Source: Strigamia acuminata | Taxonomy: Eukaryota; Arthropoda; Chilopoda; Geophilomorpha; Linotaeniidae | Direction of reading: 5' to 3' | Assembly: GCA_949358305.1 (NCBI GenBank) | Contig: OX442319.1 | Span: 1,364,001 to 1,428,000, forward strand | DNA: 64,000 bases | Shown here: one piece after another, positions 1 to 64,000 of the stretch | Numbering within the stretch: position 1 is the stretch's first letter | How the letters are laid out: every line of letters starts with the position of its first letter | Translations under genes and position numbers: made by a program | The notes under the pieces: generated by a model | Databases searched by the model: none | The model's input: only the letters and a program-made list of their open reading frames with translations | Told to the model about the DNA's origin: nothing

Positions 1-7
1 CTCCAAG

Positions 8-1189
8 ATGGGTTATCCTCGGGACAGATCCGACACCAAAGCAAAGTTGTCACTGCCGTCAGTAAAAGCGCAACACGCAAGTAAAGATAAAAATTGTTTC
101 AAGCCTGGAAAACCACCTTTGTTTGATCCAGATAAAGCTGATCTTGATTACATTAATCTTTTTCTTGCGCATTTGTACGCGCACATGTATTCTATGCAGG
201 CCCCGGTGGATGAATATTTAAAAGTATTTGTCATTCAAGCAACGCGTGGAAGAGCGCAGCGATGGTGGTTATCACTAAAACCAAAACCAAAAACATGGGA
301 GGACTTTGAGATTTTATTTCGACGAGCTTTCGCCATGAATTCGGCAGCGGCCAATGTGAAGCTATCCAAGCGAAAGCAGCGAAATGGAGAGTCTACGATG
401 TCATTTTTAAGTGAGATTGTATATTATCTTCAAGTTGCAGGATATACCGACCCGGAGCTCCAATGGGAGAAAGCTCAGAACATGATGCAAACCGAGGTTG
501 TTCATCTCTTGCGCGCATGGAACGTAAACTCGCTGGACGAGGCGATCCAAAGAGGAAACGACATCGACAATCGTCTACAGCTGGACACCATTCGAGCAGA
601 CGAATACAAAGATCTGGGTATGGCGGATCAACGAATGCCCTCTCTGCGTGATGCGCAACGCCCCACCGTGCTCAAGGCTGCGGAGAAGTCCAAAGGAGAC
701 GATGATGTCAAATCTCTCGTGTCCCAGGACGTCAAACGTTTTGCGAGGTATCGAAAACAATTCTTAATCGAGTTAGCTGCAGTGCAGGCGAGACCAGAAC
801 AATCTCCACCTGCGCAGGAACCCGATACGAGTAGTAGTAGCAGCGACACGGATGCTGAACTTGAAATTAAGAAGAGCACAGTCGCCGAGGCGGCTCAGAA
901 AGCAACAATTAAAGTAAATTTAGCTACTCTGACACCTCCAGCAGACGTCCCAAAGGACCATGTGTGCTCTACATCAATTGTCACGTTTCCACCAGCGCCA
1001 AAACCACCATTAACTATCAAGTGTCCTGAGAAAGGTACAGCCTGGAGGAAAACACCGAAGGATTGGTGGTATTTGGTAGATTCAGCAACTTGGCATCCGT
1101 TGTGCCCCATTTGTTACCAGCCATTTAGGAGACCGGAAAACTCCGAAGGCCTGAAGTTCGGGAAGCCGGTGGAACCAGGCCGCAAATGA
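8..1189 (+). CDS. gag: Gag of Gypsy-A
   Basis: This 393-aa ORF carries a retrotransposon Gag (capsid-like) region at about residues 45-190, with the family pattern of a long helix region containing RAQRWW and a WEDFEILFRRAF-like segment. Gag would assemble the particle that packages element RNA. There is no CCHC zinc knuckle. The only cysteine pair is a CPIC motif near the C-terminus (about residue 367), so RNA binding must work differently or reside elsewhere. The tail before it is acidic and serine-rich. The ATG at 8 is the first one visible, but the frame is open to the window edge, so the true start may lie further left. The stop codon overlaps the pol start as ATGA at 1186-1189. Confidence 0.85.
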   Translation: MGYPRDRSDTKAKLSLPSVKAQHASKDKNCFKPGKPPLFDPDKADLDYINLFLAHLYAHMYSMQAPVDEYLKVFVIQATRGRAQRWWLSLKPKPKTWEDFEILFRRAFAMNSAAANVKLSKRKQRNGESTMSFLSEIVYYLQVAGYTDPELQWEKAQNMMQTEVVHLLRAWNVNSLDEAIQRGNDIDNRLQLDTIRADEYKDLGMADQRMPSLRDAQRPTVLKAAEKSKGDDDVKSLVSQDVKRFARYRKQFLIELAAVQARPEQSPPAQEPDTSSSSSDTDAELEIKKSTVAEAAQKATIKVNLATLTPPADVPKDHVCSTSIVTFPPAPKPPLTIKCPEKGTAWRKTPKDWWYLVDSATWHPLCPICYQPFRRPENSEGLKFGKPVEPGRK

Positions 1190-4100
1190 GTCGACCGGCC
1201 CTTCGCGCAAAACGTCTGAAATCCAAACGACGCGCTTCACCTTTAATTAACTTGAAAGAGGACAATCCTTCACAGGTTAATTCAACAACATCTCCTACTG
1301 TTATTACTCTTTCAGAGTATAAACCTGTAAGTAGTGTTATTTCTTCATCATCTTCCATCATCACATCAGCTACAAAGGCGTCAGATCTGCAGACTGCCGT
1401 TTCTGAGGCTGTAAAAGACGAATTGCCGAAATTAACAGATTTGCAACCTGTAATTTCGAAGAAAAACCCGAAAATGACAATAGTGAGTAAAATTACTAAA
1501 ACTTTACCAATAATTAAGTCTACTTCCAGTGCAACAGCGACTGAGGCTCCAAAGGAAGTGATCTCTCCTATGAAGGTATCTTTCGTAATGTTGACGCCAG
1601 AGGAACTTAAAGAAACTCAAGAACCCATCATTGAAATAACGCGCGGGGATCGTTTGTGCAAGAAAGCACCTTGCGTAAAGATTTCCTGGGCTAATGTAGC
1701 TTGTACTGCGCTTCTGGACTCAGGCGCACAAACGTGTGTAATGAGTGAGGACGTGTTCCAACAACTACACGAAAAAATGGGTTTGGACTTCGTGAATCTC
1801 CATGAGCGGGTGCAGGTCGCGTCTGGTGACATAGTGGATTCCACCAAGTCGATGCAGCTTGCTTTGCGCGCCCCAATAGGCATAATAAAATTCATTTGCA
1901 TGGTTTTACCCGATGCCAAAATGGATATGCTCCTTGGACGTGATTTCTGCACAGCGGCCGGAATCGACATCGACCATGCGAGACAGCAGTGGAGCATGGT
2001 GGGCTCAAATGAGATTCGCAAATTCATGACTTATGAAGAAGCAAAAAAGTCAGAGTCAATTCTGATTTTGCCATTTGCGCCAGAAGAAACGCAGGATCCA
2101 TCCAACCCACCGGCGGCCATTAGTGAGATCGTTCCGACGAAAATACTAAGGAAACCGGATCCGGTGAGTGAAATTAACTGCCTCCTCCTGGCGCATAGAC
2201 CCTTGCAACAAGAAATATTCGAGTATCCACATGACGATGCGCAGTATCGAGTTAAACAAGTTCGACATCGTGCGCAACGCGAATGGTCGAATATTTGGTC
2301 CCCAAAGAGGAAAGAAACTTCTAAAATTCTCTCCAATTTAAAAAAGACGATTTCGCGTAAATTAACTTTGAGTCAGTTCCGACGATTACGACGTTTACGA
2401 CGAAAAATCAATGTTATTCGTCCAATTGCCAAACAACTTGTTGAGCAACGTGCTAAAGATATCAATGCCAAGAAGGAGTCGAAGATCAACATCTTTTCGA
2501 TTGCGCAACCTGACAATGGTGGGAATAACTCTAAAATGAACATTAATGACATTAACTTTTTGCAGTACCAACCTAGTGGAGATCCGACCGATTTAGATTG
2601 GATTTACCACCAGTTATGGAACCAATTAACAGTGCCACAGATAAAACTATTAATTAAAACATTGCAGCCCATTTCGCAAATCTTTCGTGAAGAAATCGGT
2701 TTATGTAATAACACCGAGTACGAGGTGAACCTGAAACCGGATTTTCGTCCAATTCATGTCCCTGTGCGCCCGGTAAACCCTGCGAAAAAGGCGATAATTG
2801 ATAAATATATCGACAAAAAGCTGCAGCAAGGTATTATTCAGCGATCCCAAAGTGATTGCGCCGTCGCTCCAGTTGTCGTACCCAAGAAGACAGGCGAATG
2901 GAGAACTGCTATGGATTTTCGCCCCATTAATGCGCAAACAATTCCGGACGTTTACCCACTTCCGGACATTGATAACATCTTTGCATATTTGGGAGGTGCG
3001 CATTGGTTTTCGATAATCGACGGACGCGAAGCTTTCCATCAGATCGGCGTGCGCAAAGGTGACGAACGGTATTTAGCTTTTATAACACATCGAGGTTTAT
3101 TCGAATATGTGCGCATGCCTTTCGGACCTATTAACGGACCCGCTACACTCCAACGAGCGATGAATAAGACTCTTGCAAAGTATCTTTACAAATTTGTATT
3201 TGTGTATATTGATGACGTGATTATTTTTAGCCGAACTTTCGAGGAACACGTGCAACATTTGCGCCTCGTTTTAGAGGAATTGTTCAACGCTGGATTCACC
3301 ATGAACGCCAACAAGACTGAGCTTTGTCAAAAAAGACTCGAGGTTTTGGGACACATCGTGGAATCTGGCCAGATTACACCAAATCCAAAGAAAGTGGTTG
3401 CTATCCAAAATTATCCCGCGCCAACTAATTTGCGCGAATTACAACGATTTAAAGGCATGGTAGGTTATTACCAATCATTCATTGCAAATTTTTCCAAAAT
3501 TAGCGAAGTTTTCCGACCATTGCTTAAGAAGGACGCAATTTGGATTTGGACCGATGCGCAGCAATTAGCGTTCGAATATCTGAAAGACCAGATTGCGATA
3601 CCAACACTGAAAAGACGTTTTCCCAGTTGGAAAAAACCATTTATACTGCAGACCGATGCTAGTTATTCTGGATTAGGTGCTGCTTTAATGCAACTTAACG
3701 ATGAAGGTGTGAGAATTCCTATCGCATTTGCCTCTCGCGCATTAAACAGCGCTGAAAAGAACTATAAAGTAACCGAAATCGAATGTTTGGCCGCGGTTTG
3801 GGGTGTCAAACGCTTTCGCGCATATCTCGAGATGATGCCATTCTACCTCGAGAGCGACCATCAATCTCTTAAGTGGTTATTTCAGCAAAGGGAACCAACT
3901 GGACGTTTGGCCCGTTGGGTATTATCGTTAAGTGATTATAAATTCACGTTTTTGCATTGCTCAGGATGCAAAAATAAGGTAGCGGATGCACTAAGTCGAG
4001 CTCCTGTCGACCCACCTGAAGTCGACGATGAGGATGATAGCCCGGAGGTCGACGAAGCGTGCTACCTTGCCTATTTTGATGATTGTAACGAGTGGCCTGC

Positions 4101-6825
4101 ACTTAATATCATCAAGGAATTGCCAAAAGACATTAATTTGCAGTTTCGAAAGTTATTTAAATCTAAATTTAAAAAAGTGCCTCTCATTGCAGCGTCTTCA
4201 CCGACTAAGACGAAAAATAAGAAAAAATCTCTTATTCCTCGACCAACTGGTAAAAAGAAGGTGATTGGAAATGCGCCGACTTCAGGTGCGCAAATTCCAT
4301 CTTCTACTGGCATAGCTACTACTCCAACGAGGGCACCGCCGGTTACAATCCCTCCAGTTGTACCAACGCCAATTGTGCAACCAACTGCAACACCAAATGC
4401 GCCAGTTCCAGTTGCGCAACCAACTTCACAAGTAAAAACTCCTAATTTATCACCAGTTCGTGTTTCAGTGCCTTTACGAACTCGCCGACAGCGCTCTTTA
4501 ATCCCAATTTTGATAAAGAAACGAGGAAGGCCACGTAAAATTAATATTGTGCCAATTTTATCTCCTCGTGCTAAACGAGCAATAGCCACACGAACTCGAG
4601 CTAGATTAAAGGATCCATCTTTGATTCCTAAAACACCACCATGGCTACCACCCAGGTATGCTGGAACTATCAAAAAATGGACATTTCCAAAGTTATTGAA
4701 ATCTCAGCAAGTAGGAAAATTGAAGGCAGTAAAACGTAGATCCGCTATTCCTTCCCATGTGGTGAAACCCAAATCAGTTTTAATTCCACCACCTTTACCT
4801 ATTCCTACCCCTCCTGCAACTCCAATATCCACTCCTATTCCTGGTTCCATTCCACCTTCAGCAATTATTCCAACTAAAATTCCTGCGCCGGTAAATCCGT
4901 CTAGTTCTAGACAAAAGACTACTTCGGCGCCGTCACAATTGCCGACACCTGGAACTTTGGTGGATAAAATACGACGTAATTTCCGTCGCATAACTGGAGT
5001 TCCAGCACCAATAATTCAATCCGATAGCCATCGAAGGCCCATTCCAAGACCTTCTCCTGAAATTCCAGATTTACCAACTCCTTCCCCAACTCCTTCAATT
5101 CCTATCACTGATTTTCCTGTCATTTCTCCGCGTCAACCTTCTGAACCAAGAATGTATGATGATGCGGCGGGACCATCAGGACAGCAAAGGCCAGAGGGAT
5201 ATACTTCGGACCCGGATTCTGACTCTGCATCATCGGAGGACAGTTTTGGACCCATTCGTGACATGTCACCACCAACAAGGAATTATTCTGCGCCTCCAGC
5301 ATCAGCGCAAAGAACTCCGTCGAGATTGCGTCCGCGACGAGAAAGGACAGTAATTGAAGATTCAAGGACTGAAGCAGAGAAGCAAGCCGAATTGGAGCAC
5401 GATCCACCAATCGAACATCCTCCGTTCGAGCTGTTGCCTACTGCTGCTGAAATCATTGCTGCGCAAAGACAGGATCCCTGGTCGCGTGAGTTGATATTTT
5501 ATTTAACTGCCCAAATGTTACCACTTGATCCGGACGAAGCTGCTAAAATTGTGGCTGACGCACAAGATTTCGGCATGTATAAAGAGATGTTATGTCGCTT
5601 CCCTCCTGTCCATATTAATGAAATTAGAAAGAGGCGCCAAATATATCTCCCATTTGAACTTAGAGAAAGATATTTCCGCGCAATGCACTATCCTCCCGTG
5701 GTTGGGCATATGGGGCAAGAACGAACACTCCATCGCATTAAATCGCGCGTATTTTGGCCAAAAATGCGCGAAGATATTCGAACATGGATACAGGTTTGCG
5801 AAGCGTGTCAAAGAGCTAAACCCCTTAATAGACTCCCATATGGAAAAATGATAATGTCTAGATCGCGCCATCTTTTCTCTGCTATCTACATCGACTATTA
5901 CGGCAAGAAACCTCGATCTACAGAGGGACATTGCTATGCCTTTGTGATGGTCGACTCTGCTAGCCGATGGTTAGACGTACGTCTAACCGAAAACTCAAAT
6001 ATAGCCACTACGGTGAAACAAATTCAGAAATTCTGCAAAAGATGGGGTTTTCCCAAAATAATTATTAGCGATAACGCGCCTGCTTTTCGCTCACCAGAAT
6101 TTCGTAGCCAAATCCAGCAACTTGGCGCAATAAATAGATATACCGCCGCATATCACCCGCAAGGTAATATTGCGGAAAGGCTTAACCAATCATTAAAGAA
6201 CTGTATATTAGCATATATTGATGATGACCATACTAGATGGGACGTCAACATTGGCTATTTCGTGCTCGCGATTAATTCAGCTTATCAAATTTCTTTAAAG
6301 TATTCACCTTTTAAAATGGTAACAGGCCAGGAAGCTCGATTTCCGGGCGACCTGGATAGCGACACGGATGACGGAGAACCATTGCCGCCCGTGGAAGCTG
6401 AGAACTTGCACGAACATATGCGTAGAATGCGAGAAAGCGCGATTAACAACTTGCGCGAGTCCCAAATTCGACACAAAAAATGGTTCGATTTAAAGCGGCG
6501 CCCCCATGACTTCCGTCCCGGCGACTGGGTAACTTTGCGCAATCGGCAACCTTCGTCCGCCGATAAACAATTCGCAGCAGGTTTACGCCAGCGTACTGAA
6601 GGTGTATATATTATACATAGATTGGTGGGCCCCAATACAGTAATCCTAATGGATGAAAACGGCCAAAAAACCCAGCCTTATAATGTCGTGGAATTGCGAC
6701 ATTGGTTTTTTGCCGAGGCCAACTTTTTAACTTTAAAAGACATTGAAATTATTGATAAACATGTTGAAGTTTTTACTGTAAACACTTTAGATATTTTTTC
6801 TGCCTATTTTCTTTCATTTAAGTAA
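1186..6825 (+). CDS. pol: Pol polyprotein of Gypsy-A (protease, RT, RNase H, integrase)
   Basis: The 1879-aa ORF is uninterrupted. An aspartic protease has D178-S-G. Reverse transcriptase spans about 511-690 with catalytic YIDD at 674-677. RNase H spans about 820-910. A proline/lysine-rich linker of about 500 residues follows and contains an AT-hook core, RGRPRK, at 1113-1118. The integrase has an HHCC zinc finger (about 1500-1545) and catalytic D1570, D1629 and E1664. The D-E spacing is 34 residues instead of the usual 35. The C-terminal part lacks a clear GPY/F module. Pol is in the -1 frame relative to gag. Its frame is open from 1129, but the first ATG is the one overlapping the gag stop, so either stop-start reinitiation or -1 frameshifting is possible. 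The intact frame suggests recent activity. Confidence 0.93.
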   Translation: MSRPALRAKRLKSKRRASPLINLKEDNPSQVNSTTSPTVITLSEYKPVSSVISSSSSIITSATKASDLQTAVSEAVKDELPKLTDLQPVISKKNPKMTIVSKITKTLPIIKSTSSATATEAPKEVISPMKVSFVMLTPEELKETQEPIIEITRGDRLCKKAPCVKISWANVACTALLDSGAQTCVMSEDVFQQLHEKMGLDFVNLHERVQVASGDIVDSTKSMQLALRAPIGIIKFICMVLPDAKMDMLLGRDFCTAAGIDIDHARQQWSMVGSNEIRKFMTYEEAKKSESILILPFAPEETQDPSNPPAAISEIVPTKILRKPDPVSEINCLLLAHRPLQQEIFEYPHDDAQYRVKQVRHRAQREWSNIWSPKRKETSKILSNLKKTISRKLTLSQFRRLRRLRRKINVIRPIAKQLVEQRAKDINAKKESKINIFSIAQPDNGGNNSKMNINDINFLQYQPSGDPTDLDWIYHQLWNQLTVPQIKLLIKTLQPISQIFREEIGLCNNTEYEVNLKPDFRPIHVPVRPVNPAKKAIIDKYIDKKLQQGIIQRSQSDCAVAPVVVPKKTGEWRTAMDFRPINAQTIPDVYPLPDIDNIFAYLGGAHWFSIIDGREAFHQIGVRKGDERYLAFITHRGLFEYVRMPFGPINGPATLQRAMNKTLAKYLYKFVFVYIDDVIIFSRTFEEHVQHLRLVLEELFNAGFTMNANKTELCQKRLEVLGHIVESGQITPNPKKVVAIQNYPAPTNLRELQRFKGMVGYYQSFIANFSKISEVFRPLLKKDAIWIWTDAQQLAFEYLKDQIAIPTLKRRFPSWKKPFILQTDASYSGLGAALMQLNDEGVRIPIAFASRALNSAEKNYKVTEIECLAAVWGVKRFRAYLEMMPFYLESDHQSLKWLFQQREPTGRLARWVLSLSDYKFTFLHCSGCKNKVADALSRAPVDPPEVDDEDDSPEVDEACYLAYFDDCNEWPALNIIKELPKDINLQFRKLFKSKFKKVPLIAASSPTKTKNKKKSLIPRPTGKKKVIGNAPTSGAQIPSSTGIATTPTRAPPVTIPPVVPTPIVQPTATPNAPVPVAQPTSQVKTPNLSPVRVSVPLRTRRQRSLIPILIKKRGRPRKINIVPILSPRAKRAIATRTRARLKDPSLIPKTPPWLPPRYAGTIKKWTFPKLLKSQQVGKLKAVKRRSAIPSHVVKPKSVLIPPPLPIPTPPATPISTPIPGSIPPSAIIPTKIPAPVNPSSSRQKTTSAPSQLPTPGTLVDKIRRNFRRITGVPAPIIQSDSHRRPIPRPSPEIPDLPTPSPTPSIPITDFPVISPRQPSEPRMYDDAAGPSGQQRPEGYTSDPDSDSASSEDSFGPIRDMSPPTRNYSAPPASAQRTPSRLRPRRERTVIEDSRTEAEKQAELEHDPPIEHPPFELLPTAAEIIAAQRQDPWSRELIFYLTAQMLPLDPDEAAKIVADAQDFGMYKEMLCRFPPVHINEIRKRRQIYLPFELRERYFRAMHYPPVVGHMGQERTLHRIKSRVFWPKMREDIRTWIQVCEACQRAKPLNRLPYGKMIMSRSRHLFSAIYIDYYGKKPRSTEGHCYAFVMVDSASRWLDVRLTENSNIATTVKQIQKFCKRWGFPKIIISDNAPAFRSPEFRSQIQQLGAINRYTAAYHPQGNIAERLNQSLKNCILAYIDDDHTRWDVNIGYFVLAINSAYQISLKYSPFKMVTGQEARFPGDLDSDTDDGEPLPPVEAENLHEHMRRMRESAINNLRESQIRHKKWFDLKRRPHDFRPGDWVTLRNRQPSSADKQFAAGLRQRTEGVYIIHRLVGPNTVILMDENGQKTQPYNVVELRHWFFAEANFLTLKDIEIIDKHVEVFTVNTLDIFSAYFLSFK

Positions 6826-7623
6826 TTTTCTTTTATTTTCTAAACTAAATAAAAAAGGGGAGAACACAAACGAAACAACAAAAAAAAAAAAACCAAGTGT
6901 AATCCGGTGTAAATCTATCTTTACTACCTATTTTGTTTAAAAACTATTTTTTCTTTCATTTTAAATTTATTCATCCTAATTTTTATGTTTTATGTTACTT
7001 TATGTTTTCTTCATATTTTATATTTAATGTTTTGTGTTATGTATTTTATGTTTATATTCGGTCACTCGAAAATAACTAAGTCCATTTCAATCAGGGACTA
7101 TTTGTGTCACCAGAGTGCGCGACGCCAATTAACCTCTAAACAATAGCACGTGGCTATTTCCACAATTCATTTAAATTATTCAATTAATATAATTTATCCG
7201 CACTTTATTTAAATTAATATTCTGTGTTCTGAATTATGACTTGTTTATCTCACCATCCTTATTTAATCACTTTAAAACAAGAGTTTTGAGCGAAGACAAC
7301 CTTCGTTAACTTCTGAATTCTAACACTGAATGTCGCCCTTCTATTGTAATTAGTTAGTGTTTAACCTCGAACCCGACTTTATTACATGTGCGAGTTTTCA
7401 ATCGTTCATCGAAGCTTCTCGAAGCAAAGTTTTACGACTCATTACATTCCTGGGAATATTCTTTAGTCCTCGTTGTTTGTTTCGTTCTGTGCGCGTTCGT
7501 GTTGTTGCGCTTGATAATTGTGAGTATCGTTTGTCAAACGTATTATTCGTTCTGTGTATTTATATAAGCATTACCTCCACCAACTTAGGCGCATTATATT
7601 ATTCAATACATATCGAAACCAAC
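6826..7623 (+). other. Non-coding spacer between pol and ORF3, with TATA-like and polypurine-like signals
   Basis: This AT-rich stretch separates pol from ORF3. A purine run containing AAAAAAGGGGAG lies near 6850-6862 and resembles a polypurine tract, though no LTR follows it. A TATATAA box lies at 7561-7567, about 60 bp before the ORF3 ATG at 7624, which could give ORF3 its own transcript. The reading frame of ORF3 is open back to 7357 but contains no ATG there, so I treat 7357-7623 as leader. Promoter function is inference. Confidence 0.5.
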
Positions 7624-10398
7624 ATGGCGTGCTGTAATGAAGACTTCCCGGGAAGGAAATACCCTAAAAACTATCGAACACCGCCTCTACATGCGGCAGG
7701 TCCTCCGAAGGTGCCACACCACCATCCCGATGATCCACTCGATGCTGGGTTCCCTAATTACGAGATATGTCCGGTATGTTCGGGATACGGAAAGGAAATC
7801 GATCCGCCGCGGCCCGAGTGCAAATGCCGGGCGTGTGACGGTCGGGGGGACTTACGGCGCAATTTACATATCGTTTGGATGCGCCAAATTTACGGTTGGG
7901 TGTTGCGAAGATACGAACAAGACCATGTGATTATAGTGAGTGTAACATATCCACCATTCCGCCCACTGAACGGTAGTCCGGTGTCAATACAGAGGTTCCG
8001 GACGATCCACTTCTGGTATTGGCACCGGGCGCAACGAGTTGCGCACACAAATCGCATTACACCACGACAATGGATTTATCCGATGGCGGAAGTGGTACAA
8101 CTTTTATATATTCAAGTGCCAAATTTACTCCAGGACGAGGTGGAAGGTTTGGCCCCCATGTTGAGGGAACAACATCTCGTCGATCAGATGCAATCCGCGA
8201 CAATTCGCTATTTCCACCCATTTCCAGGGGATGCCTCGATGATGAACGAGCAGGTGGAACTGGTTGCGGAAACACAGGGCGCCATGGACACCATAGATAC
8301 GAATGATCAGTCGGTATTGCCCTATTTTACAGGAAATCGTCCTCCATGTTCAATTAACCGACGAGAGGATCGTACGGAGAAGCTTGCACAGAAAGTATTG
8401 GGTAAGATCGAGGACACGAAAATGCCTTTGCGACGTGACGAGACCAAGGACACCAATACGACCCGATATCGTCCACAGCCATCCGAGGAGACCCTTGCGC
8501 AAGCAACAGCGCAGCTGGCCGGTTTATCAATCGATAATAACGGGGATGATGAGGACGACGATGATTCCATGTTTACGAGTGTCTCTACCCATCTTGATGT
8601 AATTTCAGCTACTAAAGACGAGAACTCAGATCCGCCCTGTGATTTGCGCTATTATTCCGGCCGTTCTACGTTGGGAAATGTGACTGAGCAAGAAATGGCA
8701 AATTTGACGCGGGCACATAATGAAGCAAACGCCCAGTGTCGCGCCAGCACTCCTCCAGTTCGGGACAACGAATCAAGTTTCAGTGTAACCCCGTCCATCT
8801 GTGGGGTGGCCCATGAGATTTTTGCAGAGACACCGGCTGCGCAGGTCCAAGATGTCCGAAAGTTGGAGCGAAAGATGGCCGATCCACGGATGTCCAATGT
8901 TCCGCCCATGCAGCAATCCCGCGGACCACCGCTCAGTGCACGACTTCCTCCAGCGATGCGGGAACGATTTGCGCAATCGCCACAGAACGCGAATTTATCC
9001 GCGACATCTTTAAAACCAACTTCTAATAATAATAATCTCAATTCTAACACAGGTGCCCGACCGAAGCTTTTGGCAAAGAAAAATATTCTCGTGACAACTG
9101 CGAGTACTACTTCTACCACGGTAACGGCGGCAAGGGCAACAGAGGCCCCCTCGTGCTCAACGACGAAGATTTCGAACATTCCAGTGTCGACGCCTGGACC
9201 CATCACCTATGCGCAGTTACCATCGCGCAATGTTTCCACGACTACAAAGGCCGCTTCCACGCCAAGTACGGTTTCGGTCTCTTCTAGTCAGACTTCGACG
9301 CCGCCCCATCGAGTGGCTCCTACCGAAGCCAGCGCGACTGTTGCCTCCGATGGGGCACAGGCTCTTGGAGATATTGCCTCTCATTGCGATCTGGCAGTTG
9401 ACCGATACGGCGTAACAACGAAACCGGTAAATTCTTTGGAACTAATTCCTGATCTATTAGATGAATTCGAGGTCGAGGTTTGCGTAAAGGGGCCAGAGGT
9501 GTCTAAGACCCGATTTCATATGGAACGCAAAGGGTGGATTACGCTTTTGGAACATATGATGGACAAGGATTTTGAGATACTTCGTGTGGATTTCCGTAAC
9601 ATTCATGGTCAGATGAAGACTCGCATTCGCGATATGGCTGCTCAAGTATTGAGGCGGATGTCGGAATGCGATATCTACGATCATGATGGCGTTTTGGAGC
9701 AGTTAATTTGGATCATGCATGAGGAGATCTCGCGCATGATCTATCACATTCGGCGCCGTCGTGACTACGAGCAAATGACCACCGAGCAACGTCAACGGGA
9801 GTACGAGCAGAAACATGCGGCGGAAAAAGCACGCGTTGCCGAGATCCATCGTGTTGAGGAGGAAAAGAAAGCGATCCAGGAGGCTAAGGAAGCGGAGGAA
9901 AAGCGATGCGCTGAGGAGACTCGTTTGAACGAATTGCGAGAGATGCTTCAAACTTCAGCCCGCCATCACGAGTTTGCGCCATCCATTCCACCAGGTCCGG
10001 GTTTCTCGGGTTGGGACGATGCCCCACCCACAATTACCTTGGAACTTTTGCCTAGCTTGATGTCTCCAGCGGCTATTATCTGCAATTTCGCTAACGGTCG
10101 AGGTGAGTGCCTTCAATTTGGAATGTCGACACAAGCGCAACGACAACTTTTTCGTTCCCTCGCCGTTGCTGATTTGCGCATGTCTTTGGCCGAGGCAAAT
10201 CCGTTATTAAATTTATTGTATCGACGATATGGAGAGTTATTTCTCGACCATTGTCGGAACGAGATTAACCGACGAGGTGCAGTTAACTTTCACGATGCGC
10301 AGCGCATAGTGGTGGAAATTGCGCTTAATATGATTAAATATTTCCGAATTCCTCGTCATCGCGAAATCTTGGAGAAGGATTTCGAGCAACAATCCTAA
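7624..10398 (+). CDS. ORF3 of Gypsy-A: 924-aa protein with two DnaJ-like CxxCxGxG motifs and a coiled coil
   Basis: I do not recognise this protein as a known family. I chose the ATG at 7624 because its context (ACCAACATGG) is strong and there is no in-frame ATG upstream. Near the N-terminus are C49-P-V-C52-S-G-Y-G and C68-R-A-C71-D-G-R-G, two copies of the CxxCxGxG pattern of the DnaJ cysteine-rich zinc domain (which normally has four), with a further cysteine at 66. Residues about 455-570 are rich in serine, threonine and proline. Residues about 713-779 are a charged, Glu/Lys/Arg-rich coiled coil. No signal peptide or transmembrane segment is visible, so this is not an obvious Env although it sits at the env position. 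It may be a capsid-associated or RNA-binding accessory protein; this is inference. Confidence 0.8.
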   Translation: MACCNEDFPGRKYPKNYRTPPLHAAGPPKVPHHHPDDPLDAGFPNYEICPVCSGYGKEIDPPRPECKCRACDGRGDLRRNLHIVWMRQIYGWVLRRYEQDHVIIVSVTYPPFRPLNGSPVSIQRFRTIHFWYWHRAQRVAHTNRITPRQWIYPMAEVVQLLYIQVPNLLQDEVEGLAPMLREQHLVDQMQSATIRYFHPFPGDASMMNEQVELVAETQGAMDTIDTNDQSVLPYFTGNRPPCSINRREDRTEKLAQKVLGKIEDTKMPLRRDETKDTNTTRYRPQPSEETLAQATAQLAGLSIDNNGDDEDDDDSMFTSVSTHLDVISATKDENSDPPCDLRYYSGRSTLGNVTEQEMANLTRAHNEANAQCRASTPPVRDNESSFSVTPSICGVAHEIFAETPAAQVQDVRKLERKMADPRMSNVPPMQQSRGPPLSARLPPAMRERFAQSPQNANLSATSLKPTSNNNNLNSNTGARPKLLAKKNILVTTASTTSTTVTAARATEAPSCSTTKISNIPVSTPGPITYAQLPSRNVSTTTKAASTPSTVSVSSSQTSTPPHRVAPTEASATVASDGAQALGDIASHCDLAVDRYGVTTKPVNSLELIPDLLDEFEVEVCVKGPEVSKTRFHMERKGWITLLEHMMDKDFEILRVDFRNIHGQMKTRIRDMAAQVLRRMSECDIYDHDGVLEQLIWIMHEEISRMIYHIRRRRDYEQMTTEQRQREYEQKHAAEKARVAEIHRVEEEKKAIQEAKEAEEKRCAEETRLNELREMLQTSARHHEFAPSIPPGPGFSGWDDAPPTITLELLPSLMSPAAIICNFANGRGECLQFGMSTQAQRQLFRSLAVADLRMSLAEANPLLNLLYRRYGELFLDHCRNEINRRGAVNFHDAQRIVVEIALNMIKYFRIPRHREILEKDFEQQS

Positions 10399-12279
10399 AC
10401 GTGACTTTGTGCGCAAGTTTTTTGCAAATTGAAGTCGGGAGATCGTGTCAATGGGCGCTTCGTAAAATTCCTCCGCTTCGGCGTTGAGTTGAAGGACTTG
10501 ATACGAGGATCCTGATAATTTGCGAATATTTTGTGCGCACATCAACCTACTATACATCATTATTTTGTGTTATCATCATCATTTAACCCGAATTGTGTCT
10601 AAAATGCGCCGCCAGATCGTGGATCTCTGGTAAATGCCCTAATAAAACATCTCCGCATTTGTGCGTTGAGTTTGGGCTGGTCTGCATTTAAATATCTTCA
10701 TGGTATCCACTACCGACATTCATCATCATCCTTAAATTTTCATCATTTTCCCGTTCCGCCATGCGATTCCATTAATGAGGCGCTCCGTAAAACATCTCTC
10801 GAGTTGGAGGACTTGATGGAACGAGCTTGGGCAGCGGTAATGTGTTGATTTGAAGAACAAATAATTATTATTAGTGTTTCATCATAAATGTTATTATTTT
10901 TGCGCAACTTTTCAATTATGATAATTCTCACTGATAATTTATATTTTTATTTAATTATTTTTACGTTTTTAGTGCTTCAAAAATCGGACAATTGGATTTT
11001 TAGTGCTACCATTATATTTCGTTTAAGCGCAATTATGATTTTGATAATTATCCTAGTATATTATTGATATATTTATTTTATTTTAATTATTTTGATATCT
11101 TTTTGTGCCATAATCATTCCAGAATTACCTTCATTTAATTATGATAATCGTCCTAAAGATTAGGAATTTAACTCTATTTAATTTTGAATTTAATTTCATT
11201 TGATTTCAGTTAACCTTTATTTTAGCGCAATTATTCTGGAATGATCCAAATTAGTATTCAATGTTTAAACTTATTTAATGAGTATTTTTCTTTAATTATT
11301 CAACATTTAATCAAGATTCTTATGATATTTAACTAATTTTTCATGATTACTTTAATTCTGTGATATTTGAAATCAACGTGGTTAATTCCGTGGCAATACG
11401 AGTTGTATTGTGCGCGCGGGTATTTGTTATATTTTATAATATTTTATATGTTTCTATTTTCCATTTCATTCATAGAATTAATAACCTAAATTATCCTTGC
11501 GCAAAGTTTCGCGCATCCATTTAAAAGTTCCTAATTAATCTGAAATCATACTTACCTTATGCAGGTTGCATAATTTTGTACCTTACCTTTATTTTTTGTT
11601 TGTTTTTGCGCAATTACGCGCATCCTATCATAACAGAAATACCCAATCTGAAAATTAATAAATCCCATTTCGATTCCTGATAACTCTCATGTGTCGGCTC
11701 CTTATTTTTGTTTAATTTAAAATTGTTTATTCGATGATTTTTATACGAGAAGCAGAAGTTTGTTTATAAAAAAAGTAAAAGTGTTTAAAATTTTTATTTC
11801 ATAAATTGTTTGGGTAAAGTGTATAAACTCTCGTCCGTCCTAGGTATCGTCGGCCCCTTTAGGTTTAGTGTTCGCCCTCCTTGTGTCGTCCCTGTTTCGT
11901 CTTGTGATTTCGAGTAGAATGATTTAAAATTTACCATTGTGACTTTACAGAAAATCGTAGTTTAAATTTATTTTCAAAAGCCATGGTGATTTATTAATTC
12001 TTTAACTTTAATAATTTAATTGATTTTTGATGTTTAATCTAGTATTGTTTGATTTTTTTATCATTTTGACAAGGTTGTTAAATCTTTGCACCACATGCAT
12101 TATTTTAGACAGAGTTGTTAAGTCTTTGCGCAGACGCGCATCATTTTTTGTTTAATTTATTTAATTTATTTCTTTTTGAAAATTTGTATAGTTTCTGCGC
12201 ATGGCGCATTATTATTGTATGACTTTCCTTGTCTCTTATCCTTTTATTCCCTTCGATAAATCTCGAATAATAAAAGTCT
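10399..12279 (+). other. Long non-coding 3' region of Gypsy-A
   Basis: About 1.9 kb of AT-rich sequence between ORF3 and the polypurine tract. I see no substantial ORF, RNA gene or nested transposon. GCGC-bearing words such as TTGCGCAA, ACGCGCATCC and CTGCGCATGGCGC stand out against the AT-rich background. Confidence 0.7.
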
Positions 12280-12292
12280 AAGGGGGGAGGGA
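12280..12292 (+). promoter_or_regulatory. Polypurine tract of Gypsy-A
   Basis: A 13-nt unbroken purine run, AAGGGGGGAGGGA, abuts the TGT that opens the 3' LTR. In LTR retrotransposons this tract primes plus-strand DNA synthesis. Its position next to TGTCACG supports the LTR boundary. Confidence 0.85.
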
Positions 12293-12963
12293 TGTCACGG
12301 GCAGGTTACCCACCCTTCTTTTTTCTTCATTTCTAACTTAGACTGACCCAATCTTAAGTTTTCTTATTTTTTCCCAATCTTTCTTTTCATCTAACATCAA
12401 TGAATCATCTCTAAATATATGCGCAGCTTCATTGCGCGCATCCTATTATTTTCAACAATTAACCTTATTTCATACCTTCCACCCCCTCACCCACTCCAAT
12501 CGACCTGGTCACATGACTCATGTTTACCTGGTCGCTACTTTTATCCATAATCAACACTTCTCATATTTCTCTCAACGAGTTTAGACCTCTTAGATTGAAT
12601 TGGGTTGTCAATCCTTATTTTGCGCTTTAACACGCGCCACTTCTAATTTAACACTTAATAGCGCCTCTTTTCGCCCACCTTTTATCCCTTCGCATGCCTG
12701 TGACATCCTACGCCCACCCGCATACGAATATCACTGCGCATACTCATTCTTTTTAAACGTAAAGACCCACAACGTGAGACTGAGCCCGTCGAATATAAAT
12801 AATGTGTGTTACAGCGAGTTAGGTTTATTCACCGTCCGATATCCGCATATGACGATGGCACAAACAGAGTAAATCTACGAACTTTGCCCGCTGATTTGCG
12901 CTAACATCACCTTGCGCGTAAATTCAGATCAAATCAATTAAACATCTAAGTTGATTCGTAACA
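12293..12963 (+). repeat. 3' LTR of Gypsy-A (671 bp)
   Basis: It begins TGTCACG and ends CGTAACA, near-perfect inverted ends (one mismatch) identical to the ends of the unrelated-looking Gypsy-B LTR. The right boundary is confirmed because sequence from 12964 is shared with the uninterrupted repeat copies near 34490 and 24510. A TATAAATA box at 12794-12801 is a candidate promoter. The partner LTR lies outside the window, so age cannot be estimated. Confidence 0.85.
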
Positions 12964-13381
12964 AGTGTAACTTTCATTTCTCTGTATTTTGAGAACTTTG
13001 CATTGCAGCAAAGTTCATTTCTTGCCCCTTAATTATTGTGTAATTGTTGGTTTTCAAGCCCGTTTTTTTAACAATAACTTTATTTGAAGTGCCTATTGTT
13101 TCAGGCACGTGCTTCCACGTGCCTTTTATTGTTGAGCAATTTCTTGGGCAGTTGCGCTCCTGTTGCTAGCATTGCCGCGCGTTCTCCGCGCGCGTACTCG
13201 CGCGTTTTGCATCACACACATTCGGGTTCAATGGCCTATCGCGGCGGCACATTGTGTGGCATAGCGCGGCACGTTGCAATTACGTGACGTGGCACGTTGC
13301 TGTTACGTGACGCGATAGCCAGTATTTAAGCAGGGGATTCCATCATCGTTTACACAAATGCGCATTGCAACGTGGAGGCGC
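12964..13381 (+). repeat. Left flank of giant element I with perfect short hairpins
   Basis: This block recurs nearly identically at about 34487-34902 (plus), 24076-24512 (minus) and 44994-45428 (minus). It contains a 9-bp stem GAACTTTGC/GCAAAGTTC near 12990-13013 and the perfect hairpin AGGCACGTG-CTTC-CACGTGCCT at 13103-13124, which presents two CACGTG E-box cores. A 67-codon frame here has no ATG start and I do not call it a gene. Confidence 0.75.
13268..13330 (+). promoter_or_regulatory. Candidate inward-facing promoter, left arm I
   Basis: Two adjacent 23-bp direct repeats (13268-13290 and 13291-13313) each carry GGCACGTTGC followed by TTACGTGACG, which resembles CRE/bZIP-type sites. A TATTTAAG box follows at 13323-13330. 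Transcription from it would run into the hairpin array starting about 50 bp downstream. The same block occurs in all four array arms. Promoter activity is inferred from layout only. Confidence 0.45.
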
Positions 13382-13626
13382 ATTCGAGTCCTTTTCCCAA
13401 GCGTTGAAAAAGGACAAAACTCGTATTCGATTCGAAAGCGAATCGAATACGATTTTTGTCCTTTTTCAACGCAAAATTGTATTCGATTCGCTTTCGAATC
13501 GAATACGAATTTTGCCCTTCTTCAACGCGAAATCGTATTCGACTCGTTTTCGAGTCGAATGCGAATTTTGCCCTTCTTCAACGCGAAATCGTATTCGACT
13601 CGTTTTCGAGTCGAGTACGAATTTTG
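13382..13626 (+). repeat. 56-bp hairpin-unit array, left arm I, first part
   Basis: Each unit holds a near-palindrome of the form ATTCGACTCG-TTTT-CGAGTCGAAT, flanked by GCCCTTCTTCAACGCG. The outermost unit is variant (ATTCGATTCG... with CCTTTTTCAACG). Three units lie here; Copia-A is inserted at the first base of the next unit and the array resumes at 20993, giving 12 units in total for this arm. Confidence 0.9.
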
Positions 13627-14164
13627 TGTAGGTTGGCAGCAGAGGAAAACAACCAAAAATGCTCGAAATCTCGGGCGAAACTGTCGCAAATGCGTCGCAC
13701 GAGTGGTACGCGCGTACGGGCGACGTCGGGGACGAAATGTAAACGTAACGGCCGCGATATTCGCTTATATGCCGTGAGAAATGATGAATGAATGCTTAAA
13801 AGCATAAAATAAGTTTAATCAATACGAAATACTCACATATGAGTTGGAAAATACATGAATAACCATGAGGCGAGAGCCAGGCGCTGGTCGCCGCCATCTT
13901 GGATGTAGGAGTGGTACAGTAACGACACCTGGTGTCGTGAAATGGCGTTATGGAATTGAAAATTCCATAAAGCTTAACAAAAGGTTAGATATAGCATGAT
14001 GCCCCATGCAGAAACACAATAACATAATGTGAATGTTTGGAAATGATATACATAATTGAATATAATAAATATCGGAACAAATAAACGAATATAATGAAAC
14101 AATAGATCGTAATGTGATTCTATATCGCATCGACACACATATAATTTGGTTCCTTAGACCAACA
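13627..14164 (-). repeat. 3' LTR of Copia-A (538 bp)
   Basis: On the plus strand it starts TGTAGG and ends CCAACA. By eye it is identical over its length to 20455-20992. Its outer flank is the TSD copy TTTTG. Confidence 0.95.
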
Positions 14165-14176
14165 ATTCCCCCTTTC
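14165..14176 (-). promoter_or_regulatory. Polypurine tract of Copia-A
   Basis: On the minus strand the sequence reads GAAAGGGGGAAT directly before the 3' LTR. Copia-B has the similar GAAAAGGGGGAA at its own 3' LTR. About 190 bp of 3' untranslated sequence separates it from the pol stop at 14369. Confidence 0.85.
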
Positions 14177-14368
14177 GATGGAGATAGAATCAGGGGAAAA
14201 GAAATACGGTTACTGGAATTACAGTAGATAATAATCGAGAATAAATAATAGAGTCGAATCGCCGAGCCGGGTACTGTTATTGAAAACGCCACGTAGGCCC
14301 GAATATTCCCACAGAAACTTGGCGATCCTCGAAGTCGGGTAAATAACGAAAGAATGTCACGATAAAGT

Positions 14369-17300
14369 CTAAAGTCGGAACACACGGGAGATCAACGACT
14401 GAAGACGCTCAGAACTGAGCCACTTAGTGAATATGTCCGCGACGTTGTGCTCGCTGGACACTTTTCGGAGATCAAAACAGCCTGCCGTAAACCATTCCCT
14501 GAGCCAGTGATACTTGACGCGGATATGCTTCGTCTTCGAGTTTTCCACGTCGTTGGATGTGAATTGTATGCTGGCTAAGGCATCGGAGTAAATAATCGGA
14601 CGAGACAGGCGGTTCAAAATCGGGAATTCGGTGAAGATGTTATCGAGCCAAAAGGTTTCCTTCACGCATTCAACTAGGGCGAGAAATTCGGCTTCCATAG
14701 TTGAACACGCGACAGTCGATTGTTTTCGACACGACCAGCCTATTGGCACATTCCCGATATATGTAATGTAGCCACCGAAACTTAAAGATGTCGCCAAATC
14801 GCTAGCCCACGATGCATCCGTATACGCCCATAATTGGCTTGACGCACAATTCGAAAGTTCGATACGGTAATCAATAGTATTCGCTACGTACTGGAGAACT
14901 TGAAGGAGCGCACGGATGTGGGTGTTATCGTAGCAAGTGTTGAATTGCGAAAGCGATATGACGGAAAATAAGATGTCGGGGCGAGTTCGTGATGCCAGAA
15001 AAAGCAGTGACCCGATAAGCGAGCGGTAAGGAAAATCGATCAGGTCTTCTGTCGATGCTCGAACTAATGTGGTTCCGGGAGTCACTGGCACTTTCACGAG
15101 TCGATTTGTCGATGTACCGTACTTCGTTGGGAAATGTAAGTGCGTCCCATCTCGCGGATAAACTCGACTCCTAGCAGTTTGGTGATTGGGCCGAGGTTGA
15201 CTATGTCGAATTTCGAAGTAATAAGTCGAATAATCCGGTCCAAAACACTGTCGGCTGCGTAGAAAAGTACAATATCATCAACGTAGACTAGCATAACTGC
15301 ACAATTGCCATAGATGTAAACGCAATTGCACGCAGGCATTTTTCGGAATCCGAGGGCTCGAAGTGCTTCGTCCAGTTTCAAATACCATTGTCTACCGGAC
15401 TGGTGAAGTCCGTAAAGCGATTTCACGAGTAACCAAACGTTGTCGGGGTGATTACAGGTGGCACCTGCCGGGATGCGCATGTAGACCTTGTGCTCGAGGT
15501 CCCCGTACAGGTATGCACATTTGACGTCGAGGTGTGCATCTTTCCATCCTCGTAGCACTACCAAAAGGCAAAAGAATAGACGAATGAGGACGAAATTTAC
15601 TACTGGACTAAAGACTTCGTCGTAATCGATTCCGAAGGTTTGGCGAAAGCCTTGGGCGACAAGTCGAGCACGATATCGAGTAATCTTGCCGGTCGCGTCT
15701 GATTTGAGTTTAAAAATCCATTTACAACCCAGGATTGTCGTATCGGGCGGCTTCGGCACTTCGACATAAATCTCCCGCTCTTTGAAAGTTCCCAACTCTT
15801 CATCGATGGCTTCACGCCATTTTGGAGCGTCGTCGAATTTGGGAATTTCCGCATACGATGACGGTTCGGTGCGACAGAGATGAGCGGCATGTCGAGCTGG
15901 AGGAATCAATGGTAGTGTATGCTCCATATTGCCGAAAAAGAATAACTCGGGGTCGTAAGGGAGATTGTTCATAACACAGAACTCTTCGACGTCTCTGCGA
16001 GATCGAAGTCGGAGGCCGGGTTCCGGGAAGTAATAGACGTCGATGTCTATCGAACCTGGCTGTTGATCTTTGCGTAGATGTTCTTCGCGAATCCATTTAC
16101 GAAATACTGTGTTTCCGCCGACATAACGCCAATAGAATGATGTCTTGCCGGCAGAAGGAGCTGCAACATGTGTTGCGCCCGGAGGCAATGGAGACATTTG
16201 CCCCTGATCGAAGATTGGCATTGTGTGCTGTAAAATGTTCGGGCCGGCTTTCCTACGTAACGTGATGAAACGATTTGGGGAAGTCGGTGGTGAAAGGCCG
16301 GGGGAACTGGCATTGGACGTTTCCGGTGACGCATGTGCAGACTGATTCGGTCGCAATTCTTCCGCGTCCGGTTGAACCGCAAATTCCTCGATCTGCTCGG
16401 CGTCATCGTCGGTGTCCTGCCCTTCAGCTATCTGTTCGTGTTCCTCATTAGTAATCGGATGCGATACGGAACCACGAGCTGGAGTCGGCAATGTTGATGC
16501 ACAAAGTTCTAATAACTGTCGTTCCGGCGTTGATGGGGGTGGAATATGAACAATCGGTATCGGTGGCGTCTTTGATTTGGAAGCCGACTTGGATACAGAT
16601 TTGTCTTCGGATATCGAATGTTCGTCATCTGACGCTGGTTTGATCGACCAGTTTGCATATTCGATGGTGTCGTTGAATGACACTCTTTGTTGCTCGTTGT
16701 TGGGTTCATAGAAGGATTCATTGTTGCCATTTGGTACGCTTCGTAAGGATTTGCGATACGATTGATGTTCGTCTATGCGGACATGTGCAGACTCCGTGAC
16801 CTTGTTATCAATGGGATTCCAAATTCTATAGCCACGAGTTGCAACCGCGTACCCAACGAGATATCCTTCCCATGCGCGTGGATCAAGCTTTTTACGGCCC
16901 GGCGCTGTGTAGTGGACCCAACATTTGGATCCGATCTTTCGTAAGTGTCGGAGAGATAACGCTCGCTCACGCCAAAGTACATAGGGGACTTGATTCTTCA
17001 AACGTGAGTGAGGGCTTCTGTTCTTGATATAAGCGAAAGTCACTGCAAGCTCTGCCCATAAACCGGCCGGAAGTTTGGTTTCTTCATGAATTGCGCGGAT
17101 GTTGTCTGCCATCGTTCTGTTAATGCGTTCGGCCGTTCCATTCATTTGTGGGCTCGATGGGTTCGTTCGCTGCCCTTGGATCCCTTTGTCTTTCAAATAG
17201 CGCTCGAATTCATTGGACATGAATTCACCGCCACGGTCTGTGCGAATGGCTTTGATTGTTGTATTCGCAACCCGTTCGACTCTCGCGGCGAAGTCCTTAA

Positions 17301-19353
17301 AGCATGCGAAGACTTGGGACTTCTGCGCTAAGGGGGTGATCCAAGCATATCGTGTAGCGTCATCAATGATCGTTAAAACGAAACGAGCTCCACCGAAAGA
17401 TGTTGCAGGAGCCGGCCCCCACACGTCCATATGCAGGAGGTCGAGTGCTTTGGTAGTACTCGGGTGAAGGTCCGGTTTGTGCGAAATCTTGATTGATTTT
17501 GCAAGACGACAGTCGTTGCAAGCGAGTTCTTGTTTTACTTCTCCCGGTTCCATTCCGTATACTTGTTCGTTGTTTGCCAACAGGCGCATCGCATTTGTGT
17601 GCAAATGCCCTAATCTGCTATGCCATAGACCCGTAGCATCCTTTACGGTTGCAGGATTAGCAATTGCCTTCTTTGGTGACTTAGAAGGATTGCTCGGAGG
17701 AGGAGGTATGGCAGGAGGAGTATTAGGTAATGGCGTTGTCGGAATGGATTGGAGAACGTTGGAATAGGATTGGATAGGAGGATCTGGTTGGATAGGCGTG
17801 GATTGGGGAACAGGCAGAGACTGGGTCGGATTGGAAATTTGATTCTGAATTTGCTTCGGAATCGGCGGCATTTCTATTCGAAAATCCGTGTTGCCTCCTT
17901 GTCTCGATTTCCCCTTCTTCGGTTTCGGAATGTTCTCAAAATCCACTTCTGTGGTGACATAAGTCAGCGCCGGCGTTTGCTGAATGGGTGTCGGAATTAT
18001 CGTCGACACTGGGGTCGAAATCACCGCAGACACAGAAGGAGTCGAACATAAACCGTCCACATAATATAATCCAGCCTTCTCCTTCGCCCGAAGAATAGAA
18101 CTTCGAATGTCCGATTGATAGATGTTAACTTCACCGTTGTAGAAATGTATGTGATGACGTGTTTTATCGATTTTGGAAACCGAAATCAAATTGGCCTCGA
18201 AATTCGGTGCAAAAAGTACGTTCGTCAAATTCACAATGCAATTGCAGTCATCTATCCTCGTGAGCAGTCGGACATTTCCTTTTCCAGTCACTTTGGACTT
18301 GCCTTGTCCGAGTTCGATGTCGAATGGCACGATGTCAACAAAATCCGTAAACCAAGCTCGAACATAGGAGACGTGGTCCGTCGCGCCACAGTCGACAATC
18401 CATTCATTGGATTGCATGAAATGTGCAACTGGGCGCGCTGGGGCTTGTGGGGCACTGGCGAAGAATGTCCCTTCTCGTGTTGGACGAGAACAACCACGCG
18501 GACGCGTATCGTCGGGCTTGGGCGCGGCGTTTTTGTTGCGCTTCTTGCTCTTGCTTCGAGAGCGTTGGAAAGAAGCCGATGCCGGGGGTTGATTGTGATC
18601 CTCCCGTCTTGGATGGGGACACTTGTTCGCGTAGTGGCCCATCTCATTGCAGTTGAAACATTTAATTTCCGATAACGGTCGACGAGGACGAGAATTCTTT
18701 CGGGATTGTTGGCCTTTTACAGACGAATGCACAGAAGATGAGTGTACATTGTGCAATCCCATCGGTTTCAACCGTAGATATTCGGAAATCAATTGTTCGG
18801 CAACTTTAGTCGGAGTGAACTCTGGATCGGGCCAGTGATATATGGCGAACGTTGCCTGTGCGTATTCGGGCGGTAGTCGGTTGAGGTATTGATATGCATG
18901 GTGATCATCTGTCGTGACTTCTTTGATGTCAGCCAATTGACGAACAAAATGATCAACTCGATTAATGAAATCCTGCATTTCCTCATTAGGTTCTAGATGC
19001 AACGTCAAGAATTCCGATCGTAATGCTGCCCGTCGTGCCCGCGAACTGGGCGCGTACGCTTTAGCCAGGACGTCCCATGCCTGTTTGGGAGTATCACAAT
19101 TGTCCAGGGCTGAACGTTTCGGTTCGCTGACATACATGTAGATGTGTCCGAGAGCTTTGTCCTTTTTGACCATGTAACGTTCTTTTTCCTTCTCAGTTAA
19201 TGTCAAGAGATGGTCGGCCTCCTTCTCCTCCGTTACATGCCTCCAAAGGCCCTCGGATTTCAAAAGCATCCGCATCGCCCTCTGCCAGGGCTCGTAATTC
19301 CCGACAGAGAGGATGGGAATTCTGCTGACCGTCGTTTCCGTTGTCTTTTGCAT
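14369..19353 (-). pseudogene. gag-pol: Gag-pol polyprotein of Copia-A, broken by a short deletion/frameshift
   Basis: The ATG at 19353 is the first in frame (protein begins MQKTTETT). In order the frame encodes Gag with a CCHC zinc knuckle (CFNCNEMGHYANKC), protease with D-C-G-A-T, integrase with HHCC finger and D, D(35)E residues, an MBD-like module (about 15930-16135, DVYYFPEPGLRLRS), and RT with YVDD. The first frame stops at 15094. RNase H with the rest of pol continues in another frame at 15097-14369. Compared with Copia-B, about 25 bp are missing just before the junction, which shifts the frame and removes part of the segment linking RT and RNase H. This copy is unlikely to make a complete Pol by itself. 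Copia-B is a related but distinct family. Confidence 0.9.
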
Positions 19354-20434
19354 CGTTTCGAAGACTCGGCGCACCACGCAAAATACACAAACTCAGGAAA
19401 TGGTATAACGGCGATCGAAGCACTTCACTAAGGCACAAAGAAGTGTGGACGAATGTTTGTTCACACAAAATCGTTGCACTTATCACAAATTCACCTCCCT
19501 CGTGGTTCAAAGCGGATATCACCCGAAGGGGAACCAATGCTACAATTGGTTGAGAACCTAAAGCAAGTGTCCCCCTAGCTTCCTTTATAGCCACCTGGGG
19601 CTGCGGGAGTGCTAGGTGGCGCAGGGCTCAGCCTTGCTTTAGAATACAAACACCGCTTGGACAGACTTGTCCGTAGGGCAGTGTCGATACTAAAGGATCC
19701 CTTCCAAAATACCCACTTAAAACTAACAATTTAAATACGACAAGAAGGAGAAATAGATGAATCTCCCGTGGAAGGTCACACGGGCTCGCGGCAAAGCACG
19801 AGACGGGTTTTCTCGAAAAACCCGCTAGAAAAGCGCAATTCGGCTTCGAAAAACCGAATTCTTCTCGAATTAACGAGGCTCTTCGTGAAAAATACACAGA
19901 TCGTCGAAATAATTCAAAAATCGGCGATACTACATGCACTCCGGGGTGCATGAAGCGAGAATCGTCTCGTTTCTCGTTGTAAAACGTCTCGTCGACGTTG
20001 TCGCAAAATAAAATTGTCGAAATCCTGAAAAATATGAAAATTCGCCTCGAAATTTGCGAGACCGCACAATTTCGGACGAAATTAGCTGGAGAATCGTGTA
20101 GTGTGCAGTACAAACTGCCTGGGAACGTCGTTGACACGTTGTCGACGTCCAAAACGCGAAAATCCAGCTTGAAAAGTGACGAAAAATCTGAAAATATAAA
20201 TTCGCACAAAAATTCGCGAAACTCGCGGAATTTTCGGCGATAAATGGTGAAAACAATTGGTGTACAACGTCGTCGTGACGTTGTATAAATCCAGGGTTGA
20301 TTCGGCGGCGTGAAACGTCCCGGAAATAGCGAAAAACGTCGCGAACACCTGAAAATACAAAAATTGCCGCGAAAATCGCGAAAAACGCGAATTTTCTGCA
20401 GCGGTTAGTGGAAAATAAGCGTGCAAAGGATGAC
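19354..20434 (-). other. 5' leader of Copia-A
   Basis: About 1.08 kb between the primer-binding site and the gag ATG. Several long open frames exist on the minus strand but they look incidental: no ATG-led frame resembles a known protein and Copia-B does not conserve them. The part nearest gag (19532-19642) is conserved as an RNA structure and is listed separately. Confidence 0.65.
19532..19642 (-). ncRNA. Conserved structured RNA element in Copia-A leader
   Basis: Read on the minus strand, an outer stem CTAAAGCAAG/CTTGCTTTAG (19633-19642 with 19558-19567) encloses a hairpin with stem GCCACCT/AGGTGGC. A second hairpin AACCAAT-TGTAGC-ATTGGTT (19532-19551) follows. The same elements in the same order occur in Copia-B at 36903-37014, with base changes that preserve pairing. 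It ends about 180 nt before the gag ATG. Possible roles are packaging, translation initiation or dimerisation; none is shown. Confidence 0.75.
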
Positions 20435-20452
20435 AACCATCCTCTGCTACCA
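20435..20452 (-). promoter_or_regulatory. Primer-binding site of Copia-A (initiator tRNA-Met)
   Basis: The minus strand reads TGGTAGCAGAGGATGGTT two bases inside the 5' LTR. This is the complement of the 3' end of animal initiator tRNA-Met including its CCA tail, as far as I recall that sequence. It supports an animal host. Confidence 0.9.
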
Positions 20453-20454
20453 AT

Positions 20455-20992
20455 TGTAGGTTGGCAGCAGAGGAAAACAACCAAAAATGCTCGAAATCTC
20501 GGGCGAAACTGTCGCAAATGCGTCGCACGAGTGGTACGCGCGTACGGGCGACGTCGGGGACGAAATGTAAACGTAACGGCCGCGATATTCGCTTATATGC
20601 CGTGAGAAATGATGAATGAATGCTTAAAAGCATAAAATAAGTTTAATCAATACGAAATACTCACATATGAGTTGGAAAATACATGAATAACCATGAGGCG
20701 AGAGCCAGGCGCTGGTCGCCGCCATCTTGGATGTAGGAGTGGTACAGTAACGACACCTGGTGTCGTGAAATGGCGTTATGGAATTGAAAATTCCATAAAG
20801 CTTAACAAAAGGTTAGATATAGCATGATGCCCCATGCAGAAACACAATAACATAATGTGAATGTTTGGAAATGATATACATAATTGAATATAATAAATAT
20901 CGGAACAAATAAACGAATATAATGAAACAATAGATCGTAATGTGATTCTATATCGCATCGACACACATATAATTTGGTTCCTTAGACCAACA
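20455..20992 (-). repeat. 5' LTR of Copia-A (538 bp)
   Basis: This is the partner of 13627-14164 with no difference seen by eye. Its outer flank is the second TTTTG target-site copy, after which the hairpin array resumes in phase. Confidence 0.95.
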
Positions 20993-21480
20993 TTTTGCCC
21001 TTCTTCAACGCGAAATCGTATTCGACTCGTTTTCGAGTCGAATGCGAATTTTGCCCTTCTTCAATGCGAAATCGTATTCGACTCGTTTTCGAGTCGAATG
21101 CGAATTTTGCCCTTCTTCAACGCGAAATCGTATTCGACTCGTTTTCGAGTCGAATGCGAATTTTGCCCTTCTTCAACGCGAAATCGTATTCGACTCGTTT
21201 TCGAGTCGAATGCGAATTTTGCCCTTCTTCAACGCGAAATCGTATTCGACTCGTTTTCGAGTCGAATGCGAATTTTGCCCTTCTTCAACGCGAAATCGTA
21301 TTCGACTCGTTTTCGAGTCGAATGCGAATTTTGCCCTTTCTCAACGCAAAATCGTATTCGACTCGTTTTCGAGTCGAATGCGAATTTTGCCCTTCTTCAA
21401 CGCGAAATCGTATTCGACTCGTTTTCGAGTCGAGTACGAATTTTGCCCTTCTTCAACGCGAAATCGTATTCGATTCGCTT
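20993..21480 (+). repeat. 56-bp hairpin-unit array, left arm I, second part
   Basis: Nine further units at exact 56-bp spacing (GCCC starts at 20997, 21053 and so on to 21445). The last unit has the ATTCGATTCG variant and leads into the centre. Several frames are stop-free because the unit carries no stop in any of its three phases; 3 x 56 bp also gives a 56-residue protein period. These frames are not credible genes. Confidence 0.9.
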
Positions 21481-23218
21481 TCGAATCGTATACGAGATGG
21501 TCGATTTTTGTTTCCCGGACTTTGATTTGTATTCGAGTTGTTACGAGTTCGTATTTTGATCGTATTCGTATTCGAATCGAATTCGAATCGTATTCGAATC
21601 GAATACGAATCGAATTCGAGTCGTATTCGAGATGGTCGATGATTTCCACTCGCTCGTATACGCGTTGTATACGAGCTCGTATTTTGATCGTAATCGTAAA
21701 CGAATCGTTTACAAGTCGTATACAAGTCGTATACGACGTGTATACACCTCGTATACGAACGAAGTTTGTGAAAACACAATTTCCAAATAAGACGTATGTG
21801 ACTACTATGTGTTTTCATGTCGTAGTAAGTATCCGGTGGATTTTCCAAACTTCGTTCGTATACGAGGTGTATACACGTCGTATACGACTTGTATACGACT
21901 TGTAAACGATTCGTTTACGATTACGATCAAAATACGAGCTCGTATACAACGCGTATACGAGCGAGTGGAAATCATCGACCATCTCGAATGCGACTCGAAT
22001 ACGATTCGAATACATATCGAATACATCTCGAATACGAGTCGTACGAGTCAAAGTCCGGGAACGGGTCATCGACTATCTCGTATTCGAGTTGTTACGAGTT
22101 CGTATTTTGATCGTATTCGTATTCGAATCGAATTCGAATCGTATTCGAATCGAATTCGAATCGTATTCGAATCGAATACTAATCGAATTCGAGTCGTATT
22201 CGAGATGGTCGATGATTTCCACTCGCTCGTATACGCGTTGTATACGAGCTCGTATTTTGATCGTAATCGTAAACGAATCGTTTACAAGTCGTATACAAGT
22301 CGTATACGACGTGTATACACCTCGTATACGAACGAAGTTTGTGAAAACACAATTTCCAAATAAGACGTATGTGACTACTATGTGTTTTCATGTCGTAGTA
22401 AGTATCCGGTGGATTTTCCAAACTTCGTTCGTATACGAGGTGTATACACGTCGTATACGACTTGTATACGACTTGTAAACGATTCGTTTACGATTACGAT
22501 CAAAATACGAGCTCGTATACAACGCGTATACGAGCGAGTGGAAATCATCGACCATCTCGAATGCGACTCGAATACGATTCGAATACATATCGAATACATC
22601 TCGAATACGAGTCGTACGAGTCAAAGTCCGGGAACGGGTCATCGACTATCTCGTATTCGAGTTGTTACGAGTTCGTATTTTGATCGTATTCGTATTCGAA
22701 TCGAATTCGAATCGTATTCGAATCGAATTCGAATCGTATTCGAATCGAATACTAATCGAATTCGAGTCGTATTCGAGATGGTCGATGATTTCCACTCGCT
22801 CGTATACGCGTTGTATACGAGCTCGTATTTTGATCGTAATCGTAAACGAATCGTTTACAAGTCGTATACAAGTCGTATACGACGTGTATACACCTCGTAT
22901 ACGAACGAAGTTTGTGAAAACACAATTTCCAAATAAGACGTATGTGACTACTATGTGTTTTCATGTCGTAGTAAGTGTCCGGTGGATTTTCCAAACTTTG
23001 TTCGTATACGAGGTGTATACACGTCGTATACAACTTGTATACGACTTGTAAACGATTCGTTTACGATTACGATCAAAATACGAGCTCGTATACAACGCGT
23101 ATACGAGCGAGTGGAAATCATCGACCATCTCGAATGCGACTCGAATACGATTCGAATACATCTCGAATACATCTCGAATACGAGTCGTACGAGTCAAAGT
23201 CCGGGAACGGGTCATCGA
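21481..23218. repeat. Palindromic centre of giant element I (three ~573-bp units)
   Basis: Three direct repeats spaced 573 bp apart (landmark ATG-like positions 21809, 22382, 22955). Each is itself a long inverted repeat. Arms of about 160 bp, rich in TCGTATACGA, ATTCGAAT and GTATAC words, flank an about 80-bp non-palindromic loop containing CCAAATAAGACG and CGTAGTAAGTATCC. The outer ends (GTTTCCCGGACTTTGA versus TCAAAGTCCGGGAACG) are also inverted. Extensive hairpin or cruciform formation is expected. Confidence 0.85.
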
Positions 23219-24075
23219 CTATCTCGTATTCGACTCGAAAACGAGTCGAATACGATTTCGCGTTGAGAAAGAAAGGGCAAAATTCGTACTCGACTCGAAA
23301 ACGAGTCGAATACGATTTTGCGTTGAAGAAGGGCAAAATTCGTACTCGACTCGAAAACGAGTCGAATACGATTTCGCGTTGAAGAAGGGCAAAATTCGCA
23401 TTCGACTCGAAAACGAGTCGAATACGATTTCGCGTTGAAGAAGGGCAAAATTCGCATTCGACTCGAAAACGAGTCGAATACGATTTTGCGTTGAGAAAGG
23501 GCAAAATTCGCATTCGACTCGAAAACGAGTCGAATACGATTTCGCGTTGAAGAAGGGCAAAATTCGCATTCGACTCGAAAACGAGTCGAATACGATTTCG
23601 CGTTGAAGAAGGGCAAAATTCGCATTCGACTCGAAAACGAGTCGAATACGATTTCGCGTTGAAGAAGGGCAAAATTCGCATTCGACTCGAAAACGAGTCG
23701 AATACGATTTCGCGTTGAAGAAGGGCAAAATTCGCATTCGACTCGAAAACGAGTCGAATACGATTTCGCATTGAAGAAGGGCAAAATTCGCATTCGACTC
23801 GAAAACGAGTCGAATACGATTTCGCGTTGAAGAAGGGCAAAATTCGTACTCGACTCGAAAACGAGTCGAATACGATTTCGCGTTGAAGAAGGGCAAAATT
23901 CGCATTCGACTCGAAAACGAGTCGAATACGATTTCGCGTTGAAGAAGGGCAAAATTCGTATTCGATTCGAAAGCGAATCGAATACAATTTTGCGTTGAAA
24001 AAGGACAAAAATCGTATTCGATTCGCTTTCGAATCGAATACGAGTTTTGTCCTTTTTCAACGCTTGGGAAAAGGA
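23219..24075 (-). repeat. 56-bp hairpin-unit array, right arm I
   Basis: Reverse-complement counterpart of the left array, with 14 units at 56-bp spacing from 23275 to 24003 (spacer GGGCAAAATTCG, last one GGACAAAAATCG). The first spacer next to the centre has four extra bases (GAAA). The left arm has 12 units, so the arms are not perfect mirror images. Confidence 0.9.
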
Positions 24076-26065
24076 CTCGAATGCGCCTCCACGTTGCAAT
24101 GCGCATTTGTGTAAACGATGATGGAATCCCCTGCTTAAATACTGGCTATCGCGTCACGTAACAGCAACGTGCCACGTCACGTAATTGCAACGTGCCGCGC
24201 TATGCCACACAATGTGCCGCCGCGATAGGCCATTGAACCCGAATGTGTGTGATGCGAAACGCGCGAGTACGCGCGCGGAGAACGCGCGGCAATGCTAGCA
24301 ACAGGAGCGCAACTGCCCAAGAAATTGCTCAACAATAAAAGGCACGTGGAAGCACGTGCCTGAAACAATAGGCACTTCAAATAAAGTTATTGTTAAAAAA
24401 CGGGCTTGAAAACCAACAATTACACAATAATTAAGGGGCAAGAAATGAACTTTGCTGCAATGCAAAGTTCTCAAAATACAGAGAAATGAAAGTTACACTT
24501 GTATAAAGAATTGACAATGTTTGAAACCAATAAAAACTACAAAAACACACTTGTAAAAAACCCAAAACAACCCCCAGAATGAATTATTTGACTCAAATTA
24601 ACCCTAAAACAGTCTTGGAGGTCGTGCAGACGACAGAGTCGGATCGGAAGGTTGCTAAAACCTGACGCCAAAACTAGCAATGGGACAGCTAGTTAGAAAA
24701 CAGCTTTTTCATCAATCATGAACGCTGAAAACCTCACCCAGGGGTAGAAAATGATGGAGAGAACGTTTTCGCCATCTAAAACGGTCTAAAACGGGTCTAA
24801 AATGCCTAAACCGGCGCCTGGAACGTGGCGCAGTTGTTGGGTCAAATATTGTCAAAAATCAGTGGAAATTTGTCAAATACTGGCAAAAATCTGCTGAAAT
24901 TTGTCAAAAATTGCCAAATTTTGGCGCAAGTTACGTGAGGTTTGCGCGCATCCAACTATGACGAAAAATCCATGCGTGTGCACGCGCGATTTACTGGCGC
25001 GTTGGAAGCGTTAAAATAAATTTTTCCAATATCTAACACAATTTGCACCAAATTATGGCAATTTTTGACAAATTTACATGGATTTTTGCCAGTATTTGAC
25101 AAATTTCCACGGATTTTTGACAATATTTGACAAATTCCAGACAAATTTCAGACAAATTTCAATTAATTTTAGAAATTTTATGAGAAATTTCAGCAAATGT
25201 TTGAGGATTGAGGAAATCTTCTGAAATTTGTCAAATATAGGCAAAAATCTTCTGAAATTTGTCAAATACAGGCAAAAATCTGCTGAAATTTGTCAAAAAT
25301 TGCCCAAATTCCGTGCAAGTTTTGCAAGTTTTGCGCGCATCAAATCGTATGCGCGCCTATACTATTGCACGAGCGCATTGACGCGTGATGAACACCGACC
25401 ACGTTTACGAAGTGAATTCGAGCTACAAAAGTATCGAGTCGCCATTCTATGATGGAAAAAAAAAATTAAGTGTAAACAAACAAAATAAAAACTTTAATAT
25501 ACAAGAAACGTACAATTCCACTCAACTTTGTTTCAAATTTTATTTATTGGATCATTGAAAATAAACAGTAGTGTTGTGCACTGTACGCTTAAGTGTATAC
25601 CGGCGATGCGTTGTTTTGTGGTGGGGATTTGCCTCGATAATTGATCTTTTCTCTTTGTTTGCAATATTTTTTTGGCCTTTTTTGTTGATTTTTCGGTTTG
25701 AAATTGTTTTTTTCCGGTGTAATTTAAGTGGTGGAAGGTTGTTGGCGTGTGTTGAGGGTAATTTTGGCGGTTTTTGGGTCGGGATTAGTGTTTTCTGCGA
25801 TTTTTTATCGTTATTTGGGGTAACGCATGCGAATCGCCGTCGATGCGTCGACCGTAGCAAGTGTGGTTGAAGTGATTTCGTTCATTCGTTATTTTAATGA
25901 AAATTAGGTATTTATTGTGACCACACGAGCACGTAGCAAGTGCGCGCGCAAGTTAAATGTGTAGAGGCCTGTGAGAAAATAAAACGTGCGTGGAAGCGGC
26001 GTAAATATTCTTTGGTGACTGCCATGGGTTTGTGCTTTGTCGTGGGCGCGATATGTCTGCGATAT
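24076..26065. repeat. Right flank of giant element I
   Basis: 24076-24512 mirrors the left flank. Further out, 24840-25330 contains many copies of a GAAATTTGTCAAA-type motif, and 25450-25870 a T/G-rich block. The whole block is repeated almost exactly at 44994-46982 (offset 20917) and, in shortened, diverged inverted form, at 33510-34485. No ORF here looks genic. Confidence 0.75.
24134..24197 (-). promoter_or_regulatory. Candidate inward-facing promoter, right arm I
   Basis: Reverse complement of the 13268-13330 block. The minus strand carries the paired ACGTGACG-type repeats followed by TATTTAAG (24134-24141) pointing into the right hairpin array. Function is inferred. Confidence 0.45.
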
Positions 26066-26073
26066 ATATGCGT

Positions 26074-26465
26074 TAGGGATGAGAACGGGACCAATTTTCG
26101 GGTCCCGACCCGTCCCGGGTCCATTACGTTAGCGTAATACGCGCGTATGATTGCATAATTGAAATAAATCAGTATTAAGCCTAATATTAGGCCTAATAAT
26201 GCTAAAATAAAGTAAAGAAACAACAATATTTTGGTCATACAGTGTAATTTACTTTTAATAATGAGTTTGTTGTTGTTGTTTATTTACTTTATTTTAGCAT
26301 TATCAGGCTCAATATTAGGCTTAATAGTGATAAATAACAACTGGAATTAGAAAATTGTCTCCGCCTCGCAGTACGAATTTAGCAACTGTAATCCCGTCCC
26401 GTCCCGTATCCGCATAGGGCAAACATTACCAGTCCAGTCCCTATCCCGGTCCGTTCTTATCCCTA
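26074..26465. mobile_element. hAT-type MITE, intact copy (392 bp)
   Basis: Terminal inverted repeats TAGGGATGAGAACGGGACC and its near-complement ending GTTCTTATCCCTA are flanked by a perfect 8-bp duplication ATATGCGT (26066-26073 and 26466-26473). An 8-bp TSD with TAGGG-type ends is characteristic of hAT transposons. Inside, a second inverted repeat (about 26172-26326; GCTAAAATAAAGTAAA arms) makes it strongly foldable. It has no coding capacity, so it would depend on a transposase elsewhere. Confidence 0.88.
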
Positions 26466-26473
26466 ATATGCGT

Positions 26474-29400
26474 GATGTAGCGCGTTTGCGCGCGCGATCT
26501 AGTGCGTTTGAGCGCGCGATGTAGCACCTTGAGCGTGTCCAAATGTGTACAGGTGCTCAAAAGATGTGCGAGGGCTTCACGTGCATACACGAAGCATAAA
26601 CGTGAAGAAAACAGCAGAAGCAGTTGTGTGTGATATTTATAAAACCACATCACACAAGGGAATACTACTAATGATACAAAAAGCAATAAACTTTATGAAT
26701 ATTGAAATAAACTTACAAAATGGTGGAAAAAACATGGCGTACTGCCTTGAATATATGCCGGGATGTTATCAATCTTCCGGGCCCCATGTGTGTTTGATTT
26801 TAGTCCTAATTTTGGTGTATTTTTTTTTTTTTGCCTTGGTTTTTCTCGTTTCTTGGAGAGTGCTGAGGCATGCCGAGGTGTTCTCGGGCGTGTGCGCCTG
26901 TTGAAGATCGAGCGTTTCATATTTTGTGTTTAATAAGCCTACCGTGGTGCCTCGAGCGTTTATTAATTTCTCCACTCGAGGCACTTCACTAACACCTCCC
27001 CGGTGTTTAAACGAGTAGCGGCGCTTATTTGACCCCGGTGTTTACTGTTTAAAATTGTCGTGTGTTTTCAAAGTTCTTAATTTGTTTAAAAGCAAACAAA
27101 ATGGATATTTGTTAATTTTTATTTGATTTTATCAATTTCTATTGGTTTCTTGCTGATTTTTAATCGGTTTTTCTCTATTTGTGACAATTTTTGCCAATTT
27201 TAATCGTTATTTGTCATTCTGAATTGATTATTGTCCGATTTCAGTCGATTTTTGTTGATTTTTAATCATGTTTGTTCGTTTTTAATCAATTTTTGTCCCA
27301 TGCCTTACGATCAGTTCGAATAATTGACACCATACTGTGCTGTTACTCGTATTCAAGATGGCGTCGCAAACTCAAGGCCGAATTCCGCTGATTTCATTTA
27401 TTGCGACTGTTTGCGCTCCATACGTGTGAAAAGGATTATGGGAAAAATCCTCAATGCAGGCCATTTTGGTGTTAAATGAGCGAGGAAGGCAGGAGATGAG
27501 AAAAATTTGTAAAATTTCAAAAAAAAGCTAAACAATCAAAATTTACATGAAGATCAATATTTCTGGCTCGAAATGCATGTATCAGCAATTTCGGGATATT
27601 TTCGGGGTGAAATTGACTCGTTCGGAACACTGGGAAGGAACCCCACCCCGCATTCCCCATGCGTCGGCGCGCGCGTAGACGAAAATTCAAATCCAGGTGT
27701 TCAGACGGCCCCACGTTATTTTTGGGTTCCAAGTTGGGTTTCACAAATGTACCGTATTGCCTCGAATAAACGCCGGGACGTTTATTAAACTTCTCGTGTG
27801 TGTTTAATTTTGATCCGCATTTAACTGTTTTTTTTTTCACCGAAAGTTACTTCATTTTTTATTAACATGGAAAAAGAATGAACCTTTACAAAATACTAAT
27901 AATAACGTTATAATAAGCAGTTACAATTGAAATTAAAACAACATTTTTTTTTTAATTAGAAACCAAAGCAGAATCATCCCTAAATTCTGACACGGCGTTG
28001 TCAAACAAACAGTTGGCGCCAAAACGAGAAATTAGGCAACAAAACATTTTGAATGCTACAAAAACACATTAAATAACCATAAAACAAATAAAAATAAATA
28101 CAACAGCTAAACCAAATTGTAATAAACAAGACAGCAAAGTGCGGGAGTGAGTGACAACGCCAAAAAAACGCCCGAAAACGCCCCAAGAACGCACCAAAAC
28201 GCCCCAAGAACGCACCAAAACGCCAGATAACCGTGCAACTTGAGGCAAAAAACATGCGAACATAATTTTTTGCTTTGAGTGGCACGATTTTCAGGCTTTT
28301 TGGAGCATTTTGAAGCGTTTTGGGGCGTTTTAGAACGTTTTTGCTTATTTTTTAGCATTCTCATGCGAGCTCGCGCGTGCAGGCGAGAAAAAAACAAACT
28401 TATTTCTTCAAGAGTTAAAAAAAAAATAACCCTAACCAGGAAATTACTGTAAAAACAACGGCTTGCCTCGAATAAACGCCGGGGCGTTTACTAATTTTCA
28501 AGACTGGAAGTGAGGCGAGATGTTGTTTGCTTTATTTGTTAAAACAAATTAGGCGTCACTAATTCACCTGTATTAGGGTTTCGGTTCTGAGAAACCGGAC
28601 GAGGAGTCACAATAACGGGACACGGGAAATTTCAAAACTTACCGGTTCCGTCAAAACGCCATTGAAACGTTACATTTTTATAGCGTGTCAATGATAAAAA
28701 TGGTCATTTTGGATGAAAAACGGCCATTTTGGATGAAAAATGGCCATTTTTACTATAAAAAATGGCTGAAAATGGCCATTTTTACTATGACAAATGGCTG
28801 AAAATGGCCATTTTAATAAAAAAAGGCCATTTTTACTTCGAAAATTGGCTAAAAATGGCCACTTGAGTGAGTGACAACGCCAAAAAACGCGTGCAAACGC
28901 CTGCGAACGCCCCAAAACGCCCCAAAACGCCAGATGACAATGCAACTTGAGGCATAAAACTTGAAAACACAATTTTAAACGTCACAAAAGTTGAAACAAA
29001 GATGAAAAATTAATTTTTTGCCTCAAGTTGCGCGATTTTCAGGCCTTTTGGAGTGTTTTTGAGCATTTTTTGGCGTTCTCAGCGGCGTGTTTGCCTCAAA
29101 TAAACGCCGGTTTAAACAAAAAATGACGTCATTTTTGGTTTAAAATTGAAGTAAAACACAAAATATTTTAGTTTTTAAATGCAACTGGTCTAAATTTTGT
29201 CAAATGTTGTCATACTTCTTGAAAGTCATCATTTATTGATAAAAAATTTGAAAATTTACCTAATTGTAGCATGTATTTGTGGTTAGTTTTGATTTGAATT
29301 CAAACTGTAATTTTTTGCTTCGAGTTGCGCGATTTTCAGGCGTTTTGGGGCGTTTTTGAGCTTTTTTTGGCGTCCTCAGGCGAGCTCGCGCGTGCACGTC

Positions 29401-32400
29401 ACAAGTAACCCTAATCAGGAAAGAACCTACAAAAACTATGGCTTGCCTCGCATAAACGCCGGGGCGTTTATTCATTTTCAAAAAGACAAATGAAATGGAT
29501 AAATAAAGAAATTAGCGGGGAAATCCAACATGGCGCCCACTTCAAATCCGCTAGAGCGGCAAAACACGACATTTGAATTTCAACACAAGAATAAAATCAA
29601 GAATACACACTGTATTGAATAAAATAACATTAGGAAATGTAATTTCCTACAACAAAAGCACTATTTATTAAAAGAACACTTGAAAATAATCGTTTGCCGA
29701 ACGGAATGAACTCGGTCAGCAGCGCACAAGTGCGTACCGACAACGAACGCTCGAAACGACAAAACGACCGTTCCGGGACAAAAATAAAGCAAACCAATCG
29801 ACAGATCACCCCCAAATTAGTCTAAATCAATTCTAAAACCTATCCATAACACAAGAATAAGGTCCAAACAAAAGGTTAGAAGTTTGAACACAACCGAACT
29901 AGATTAAGAAATATGACGTCACGCGTCTTACGCAAGTGATCTGTAAATCGACGAATGCACTAAAAATCATCCAAAATCACACAAAATGAGCAAGAATTAA
30001 AGAAATAAGACACAGAGAAGTAATAAAACTTTAAATAGCAATGAATAAAGATAATATCAATATCATAGACACTAAAATTCATGAAAACACTGTAACTTTT
30101 AATAAATCACAAAAAATGAAAGTTTAATATGTAAAAATATCTAAAAAGCTGAAATTCAAGAAAAGCAAAAATTAAAGACACTTTGTTAACTTTAATTAAG
30201 ACAATAAATGACATAAAATCCGGACACAACAATTATTCCATTTTGGATGAAAAACGGCCCTTTTGGATGAAAAACGGCCATTTTGGATGAAAAACGGCTA
30301 AAAATGACCATTTTTCTATGAAAAATGGCTAAAAATGGCTAAAAATGGCCATTTGATTGAATGACAACGCCAAAAAACGCCCAAGAACGCCCGCAAATGC
30401 CTAAAAATGCCTAAAAACGCCCCAAAACGCAAAATGACAATGCAACTTGAGGCAAAAAACATGAGAACACAATTGTAAACGTTACAAAAGTTGAAACAAA
30501 AATAAACAATTAATGTTTTGCCTCGAGTTGCACGATTTTCAGGCGTTTTGGAGTATTTTTTGGCGTTCTCAGGCGTACTCGCGCGTACACGTCACTGCCG
30601 AGTAAAAAAAACATACTTATTTCTTCAAGAGTTAAAAAGGAAGTAACCCTAATCAGGAAAAAAAATGCAAAAACAATGGCTTGCCTCGAACAAACGCCAG
30701 AAGTGAGGCGAGATGTTGTTTGCTTTATTTATTAAATCAAATTAGGCGTTGCTAATTCACCTGTATCTCTTAGTTCGACGTAAGAACACGCGCTTTTTTT
30801 AAAATGAAAGCCCAAGTTGGGTTTCATAAACGTACCGTATTGCCTTGAATAAAAGCCGGGGTGTTTATTAATTTTTAAGACCAGAAACGAGGCGAGATCA
30901 CGACTCAAGATTAAGCGAGAAGAAATAAACGTGTTTCTTCTAAAGGAAGTAACCCTAATCAGGAAAAACTTACATAAACAATGGTTTGCCTTGAATAAAC
31001 GCCGGGGCGTTTATTAATTTTCAAAACCGGAAATGAGGCGAGATCAAAACGCCATTGAAACGTTACATTTTAATAACGTTTCAACGATAAAAACGGCCAT
31101 TTTTGATTAAAAAAACGACTAAAAATGGCCATTTTACTATAAAAACGGTGAAAAAAAAACATTTTTACTCTGAAAAATGGCTAAAAATGGCCATTTTGAC
31201 GAAAAACGGCCATTTTTACTACGGAAAATGCTAAAATTGGCCACTTGAGTGAGTGACAACGCCAAAAAACGCCTGCGAACGCCTGCGAACACATAAAAAC
31301 ACTCCAAAACGCCAGATGACAATGCAACTTGAGGCAAAAAACATGAGAACACAATTTTAAACGTCACAAAAGTTGAAATAAAGATGAAAAATTAATGTTT
31401 TGCCTCGAGTTGCGCGATTTTCAGGCGTTTTTGAGCGTTTTTTAGCATTTTTTGGCGTTCTCAGGCGTGCTCGTGTGTACACGTCACTGCCGAAGAAAAA
31501 AACAAACTTATTTCTTTTAGTTAAAATGTATTTCAAGCTTTAACAGGGGTTTAAACAGAAAATGACATCATTTTTAGTTTAAAATTGAAGTAAAACACAA
31601 AATATTTTAGTTTTTGAATGCAACTGATCCACGTTATGTCAAATGTTTCCATTACTTCTTGAAAGCCAAAAAATTTGAAAATTTAGCTAATTTCAGCATG
31701 TATTTGTAGCTAGTTTTGATTTGAATACACACTGTAATGTTTTGCCTCGAGTTGCGCGATTTTCAGGCGTTTTGGGACGTTTTGGAGCAAAAAAAACAAA
31801 CTTAATTCTTCAAGAGTTAAAAAGGAAGTAATCCTAATCAGGAAAAGCCCACAAAAAACAATGCAAGATCACGCGGTACGACGCACGGACTCCCAGCGCA
31901 CGGAATGCACGGACTTTCTGTGGACTTCCCGTGCACGGAAGACCGGCGCGGACATTTCCATTGGAGACCAGCGCAGAATTACCTACAGGCAATTCCGAAT
32001 CAAAGGCTTCTTTATGGTTTATACATTACTTTGCAGTAGGTATGCCTGGCCTTGATTTGAAAGTGCAGTAAATTCTGCTGAATGCAGTGTTTTAAACTCG
32101 CAGCAATTGCGATGGTGCCAACTATTGGAAAATAAATTTAAAATGTAAAACCAAAGAATTTGTAAAAAAAATTTGTTTTAATCAATTGCAATAATGATAT
32201 TCTACTTAATTGTTGGATTATGAAACGTGAAACCAATCCCATGATTAGGAAATATAAATTTTATTAAATTCATCGTGTATCTCACATCTCACATTCACTG
32301 CCATTTACTTAGTGTCATCCAAAAATCAGGTTTTATCAAATCCTGAGGTTATTCTAGTACGTCTTAACTGCCCGGCAGGTCGCGCAACCTGTGGAGCAAC

Positions 32401-32864
32401 AATTGATGTAAATAGTGCAAGCAGCACGCACGGGAAAGTGCGCACTGATGGGTCCATGCCAGTGCAAGTACATTGGGTAATGTATTATTGCGAGCGCGCG
32501 TGTTTTCACACGATTACAATGTGCTGATTAAACCAACAGCATTATAGAAGCATTATAGACTGATTATATTGTATAATTTTTATTTTAACAAAACCCTGAA
32601 TTTCATTTCTAATCGGTTTTTTTTTTTATTGACGCGCACAGAAGCGTTGTAGCATGTTCACACAATGTGGAATTTGCAAATTTGAGAAAGCGGCTTTCCC
32701 AAGGTTGATAAAACGCGCGCGATCGTGCGGAATATACAAATAAGTGAAATCCGCAAAATCAGCCATGAGACTGCGAACAGGGGGTCAAGGTATAGGCCGC
32801 CGTAATGTTAAAAATAGGGTCCCTTTCGCACTCCGAGAAATCCGCATGCGCGCCATAAGGTTAA
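26474..32864. repeat. Non-coding outer part of giant element I, duplicated in copy II
   Basis: 6.4 kb of AT-rich sequence without a credible gene, repeated almost exactly at 55794-62284. It contains foldback modules, runs of AAATGGCCATTTT-type repeats (about 28690-28860, 30235-30350, 31090-31240) and scattered copies of the palindrome AATAAACGCCGGGGCGTTTA. The last 250 bp hold several AAATCCGC/GCGGATT words. Only isolated frames under 110 codons are present. Confidence 0.7.
28136..31500. repeat. Series of imperfect foldback modules in copy I
   Basis: Modules at about 28136-28385, 28865-29090, 30360-30600 and 31250-31490 each have a left arm of repeated AAAACGCC/AACGCCC words ending GCAACTTGAGGCAAAAAAC. 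The inverted right arm begins TTTTGCCTCGAGTTGC and runs into GGCGTTTTGG words. Partial modules (right arm only) lie at about 29300-29400 and 31737-31800. Each module is followed by an AACCCTAATCAGGAAA segment and often by the AATAAACGCC palindrome, for example at 28460, 29445 and 30988. Confidence 0.65.
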
Positions 32865-33292
32865 GCTCTCCAGACGGGCGTGGCGGACGCGTCGGCGCGC
32901 CGCGACAAGAATATCCTTTTCGCGGATTGGCGTCCGCGAAATCCGCATTTCGGGGGAGACTATTCTGCGGATTCCGGGTGGACCAAACTCTTCCGAAAAA
33001 TGTCCGGGGTGGTGTTGGGAGTGTCGATAGACTGTTTTGTGTCAAGGTTGCCAATTTTCATGTAAGTATTGGAAGGTTCATTTCTGTGCATTCTCATATA
33101 TTTTTTTTCACAGGAGCAATGAGGCGCGATAAAGGGGGATCAAGCGAGAGTGAAAAAGATAAACTCGTTTACGTCTCAAATGCGCGTTCGCGATGGAATA
33201 CGAACTTGGAATCGACTCCAATACGCGTTCGCGTCGCATACGAACGCATTTACAACTCGTTTTCGACTTTGATTAAAAAGGAACAAATATGA
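32865..33292 (+). other. Single-copy segment between the two giant elements, with intron-like signals
   Basis: This GC-richer piece begins where similarity to copy II ends. GTAAGTATT at 33062 and TTTTTTTTCACAG ending at 33113 would delimit a 52-nt intron. Six bases after the acceptor is an ATG (33119) opening a 57-codon frame that ends at 33292. I recognise no protein. It may be a remnant of a host gene or of the target of one element. The evidence is limited to splice-signal consensus. Confidence 0.35.
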
Positions 33293-34902
33293 TTAAAAAT
33301 CAACAAAAATATACAAAACTTGATAAGAAATGTATAAACATTGATTAGAAATCGACAAAAATCGACTGAAATCTGACAATAATCGAATAAAATCGGACAA
33401 TAATCAATTCAGAATGACAAATAACAATTACAATTGGTAAAAATTGACCAAAAATACAGAAAAATCGATTAAAAACCAGCAAAAACAAACAGAAAACGAT
33501 TAAATCAATTAAAAATCAACAAATAACCAAAATTGCCCTCAACACACCCCAACAACCTTCCACCACTCAAATTACACCGGAAAAAAACAAATTCAAACCG
33601 AAAAATCAACAAAGAATGCCAAAAAAAATATTGCAAACAAAGAGATAAGATCAATTCTCGAGGCAAATTCTCACCACAAAACAACGCATCGCCGCCGACA
33701 TCAACTTTTTAAATTTGAGAAACTCGCGTTTTCACGTGTACCGGTGCAGTACCGGGACCGCGGTACTTGTACTGCGGTATACATTTAAGTGTACAGTGCA
33801 CAACACTACTGTTTATTTTTAATGATCCAATAAATAAAATTTGAAACAAAGTTGAGTGGAATTGTACGTTTCTCGTATATTAAAGTTTTTATTTTGTTTG
33901 TTTCCACTTAATTTTTTTTGTTCCATACTAGAATGGCGATTTGATACTTTTGTAGCTCGAATTCACTTCGTAAACGTGGTCGGTTTTCATCACGCGTCAA
34001 TGCGCTCGTGCAATAGTATAGGCGCGCATGGCTTGATGCGCACAAAACTTGCAAAACTTGCACGGAATTTGGTCAATTTTTGACAAATTTCAGCAGATTT
34101 TTGCCTATATTTGACAAATTTCCACTGATTTTTGACAATATTTGACCCAACAACTGCGCCACGTTCCAGGCGCCGGTTTAGGCATTTTAGACCCGTTTTA
34201 GACCGTTTTAGATGGCGAAAACGTTCTCTCCATCATTTTCTACCCTTGGGTGAGGTTTTCAGCGTTCATGTTTGATGAAAAAGCTGTTTTCTAACTAGCT
34301 GTCCCTTTGCTAGTTTTGGCGTCAGGTTTTAGCAACCTCCCGATCTGACTCTGTCGTCTGCACGACCTCCAAGACCGTTTTAGGGTTAATTTGAGTCAAA
34401 TAATTTATTCTGGGGGTTGTTTTGGGTTTTTACAAGTGTGTTTTTGTAGTTTTTATTGGTTTCAAACATTGTCAATTCTTTATACAAGTGTAACTTTCAT
34501 TTCTCTGTATTTTGAGAACTTTGCATTGCAGCAAAGTTCATTTCTTGCCCCTTAATTATTGTGTAATTGTTGGTTTTCAAGCCCGTTTTTTTAACAATAA
34601 CTTTATTTGAAGTGCCTATTGTTTCAGGCACGTGCTTCCACGTGCCTTTTATTGTTGAGCAATTTCTTGGGCAGTTGCGCTCCTGTTGCTAGCATTGCCG
34701 CGCGTTCTCCGCGCGCGTACTCGCGCGTTTTGCATCACACACATTCGGGTTCAATGGCCTATCGCGGCGGCACATTGTGTGGCATAGCGCGGCACGTTGC
34801 AATTACGTGACGTGGCACGTTGCTGTTACGTGACGCGATAGCCAGTATTTAAGCAGGGGATTCCATCATCGTTTACACAAATGCGCATTGCAACGTGGAG
34901 GC
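33293..34902 (+). repeat. Left flank of giant element II (shortened, diverged mirror of the right flank)
   Basis: From left to right it is the inverted, diverged counterpart of 27340-27100, 25770-25600, 25560-25450 and 25330-24510, so about 1.3 kb of the right flank has no counterpart here. A short palindrome-rich insert with GTACCGG and CCGCGGTAC words lies near 33735-33785. From about 34487 on it matches 12964-13381 almost exactly. Confidence 0.7.
34791..34853 (+). promoter_or_regulatory. Candidate inward-facing promoter, left arm II
   Basis: Same 23-bp paired repeats and TATTTAAG (34846-34853) as in left arm I, pointing into the array that follows. Here no retrotransposon interrupts the array. 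Confidence 0.45.
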
Positions 34903-35645
34903 GCATTCGAGTCCTTTTCCCAAGCGTTGAAAAAGGACAAAACTCGTATTCGATTCGAAAGCGAATCGAATACGATTTTTGTCCTTTTTCAACGCAAAAT
35001 TGTATTCGATTCGCTTTCGAATCGAATACGAATTTTGCCCTTCTTCAACGCGAAATCGTATTCGACTCGTTTTCGAGTCGAATGCGAATTTTGCCCTTCT
35101 TCAACGCGAAATCGTATTCGACTCGTTTTCGAGTCGAGTACGAATTTTGCCCTTCTTCAACGCGAAATCGTATTCGACTCGTTTTCGAGTCGAATGCGAA
35201 TTTTGCCCTTCTTCAATGCGAAATCGTATTCGACTCGTTTTCGAGTCGAATGCGAATTTTGCCCTTCTTCAACGCGAAATCGTATTCGACTCGTTTTCGA
35301 GTCGAATGCGAATTTTGCCCTTCTTCAACGCGAAATCGTATTCGACTCGTTTTCGAGTCGAATGCGAATTTTGCCCTTCTTCAACGCGAAATCGTATTCG
35401 ACTCGTTTTCGAGTCGAATGCGAATTTTGCCCTTCTTCAACGCGAAATCGTATTCGACTCGTTTTCGAGTCGAATGCGAATTTTGCCCTTTCTCAACGCA
35501 AAATCGTATTCGACTCGTTTTCGAGTCGAATGCGAATTTTGCCCTTCTTCAACGCGAAATCGTATTCGACTCGTTTTCGAGTCGAGTACGAATTTTGCCC
35601 TTCTTCAACGCGAAATCGTATTCGATTCGCTTTCGAATCGTATAC
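34903..35645 (+). repeat. 56-bp hairpin-unit array, left arm II (uninterrupted)
   Basis: Twelve units at 56-bp spacing (34981, 35037 and so on to 35597), the same number as left arm I once Copia-A is removed. It shows what the pre-insertion array looked like. Confidence 0.92.
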
Positions 35646-35897
35646 GAGATGGTCGATTTTTGTTTCCCGGACTTTGATTTGTATTCGAGTTGTTACGAGT
35701 TCGTATTTTGATCGTATTCGTATTCGAATCGAATTCGAATCGTATTCGAATCGAATACGAATCGAATTCGAGTCGTATTCGAGATGGTCGATGATTTCCA
35801 CTCGCTCGTATACGCGTTGTATACGAGCTCGTATTTTGATCGTAATCGTAAACGAATCGTTTACAAGTCGTATACAAGTCGTATACGACGTGTATAC
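35646..35897. repeat. Centre of giant element II, part left of Copia-B
   Basis: Matches 21486-21737 of copy I and ends in GACGTGTATAC, where Copia-B is inserted. The uninterrupted target is visible in copy I near 21740. Confidence 0.88.
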
Positions 35898-36398
35898 TGT
35901 AGATCAAGAGATCATTTATTATTTCACAATTACAGAGTTTTTCCTTTATTTATTTATAATGTATATGTTTTGTTTTCCCCACTTATGTATCTAGTTTTGA
36001 TACATATCGTATTTTAAGCATTGAGCACCATGCGCCCTTTATCATTTTCTTTAATTTTCACTTAATGTGAAATATTGTCGCTTAGTAAAGTGAGCACCAG
36101 ATGGTGTCTTATCGTTTTTGCTTTTGTTATCCAACATGGCGTCTCCCGCACAGGACGGTCGCCTTTATGTATTCTCTTCATTTATAGCAGTATGTAAGTG
36201 TATATTTTCATTAAACCGTTTTATTTAGGCTTTTTATTAAGCTTTTGTTCTTTGTTTGCCACGTTTGATAAGTGGCAAACACACACGTTTTCACGAGGCC
36301 GTGCGGAGAAGCGCGCCCGTGCCACGTCGTCATTATTACGCTCATTTCGGCCATTAATAGCTTCCACTGGCCCGTTTTATTTTTTTCACCACGCTACA
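35898..36398 (+). repeat. 5' LTR of Copia-B (501 bp)
   Basis: Begins TGTAGATC and ends CGCTACA. It is identical by eye to 42145-42645. Contains ATTAAACCG/TTTTATTT AT-rich stretches; no promoter element is certain. Confidence 0.95.
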
Positions 36399-36400
36399 AG

Positions 36401-36411
36401 TGGTAGCAGAG
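36401..36411 (+). promoter_or_regulatory. Primer-binding site of Copia-B
   Basis: TGGTAGCAGAG begins two bases after the LTR. The first 11 bases match the initiator tRNA-Met site of Copia-A and the match then ends (GCTGGGG follows), so priming uses a shorter duplex. Confidence 0.75.
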
Positions 36412-37138
36412 AGCTGGGGACGACCCATCGTGTTATTTATTGCTAATTATCGACGCCATTTTCGCGAAATTCGCGAAAATTCGCGCCGAGTTTGTGTATT
36501 TTCAGATTTTCACCCGACGGCCGCCATTTTCGACGATTTTCATCATTTTCAACCGATTTTTCGACGATTTTGGAATTTTCCCACGTGCAGTGCACCTTGT
36601 ACGGCGTGTCGGTACCTGAGTTACACAGATTTTCGACGATTTTTCCAGGATTTACGACGATTTTTGAAGTTTTCGCGACGATTTTCGCGTTCTGATGTAA
36701 ATCGACGAGTTTTGATGCAAACCGACGATTTTCGACGTGATAACTCGCCGTCGTCGCTCATCTCATCTCAACATATCACTAATCATTCTCTCCCTACAGT
36801 AGTCGCAATATACTTTGTTAATTTTAAGATAGGTTTAAGTTTTTGGGGGTCAATTAGATTCGGCTTCACCCTTCGTCCATTCGGGCACGTGAAGCTAGTA
36901 TTCTTGGGCAAGGCTATCCCTGCGCCACCTAACACTCCCGTGGCCCCAGGTGGCTTGCAAAGGACGTTAGGGGGATACTTGCCTAAGGTTTTTAAACCGA
37001 TTGTAGCATCGGTTCCCCATCGTGGTTTCCGCCTTGACAGTGCTCCGATTCTCAGTGCGACGTTTTGTGCTTCGAGACGTCCAGTCTCAGTGCTTCAATC
37101 AAATTTAGTCATTCCCTGTGTCAGTGCTTCTTTTCACG
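36412..37138 (+). other. 5' leader of Copia-B
   Basis: Roughly 0.73 kb with repeated CGACGATTTT words in its first half. A frame stays open from 36400 to 37200 but has no early ATG and no counterpart in Copia-A, so I do not call it a gene. The distal half contains the conserved RNA structure. Confidence 0.6.
36903..37014 (+). ncRNA. Conserved structured RNA element in Copia-B leader
   Basis: The outer stem CTTGGGCAAG/CTTGCCTAAG (36903-36912 with 36978-36987) encloses a hairpin GCCACCT/AGGTGGC (36924-36930 with 36948-36954). A hairpin AACCGAT-TGTAGC-ATCGGTT (36995-37014) follows. The Copia-A counterpart differs in both arms at the same paired positions: in the outer stem U-A, G-U and G-C become A-U, A-U and A-U, and in the second hairpin G-C becomes A-U. 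Loops and single-stranded stretches such as CACTCCCG and TAGGGGGA are well conserved. It ends 124 nt before the gag ATG. Confidence 0.78.
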
Positions 37139-40100
37139 ATGTCCAAGTCTTCAGACGCGTCGGTCGGCAAAATTCCGATTTTGTCAATCGGAAATTATGA
37201 ATCATGGCGCAGATCGATGCGCATGTATTTGAAGTCAGAAGGATTGTGGCATCACGTCACGGAAGACACCGAGGAAGCCGACCTTAAGACATTTAATGAC
37301 AAGGAATTGAAAAAGTACAAGAAAAGAAAGGACCGTGCATTGGGTTTAATTTACTGCCAAGTGAGCGAGGCGAAACGATCCGTCTTAGATCCCTGCAATA
37401 CACCAAAGGAGTCATGGGACGCCCTCGCAAAAGTGTATGCACCATCTTCTCGTGCTCGCAAGGCCGCTATGCGCCGCGAGTTTCTTGGTCTTCATCTCTT
37501 ACCTGGCGAAGAGATGGTAGATTTCATCGGCAGAGTGGACGATCACGTCCGAAAATTGACTGATGTGAAAGAAACAATATCAGATGACCATAAAGCTTAT
37601 CAGTATTTGGACATGTTGCCCAGCGAATATTCCCAAGTTTCTTTTGCAATATATCATTGGCCAGACGACGACTTCAAGCCGATTAAAGTAGCTGACCAAT
37701 TACTTTCGGAATATCTCCGGCTCAAATCCATTTCTTCCCGGGATAATCCGAATTCGTCATCTCAAGCTTTTGCCAATGAACGTCGTGGACGGGACCAATC
37801 GCGCCCTTCACGACCATTAACTCAAATTCAGTGTTATAACTGCGGGGACATGGGCCATTATGCGAATCGCTGTCCACATCCTCCGAATCCAAATAGAATT
37901 GACAAAAATCGCCCAACTGCCACTTTTCAACGCAAATCACGCAGTTCCAGCCGTAAACGCAAGCAGAAGGCAAATCAACAAGATAATTCGAAACCAAGGG
38001 GGAATTCTCAAGTTCGAAGAGAGTCCAACTTCTTTTTGAATGCGCCACCACAAGTTGAGGTCCCAATTGCACACTTCATGCAAAATTCGGAATGGATCGT
38101 CGATTGTGGGGCAACGGACCATGTTTCTCACGTCAAGGCTTGGTTTTCGGATTTTCAACCAGTTACACCTTTTGACATTGAGTTAGGCCAAGGCCATTCA
38201 CAGGTTACTGGAAAAGGAACTGTGCGAATTCAGACCTTTATTGACAATTGCGAATGTGTGGTGAATCTACACGAAGTCTTGTATGCTCCGAACTTCGAGG
38301 CGAACCTCATCTCGGTATCGCGGATAGACAATAATAAACACCACATCCACATATTTAATTCCGAAATAAATGTGTATGAAACCGATATTAGACACAGCGT
38401 CCTCCGCGCGAGACAAAAGGGAGGATTGTATTACGTCGATGGATTGCGTCCGCCCACGACAGTTACTGTGAACAATCCTCAAGTTCAAAATGAGGTTTTG
38501 CCATCTACAAATCCCAAAACTATGGTTACGATTGAGGAAGATTTTCCAAAAATTAAGAAAGCATCCAAGAAGTCGAAGACAAGAGACATTACTGATTTTC
38601 GCATCGAGTTGCCAAATCCAGTGCCTAAAAATCTCCTTCCTCAGACTTTCCATCCTCCTCCCGTACCTACACCTGTCCTTACCAATTCCAACCCCATTGT
38701 CCCGTCCTATGCTACGGCCCTGAATAGCATTCCTCCCAAATCCAATCCAGGCAAGCAGATTAAGCAGAATGGTCAAAAACCAATTGCTACTGCAACGTCA
38801 AAGAAGGACAGTACGGGACTTTGGCACAGCCGGTTAGGGCATTTACACGCCAATGCCATTAGACTTTTGGCCAACAACCCACAAGTTTATGGTTTTACAC
38901 CGGAAGAAGTTCGCCAAGAGCTCGCCTGCAATCATTGCCGAATCGCTAAATCAATTCGAGCGTCGCATAAACCAGATCCACATCCAATTACCACTAAGGC
39001 ATTAGATCTGATGCATATGGATCTTTGGGGGCCAGCACCTGCGACATCATTCGGCGGTGCTCGCTACGTTCTAACAATTATTGACGACGCCACTCGTTAT
39101 ACTTGGATAATTCCCATCGCCCAGAAATCACAAACTTTTCAGTGTTTTAAAGACTTTGTCTCCCGTGTCGAGCGAGTAGCAAATACTCGAATCAAAGCCA
39201 TACGGACTGATCGAGGCGGGGAATTTATTTCCAACGAATTTACCAAATATCTCAACGATTCTGGAATTCAAGCGCAGAGGACTAACCCTGCATCCCCTCA
39301 GATGAATGGAACGGCCGAACGAATAAATAGGACGATGGCCGACCATTTTCGTGCAATTTTGGATGAAACTCAACTTCCTCTTGAGCTTTGGGCCGAGATT
39401 GCCGTCAATTTTGCATACGTCAAGAACAGAAGTCCCCATTCCAGATTGAACAATGAGGTCCCTTACATTCTCTGGCGCCAACGAGCTCTTTCTCTCCGAC
39501 ACCTTCGCAAGATTGGATCTAAATGCTGGGTCCACTACACAGCCCCTGGTAGAAGCAAATTCGAATCACGAGCTTGGGAAGGGTTTCTCGTTGGTTATGC
39601 GACAGGAACCAGAGGATATCGTGTCTGGAACCCCATTGATGATAAAGTAATCGAAACAATTCATGTACAGATTGATGAAAAACAGTCTTTTCGACGATCG
39701 AGTCACAATTCTCGACGACAAACGTCATTGGCTGAAGATCTTAATGCCCAGTCTGTTCCTACGACGACGTCAAGGGTGAATTTTGACGACAACGTTGGTT
39801 ATTCTGATTGGCCAGCCAGAATGTCGGACTCGGAAGACCAGAACACGTCGAGTGATTATGATTCGGACGATTCAACACCCCAAGGTGCCGTGGGAGGTAT
39901 TTCTCCACCGCCTTCTCCACCAGTTCGGGTTCCAACTCCGAAACCGTCTCCTGTTTTGACTCCGACAGTGTCACCTTTTCATACCCCGGACAATTCACCT
40001 CCGGGTTCACCTAATCCTTTCGTAACGGCACGTCGGGGCTCTGGACCAACGCATCGTCCGCCACCAGCGCCGACTGAAACTCACACTGTTGTTCCAACAA

Positions 40101-41935
40101 TCATCCCTACAGCCACTACATCTTATAAATGGCGTTACGTAGGTGGCACCGGTCCTTGTAGCCACTGGAAACGGGAGGAACATCTGAGGAAAGATCAATT
40201 CCCCGGACAAATAAAGATAGATGTGTACTACTTCCCGAAACCAGGCTTACGGCTGCGCTCAAAACCGAACATTCGAGAGTATTGTGATAAAGAGGGCATT
40301 ATCTACGATGATGACCTTTTCTTCTTCGGCAACATGGAACACCAATTGCCTGAGGTTCCTCCAATTCGACCCATTATCCATTTATGCCGCCGTGAACCGT
40401 CCAGTTATTCCGAAGCTGGGAAATTCCCTGATGCACCAAAATGGCGTGAAGCCATCGATGAGGAGCTCGGAACCTTCAAGAAAAGGGAGGTGTATCAGGA
40501 AGTGCCTAAACCGCCAAATACAACAATACTGGGCTGTAAATGGATTTTTAAATTAAAAACGGACGCGACCGGAAAGATCAATCGTTACCGTGCGAGATTA
40601 GTAGCGCAAGGCTTTCGCCAAACCATTGGGATTGACTTCGACGAAGTTTTCAGCCCAGTTGTAAATTTCGTGCTTATCCGTTTCTTCTTTTGCCTCCTCG
40701 TGGTCCTCAAAGGATGGCAAGACACTCACCTCGACATAAAATGCGCCTACTTATATGGAGAGCTTAAACATCGAATTTATATGAGAATTCCTGCAGGCGC
40801 AATGTGTGATGATCCGGAAAATGTTTGGTTGCTCACGAAATCGTTATACGGGTTACACCAGTCCGGTCGTGAATGGTATCAAAAATTGGACGAGACTCTC
40901 AAAGAGTTAGGTTTTCGCAAGATGCCCGCCTGCAACTGTGTCTACGTTTTCGGCAAATCAGCGGTCATGCTCGTCTACGTGGACGATATAGTTCTATTTT
41001 ATTCGTCTAAGAGCATTTTGACCCAAGTACTCCAACTGATCAGCAGTAAATTCGAGATTGTGGACTTGGGACCAATAACCAAACTGCTGGGAGTCGAATT
41101 CGTGCGACATATGGGCCAAACTTTCATGATTCAAAGCGTATTCATCGAGAAACTGTTAAAGAAGTTTGGCATAACGGCAGACAACGTCATTAAAGTGCCT
41201 GTCACACCTGGAACGACTTTAGTCAAGGGACCAAAAGAAAATTTGGCAGATTTCCCATACAGATCGCTGATTGGATCCCTTCTGTTCTTGGCATCTCGAA
41301 CCCGACCGGATATATTATATTCCGTGATTACTCTGTCTCAGTACAACAATTGTTATACCGCGGCACACATCAAAGCATTGCTTCAAGTCCTACGTTACGT
41401 AGCTAACACCGCGAATTATTGTATTGAACTGTCTAACTGCACATCGGGACAACTCTGGGCCTACACGGACGCATCGTGGGCCAGCGATGTGGCTACTTCC
41501 CTGAGTTTTGGTGGATATATTGCGTTCATTGGGAACACACCGATTGGATGGTCATGTAAAAAACAGACCAGCGTCGCAGCTTCGACAATGGAAGCGGAGT
41601 TTGTAGCATTAATGGAGGTCGTCAAAGAGCTTTATTGGCTTGACCACATTTACTCCGAGCTTCCATTGCTCAATCGTGTTTCCAAGCCCATCATATTTTC
41701 GGACGCATTGGCATCCATCCAGTTCTCGACCAATGACGTGGAAAATTCACGCACGAAGTACATCCGTGTGAAGTTCCACTGGCTCAGGGAGTGGCATTCC
41801 GAGGGACGTTTCGAACTGAGGAAAATACCCGGGAGCATAAACGTCTCTGACATATTCACCAAGTGGTTAAGTGCGGACCGGCTTAATCTACTGATTGCGA
41901 ACATTTTTGATTTTCATCGGATACGTCATTCCTAA
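37139..41935 (+). CDS. gag-pol: Gag-pol polyprotein of Copia-B, intact, with MBD-like module
   Basis: The 1598-aa frame starts at the ATG at 37139 (MSKSSDAS); the seven codons before it lack an ATG. Gag has a CCHC knuckle, C232-x2-C235-x4-H240-x4-C245. Protease has D322-C-G-A-T, where many copia proteins have DSG. The integrase has an HHCC finger (H563 to C600) and D628, D691, E727, i.e. D(35)E. Residues about 998-1070 resemble the methyl-CpG-binding domain: HWKREEHLRK, then D1028-V-Y-Y-F-P-x-P-G-x-x-x-R1040-S-K-P, then an FFFG end. RT follows with YVDD at 1280-1283. RNase H begins near TDASWASD (about 1443). The polyprotein would be cut by its own protease. No internal stop or frameshift is seen. 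Confidence 0.96.
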   Translation: MSKSSDASVGKIPILSIGNYESWRRSMRMYLKSEGLWHHVTEDTEEADLKTFNDKELKKYKKRKDRALGLIYCQVSEAKRSVLDPCNTPKESWDALAKVYAPSSRARKAAMRREFLGLHLLPGEEMVDFIGRVDDHVRKLTDVKETISDDHKAYQYLDMLPSEYSQVSFAIYHWPDDDFKPIKVADQLLSEYLRLKSISSRDNPNSSSQAFANERRGRDQSRPSRPLTQIQCYNCGDMGHYANRCPHPPNPNRIDKNRPTATFQRKSRSSSRKRKQKANQQDNSKPRGNSQVRRESNFFLNAPPQVEVPIAHFMQNSEWIVDCGATDHVSHVKAWFSDFQPVTPFDIELGQGHSQVTGKGTVRIQTFIDNCECVVNLHEVLYAPNFEANLISVSRIDNNKHHIHIFNSEINVYETDIRHSVLRARQKGGLYYVDGLRPPTTVTVNNPQVQNEVLPSTNPKTMVTIEEDFPKIKKASKKSKTRDITDFRIELPNPVPKNLLPQTFHPPPVPTPVLTNSNPIVPSYATALNSIPPKSNPGKQIKQNGQKPIATATSKKDSTGLWHSRLGHLHANAIRLLANNPQVYGFTPEEVRQELACNHCRIAKSIRASHKPDPHPITTKALDLMHMDLWGPAPATSFGGARYVLTIIDDATRYTWIIPIAQKSQTFQCFKDFVSRVERVANTRIKAIRTDRGGEFISNEFTKYLNDSGIQAQRTNPASPQMNGTAERINRTMADHFRAILDETQLPLELWAEIAVNFAYVKNRSPHSRLNNEVPYILWRQRALSLRHLRKIGSKCWVHYTAPGRSKFESRAWEGFLVGYATGTRGYRVWNPIDDKVIETIHVQIDEKQSFRRSSHNSRRQTSLAEDLNAQSVPTTTSRVNFDDNVGYSDWPARMSDSEDQNTSSDYDSDDSTPQGAVGGISPPPSPPVRVPTPKPSPVLTPTVSPFHTPDNSPPGSPNPFVTARRGSGPTHRPPPAPTETHTVVPTIIPTATTSYKWRYVGGTGPCSHWKREEHLRKDQFPGQIKIDVYYFPKPGLRLRSKPNIREYCDKEGIIYDDDLFFFGNMEHQLPEVPPIRPIIHLCRREPSSYSEAGKFPDAPKWREAIDEELGTFKKREVYQEVPKPPNTTILGCKWIFKLKTDATGKINRYRARLVAQGFRQTIGIDFDEVFSPVVNFVLIRFFFCLLVVLKGWQDTHLDIKCAYLYGELKHRIYMRIPAGAMCDDPENVWLLTKSLYGLHQSGREWYQKLDETLKELGFRKMPACNCVYVFGKSAVMLVYVDDIVLFYSSKSILTQVLQLISSKFEIVDLGPITKLLGVEFVRHMGQTFMIQSVFIEKLLKKFGITADNVIKVPVTPGTTLVKGPKENLADFPYRSLIGSLLFLASRTRPDILYSVITLSQYNNCYTAAHIKALLQVLRYVANTANYCIELSNCTSGQLWAYTDASWASDVATSLSFGGYIAFIGNTPIGWSCKKQTSVAASTMEAEFVALMEVVKELYWLDHIYSELPLLNRVSKPIIFSDALASIQFSTNDVENSRTKYIRVKFHWLREWHSEGRFELRKIPGSINVSDIFTKWLSADRLNLLIANIFDFHRIRHS

Positions 41936-42130
41936 TTTATTTATCCAGAATTTGAGAATTACTGAGCATTAGATTGGGAATTGTGTTTATAAGTGCCCTA
42001 AAAGTACCCGGCTCGGTAATTCGCTTTCTTTAGTTATAATTATTGTATACGACATTGGAATCATGTCTTTTCCGGGGTTACAGTCTCGACTTTCTTATTT
42101 CATTTGTTATTTGTTCATCCCTGTGATTGT

Positions 42131-42142
42131 GAAAAGGGGGAA
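42131..42142 (+). promoter_or_regulatory. Polypurine tract of Copia-B
   Basis: GAAAAGGGGGAA lies two bases before the TGT of the 3' LTR and about 195 bp after the gag-pol stop. The intervening 3' untranslated stretch shows no other feature. Confidence 0.88.
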
Positions 42143-42144
42143 TT

Positions 42145-42645
42145 TGTAGATCAAGAGATCATTTATTATTTCACAATTACAGAGTTTTTCCTTTATTTAT
42201 TTATAATGTATATGTTTTGTTTTCCCCACTTATGTATCTAGTTTTGATACATATCGTATTTTAAGCATTGAGCACCATGCGCCCTTTATCATTTTCTTTA
42301 ATTTTCACTTAATGTGAAATATTGTCGCTTAGTAAAGTGAGCACCAGATGGTGTCTTATCGTTTTTGCTTTTGTTATCCAACATGGCGTCTCCCGCACAG
42401 GACGGTCGCCTTTATGTATTCTCTTCATTTATAGCAGTATGTAAGTGTATATTTTCATTAAACCGTTTTATTTAGGCTTTTTATTAAGCTTTTGTTCTTT
42501 GTTTGCCACGTTTGATAAGTGGCAAACACACACGTTTTCACGAGGCCGTGCGGAGAAGCGCGCCCGTGCCACGTCGTCATTATTACGCTCATTTCGGCCA
42601 TTAATAGCTTCCACTGGCCCGTTTTATTTTTTTCACCACGCTACA
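42145..42645 (+). repeat. 3' LTR of Copia-B (501 bp)
   Basis: Identical by eye to 35898-36398 and followed by the second TATAC target copy. Confidence 0.95.
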
Positions 42646-44079
42646 TATACACCTCGTATACGAACGAAGTTTGTGAAAACACAATTTCCAAATAAGACGT
42701 ATGTGACTACTATGTGTTTTCATGTCGTAGTAAGTATCCGGTGGATTTTCCAAACTTCGTTCGTATACGAGGTGTATACACGTCGTATACGACTTGTATA
42801 CGACTTGTAAACGATTCGTTTACGATTACGATCAAAATACGAGCTCGTATACAACGCGTATACGAGCGAGTGGAAATCATCGACCATCTCGAATGCGACT
42901 CGAATACGATTCGAATACATCTCGAATACATCTCGAATACGAGTCGTACGAGTCAAAGTCCGGGAACGGGTCATCGACTATCTCGTATTCGAGTTGTTAC
43001 GAGTTCGTATTTTGATCGTATTCGTATTCGAATCGAATTCGAATCGTATTCGAATCGAATACTAATCGAATTCGAGTCGTATTCGAGATGGTCGATGATT
43101 TCCACTCGCTCGTATACGCGTTGTATACGAGCTCGTATTTTGATCGTAATCGTAAACGAATCGTTTACAAGTCGTATACAAGTCGTATACGACGTGTATA
43201 CACCTCGTATACGAACGAAGTTTGTGAAAACACAATTTCCAAATAAGACGTATGTGACTACTATGTGTTTTCATGTCGTAGTAAGTATCCGGTGGATTTT
43301 CCAAACTTCGTTCGTATACGAGGTGTATACACGTCGTATACGACTTGTATACGACTTGTAAACGATTCGTTTACGATTACGATCAAAATACGAGCTCGTA
43401 TACAACGCGTATACGAGCGAGTGGAAATCATCGACCATCTCGAATGCGACTCGAATACGATTCGAATACATCTCGAATACATCTCGAATACGAGTCGTAC
43501 GAGTCAAAGTCCGGGAACGGGTCATCGACTATCTCGTATTCGAGTTGTTACGAGTTCGTATTTTGATCGTATTCGTATTCGAATCGAATTCGAATCGTAT
43601 TCGAATCGAATACTAATCGAATTCGAGTCGTATTCGAGATGGTCGATGATTTCCACTCGCTCGTATACGCGTTGTATACGAGCTCGTATTTTGATCGTAA
43701 TCGTAAACGAATCGTTTACAAGTCGTATACAAGTCGTATACGACGTGTATACACCTCGTATACGAACGAAGTTTGTGAAAACACAATTTCCAAATAAGAC
43801 GTATGTGACTACTATGTGTTTTCATGTCGTAGTAAGTGTCCGGTGGATTTTCCAAACTTTGTTCGTATACGAGGTGTATACACGTCGTATACAACTTGTA
43901 TACGACTTGTAAACGATTCGTTTACGATTACGATCAAAATACGAGCTCGTATACAACGCGTATACGAGCGAGTGGAAATCATCGACCATCTCGAATGCGA
44001 CTCGAATACGATTCGAATACATCTCGAATACATCTCGAATACGAGTCGTACGAGTCAAAGTCCGGGAACGGGTCATCGA
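42646..44079. repeat. Centre of giant element II, part right of Copia-B (551-bp units)
   Basis: Continues the centre with units spaced 551 bp apart (landmarks 42714, 43265, 43816). The copy I units are 573 bp. The 22-bp difference is one fewer GAATTCGAATCGTATTCGAATC-type step in each unit. Palindrome arms and loop are otherwise the same. Confidence 0.87.
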
Positions 44080-44993
44080 CTATCTCGTATTCGACTCGAA
44101 AACGAGTCGAATACGATTTCGCGTTGAGAAAGAAAGGGCAAAATTCGTACTCGACTCGAAAACGAGTCGAATACGATTTTGCGTTGAAGAAGGGCAAAAT
44201 TCGTACTCGACTCGAAAACGAGTCGAATACGATTTCGCGTTGAAGAAGGGCAAAATTCGCATTCGACTCGAAAACGAGTCGAATACGATTTTGCGTTGAG
44301 AAAGGGCAAAATTCGCATTCGACTCGAAAACGAGTCGAATACGATTTCGCGTTGAAGAAGGGCAAAATTCGCATTCGACTCGAAAACGAGTCGAATACGA
44401 TTTTGCGTTGAGAAAGGGCAAAATTCGCATTCGACTCGAAAACGAGTCGAATACGATTTCGCGTTGAAGAAGGGCAAAATTCGCATTCGACTCGAAAACG
44501 AGTCGAATACGATTTCGCGTTGAAGAAGGGCAAAATTCGCATTCGACTCGAAAACGAGTCGAATACGATTTCGCGTTGAAGAAGGGCAAAATTCGCATTC
44601 GACTCGAAAACGAGTCGAATACGATTTCGCGTTGAAGAAGGGCAAAATTCGCATTCGACTCGAAAACGAGTCGAATACGATTTCGCATTGAAGAAGGGCA
44701 AAATTCGCATTCGACTCGAAAACGAGTCGAATACGATTTCGCGTTGAAGAAGGGCAAAATTCGTACTCGACTCGAAAACGAGTCGAATACGATTTCGCGT
44801 TGAAGAAGGGCAAAATTCGCATTCGACTCGAAAACGAGTCGAATACGATTTCGCGTTGAAGAAGGGCAAAATTCGTATTCGATTCGAAAGCGAATCGAAT
44901 ACAATTTTGCGTTGAAAAAGGACAAAAATCGTATTCGATTCGCTTTCGAATCGAATACGAGTTTTGTCCTTTTTCAACGCTTGGGAAAAGGAC
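44080..44993 (-). repeat. 56-bp hairpin-unit array, right arm II
   Basis: Fifteen units at 56-bp spacing from 44136 to 44920, one more than right arm I. It has the same 4-bp-longer first spacer as right arm I. Confidence 0.9.
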
Positions 44994-46982
44994 TCGAATG
45001 CGCCTCCACGTTGCAATGCGCATTTGTGTAAACGATGATGGAATCCCCTGCTTAAATACTGGCTATCGCGTCACGTAACAGCAACGTGCCACGTCACGTA
45101 ATTGCAACGTGCCGCGCTATGCCACACAATGTGCCGCCGCGATAGGCCATTGAACCCGAATGTGTGTGATGCGAAACGCGCGAGTACGCGCGCGGAGAAC
45201 GCGCGGCAATGCTAGCAACAGGAGCGCAACTGCCCAAGAAATTGCTCAACAATAAAAGGCACGTGGAAGCACGTGCCTGAAACAATAGGCACTTCAAATA
45301 AAGTTATTGTTAAAAAACGGGCTTGAAAACCAACAATTACACAATAATTAAGGGGCAAGAAATGAACTTTGCTGCAATGCAAAGTTCTCAAAATACAGAG
45401 AAATGAAAGTTACACTTGTATAAAGAATTGACAATGTTTGAAACCAATAAAAACTACAAAAACACACTTGTAAAAAACCCAAAACAACCCCCAGAATGAA
45501 TTATTTGACTCAAATTAACCCTAAAACAGTCTTGGAGGTCGTGCAGACGACAGAGTCGGATCGGAAGGTTGCTAAAACCTGACGCCAAAACTAGCAATGG
45601 GACAGCTAGTTAGAAAACAGCTTTTTCATCAATCATGAACGCTGAAAACCTCACCCAGGGGTAGAAAATGATGGAGAGAACGTTTTCGCCATCTAAAACG
45701 GTCTAAAACGGGTCTAAAATGCCTAAACCGGCGCCTGGAACGTGGCGCAGTTGTTGGGTCAAATATTGTCAAAAATCAGTGGAAATTTGTCAAATACTGG
45801 CAAAAATCTGCTGAAATTTGTCAAAAATTGCCAAATTTTGGCGCAAGTTACGTGAGGTTTGCGCGCATCCAACTATGACGAAAAATCCATGCGTGTGCAC
45901 GCGCGATTTACTGGCGCGTTGGAAGCGTTAAAATAAATTTTTCCAATATCTAACACAATTTGCACCGAATTATGGCAATTTTTGACAAATTTACATGGAT
46001 TTTTGCCAGTATTTGACAAATTTCCACGGATTTTTGACAATATTTGACAAATTCCAGACAAATTTCAGACAAATTTCAATTAATTTTAGAAATTTTATGA
46101 GAAATTTCAGCAAATGTTTGAGGATTGAGGAAATCTTCTGAAATTTGTCAAATATAGGCAAAAATCTTCTGAAATTTGTCAAATACAGGCAAAAATCTGC
46201 TGAAATTTGTCAAAAATTGCCCAAATTCCGTGCAAGTTTTGCAAGTTTTGCGCGCATCAAATCGTATGCGCGCCTATACTATTGCACGAGCGCATTGACG
46301 CGTGATGAACACCGACCACGTTTACGAAGTGAATTCGAGCTACAAAAGTATCGAGTCGCCATTCTATGATGGAAAAAAAAAATTAAGTGTAAACAAACAA
46401 AATAAAAACTTTAATATACAAGAAACGTACAATTCCACTCAACTTTGTTTCAAATTTTATTTATTGGATCATTGAAAATAAACAGTAGTGTTGTGCACTG
46501 TACGCTTAAGTGTATACCGGCGATGCGTTGTTTTGTGGTGGGGATTTGCCTCGATAATTGATCTTTTCTCTTTGTTTGCAATATTTTTTTGGCCTTTTTT
46601 GTTGATTTTTCGGTTTGAAATTGTTTTTTTCCGGTGTAATTTAAGTGGTGGAAGGTTGTTGGCGTGTGTTGAGGGTAATTTTGGCGGTTTTTGGGTCGGG
46701 ATTAGTGTTTTCTGCGATTTTTTATCGTTATTTGGGGTAACGCATGCGAATCGCCGTCGATGCGTCGACCGTAGCAAGTGTGGTTGAAGTGATTTCGTTC
46801 ATTCGTTATTTTAATGAAAATTAGGTATTTATTGTGACCACACGAGCACGTAGCAAGTGCGCGCGCAAGTTAAATGTGTAGAGGCCTGTGAGAAAATAAA
46901 ACGTGCGTGGAAGCGGCGTAAATATTCTTTGGTGACTGCCATGGGTTTGTGCTTTGTCGTGGGCGCGATATGTCTGCGATAT
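44994..46982. repeat. Right flank of giant element II
   Basis: Near-exact copy of 24076-26065 at a constant offset of 20917. A visible difference is one A/G change near 45967. It ends at the MITE target duplication. Confidence 0.82.
45051..45114 (-). promoter_or_regulatory. Candidate inward-facing promoter, right arm II
   Basis: Fourth copy of the paired ACGTGACG-type repeats plus TATTTAAG (45051-45058 on the minus strand), pointing into the right array. Confidence 0.45.
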
Positions 46983-46990
46983 ATATGCGT

Positions 46991-47065
46991 TAGGGATGAG
47001 AACGGGACCAATTTTCGGGTCCCGACCCGTCCCGGGTCCATTACGTTAGCGTAATACGCGCGTAT
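46991..47065. mobile_element. hAT-type MITE in copy II, left piece
   Basis: The first 75 bp of the MITE (TAGGGATGAGAACGG end; TSD copy ATATGCGT at 46983-46990), cut off by the Gypsy-B insertion at its internal GCGCGTAT. The remainder lies at 55465-55785. Confidence 0.87.
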
Positions 47066-47639
47066 TGTCACGTGTACGAACCGTGCCAATTGATGCGCGA
47101 TTCGTAGCACGTAATTCGAATCATTATTAGGTTAAATGTTGCTAAATTTCGGCCACAGATGGCGCTGACGGCTTGGACTCCGTCATCGCCATGTGATGGA
47201 CCGATCAATTCAATTATGGGGTTTATGGCAGATTTGCTATAAATAAGGAGCCCGCACTAAGACAGGTCTCTAATCACTTTTGCTTTTCAGAACTAGAGAG
47301 TCTGATGTCGCCTCGATACTGAGAGCGGCTGACTGACTATAAAACCAATTTAATTACATTGCAGTTAAGTTATCACACAGTAGTTCATAACCCAATTAAT
47401 AAAGGTTGTACATTTGACAAATGTAAGAAGTGACAATTTATCCAAAATAACATTCTGACCTGTTTGAGAATAAATGTATCTGAATTTATAAGGGATCGAA
47501 CAAACTTTGTTTGTCCGGTCAAATAAATCTGAATTGAATTTAAAGCATAAATGAATCTCATTCTTTCCTTTCACACTCACTAAACCCCAATTAAACATAG
47601 TTGCGTGGAGACCTGATTAGGCCCGGATTCCACGTAACA
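47066..47639 (+). repeat. 5' LTR of Gypsy-B (574 bp)
   Basis: Begins TGTCACGTG and ends CCACGTAACA. A TATAAATA box at 47238-47245 is a good promoter candidate. AATAAA signals occur downstream within the LTR, near 47396. Confidence 0.95.
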
Positions 47640-47641
47640 AA

Positions 47642-47659
47642 TGGTGGAGATCGCGGTTC
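47642..47659 (+). promoter_or_regulatory. Primer-binding site of Gypsy-B, tRNA not identified
   Basis: TGGTGGAGATCGCGGTTC starts two bases after the LTR. The TGG start and position fit a primer-binding site. Its complement would fit a tRNA 3' end with ...GATCTCC-A-CCA, but I cannot assign the tRNA. Confidence 0.6.
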
Positions 47660-48577
47660 TTTCCCCGGGACCAAAAATTAGAATAAAAAACCCCGAAATT
47701 AGAGTTAAAAATCATTAAAATTGTAAAATCTAGAGTAAAATGAGTGAAATTGGAATTAAAATCACATAAAATTGGCAAATTTAGCTTAAAAATAGCTTTG
47801 AAATCATATAAAATTTAGAGAGATCCCAACCTAATTTGAATATGAGTGAGTCATTTGTGAAATTGATAGGAATGTGAGAGTGAGTCATTGCTAAAGAATA
47901 AATAGGTCAATTAGATTGAAAATTGGCAAGATTAAAAAAATAAAATAAAATAGAATAGAAGCTTTGAAGGTTTAAATTGGATAAATTTGCATTTGAGTAT
48001 TATTTATTGTGATATTTGACTTTTAATTGAATTGATATAGTATTATTGATTGAACTTTGATAAAATTAAATGAAAGTGTATAGTAATGAAGAATTTAATT
48101 GTGAATGTAAGATAAAATTGAATAATAATAGAGAATATATTGTTTATATTTATTAATGAATTTATTTTCTTTCCAGAGCATTTTTGTAAAGTGTTATTAA
48201 TAAGAAGTTTTTCCTTGAATAGTTTTGATGAAATTTTGTAATTATGACCGTGAAAATGAATTGTTTTGATATTTTTGTAAGAAATGATGACCGTGAAAGT
48301 GTTTTTTTTTTTTTTTCTTCTTGAATTCTTTTGTGGAAATTTTGAGATTTGATTGTGAAAATTGAATTGTTCTAGTATTTTGAAATATTTCTGTGAAAAT
48401 TGAAGTGTTTAATCACTGATTTATTTTTCAGAAAGTGAAAAGTGTTCTGTGTGCTAAAGAGTTATAGTGTTATTTATAACTGGAAAAGTGAATTAAAAGT
48501 GCTTCAAGTCAAAGGATTGTGTCTTCGAATTTAATTATTTAACAATTGCGGAATCCAAACGTTATAACTTTTCACAA
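47660..48577 (+). other. 5' leader of Gypsy-B with splice-acceptor-like sites
   Basis: AT-rich leader of about 0.9 kb. Two strong acceptor-like sites are present: TTATTTTCTTTCCAG ending near 48177 and TTTATTTTTCAG ending near 48431. The gag frame is open from 48497 but has no ATG before 48917, so a spliced leader supplying the start codon is possible. No other feature is seen. Confidence 0.5.
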
Positions 48578-50032
48578 GTGGTAACGGATTATTTGTTTTC
48601 ATCAAAAGATCCGGGAGAACTTGAATCACTGGATGATAAGGTGACTGACCGGAAAAAGAGATCAAAATCCAAAGGAGAAGAAAAAATTCAAAAAAGGGAA
48701 GATTTTGAAACCCCGGAACAGCGCCATAAAAGAATAATCGATCCAAGTGTGTACAATTTGTTGTTGCCTGACGAAGCTACGGAATTAGGCAATCTCCTGG
48801 ATAAAGTGCAAGCAAATTTGGACGACGCATTTGAGGACGCAACTGACAATATTGAGGACCAAAAGGAATTAATTCAACCAATATTGGCAATTAAAAACGA
48901 ACAATTTCCAGATAATATGGCAAATGCTTCACCAGAACTAGTAGCAATACAGACGGTATTACAAAATTTAGTGGTCAATAGAAGAAATCCAGTTGACTTT
49001 GATCCGGCTACAGGGAATATTGACACATGGTTGATCGGATATGAAGATACGATCGCCGATGACACTGAAAGGATTAAACATCTGTCAATTGTGCTGAAAT
49101 CCTCCGCATCATCGTGGTATCTAGATCAACTTCCACAACATCCGACTAGAACATGGAGTCAATGGAAAGATGCGTTGAAGGCAAAATTCAGGCGACAAAT
49201 AACAACAATTTTGTCGAAATTACAGGCAATGCAGCACAAAGATGGGACAGCATTGGAACATATGCAGAAAATATTAAAAGAATGTTCTTTTGCGAGACCA
49301 GCATTTACTGAGGAGCGGGGGATATTTCATGTGTTTCAGGGACTTAAAAAGGTGACTAGAGATAAATTAGTAGTCAATTTTCCAAAGACATTGGATCAGT
49401 TAACATCTCAACTTGGACTATTGGAAGCTCATGCATTCAGCGAGGATCCTGCAGAAGTTTTGCTAACCCTACTGCAAAAAGCTGTTGATACAACAGGCGA
49501 GGTGAAACCAAGTTTGTTAGTTGAACCGAGCGACGTCAATAAATCAAAAGACGAGTTGTTAGCAGAGGTCAAAGTGCTAAGGCAACAGCAGCAGTTTGGG
49601 GAAGTTCAATATGCAGAGGTTACTCCAGTCTTCTATCAAAATCAATGGTATACACCACATCCAAACCAGGCCCAGTTCTACAATAGAGGTAACTTTAGAG
49701 GACGATCTGGACAACAACGTGGATGGTGGAATGGCAATAATAGGAACCAAGGAAGAGGATGGAGTGACAATAGAGGTCAAAACAGAGGTAATTGGAATAA
49801 TCAGTGGAATAACTCAGGTCAAGGATTCCGACAGCAAAATCCACAACAGCAGTGGAATCCACCACAACAGCAATGGAATCCACCACAAGGACAAAGACCA
49901 CAGGGGAATCCAAATAACCAAGGCCATCCTAAAAATCCAAATTATAAAGGTAAAAATTTCATTGAAAATTACCAAGGCCGAGGTCAACGAGGAGCCCCAC
50001 GTGGTGGACCGTCTAATGCATCGGGAAACTAG
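48578..50032 (+). CDS. gag: Gag of Gypsy-B (start uncertain)
   Basis: A frame of about 484 codons. Position 48578 is a GTG, and the first real ATG is 48917 (protein from MANASPEL), which would give 371 aa. The capsid-like region contains IDTWLIGYED, SSASSWYLDQL and WSQWKDALKAKF (about codons 150-210). There is no CCHC zinc knuckle. The C-terminal 130 codons are rich in Arg-Gly, Asn and Gln (RGNFRGRSGQQRGWW, QQQWNPP repeats, RGAPRGG), resembling an RGG-box RNA-binding tail that may replace the knuckle. The frame ends in TCG-GGA-AAC-TAG with a slippery heptamer directly before the stop. Upstream residues 1-113 are charged and open; they may be translated from a non-AUG or spliced start. Confidence 0.8.
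   Translation: MVTDYLFSSKDPGELESLDDKVTDRKKRSKSKGEEKIQKREDFETPEQRHKRIIDPSVYNLLLPDEATELGNLLDKVQANLDDAFEDATDNIEDQKELIQPILAIKNEQFPDNMANASPELVAIQTVLQNLVVNRRNPVDFDPATGNIDTWLIGYEDTIADDTERIKHLSIVLKSSASSWYLDQLPQHPTRTWSQWKDALKAKFRRQITTILSKLQAMQHKDGTALEHMQKILKECSFARPAFTEERGIFHVFQGLKKVTRDKLVVNFPKTLDQLTSQLGLLEAHAFSEDPAEVLLTLLQKAVDTTGEVKPSLLVEPSDVNKSKDELLAEVKVLRQQQQFGEVQYAEVTPVFYQNQWYTPHPNQAQFYNRGNFRGRSGQQRGWWNGNNRNQGRGWSDNRGQNRGNWNNQWNNSGQGFRQQNPQQQWNPPQQQWNPPQGQRPQGNPNNQGHPKNPNYKGKNFIENYQGRGQRGAPRGGPSNASGN
50023..50029 (+). promoter_or_regulatory. Probable -1 ribosomal frameshift site between gag and pol of Gypsy-B
   Basis: G-GGA-AAC is a perfect X-XXY-YYZ heptamer in the gag frame and is followed at once by the gag TAG. 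The pol frame is -1 relative to gag and is open from 50017, so it overlaps gag only across this site. I do not see a clear pseudoknot downstream, where the sequence is purine-rich. Confidence 0.75.
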
Positions 50033-50103
50033 AATGGCCACAAAGACGAAATAACAAGAAGAAAAGAAGAAAGAGAAAATTAGAAATCATCGAGTTACAC
50101 GCT

Positions 50104-53100
50104 ATGGACGAACTTTTACAGATTCCAGTAGTATTAAATGGTATGGAAATCACTGGTGTCTTGGATTCTGGAGGTTTTCGCAACATCATTAGTGAAGATT
50201 TGGTGAGAACTCTGCAGCTCAAATATCAGCCTTGTCCAGGTGTTCGATTGAGAGTTGTGGATGGCTCATTGATAGTCCCAGAAGGAAAAACCAGGATTAC
50301 CATTGATGTTGGACAACAACAACACACCATCGACGTATTGATCGTTAATGGATTTGGACGCCACTTACTACTGGGAGATAATTTCTTAAGATCTGCAAAG
50401 TGTAAACTCGACTATGACCAACAGAAGATCTTTGTAGGCCCAAAAAATGAACAACAAGAAGTTTTCCCAATGTCAAAGAATTATACTGATGTAAACTACA
50501 TAGCCCGAGTTTTAAAACCGATAACAATTCCAGCATTACATGAATGTGTAGTTCCAATTAAAATTGCAAAGAAAGTAGATGATGAACTATTTATAGAACC
50601 ACTCAGTGGAGTAATTGATCGCTTTGGAGTAATTTGTTGCAAAACATTGACTAAATTCAGAAAAGGTGAAGGAGTTCTGCGAGTTGCAAATCCAACTAAA
50701 AAGACAATCTATTTAGGAAAAAACTCAGCAATTGCAAAGGCCTTTTATGTAATTGAGTCTGGCGTGCTTGATGAAAACAGAGTTAATCAATTTGACTTTA
50801 GCACGGCCATGGCGAATGACAACATGACGCCATCACAACAAGGGCTAATGTTGCGGTTGCTGGAGAAAAATTCGGATAGATTTGCGAAGACTGACAATGA
50901 TTTAGGCAGAGCTCATACGATTAAACATCGAATTGATACTGGAGATTCTCCTCCAATCCATTTACAACCTTATAGACGATCGATTAAGGAAAAAGAAATC
51001 GAGGATGCTGAAACAAAGAAGTTACTTGAGCAAGGAGTCATTAGAGAATCTGAGAGCCCATGGAGTGCACCAGTACTACTCGTCAAGAAAAGAGACGGCA
51101 AATGGAGATTTTGTGTTGATTGGAGACGGTTAAACGCGGTAACAAAGAAAATGGTTTATCCCTTACCACGTATTGATGACACCCTAGATCAATTAGCGGG
51201 TGCGAAGTATTTTTCAATGATGGATCTTATCCAGGGATATCACCAAGTAGAAATAGACGAACAAGATCGTGAAAAGACAGCGTTTACCACGTCTAGTGGA
51301 CATTATGAGTTTAATGTCCTTGGAATGGGATTATGTAACAGCCCGGCCGCCTTTCAAAAATTGATGAACAAAGTACTTGGTAACCTCCTGGGAAAAGTAT
51401 GTATTGCATATCTGGACGATTTGATAGTGTTTTCAAAGACTTTCGATCAGCATCTTGTTGATTTGGAGGCAGTTTTCCAAAAGCTTAGAACAGCGAATCT
51501 CAAAGTCAAACTGAGTAAATGTACGTTTGCGACACACACCATACGATATCTCGGACATGTGGTTGATGCTGAAGGTATTTCACCGGATCCCAGGAATCTG
51601 GATTCAGTAGCTAAGTTTCCAATTCCTGTGAACGTTAAACAACTACGTGGTTTTTTAGGATTATGCTCGTATTACCGGAAATTTATTAAAGGTTTTGCGG
51701 ACATTTCCAAACCTCTGGTGAATTTAACCAAAAAGGATGAAAAGTTTGACTGGGGACCACCCCACGACAAAGCATTCCACACGCTCCGAAATGCATTAAT
51801 AACAGTACCGGTGTTAGCGCATCCAGATTTTACTCAGCCCTTCATGATTTCATGCGATGCAAGTGCCTATGGATTAGGAGCTATTTTGAAGCAAAAAGTC
51901 AACAATCAAGAGCGTGTTATCGCTTATGCAAGTCGTATGATGAGCACAGCAGAAATGAATTACACTGCAACTGATAGGGAAATGTTAGCAATCATTTTGC
52001 TATTGAAAAGTTTAGACCGTACTTATATGGACAGAAATTCCAAATTATTACCGACCATTCTGCCCTCCAATGGCTGAAAGGAGTCCGAAATCCAAATGGA
52101 CGTCTAGCCAGGTGGGCGCTGCAACTAGCTGAGTATGATTTTGAAATATTTCATAAAAGCGGCAAGAAACATACAGATGCCGATGCTTTAAGTAGGATCC
52201 AGGAAGAATTAAGTGAAGAAGAAATAGAAAAATTACCTTCGCTTTTCTTAGAAAACTTGGACCTCCCTGTTGAACAGAGGAAGGATCCCAAACTACTGGA
52301 CCTAATAACAGCGCTAGAAGACCAAGAGCAACTTCCAAGAAAAAGAAGACGACCACTAAAACAGTTCGTTCTTCAAAACAAAACGTTGTTCAGGAAGAAA
52401 AAACTTAACAGTTCCCTGAACATGGAAGATTTACTACTAGTAGTTCCAAAACAACTTCAAAAAGATGTATTGTATGAAATGCACGATGGATTACTAGGAG
52501 CTCATTTGGGATTGGCAAAAACGTGGAAACGAATAAGAACACGATTTTTCTGGACAAGAATCTATAAAGATGTTAGAAATTACGTCTTGTCCTGCCAACA
52601 CTGCGCAAAAGCAAAAACAATGACAACGCCAGCTAAAGGATTAATGCAGCCATGGTCAACAGTCTCAAAACCTTTTGAGCGAATTGGAATAGACACACTA
52701 GGACCATTTCCATTGTCACGACTTGGAAATAAACATGTTTTTGTTGTAACTGATTATCTTTCTAGAAATGCAATAGCTAGACCAGCAGCAGCAGCTACAG
52801 CGTTAGAAGCAGCAAAAACATTGCTTTATGAAGTTATTCTGAAAGAAGGCAGTCCGAGAGAAATCCTAAGCGACCGTGGAACGGAATACAGGAACAAAAT
52901 GGTTGAGGAGGTCTCAAATATGTTTAAAAGTTTGCATAAAACTACGTCAGGATACCATCCAAGAACAAATGGATTAACGGAGAGATTTAATGCGACATTC
53001 GCAAAAATGTTGCAAAGTTATGTTAATGAAGAACACACTGACTGGGACGAATTTCTTCCATTTCTCCTGTTTTCATATAACACGGCCGTTCATGAAACAA

Positions 53101-53828
53101 CAGGATATACACCACACTATTTACTTCGTGGATATGATGTGGATTTGACAGTAGATGTTAATTTGGACTTGCCACAGAAAGAATATACATTAAGAACAGC
53201 AAAATTCATTCGAGCAGCCAGGAAAATTGCAAATGAGAGACTTGAAAAACAATCTGCAAAAAGTAAGAAAAGATTTGATGAAGACAGAGTCAACAAAGAA
53301 TTTGAACCAGGTGAATTGGTTTATCTAAAAACCATCAACAGAAAAGTTGGCCTGTCAGAGAAGCTTTTACCCCAATTTTCCGGCCCGTATGAAATTGTGC
53401 GAAGAACTGCACCTAATGACTATGAAATCATCAATTCTACAAGAAAGAAAAGTGACATAGTGAATGTAGAAAGGTTAAAACCATATAAGGAACGAATTGA
53501 AGAAGAAATAGATGAAGTTCTGAAAGATATGCCAGAAAAGAAAGTGAAATTTGCTGATAAAGTGAAAAAAATCAGTAAAAAAGGTGAAATTGTAGTTGAA
53601 AACACAGAAAAACTAGTGAGAACAACGAAAATTAAGCCAAAAGAACGTTATATAGATGATACAGAACAGATTTCTCTAAAATCACTATTTGAACCACAGC
53701 CTACGGTGAAAACGAATGAAAATCAACTTCAAAACCCGCCACTAGATGGCGCAAGTCCACAAACCAACGATTTCCGGTCGCGCAGACTCAGACCGCGTAA
53801 GCGAAAAGACTATCGCCATTTCTACTGA
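50104..53828 (+). pseudogene. pol: Pol of Gypsy-B (protease, RT, RNase H, integrase), one frameshift
   Basis: The ATG at 50104 is the first in frame, although the frame opens at 50017 and is probably reached by frameshifting. Protease has D21-S-G. RT has YLDD (51409-51420). The first frame stops at 52077. A one-base loss in the A-run at 52006-52009 moves the rest into the frame that runs 52010-53828. The break falls inside RNase H, whose second half (DHSALQWL, DADALSR) is in the new frame. The integrase has an HHCC finger, catalytic D, D and E codons at 52692, 52872 and 52980 (spacing 35), and a GPY/F module (FSGPYEIV). The lysine-rich C-terminal tail ends at 53828. With nearly identical LTRs the lesion is either very recent or a sequencing error. 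Confidence 0.9.
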
Positions 53829-54878
53829 TTTTGTCTACGGTGAACGCGAACTAATAGCGTGACCCGGAAAACAAGAACTTCCGACATTTAAGTTGACATT
53901 TTGTGTTTGAAATTGTGTTACAAAAGGTTGTGTAAGTGTGTTAAATAATTATAGGTGATTTTTTTGGAATGAAATGTGAAGTTTTAAACGTTTTTATAAG
54001 CGGACTGCGCGAAACGAAACTAATCGCGATCTTCGTCGATTTGCTTTGAATTTTTATAGCATTTAATAAGTTAGATAAAATTTTGAAATAATTTGAAATT
54101 GAATTTAGTAGTGTAATAGTTTAATTTAAAAATGGTTTTAAAGAATAAATTGGAAAAATTTAATTTGAATAATGCGAATTGACTGAGGACGCGAGTGGAA
54201 TCTATCGCGAATTTTACTTGAAAATATAATGTGTTGAAAATTTTGATAAATTTAATGTAAATATTTCACGGCATAATTTTGATTGAATGTTAGAAGGAGT
54301 TAATTATTGTAAATAATTGAAATAAGTTGATGTTTTAACGGTATTGTTAATTTTAAAGAAAATTAGAGAAATTGGAAAAATATTTTTGAATTTGTTTTTT
54401 TTCCCATTTTGGAAAATTGTTAAGAGTTGTAATTTATTATGAAAATGCTTGTTTTTAATGTGAATAGTTTTGAATATTGAGTGACAGAATAATTTATATT
54501 TATTTTTCATCTTGTTTTAATTTAAAATGTGAACTTTGATTTTGATAATTTAATTTTGACAAAATTTTCTTTTGACTTATGTTTTTTTTTTTGTTAGACT
54601 TTTCAAATATGTAAAAATGAACAATGAAAAAGCAAAAATTGTATTAGTGATATTAAGTTAGTTTAAGTTGAATTATTTTATGATTTGATCAGAATGGTAA
54701 CATTGGAATAAAAGGGAGTAAAGTTAACTCCAGAATAATTTAAGTTTGTGTGATAACTATGAAACAGCTGAGTGATAACTTATGAAAGGTAGAAATAGCC
54801 GAACATTCCTTAAGAATGTCCGATTTAAAAGACACCTGTCTGGTATCGAAATTTGTATTTTGGGGTCCAAAACACAGC
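53829..54878 (+). other. 3' non-coding region of Gypsy-B
   Basis: Very AT-rich 1.05-kb stretch between pol and the polypurine tract. I see no third ORF, RNA gene or nested insertion. Confidence 0.7.
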
Positions 54879-54889
54879 AAAAAAGGGAG
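54879..54889 (+). promoter_or_regulatory. Polypurine tract of Gypsy-B
   Basis: AAAAAAGGGAG followed by one T and then the TGTCACG of the 3' LTR. Confidence 0.85.
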
Positions 54890-54890
54890 T

Positions 54891-55464
54891 TGTCACGTGT
54901 ACGAACCGTGCCAATTGATGCGCGATTCGTAGCACGTAATTCGAATCATTATTAGGTTAAATGTTGCTAAATTTCGGCCACAGATGGCGCTGACGGCTTG
55001 GACTCCGTCATCGCCATGTGATGGACCGATCAATTCAATTATGGGGTTTATGGCAGATTTGCTATAAATAAGGAGCCCGCACTAAGACAGGTCTCTAATC
55101 ACTTTTGCTTTTCAGAACTAGAGAGTCTGATGTCGCCTCGATACTGAGAGCGGCTGACTGACTATAAAACCAATTTAATTACATTGCAGTTAAGTTATCA
55201 CACAGTAGTTCATAACCCAATTAATAAAGGTTGTACATTTGACAAATGTAAGAAGTGACAATTTATCCAAAATAACATTCTGACCTGTTTGAGAATAAAT
55301 GTATCTGAATTTATAAGGGATCGAACAAACTTTGTTTGTCCGGTCAAATAAATCTGAATTGAATTTAAAGCATAAATGAATCTCATTCTTTCCTTTCACA
55401 CTCACTAAACCCCAATTAAACATAGTTGCGTGGAGACCTGATTAGGCCCGGAATCCACGTAACA
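54891..55464 (+). repeat. 3' LTR of Gypsy-B (574 bp)
   Basis: Matches 47066-47639 with one mismatch seen (A at 55453). It is followed by the second GTAT target copy. Confidence 0.95.
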
Positions 55465-55785
55465 GTATGATTGCATAATTGAAATAAATCAGTATTAAGC
55501 CTAATATTAGGCCTAATAATGCTAAAATAAAGTAAAGAAACAACAATATTTTGGTCATACAGTGTAATTTACTTTTAATAATGAGTTTGTTGTTGTTGTT
55601 TATTTACTTTATTTTAGCATTATCAGGCTCAATATTAGGCTTAATAGTGATAAATAACAACTGGAATTAGAAAATTGTCTCCGCCTCGCAGTACGAATTT
55701 AGCAACTGTAATCCCGTCCCGTCCCGTATCCGCATAGGGCAAACATTACCAGTCCAGTCCCTATCCCGGTCCGTTCTTATCCCTA
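55465..55785. mobile_element. hAT-type MITE in copy II, right piece
   Basis: Begins with the duplicated GTAT and continues the MITE to its TTCTTATCCCTA end. The 8-bp TSD ATATGCGT follows at 55786-55793. Removing Gypsy-B and one GTAT gives the same sequence as 26074-26465. Confidence 0.88.
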
Positions 55786-55793
55786 ATATGCGT

Positions 55794-58700
55794 GATGTAG
55801 CGCGTTTGCGCGCGCGATCTAGTGCGTTTGAGCGCGCGATGTAGCACCTTGAGCGTGTCCAAATGTGTACAGGTGCTCAAAAGATGTGCGAGGGCTTCAC
55901 GTGCATACACGAAGCATAAACGTGAAGAAAACAGCAGAAGCAGTTGTGTGTGATATTTATAAAACCACATCACACAAGGGAATACTACTAATGATACAAA
56001 AAGCAATAAACTTTATGAATATTGAAATAAACTTACAAAATGGTGGAAAAAACATGGCGTACTGCCTTGAATATATGCCGGGATGTTATCAATCTTCCGG
56101 GCCCCATGTGTGTTTGATTTTAGTCCTAATTTTGGTGTATTTTTTTTTTTTTGCCTTGGTTTTTCTCGTTTCTTGGAGAGTGCTGAGGCATGCCGAGGTG
56201 TTCTCGGGCGTGTGCGCCTGTTGAAGATCGAGCGTTTCATATTTTGTGTTTAATAAGCCTACCGTGGTGCCTCGAGCGTTTATTAATTTCTCCACTCGAG
56301 GCACTTCACTAACACCTCCCCGGTGTTTAAACGAGTAGCGGCGCTTATTTGACCCCGGTGTTTACTGTTTAAAATTGTCGTGTGTTTTCAAAGTTCTTAA
56401 TTTGTTTAAAAGCAAACAAAATGGATATTTGTTAATTTTTATTTGATTTTATCAATTTCTATTGGTTTCTTGCTGATTTTTAATCGGTTTTTCTCTATTT
56501 GTGACAATTTTTGCCAATTTTAATCGTTATTTGTCATTCTGAATTGATTATTGTCCGATTTCAGTCGATTTTTGTTGATTTTTAATCATGTTTGTTCGTT
56601 TTTAATCAATTTTTGTCCCATGCCTTACGATCAGTTCGAATAATTGACACCATACTGTGCTGTTACTCGTATTCAAGATGGCGTCGCAAACTCAAGGCCG
56701 AATTCCGCTGATTTCATTTATTGCGACTGTTTGCGCTCCATACGTGTGAAAAGGATTATGGGAAAAATCCTCAATGCAGGCCATTTTGGTGTTAAATGAG
56801 CGAGGAAGGCAGGAGATGAGAAAAATTTGTAAAATTTCAAAAAAAAGCTAAACAATCAAAATTTACATGAAGATCAATATTTCTGGCTCGAAATGCATGT
56901 ATCAGCAATTTCGGGATATTTTCGGGGTGAAATTGACTCGTTCGGAACACTGGGAAGGAACCCCACCCCGCATTCCCCATGCGTCGGCGCGCGCGTAGAC
57001 GAAAATTCAAATCCAGGTGTTCAGACGGCCCCACGTTATTTTCGGGTTCCAAGTTGGGTTTCACAAATGTACCGTATTGCCTCGAATAAACGCCGGGACG
57101 TTTATTAAACTTCTCGTGTGTGTTTAATTTTGATCCGCATTTAACTGTTTTTTTTTTCACCGAAAGTTACTTCATTTTTTATTAACATGGAAAAAGAATG
57201 AACCTTTACAAAATACTAATAATAACGTTATAATAAGCAGTTACAATTGAAATTAAAACAACATTTTTTTTTTAATTAGAAACCAAAGCAGAATCATCCC
57301 TAAATTCTGACACGGCGTTGTCAAACAAACAGTTGGCGCCAAAACGAGAAATTAGGCAACAAAACATTTTGAATGCTACAAAAACACATTAAATAACCAT
57401 AAAACAAATAAAAATAAATACAACAGCTAAACCAAATTGTAATAAACAAGACAGCAAAGTGCGGGAGTGAGTGACAACGCCAAAAAAACGCCCGAAAACG
57501 CCCCAAGAACGCACCAAAACGCCCCAAGAACGCACCAAAACGCCAGATAACCGTGCAACTTGAGGCAAAAAACATGCGAACATAATTTTTTGCTTTGAGT
57601 GGCACGATTTTCAGGCTTTTTGGAGCATTTTGAAGCGTTTTGGGGCGTTTTAGAACGTTTTTGCTTATTTTTTAGCATTCTCATGCGAGCTCGCGCGTGC
57701 AGGCGAGAAAAAAACAAACTTATTTCTTCAAGAGTTAAAAAAAAAATAACCCTAACCAGGAAATTACTGTAAAAACAACGGCTTGCCTCGAATAAACGCC
57801 GGGGCGTTTACTAATTTTCAAGACTGGAAGTGAGGCGAGATGTTGTTTGCTTTATTTGTTAAAACAAATTAGGCGTCACTAATTCACCTGTATTAGGGTT
57901 TCGGTTCTGAGAAACCGGACGAGGAGTCACAATAACGGGACACGGGAAATTTCAAAACTTACCGGTTCCGTCAAAACGCCATTGAAACGTTACATTTTTA
58001 TAGCGTGTCAATGATAAAAATGGTCATTTTGGATGAAAAACGGCCATTTTGGATAAAAAATGGCCATTTTTACTATAAAAAATGGCTGAAAATGGCCATT
58101 TTTACTATGACAAATGGCTGAAAATGGCCATTTTAATAAAAAAAGGCCATTTTTACTTCGAAAATTGGCTAAAAATGGCCACTTGAGTGAGTGACAACGC
58201 CAAAAAACGCGTGCAAACGCCTGCGAACGCCCCAAAACGCCCCAAAACGCCAGATGACAATGCAACTTGAGGCATAAAACTTGAAAACACAATTTTAAAC
58301 GTCACAAAAGTTGAAACAAAGATGAAAAATTAATTTTTTGCCTCAAGTTGCGCGATTTTCAGGCCTTTTGGAGTGTTTTTGAGCATTTTTTGGCGTTCTC
58401 AGCGGCGTGTTTGCCTCAAATAAACGCCGGTTTAAACAAAAAATGACGTCATTTTTGGTTTAAAATTGAAGTAAAACACAAAATATTTTAGTTTTTAAAT
58501 GCAACTGGTCTAAATTTTGTCAAATGTTGTCATACTTCTTGAAAGTCATCATTTATTGATAAAAAATTTGAAAATTTACCTAATTGTAGCATGTATTTGT
58601 GGTTAGTTTTGATTTGAATTCAAACTGTAATTTTTTGCTTCGAGTTGCGCGATTTTCAGGCGTTTTGGGGCGTTTTTGAGCTTTTTTTGGCGTCCTCAGG

Positions 58701-61700
58701 CGAGCTCGCGCGTGCACGTCACAAGTAACCCTAATCAGGAAAGAACCTACAAAAACTATGGCTTGCCTCGCATAAACGCCGGGGCGTTTATTCATTTTCA
58801 AAAAGACAAATGAAATGGATAAATAAAGAAATTAGCGGGGAAATCCAACATGGCGCCCACTTCAAATCCGCTAGAGCGGCAAAACACGACATTTGAATTT
58901 CAACACAAGAATAAAATCAAGAATACACACTGTATTGAATAAAATAACATTAGGAAATGTAATTTCCTACAACAAAAGCACTATTTATTAAAAGAACACT
59001 TGAAAATAATCGTTTGCCGAACGGAATGAACTCGGTCAGCAGCGCACAAGTGCGTACCGACAACGAACGCTCGAAACGACAAAACGACCGTTCCGGGACA
59101 AAAATAAAGCAAACCAATCGACAGATCACCCCCAAATTAGTCTAAATCAATTCTAAAACCTATCCATAACACAAGAATAAGGTCCAAACAAAAGGTTAGA
59201 AGTTTGAACACAACCGAACTAGATTAAGAAATATGACGTCACGCGTCTTACGCAAGTGATCTGTAAATCGACGAATGCACTAAAAATCATCCAAAATCAC
59301 ACAAAATGAGCAAGAATTAAAGAAATAAGACACAGAGAAGTAATAAAACTTTAAATAGCAATGAATAAAGATAATATCAATATCATAGACACTAAAATTC
59401 ATGAAAACACTGTAACTTTTAATAAATCACAAAAAAATGAAAGTTTAATATGTAAAAATATCTAAAAAGCTGAAATTCAAGAAAAGCAAAAATTAAAGAC
59501 ACTTTGTTAACTTTAATTAAGACAATAAATGACATAAAATCCGGACACAACAATTATTCCATTTTGGATGAAAAACGGCCCTTTTGGATGAAAAACGGCC
59601 ATTTTGGATGAAAAACGGCTAAAAATGACCATTTTTCTATGAAAAATGGCTAAAAATGGCTAAAAATGGCCATTTGATTGAATGACAACGCCAAAAAACG
59701 CCCAAGAACGCCCGCAAATGCCTAAAAATGCCTAAAAACGCCCCAAAACGCAAAATGACAATGCAACTTGAGGCAAAAAACATGAGAACACAATTGTAAA
59801 CGTTACAAAAGTTGAAACAAAAATAAACAATTAATGTTTTGCCTCGAGTTGCACGATTTTCAGGCGTTTTGGAGTATTTTTTGGCGTTCTCAGGCGTACT
59901 CGCGCGTACACGTCACTGCCGAGTAAAAAAAACATACTTATTTCTTCAAGAGTTAAAAAGGAAGTAACCCTAATCAGGAAAAAAAATTCAAAAACAATGG
60001 CTTGCCTCGAACAAACGCCAGAAGTGAGGCGAGATGTTGTTTGCTTTATTTATTAAATCAAATTAGGCGTTGCTAATTCACCTGTATCTCTTAGTTCGAC
60101 GTAAGAACACGCGCTTTTTTTAAAATGAAAGCCCAAGTTGGGTTTCATAAACGTACCGTATTGCCTTGAATAAAAGCCGGGGTGTTTATTAATTTTTAAG
60201 ACCAGAAACGAGGCGAGATCACGACTCAAGATTAAGCGAGAAGAAATAAACGTGTTTCTTCTAAAGGAAGTAACCCTAATCAGGAAAAACTTACATAAAC
60301 AATGGTTTGCCTTGAATAAACGCCGGGGCGTTTATAAATTTTCAAGACGGGAGGCAAGGTGAGATGATGATGCGGTGCGACGCGAATAAAAGCCCAAGTT
60401 GGGTGTTGCCTCGAATAAACGCCGGGGCGTTTATTAATTTTCAAAACCGGAAATGAGGCGAGATCAAAACGCCATTGAAACGTTACATTTTAATAACGTT
60501 TCAACGATAAAAACGGCCATTTTTGATTAAAAAAACGACTAAAAATGGCCATTTTACTATAAAAACGGTGAAAAAAAAACATTTTTACTCTGAAAAATGG
60601 CTAAAAATGGCCATTTTGACGAAAAACGGCCATTTTTACTACGGAAAATGCTAAAATTGGCCACTTGAGTGAGTGACAACGCCAAAAAACGCCTGCGAAC
60701 GCCTGCGAACACATAAAAACACTCCAAAACGCCAGATGACAATGCAACTTGAGGCAAAAAACATGAGAACACAATTTTAAACGTCACAAAAGTTGAAATA
60801 AAGATGAAAAATTAATGTTTTGCCTCGAGTTGCGCGATTTTCAGGCGTTTTTGAGCGTTTTTTAGCATTTTTTGGCGTTCTCAGGCGTGCTCGTGTGTAC
60901 ACGTCACTGCCGAAGAAAAAAACAAACTTATTTCTTTTAGTTAAAATGTATTTCAAGCTTTAACAGGGGTTTAAACAGAAAATGACATCATTTTTAGTTT
61001 AAAATTGAAGTAAAACACAAAATATTTTAGTTTTTGAATGCAACTGATCCACGTTATGTCAAATGTTTCCATTACTTCTTGAAAGCCAAAAAATTTGAAA
61101 ATTTAGCTAATTTCAGCATGTATTTGTAGCTAGTTTTGATTTGAATACACACTGTAATGTTTTGCCTCGAGTTGCGCGATTTTCAGGCGTTTTGGGACGT
61201 TTTGGAGCAAAAAAAACAAACTTAATTCTTCAAGAGTTAAAAAGGAAGTAATCCTAATCAGGAAAAGCCCACAAAAAACAATGCAAGATCACGCGGTACG
61301 ACGCACGGACTCCCAGCGCACGGAATGCACGGACTTTCTGTGGACTTCCCGTGCACGGAAGACCGGCGCGGACATTTCCATTGGAGACCAGCGCAGAATT
61401 ACCTACAGGCAATTCCGAATCAAAGGCTTCTTTATGGTTTATACATTACTTTGCAGTAGGTATGCCTGGCCTTGATTTGAAAGTGCAGTAAATTCTGCTG
61501 AATGCAGTGTTTTAAACTCGCAGCAATTGCGATGGTGCCAACTATTGGAAAATAAATTTAAAATGTAAAACCAAAGAATTTGTAAAAAAAATTTGTTTTA
61601 ATCAATTGCAATAATGATATTCTACTTAATTGTTGGATTATGAAACGTGAAACCAATCCCATGATTAGGAAATATAAATTTTATTAAATTCATCGTGTAT

Positions 61701-62284
61701 CTCACATCTCACATTCACTGCCATTTACTTAGTGTCATCCAAAAATCAGGTTTTATCAAATCCTGAGGTTATTCTAGTACGTCTTAACTGCCCGGCAGGT
61801 CGCGCAACCTGTGGAGCAACAATTGATGTAAATAGTGCAAGCAGCACGCACGGGAAAGTGCGCACTGATGGGTCCATGCCAGTGCAAGTACATTGGGTAA
61901 TGTATTATTGCGAGCGCGCGTGTTTTCACACGATTACAATGTGCTGATTAAACCAACAGCATTATAGAAGCATTATAGACTGATTATATTGTATAATTTT
62001 TATTTTAACAAAACCCTGAATTTCATTTCTAATCGGTTTTTTTTTTTATTGACGCGCACAGAAGCGTTGTAGCATGTTCACACAATGTGGAATTTGCAAA
62101 TTTGAGAAAGCGGCTTTCCCAAGGTTGATAAAACGCGCGCGATCGTGCGGAATATACAAATAAGTGAAATCCGCAAAATCAGCCATGAGACTGCGAACAG
62201 GGGGTCAAGGTATAGGCCGCCGTAATGTTAAAAATAGGGTCCCTTTCGCACTCCGAGAAATCCGCATGCGCGCCATAAGGTTAA
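55794..62284. repeat. Outer part of giant element II (duplicate of 26474-32864)
   Basis: Aligns with copy I at offset 29320 up to about 59430, where one extra A is present. After about 60335 the offset is 29420, because this copy has an extra 99-bp stretch bounded by the repeat AATAAACGCCGGGGCGTTTA. A few single-base differences are visible (for example near 57042 and 58055). Foldback modules lie at about 57456-57705, 58185-58410, 59681-59920 and 60670-60910. Similarity to copy I ends at TTAA 62281-62284. Confidence 0.8.
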
Positions 62285-62743
62285 AAAAAAACAAAACAAA
62301 CAAGAGAAAAAAATAAAATAAAATAAAATAAAATAAAAGGAGTCGGCGTCAAAGGAAACCGTGGTAGCGGCGCCAACGGGACGAATCCGATCTATCAATA
62401 AGACGGGCGACCCGGCGCTGGCCGAGGAGGCGCGTGTCTGTCCGTCTGTCTGTCTGTCTGTCTGCTTGTCTGTCTCGTTTCGAAGTTGACGGATATGTTA
62501 GTCGATTTCTTTTGTTTTATCATCTATTTTGTTGTTCATTCCCTCTTTTACACGGTCGCGTCGAAACGTAACGACACCACCGCCCCTCGTTACGTCGTTC
62601 CCGGCGGCCGTCGCTCGCCCGACGCGCTCTCGCGCGCTCCCGTGTCCCCCGCACGCGCCTAAACGCGGTCACGTCGCAGAAGCGCGCCGATCCAGTGCCC
62701 CGATCAAAGACGTTTTGTTTCGATTTTATCGTCGCTGCGTGAG
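62285..62743. other. Host-like DNA with simple repeats
   Basis: An A-rich run and (TAAAA)n at about 62310-62337 are followed by GC-rich sequence and a (TGTC)n tract at about 62435-62475. A GC-rich stretch with a frame open from 62663 leads into the probable exon at 62744. No repeat shared with the rest of the window was noticed. Confidence 0.55.
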
Positions 62744-62974
62744 GAGAAGACAAAGACGACGACGACGACGACGACGAAGTTTGGAAAGAGAGTCGAGAGG
62801 CTGACGAGGAAGATGCGGGAGAAGACAAAAGTGGTCGCGTTGAAGTTGAACTTGACGAGGAAGAGGCTCGGGGGCCCGGGGACCGACCTGTACGAGTTGG
62901 GAGCGGATGAGTTGGAGACGGTGGACGACGAGGACGAGTCGTTTGTTTGTAATAATAACGATGTAATGATGTAA
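62744..62974 (+). CDS. Probable 3' terminal exon of an unidentified host gene (partial)
   Basis: The frame encodes a charged, protein-like C-terminus: a threonine run from (ACG)n, then KFGKRVERLTRKMREK, ALKLNLTRKR, LYELGADELETVDDEDES, stop at 62972-62974. It looks more natural than the low-complexity frames on the other strand. There is no ATG before 62812 in the open frame, so an upstream exon is expected. The acceptor AG at 62742-62743, after a T-rich stretch, is my best guess. It converges with the minus-strand gene, with stops 100 bp apart. An AATAAA lies at 63095-63100. Product unknown. Confidence 0.4.
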   Translation, partial: EKTKTTTTTTTKFGKRVERLTRKMREKTKVVALKLNLTRKRLGGPGTDLYELGADELETVDDEDESFVCNNNDVMM

Positions 62975-63074
62975 TAATAATAATAATAACAACAAAAACA
63001 ACAACCACAACAATTACAATGGTTAATGTGGATTTATTTATTTTTTTTTTTTATTTTATTTATTTTTTTTTTTT

Positions 63075-63624
63075 TTATATATTTGAGACAATACAATAAA
63101 AGAAAAAGATCAAATTAACGAAATCCTGTGCGCCTCCGTCCAATGGCCAATCAGGTTGTCTGGAGAGGTGTGTCTCCGCACAAAACGGACAGCGTCTGCC
63201 GTGTTGGTGCATCTGCCCCAATATCTAAAAGAAGGGGGGGAAGGGAGAAAGAAACGAATTAGTTGGTTGGTTAACTAGACGAAGGAGTTAAATGCTCACC
63301 AACGCTAGATGAGCGGGCTCGCGCGAATACATCCGTAGCAATCCCCGGATGGCCTCGTCCGCACCTTCACGGATGTCGTGTCGCTGTCGCCAGTGGCGGA
63401 AGATGTCCATGTAAAAGTAGCCGTCCGGGTCTGAAATAAATAAGAAAAATAAAAATAAAATAAAATAAAATATACGTAATAAAAGAAAATGAAAAAATAA
63501 AAAGAAAATGGACGACTAATAAGTAGATAAATAGATGTTTCTCACCGTTTGGGTGCTCGCCGCACAAAACGCAGTAATACGACCTACCGCCCTCTTCTCT
63601 GCGTGGTGCTGGTGCTCCGTTCAT
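63075..63624 (-). CDS. Three-exon gene for a 119-aa Cys/His protein (zinc-finger-like)
   Basis: The exons are 63624-63546, 63430-63300 and 63224-63075 (stop). Introns of 115 and 75 nt have GTGAG donors and pyrimidine-rich acceptors (TTATTTATTTCAG; CCCTTCTTTTAG), and the frame is kept across both junctions. The protein starts MNGAPAPRREEGG. C18-x2-C21-x17-H39-x4-H44 resembles an extended C2H2 zinc finger, with aromatic residues before the first Cys and MDIFRHWRQRH at the end. A second C82-x2-C85-x3-H89 motif lies in exon 3. The last 12 residues are hydrophobic and may reflect a fortuitous read-in to AT-rich sequence. Several AATAAA signals lie beyond the stop on the minus strand. Function unknown. 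Confidence 0.72.
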
Positions 63625-63718
63625 CTTTCTTTCTTCCGTGTGGGAGACGAATAAAGAATTAATTAATTAATTGAAAATAAATTGGAAAGGGAGATCACAC
63701 AAAGCATCAAACTTACTC

Positions 63719-63753
<35 letters not shown>

Positions 63754-64000
63754 AACGAAGACGATGTGGCGACGGGGACCGGGCGGATGATGAAACGCGC
63801 ACTTGATCTACGTTGTCGTGACACTTGATGTCGAGACCGCAAACCATTTCGTCTGGACTACGTGTGACGGTGACGACCACAACTCCCATTTAACAATGGT
63901 ACCGGGAAGAGATCGCGATAAATAACAGTGAATACAATACGAGATAAATACAAGACAGTTTATTGTTGGCAAACAATATGCAGTGAGCTAAATTATACAT
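63625..64000 (-). other. Upstream region of the Cys/His gene with (GTAA)n tract
   Basis: On the minus strand a small frame (ATG at about 63892) of 45 codons ends at a (GTAA)n tract (about 63714-63752), which repeats the 5' splice consensus GTAAGT many times. It may be a 5' untranslated exon with an upstream ORF; splicing it to the exon at 63624 would not extend the main frame. TTAATTAATTAATT lies at 63659-63672. Nothing else is recognised up to the window end. Confidence 0.4.

What the first reader, a model, noticed from the sequence alone, without database searches (positions are those of the whole stretch)
40130..40340. Methyl-CpG-binding-like module inside a Ty1/copia polyprotein (Copia-B)
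Between integrase and RT, residues about 998-1070 read like an MBD/TAM domain. HWKREEHLRK matches the WKREE..RK strand of MBD2/3-type domains, and DVYYFPKPGLRLRSKP matches the DVYYxSPxGKKxRSKP core. The Asp, Tyr and Arg at the DNA-contacting positions are kept (D1028, Y1030, R1040), and an LFFFGN end stands where LFDFRTG is usual. Chromodomains on gypsy integrases guide integration to heterochromatin; an MBD on a copia integrase would be an analogous targeting device that reads CpG methylation. I know of no described copia element with this, but I cannot search.
Basis: partly seen in the sequence, partly recalled or inferred. Interest (0 to 1): 0.92.

Follow-up and report, generated by a model that had tools for sequence, protein, structure and literature searches.

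The report
Copia retrotransposon carrying a methyl-CpG-binding domain
A jumping gene in a centipede genome carries a borrowed domain of the kind that reads DNA methylation marks, probably to choose where it lands; this kind of element was published in 2019, so this is a further member in another species, with one puzzling variant.

Summary
Window 40130-40340 encodes a real MBD: Pfam E 9e-5; MBD/TAM proteins as the only confident PDB matches; MBD/TAM as the best fold matches. It lies between the integrase SH3 barrel and RT of an unbroken Ty1/copia frame with identical LTRs and a 5-bp TSD. The window holds a second such element. The genome fits Strigamia acuminata and gives at least 149 MBD hits, mostly in copia-sized frames. 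[quoted passage not shown] not held). Added here: one RT clade with spider elements; flanks CpG-richer than random sites or one gypsy family; crowding at chromosome ends, unlike the best RVT_2 hits without an MBD hit nearby. One S. acuminata clade has Val, Ile or Trp at the 5mC-contact Tyr, yet its flanks are CpG-rich too. Best reading: an integrase-borne CpG reader that biases integration; methyl preference is untested here. Novelty: new member of a known kind.

The parts
40130..40340 (+). MBD (methyl-CpG-binding) domain of Copia-B; Pfam core 40166-40297
37109..41935 (+). Single unbroken copia polyprotein frame of Copia-B (stop to stop; first ATG 37139)
37217..37729 (+). Gag (PF14223, E 1.1e-27)
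38996..39298 (+). Integrase core (PF00665, E 2e-12)
39482..39688 (+). Integrase SH3-like barrel (PF25597, E 9.6e-23)
40487..41206 (+). Copia-type reverse transcriptase (PF07727, E 1e-59)
35898..36398 (+). 5' LTR of Copia-B, 501 bp, identical to the 3' LTR
42145..42645 (+). 3' LTR of Copia-B
36399..36417 (+). Primer-binding-site region with TGGTAGCAGAG (tRNA-iMet-like by recall)
42133..42144 (+). Polypurine tract
35893..35897 (+). Target-site duplication TATAC (partner 42646-42650); matching empty site at 21741-21745 (left flank 100%, right flank 96% identical there)
13627..20992 (-). Second MBD-copia element, Copia-A: LTRs 13627-14164 and 20455-20992 (538 bp, 100% identical), TSD TTTTG; empty site at 35145-35149. 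Its frame is broken (ORFs 15094-19392 and 14369-15274)
15919..16140 (-). MBD domain of Copia-A (PF01429 18.1 bits, E 0.0021, below cut-off; 62% identical to the B domain)
34944..35647 (.). CpG-dense 56-bp tandem repeat array, part of the satellite block in which the elements sit (others 13415-13626, 20992-21495, 23224-24043, 44085-44960)

Best explanation
Copia-B is a young member of the arthropod MBD-carrying Ty1/copia lineage in the centipede Strigamia acuminata. Shown here: a bona fide MBD sits in the linker between the integrase SH3 barrel and RT, kept across an RT clade while the linker before it changes faster. Inferred: the MBD is made as part of the integrase C-terminal tail, binds CpG-dense (in vivo perhaps methylated) DNA and tethers the pre-integration complex there, so that new copies land in CpG-rich satellite and repeat blocks. 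This is the role of the integrase chromodomain of chromoviruses or the Ty5 targeting motif (recalled).
For: Identity. Architecture: SH3-MBD-RVT_2 order in 9 of 9 S. acuminata pieces scanned, 7 of 9 over the MBD cut-off. One clade: the 39 MBD rows of the tree all lie in one 47-row RT clade, SH-aLRT 99. Conservation: the MBD is better conserved than the linker in 6 of 6 pairs, as well as RT or better in 2 of 6. Insertion: 54 MBD-copia flanks hold 7.4 CpG/100 bp against 4.4 at 20 control sites, p 3.5e-4; first 140 bp 7.8 against 3.7 for 9 flanks of one gypsy family, p 0.006. Within 10% of a chromosome end: 63 of 121 MBD hits against 16 of 143 RVT_2 hits; 5 of 10 off-Y B copies of >=99% identity, p 0.005. 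Host: methylase (PF00145) matches in 5 loci; in S. maritima 0.758 of 719 annotated TEs fall in the highly methylated group (PMC7343188 section 7). Prior work by title: de Mendoza et al. 2019.
Against: No methylation data for S. acuminata. CpG o/e is 1.46 in the window and 1.16 on average at 20 control sites, not the depletion expected of long germline methylation. In one clade the 5mC-contact Tyr is Val, Ile or Trp. Gypsy hits, which have no MBD, are also end-biased (40 of 116 within 10%; MBD against gypsy p 0.011) and at least as frequent on the Y (20 of 150 against 12 of 149), so part of the chromosome pattern may be retention in heterochromatin. In 4 of 6 pairs the MBD is less conserved than RT. 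Flanks share satellites and are not independent; CpG and GC rise together.
Confidence: 0.8

Rival explanations
1. The MBD is real but acts elsewhere in the life cycle, for example in meeting or escaping host silencing complexes or in LTR regulation. The insertion pattern would then be retention: copies in gene-poor, CpG-rich, low-recombination regions escape purging.
For: Gypsy hits without an MBD are also end- and Y-enriched (40 of 116 within 10% of an end, 20 of 150 on the Y). B-type DNA hits are strongly Y-enriched, 14 of 40, as retention on a poorly recombining chromosome would give.
Against: B copies of >=99% identity already show the end bias, 5 of 10 off the Y. CpG density at flanks exceeds that of one gypsy family, 9 flanks. 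The best RVT_2 hits are not end-biased, 16 of 143.
Confidence: 0.2
2. In part of the clade the MBD has become a methylation-independent CpG or general DNA binder, because the Tyr that contacts 5mC is replaced.
For: Val, Ile or Trp at the Tyr site in 36 of 56 parsed locus ids, 33 of 52 distinct copies once repeated fetches are removed; the four representatives fall in one RT clade; CpG-rich flanks (fam1 7.6, fam2 6.3, fam3 8.1 CpG/100 bp against 4.4); CpG not depleted in the genome.
Against: Copia-A/B, L009, L012, L043 and 31 of 32 parsed public elements keep Tyr. No binding data: the substituted residues may still permit 5mC preference.
Confidence: 0.35
3. Chance resemblance of a charged linker to an MBD, or a different small fold.
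For: Within the whole ORF the B domain scores below Pfam's cut-off (18.0 against 21 bits); no Foldseek row at E<=0.001.
Against: conservation in diverged families.
Confidence: 0.01

Closest known systems
MBD-carrying Copia family of arthropods (de Mendoza, Pflueger and Lister 2019, Genome Res 29:1277-1286; PMC6673714 not held; title seen as a reference, content recalled)
   Same: Retrotransposon family of an arthropod with a captured MBD; by recall a Copia, studied in the centipede S. maritima and a spider, with young copies in CpG-dense regions, as found here in S. acuminata
   Different: Another species with a chromosome-level assembly; the A/B families with one extra residue in the first loop; a Tyr-less clade; the chromosome-end contrast. 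Whether any of these is in the paper could not be checked
Vertebrate MBD2, MBD3, MBD4, MeCP2 domains (PF01429)
   Same: Fold; W-x-R...R...D-V-Y...R-S core; both Arg fingers, Asp and Tyr in B
   Different: Carried by a retroelement; one-residue longer first loop in A/B; hydrophobic residue instead of Tyr in fam1, fam2, fam3 and L041
Chromodomain on gypsy (chromovirus) integrases; Ty5 targeting motif (recalled)
   Same: Works-like analogue: chromatin-reading module on the integrase tail
   Different: Unrelated domain and mark; no sequence relation claimed
Copia and DIRS elements with DNA methyltransferases (de Mendoza et al. 2018, as cited in passages of PMC12344493)
   Same: Retroelement that carries methylation machinery
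   Different: Writer, not reader

Membership tests
MBD domain family (PF01429) | Profile match over the curated cut-off | tested here: met
   B domain as 70- and 80-aa pieces 22.5 and 22.1 bits against 21, but 20.5 and 18.0 in longer pieces; 19 of 19 aligned members match at E<=0.01; seven other S. acuminata copies 39.9-46.9 bits
MBD domain family (PF01429) | MBD fold | tested here: met
   AF2 model pLDDT 78.6; first 37 Foldseek rows and first 36 VIA rows are MBD/TAM
MBD domain family (PF01429) | mCpG-contact residues R, D, Y, R (positions recalled) | tested here: met
   All four kept in Copia-A and B; not met at Tyr in the V/I/W clade
MBD domain family (PF01429) | Preferential binding of methylated CpG | not testable with these tools
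   Needs a binding assay
Ty1/copia LTR retrotransposon | Gag and integrase before an RVT_2-type RT in one frame, LTRs, short TSD | tested here: met
   Gag, zinc knuckle, Pol_BBD, integrase, SH3, RVT_2 E 1e-59; 501-bp LTRs, TG..CA, TSD TATAC. Protease and RNase H gave no Pfam match of their own; placed by recalled motifs only
Arthropod MBD-Copia family (2019) | MBD between integrase and RT in a copia element of an arthropod (recalled) | tested here: met
   host S. acuminata by assembly size and chromosome lengths
Arthropod MBD-Copia family (2019) | Same RT clade as other arthropod MBD-copias | tested here: met
   one clade with Araneus, Stegodyphus and Trichonephila proteins; no protein named as S. 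maritima was among the 120 listed, so the published elements themselves were not placed

The most novel reading that the evidence does not exclude
A large MBD-copia clade of S. acuminata has replaced the 5mC-contact tyrosine (Val, Ile or Trp) while the domain stays conserved and the copies stay in CpG-rich, end-biased places. The captured reader would have been retuned from methyl-CpG to CpG density itself, freeing targeting from the host's methylation state.
Probability: 0.25. Interest if true: 0.6.

Novelty: new member of a known kind. Interest (0 to 1): 0.38.

Why it matters
A mobile element that carries a methylation-reading domain suggests how parasites can use the epigenome to choose a landing place. 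That idea is in print. What this genome adds is a chromosome-level species with young copies, other copia elements as internal controls, and natural variants at the 5mC-contact residue, so that the question 'methylation or CpG density?' becomes directly testable.

Tried and rejected
Chance match or other small fold: rejected. Undescribed domain capture: rejected once the 2019 paper turned up as a reference; none of the first five paper searches listed it, but one search listed the citing papers that led to it. A protein search with residues 960-1110 alone found nothing; a wider region of another copy did. rRNA in flanks: 0 Rfam matches in 20 loci. dN/dS: dS undefined or over 1.5 in 16 of 18 comparisons; only fam1 against fam2 is usable, MBD 0.09 and linker 0.35. 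Two of 25 seeds of my second MBD model (P0017, P0020) were cut at the wrong place; those proteins still match at the right place. L039/L059: only a 35-bp remnant of the 5' LTR; L041/L060: no LTR pair. Flank L138 dropped, LTR end not found; 3' flanks of copies c and e not placed on an LTR end. The hit at C3:20309085 was left out of the 150 MBD hits as a host BAZ2-like gene, by recalled features. Only 7 of the other 149 hits were confirmed as copia by Pfam. That the 150 RVT_2 control hits lack an MBD rests on no listed MBD hit within 2.5 kb, a capped list, not on reading them. Length of C10 taken from the paper.

Full report
What is there. Window 37109-41935 (+) is one open frame of 1608 aa with Pfam matches to copia Gag, zinc knuckle, Pol beta-barrel, GAG-pre-integrase, integrase core, SH3-like integrase barrel and RVT_2 reverse transcriptase in Ty1/copia order. 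Protease and RNase H gave no Pfam match of their own. The frame lies between two identical 501-bp LTRs (35898-36398, 42145-42645) with TG..CA ends, a purine tract and a 5-bp target-site duplication TATAC.

Not a single oddity. PF01429 searched in the window's own genome scored 150 of 1092 first-look candidates, all over the cut-off, 130 of them in open frames over 1000 aa. One of the 150 looks like a host BAZ2 gene. Pieces of nine copies, including the window's second element, all show SH3-MBD-RVT_2; seven exceed the MBD cut-off, E 2e-12 to 3e-10, and two (L055, Copia-A) do not. The B domain is thus a divergent member of a group with much clearer MBDs. Eleven copies of the 501-base stretch around the B domain, the window's included, are 99-100% identical, so B has moved recently.

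Which organism. G000 has 237,517,015 bases in 157 contigs. The centipede Strigamia acuminata assembly qcStrAcum1.1 has 237.5 Mb in 158 scaffolds, and its chromosome lengths 66.99, 37.79, 19.35, 16.99, 16.15, 14.72, 12.25, 9.84, X 9.63, Y 10.34 Mb match contigs C1, C3, C4, C5, C6, C8, C9, C11, C12, C13 (PMC10556566, passages; contig lengths). The window is then on chromosome 6. Methylase (PF00145) matches fall in five loci (11 matches). In the sister species S. maritima 0.758 of 719 annotated TEs are in the highly methylated class (PMC7343188, section 7 read).

Already published. [quoted passage not shown] also passages and the listing). The paper is not held. From recall, its abstract reports arthropod Copia elements with a host-derived MBD, binding of CpG-dense methylated regions in S. 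maritima, accumulation of young copies in CpG-dense regions, and gene-body bias in a spider. The present finding is that kind of element in a congener. A search for 'CopiaMBD' and three variants found no paper in this library.

Distribution and origin. A protein search with L046 residues 760-1330 gave 1291 hits, 120 listed; 14 of the 120 carry a precomputed PF01429. My own model finds 35 of 120 at E<1e-8 and six weaker ones. Named sources with the domain are spiders: Araneus ventricosus, Stegodyphus mimosarum and Trichonephila clavipes. In an RT tree of 118 rows (109 of the 120 public proteins and nine S. acuminata copies) the 39 MBD rows, six weak ones and two unlabelled ones form one clade of 47, SH-aLRT 99; the MBD label as I set it needs four changes (quick method, midpoint root). 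One capture with later erosion fits best: five of the six weak rows form, with one unlabelled row, a subclade whose MBD lacks core residues. In six pairs of copies the MBD is always better conserved than the linker before it; it equals or exceeds RT in two and is below RT in four (for example B against L055: 78, 50 and 76% for MBD, linker, RT; B against A: 64, 32, 74%). dS is saturated in most comparisons; the one usable MBD value, fam1 against fam2, is dN/dS 0.09, linker 0.35.

Insertion sites. Both window elements sit in duplicated blocks of CpG-dense satellite, and each block shows the other element's empty site with the 5-bp overlap expected of a TSD (Copia-B site 21741-21745, Copia-A site 35145-35149). 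For 54 MBD-copia insertions (fam1 21, fam2 17, fam3 4, B 11, A 1; L138 dropped) up to 600 bp of flank hold 7.4 CpG/100 bp, GC 0.46, o/e 1.38, against 4.4, 0.38 and 1.16 at 20 sites taken at round coordinates (p 3.5e-4, 9e-5, 0.014). Nine flanks of one gypsy family (eight of the 40 other matches and the window's own) have 3.7 over 140 bp against 7.8 for MBD-copia (p 0.006). The excess is roughly flat from 0 to 560 bp, so it marks regions, not a target motif. On autosomes and X, 63 of 121 MBD hits lie within 10% of a chromosome end against 16 of 143 of the best RVT_2 hits (none within 2.5 kb of a listed MBD hit) and 40 of 116 gypsy RNase H hits; median relative distance 0.092, 0.287 and 0.129 (p 8e-15 and 0.011). 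On the Y are 12 of 149, 4 of 150 and 20 of 150. These are top-150 lists of 1092, 2633 and 3447 candidates, not censuses, and flanks sharing satellites are not independent.

The odd part. The Tyr that contacts 5mC (Y1030 here) is kept in A, B, L009, L012, L043 and in 31 of 32 parsed public elements (35 examined, 3 not parsed; one Phe). In fam1, fam2, fam3 and L041, one RT clade, it is Val, Val, Trp and Ile: 36 of 56 parsed locus ids, or 33 of 52 distinct copies by my count. The alignment with MBD2 is ungapped there. These loci were picked by score, not at random; by score class the clade seems to supply most of the 149 hits. Its flanks are CpG-rich (fam1 7.6, fam2 6.3, fam3 8.1). By recall, a Tyr-to-Phe change is what blunts methyl selectivity in MBD3. 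CpG is not depleted in this genome. Either these residues still serve, or targeting no longer needs methylation.

Mechanism. Most likely the MBD rides on the integrase tail and holds the intasome on CpG-dense, repeat-rich chromatin. Shown: domain identity, position, conservation, CpG-dense flanks and terminal location of copies. Inferred: attachment to mature integrase, methyl preference, causation of the bias. The main rival is retention of copies in heterochromatin; gypsy elements without an MBD are end-biased too, which counts against reading the chromosome pattern alone as targeting.

Check against the calls. 

Noticed in passing
window about 13027-24436 and 34550-45353: A large inverted satellite block (56-bp CpG-dense arrays as inverted arms, 504 nt at 99%, around a 551/573-bp repeat) is present twice; each copy received a different MBD-copia element, giving reciprocal empty sites.
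   Followed up: partly
window 7354-10398: 1014-aa open frame without a Pfam match at E<=0.01, present elsewhere too: the flanks of a Copia-B copy on C11 match it at 95-97%.
   Followed up: partly
window 14369-19392 (-): Copia-A has identical LTRs but a broken frame; described only.
   Followed up: no
P0006, P0007, P0008, P0012, P0015: A subclade of public MBD-copia relatives whose MBD is eroded while the RT clade is kept; might mark hosts that lost CpG methylation.
   Followed up: no
genome contig C13 (Y chromosome): 14 of 40 B-type DNA hits lie on the Y, which is 4.4% of the genome.
   Followed up: partly
L050 (C3:20304500-20313500): Probable host BAZ2-like gene with a TAM exon, the one hit among the 150 scored MBD hits that I took as not a transposon (recalled features).
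   Followed up: no
genome C1:30.37, C1:28.74, C1:11.84, C3:32.74, C3:35.92 Mb: Five loci with DNA methylase (PF00145) matches; several DNMT copies are possible, sequences not read.
   Followed up: no
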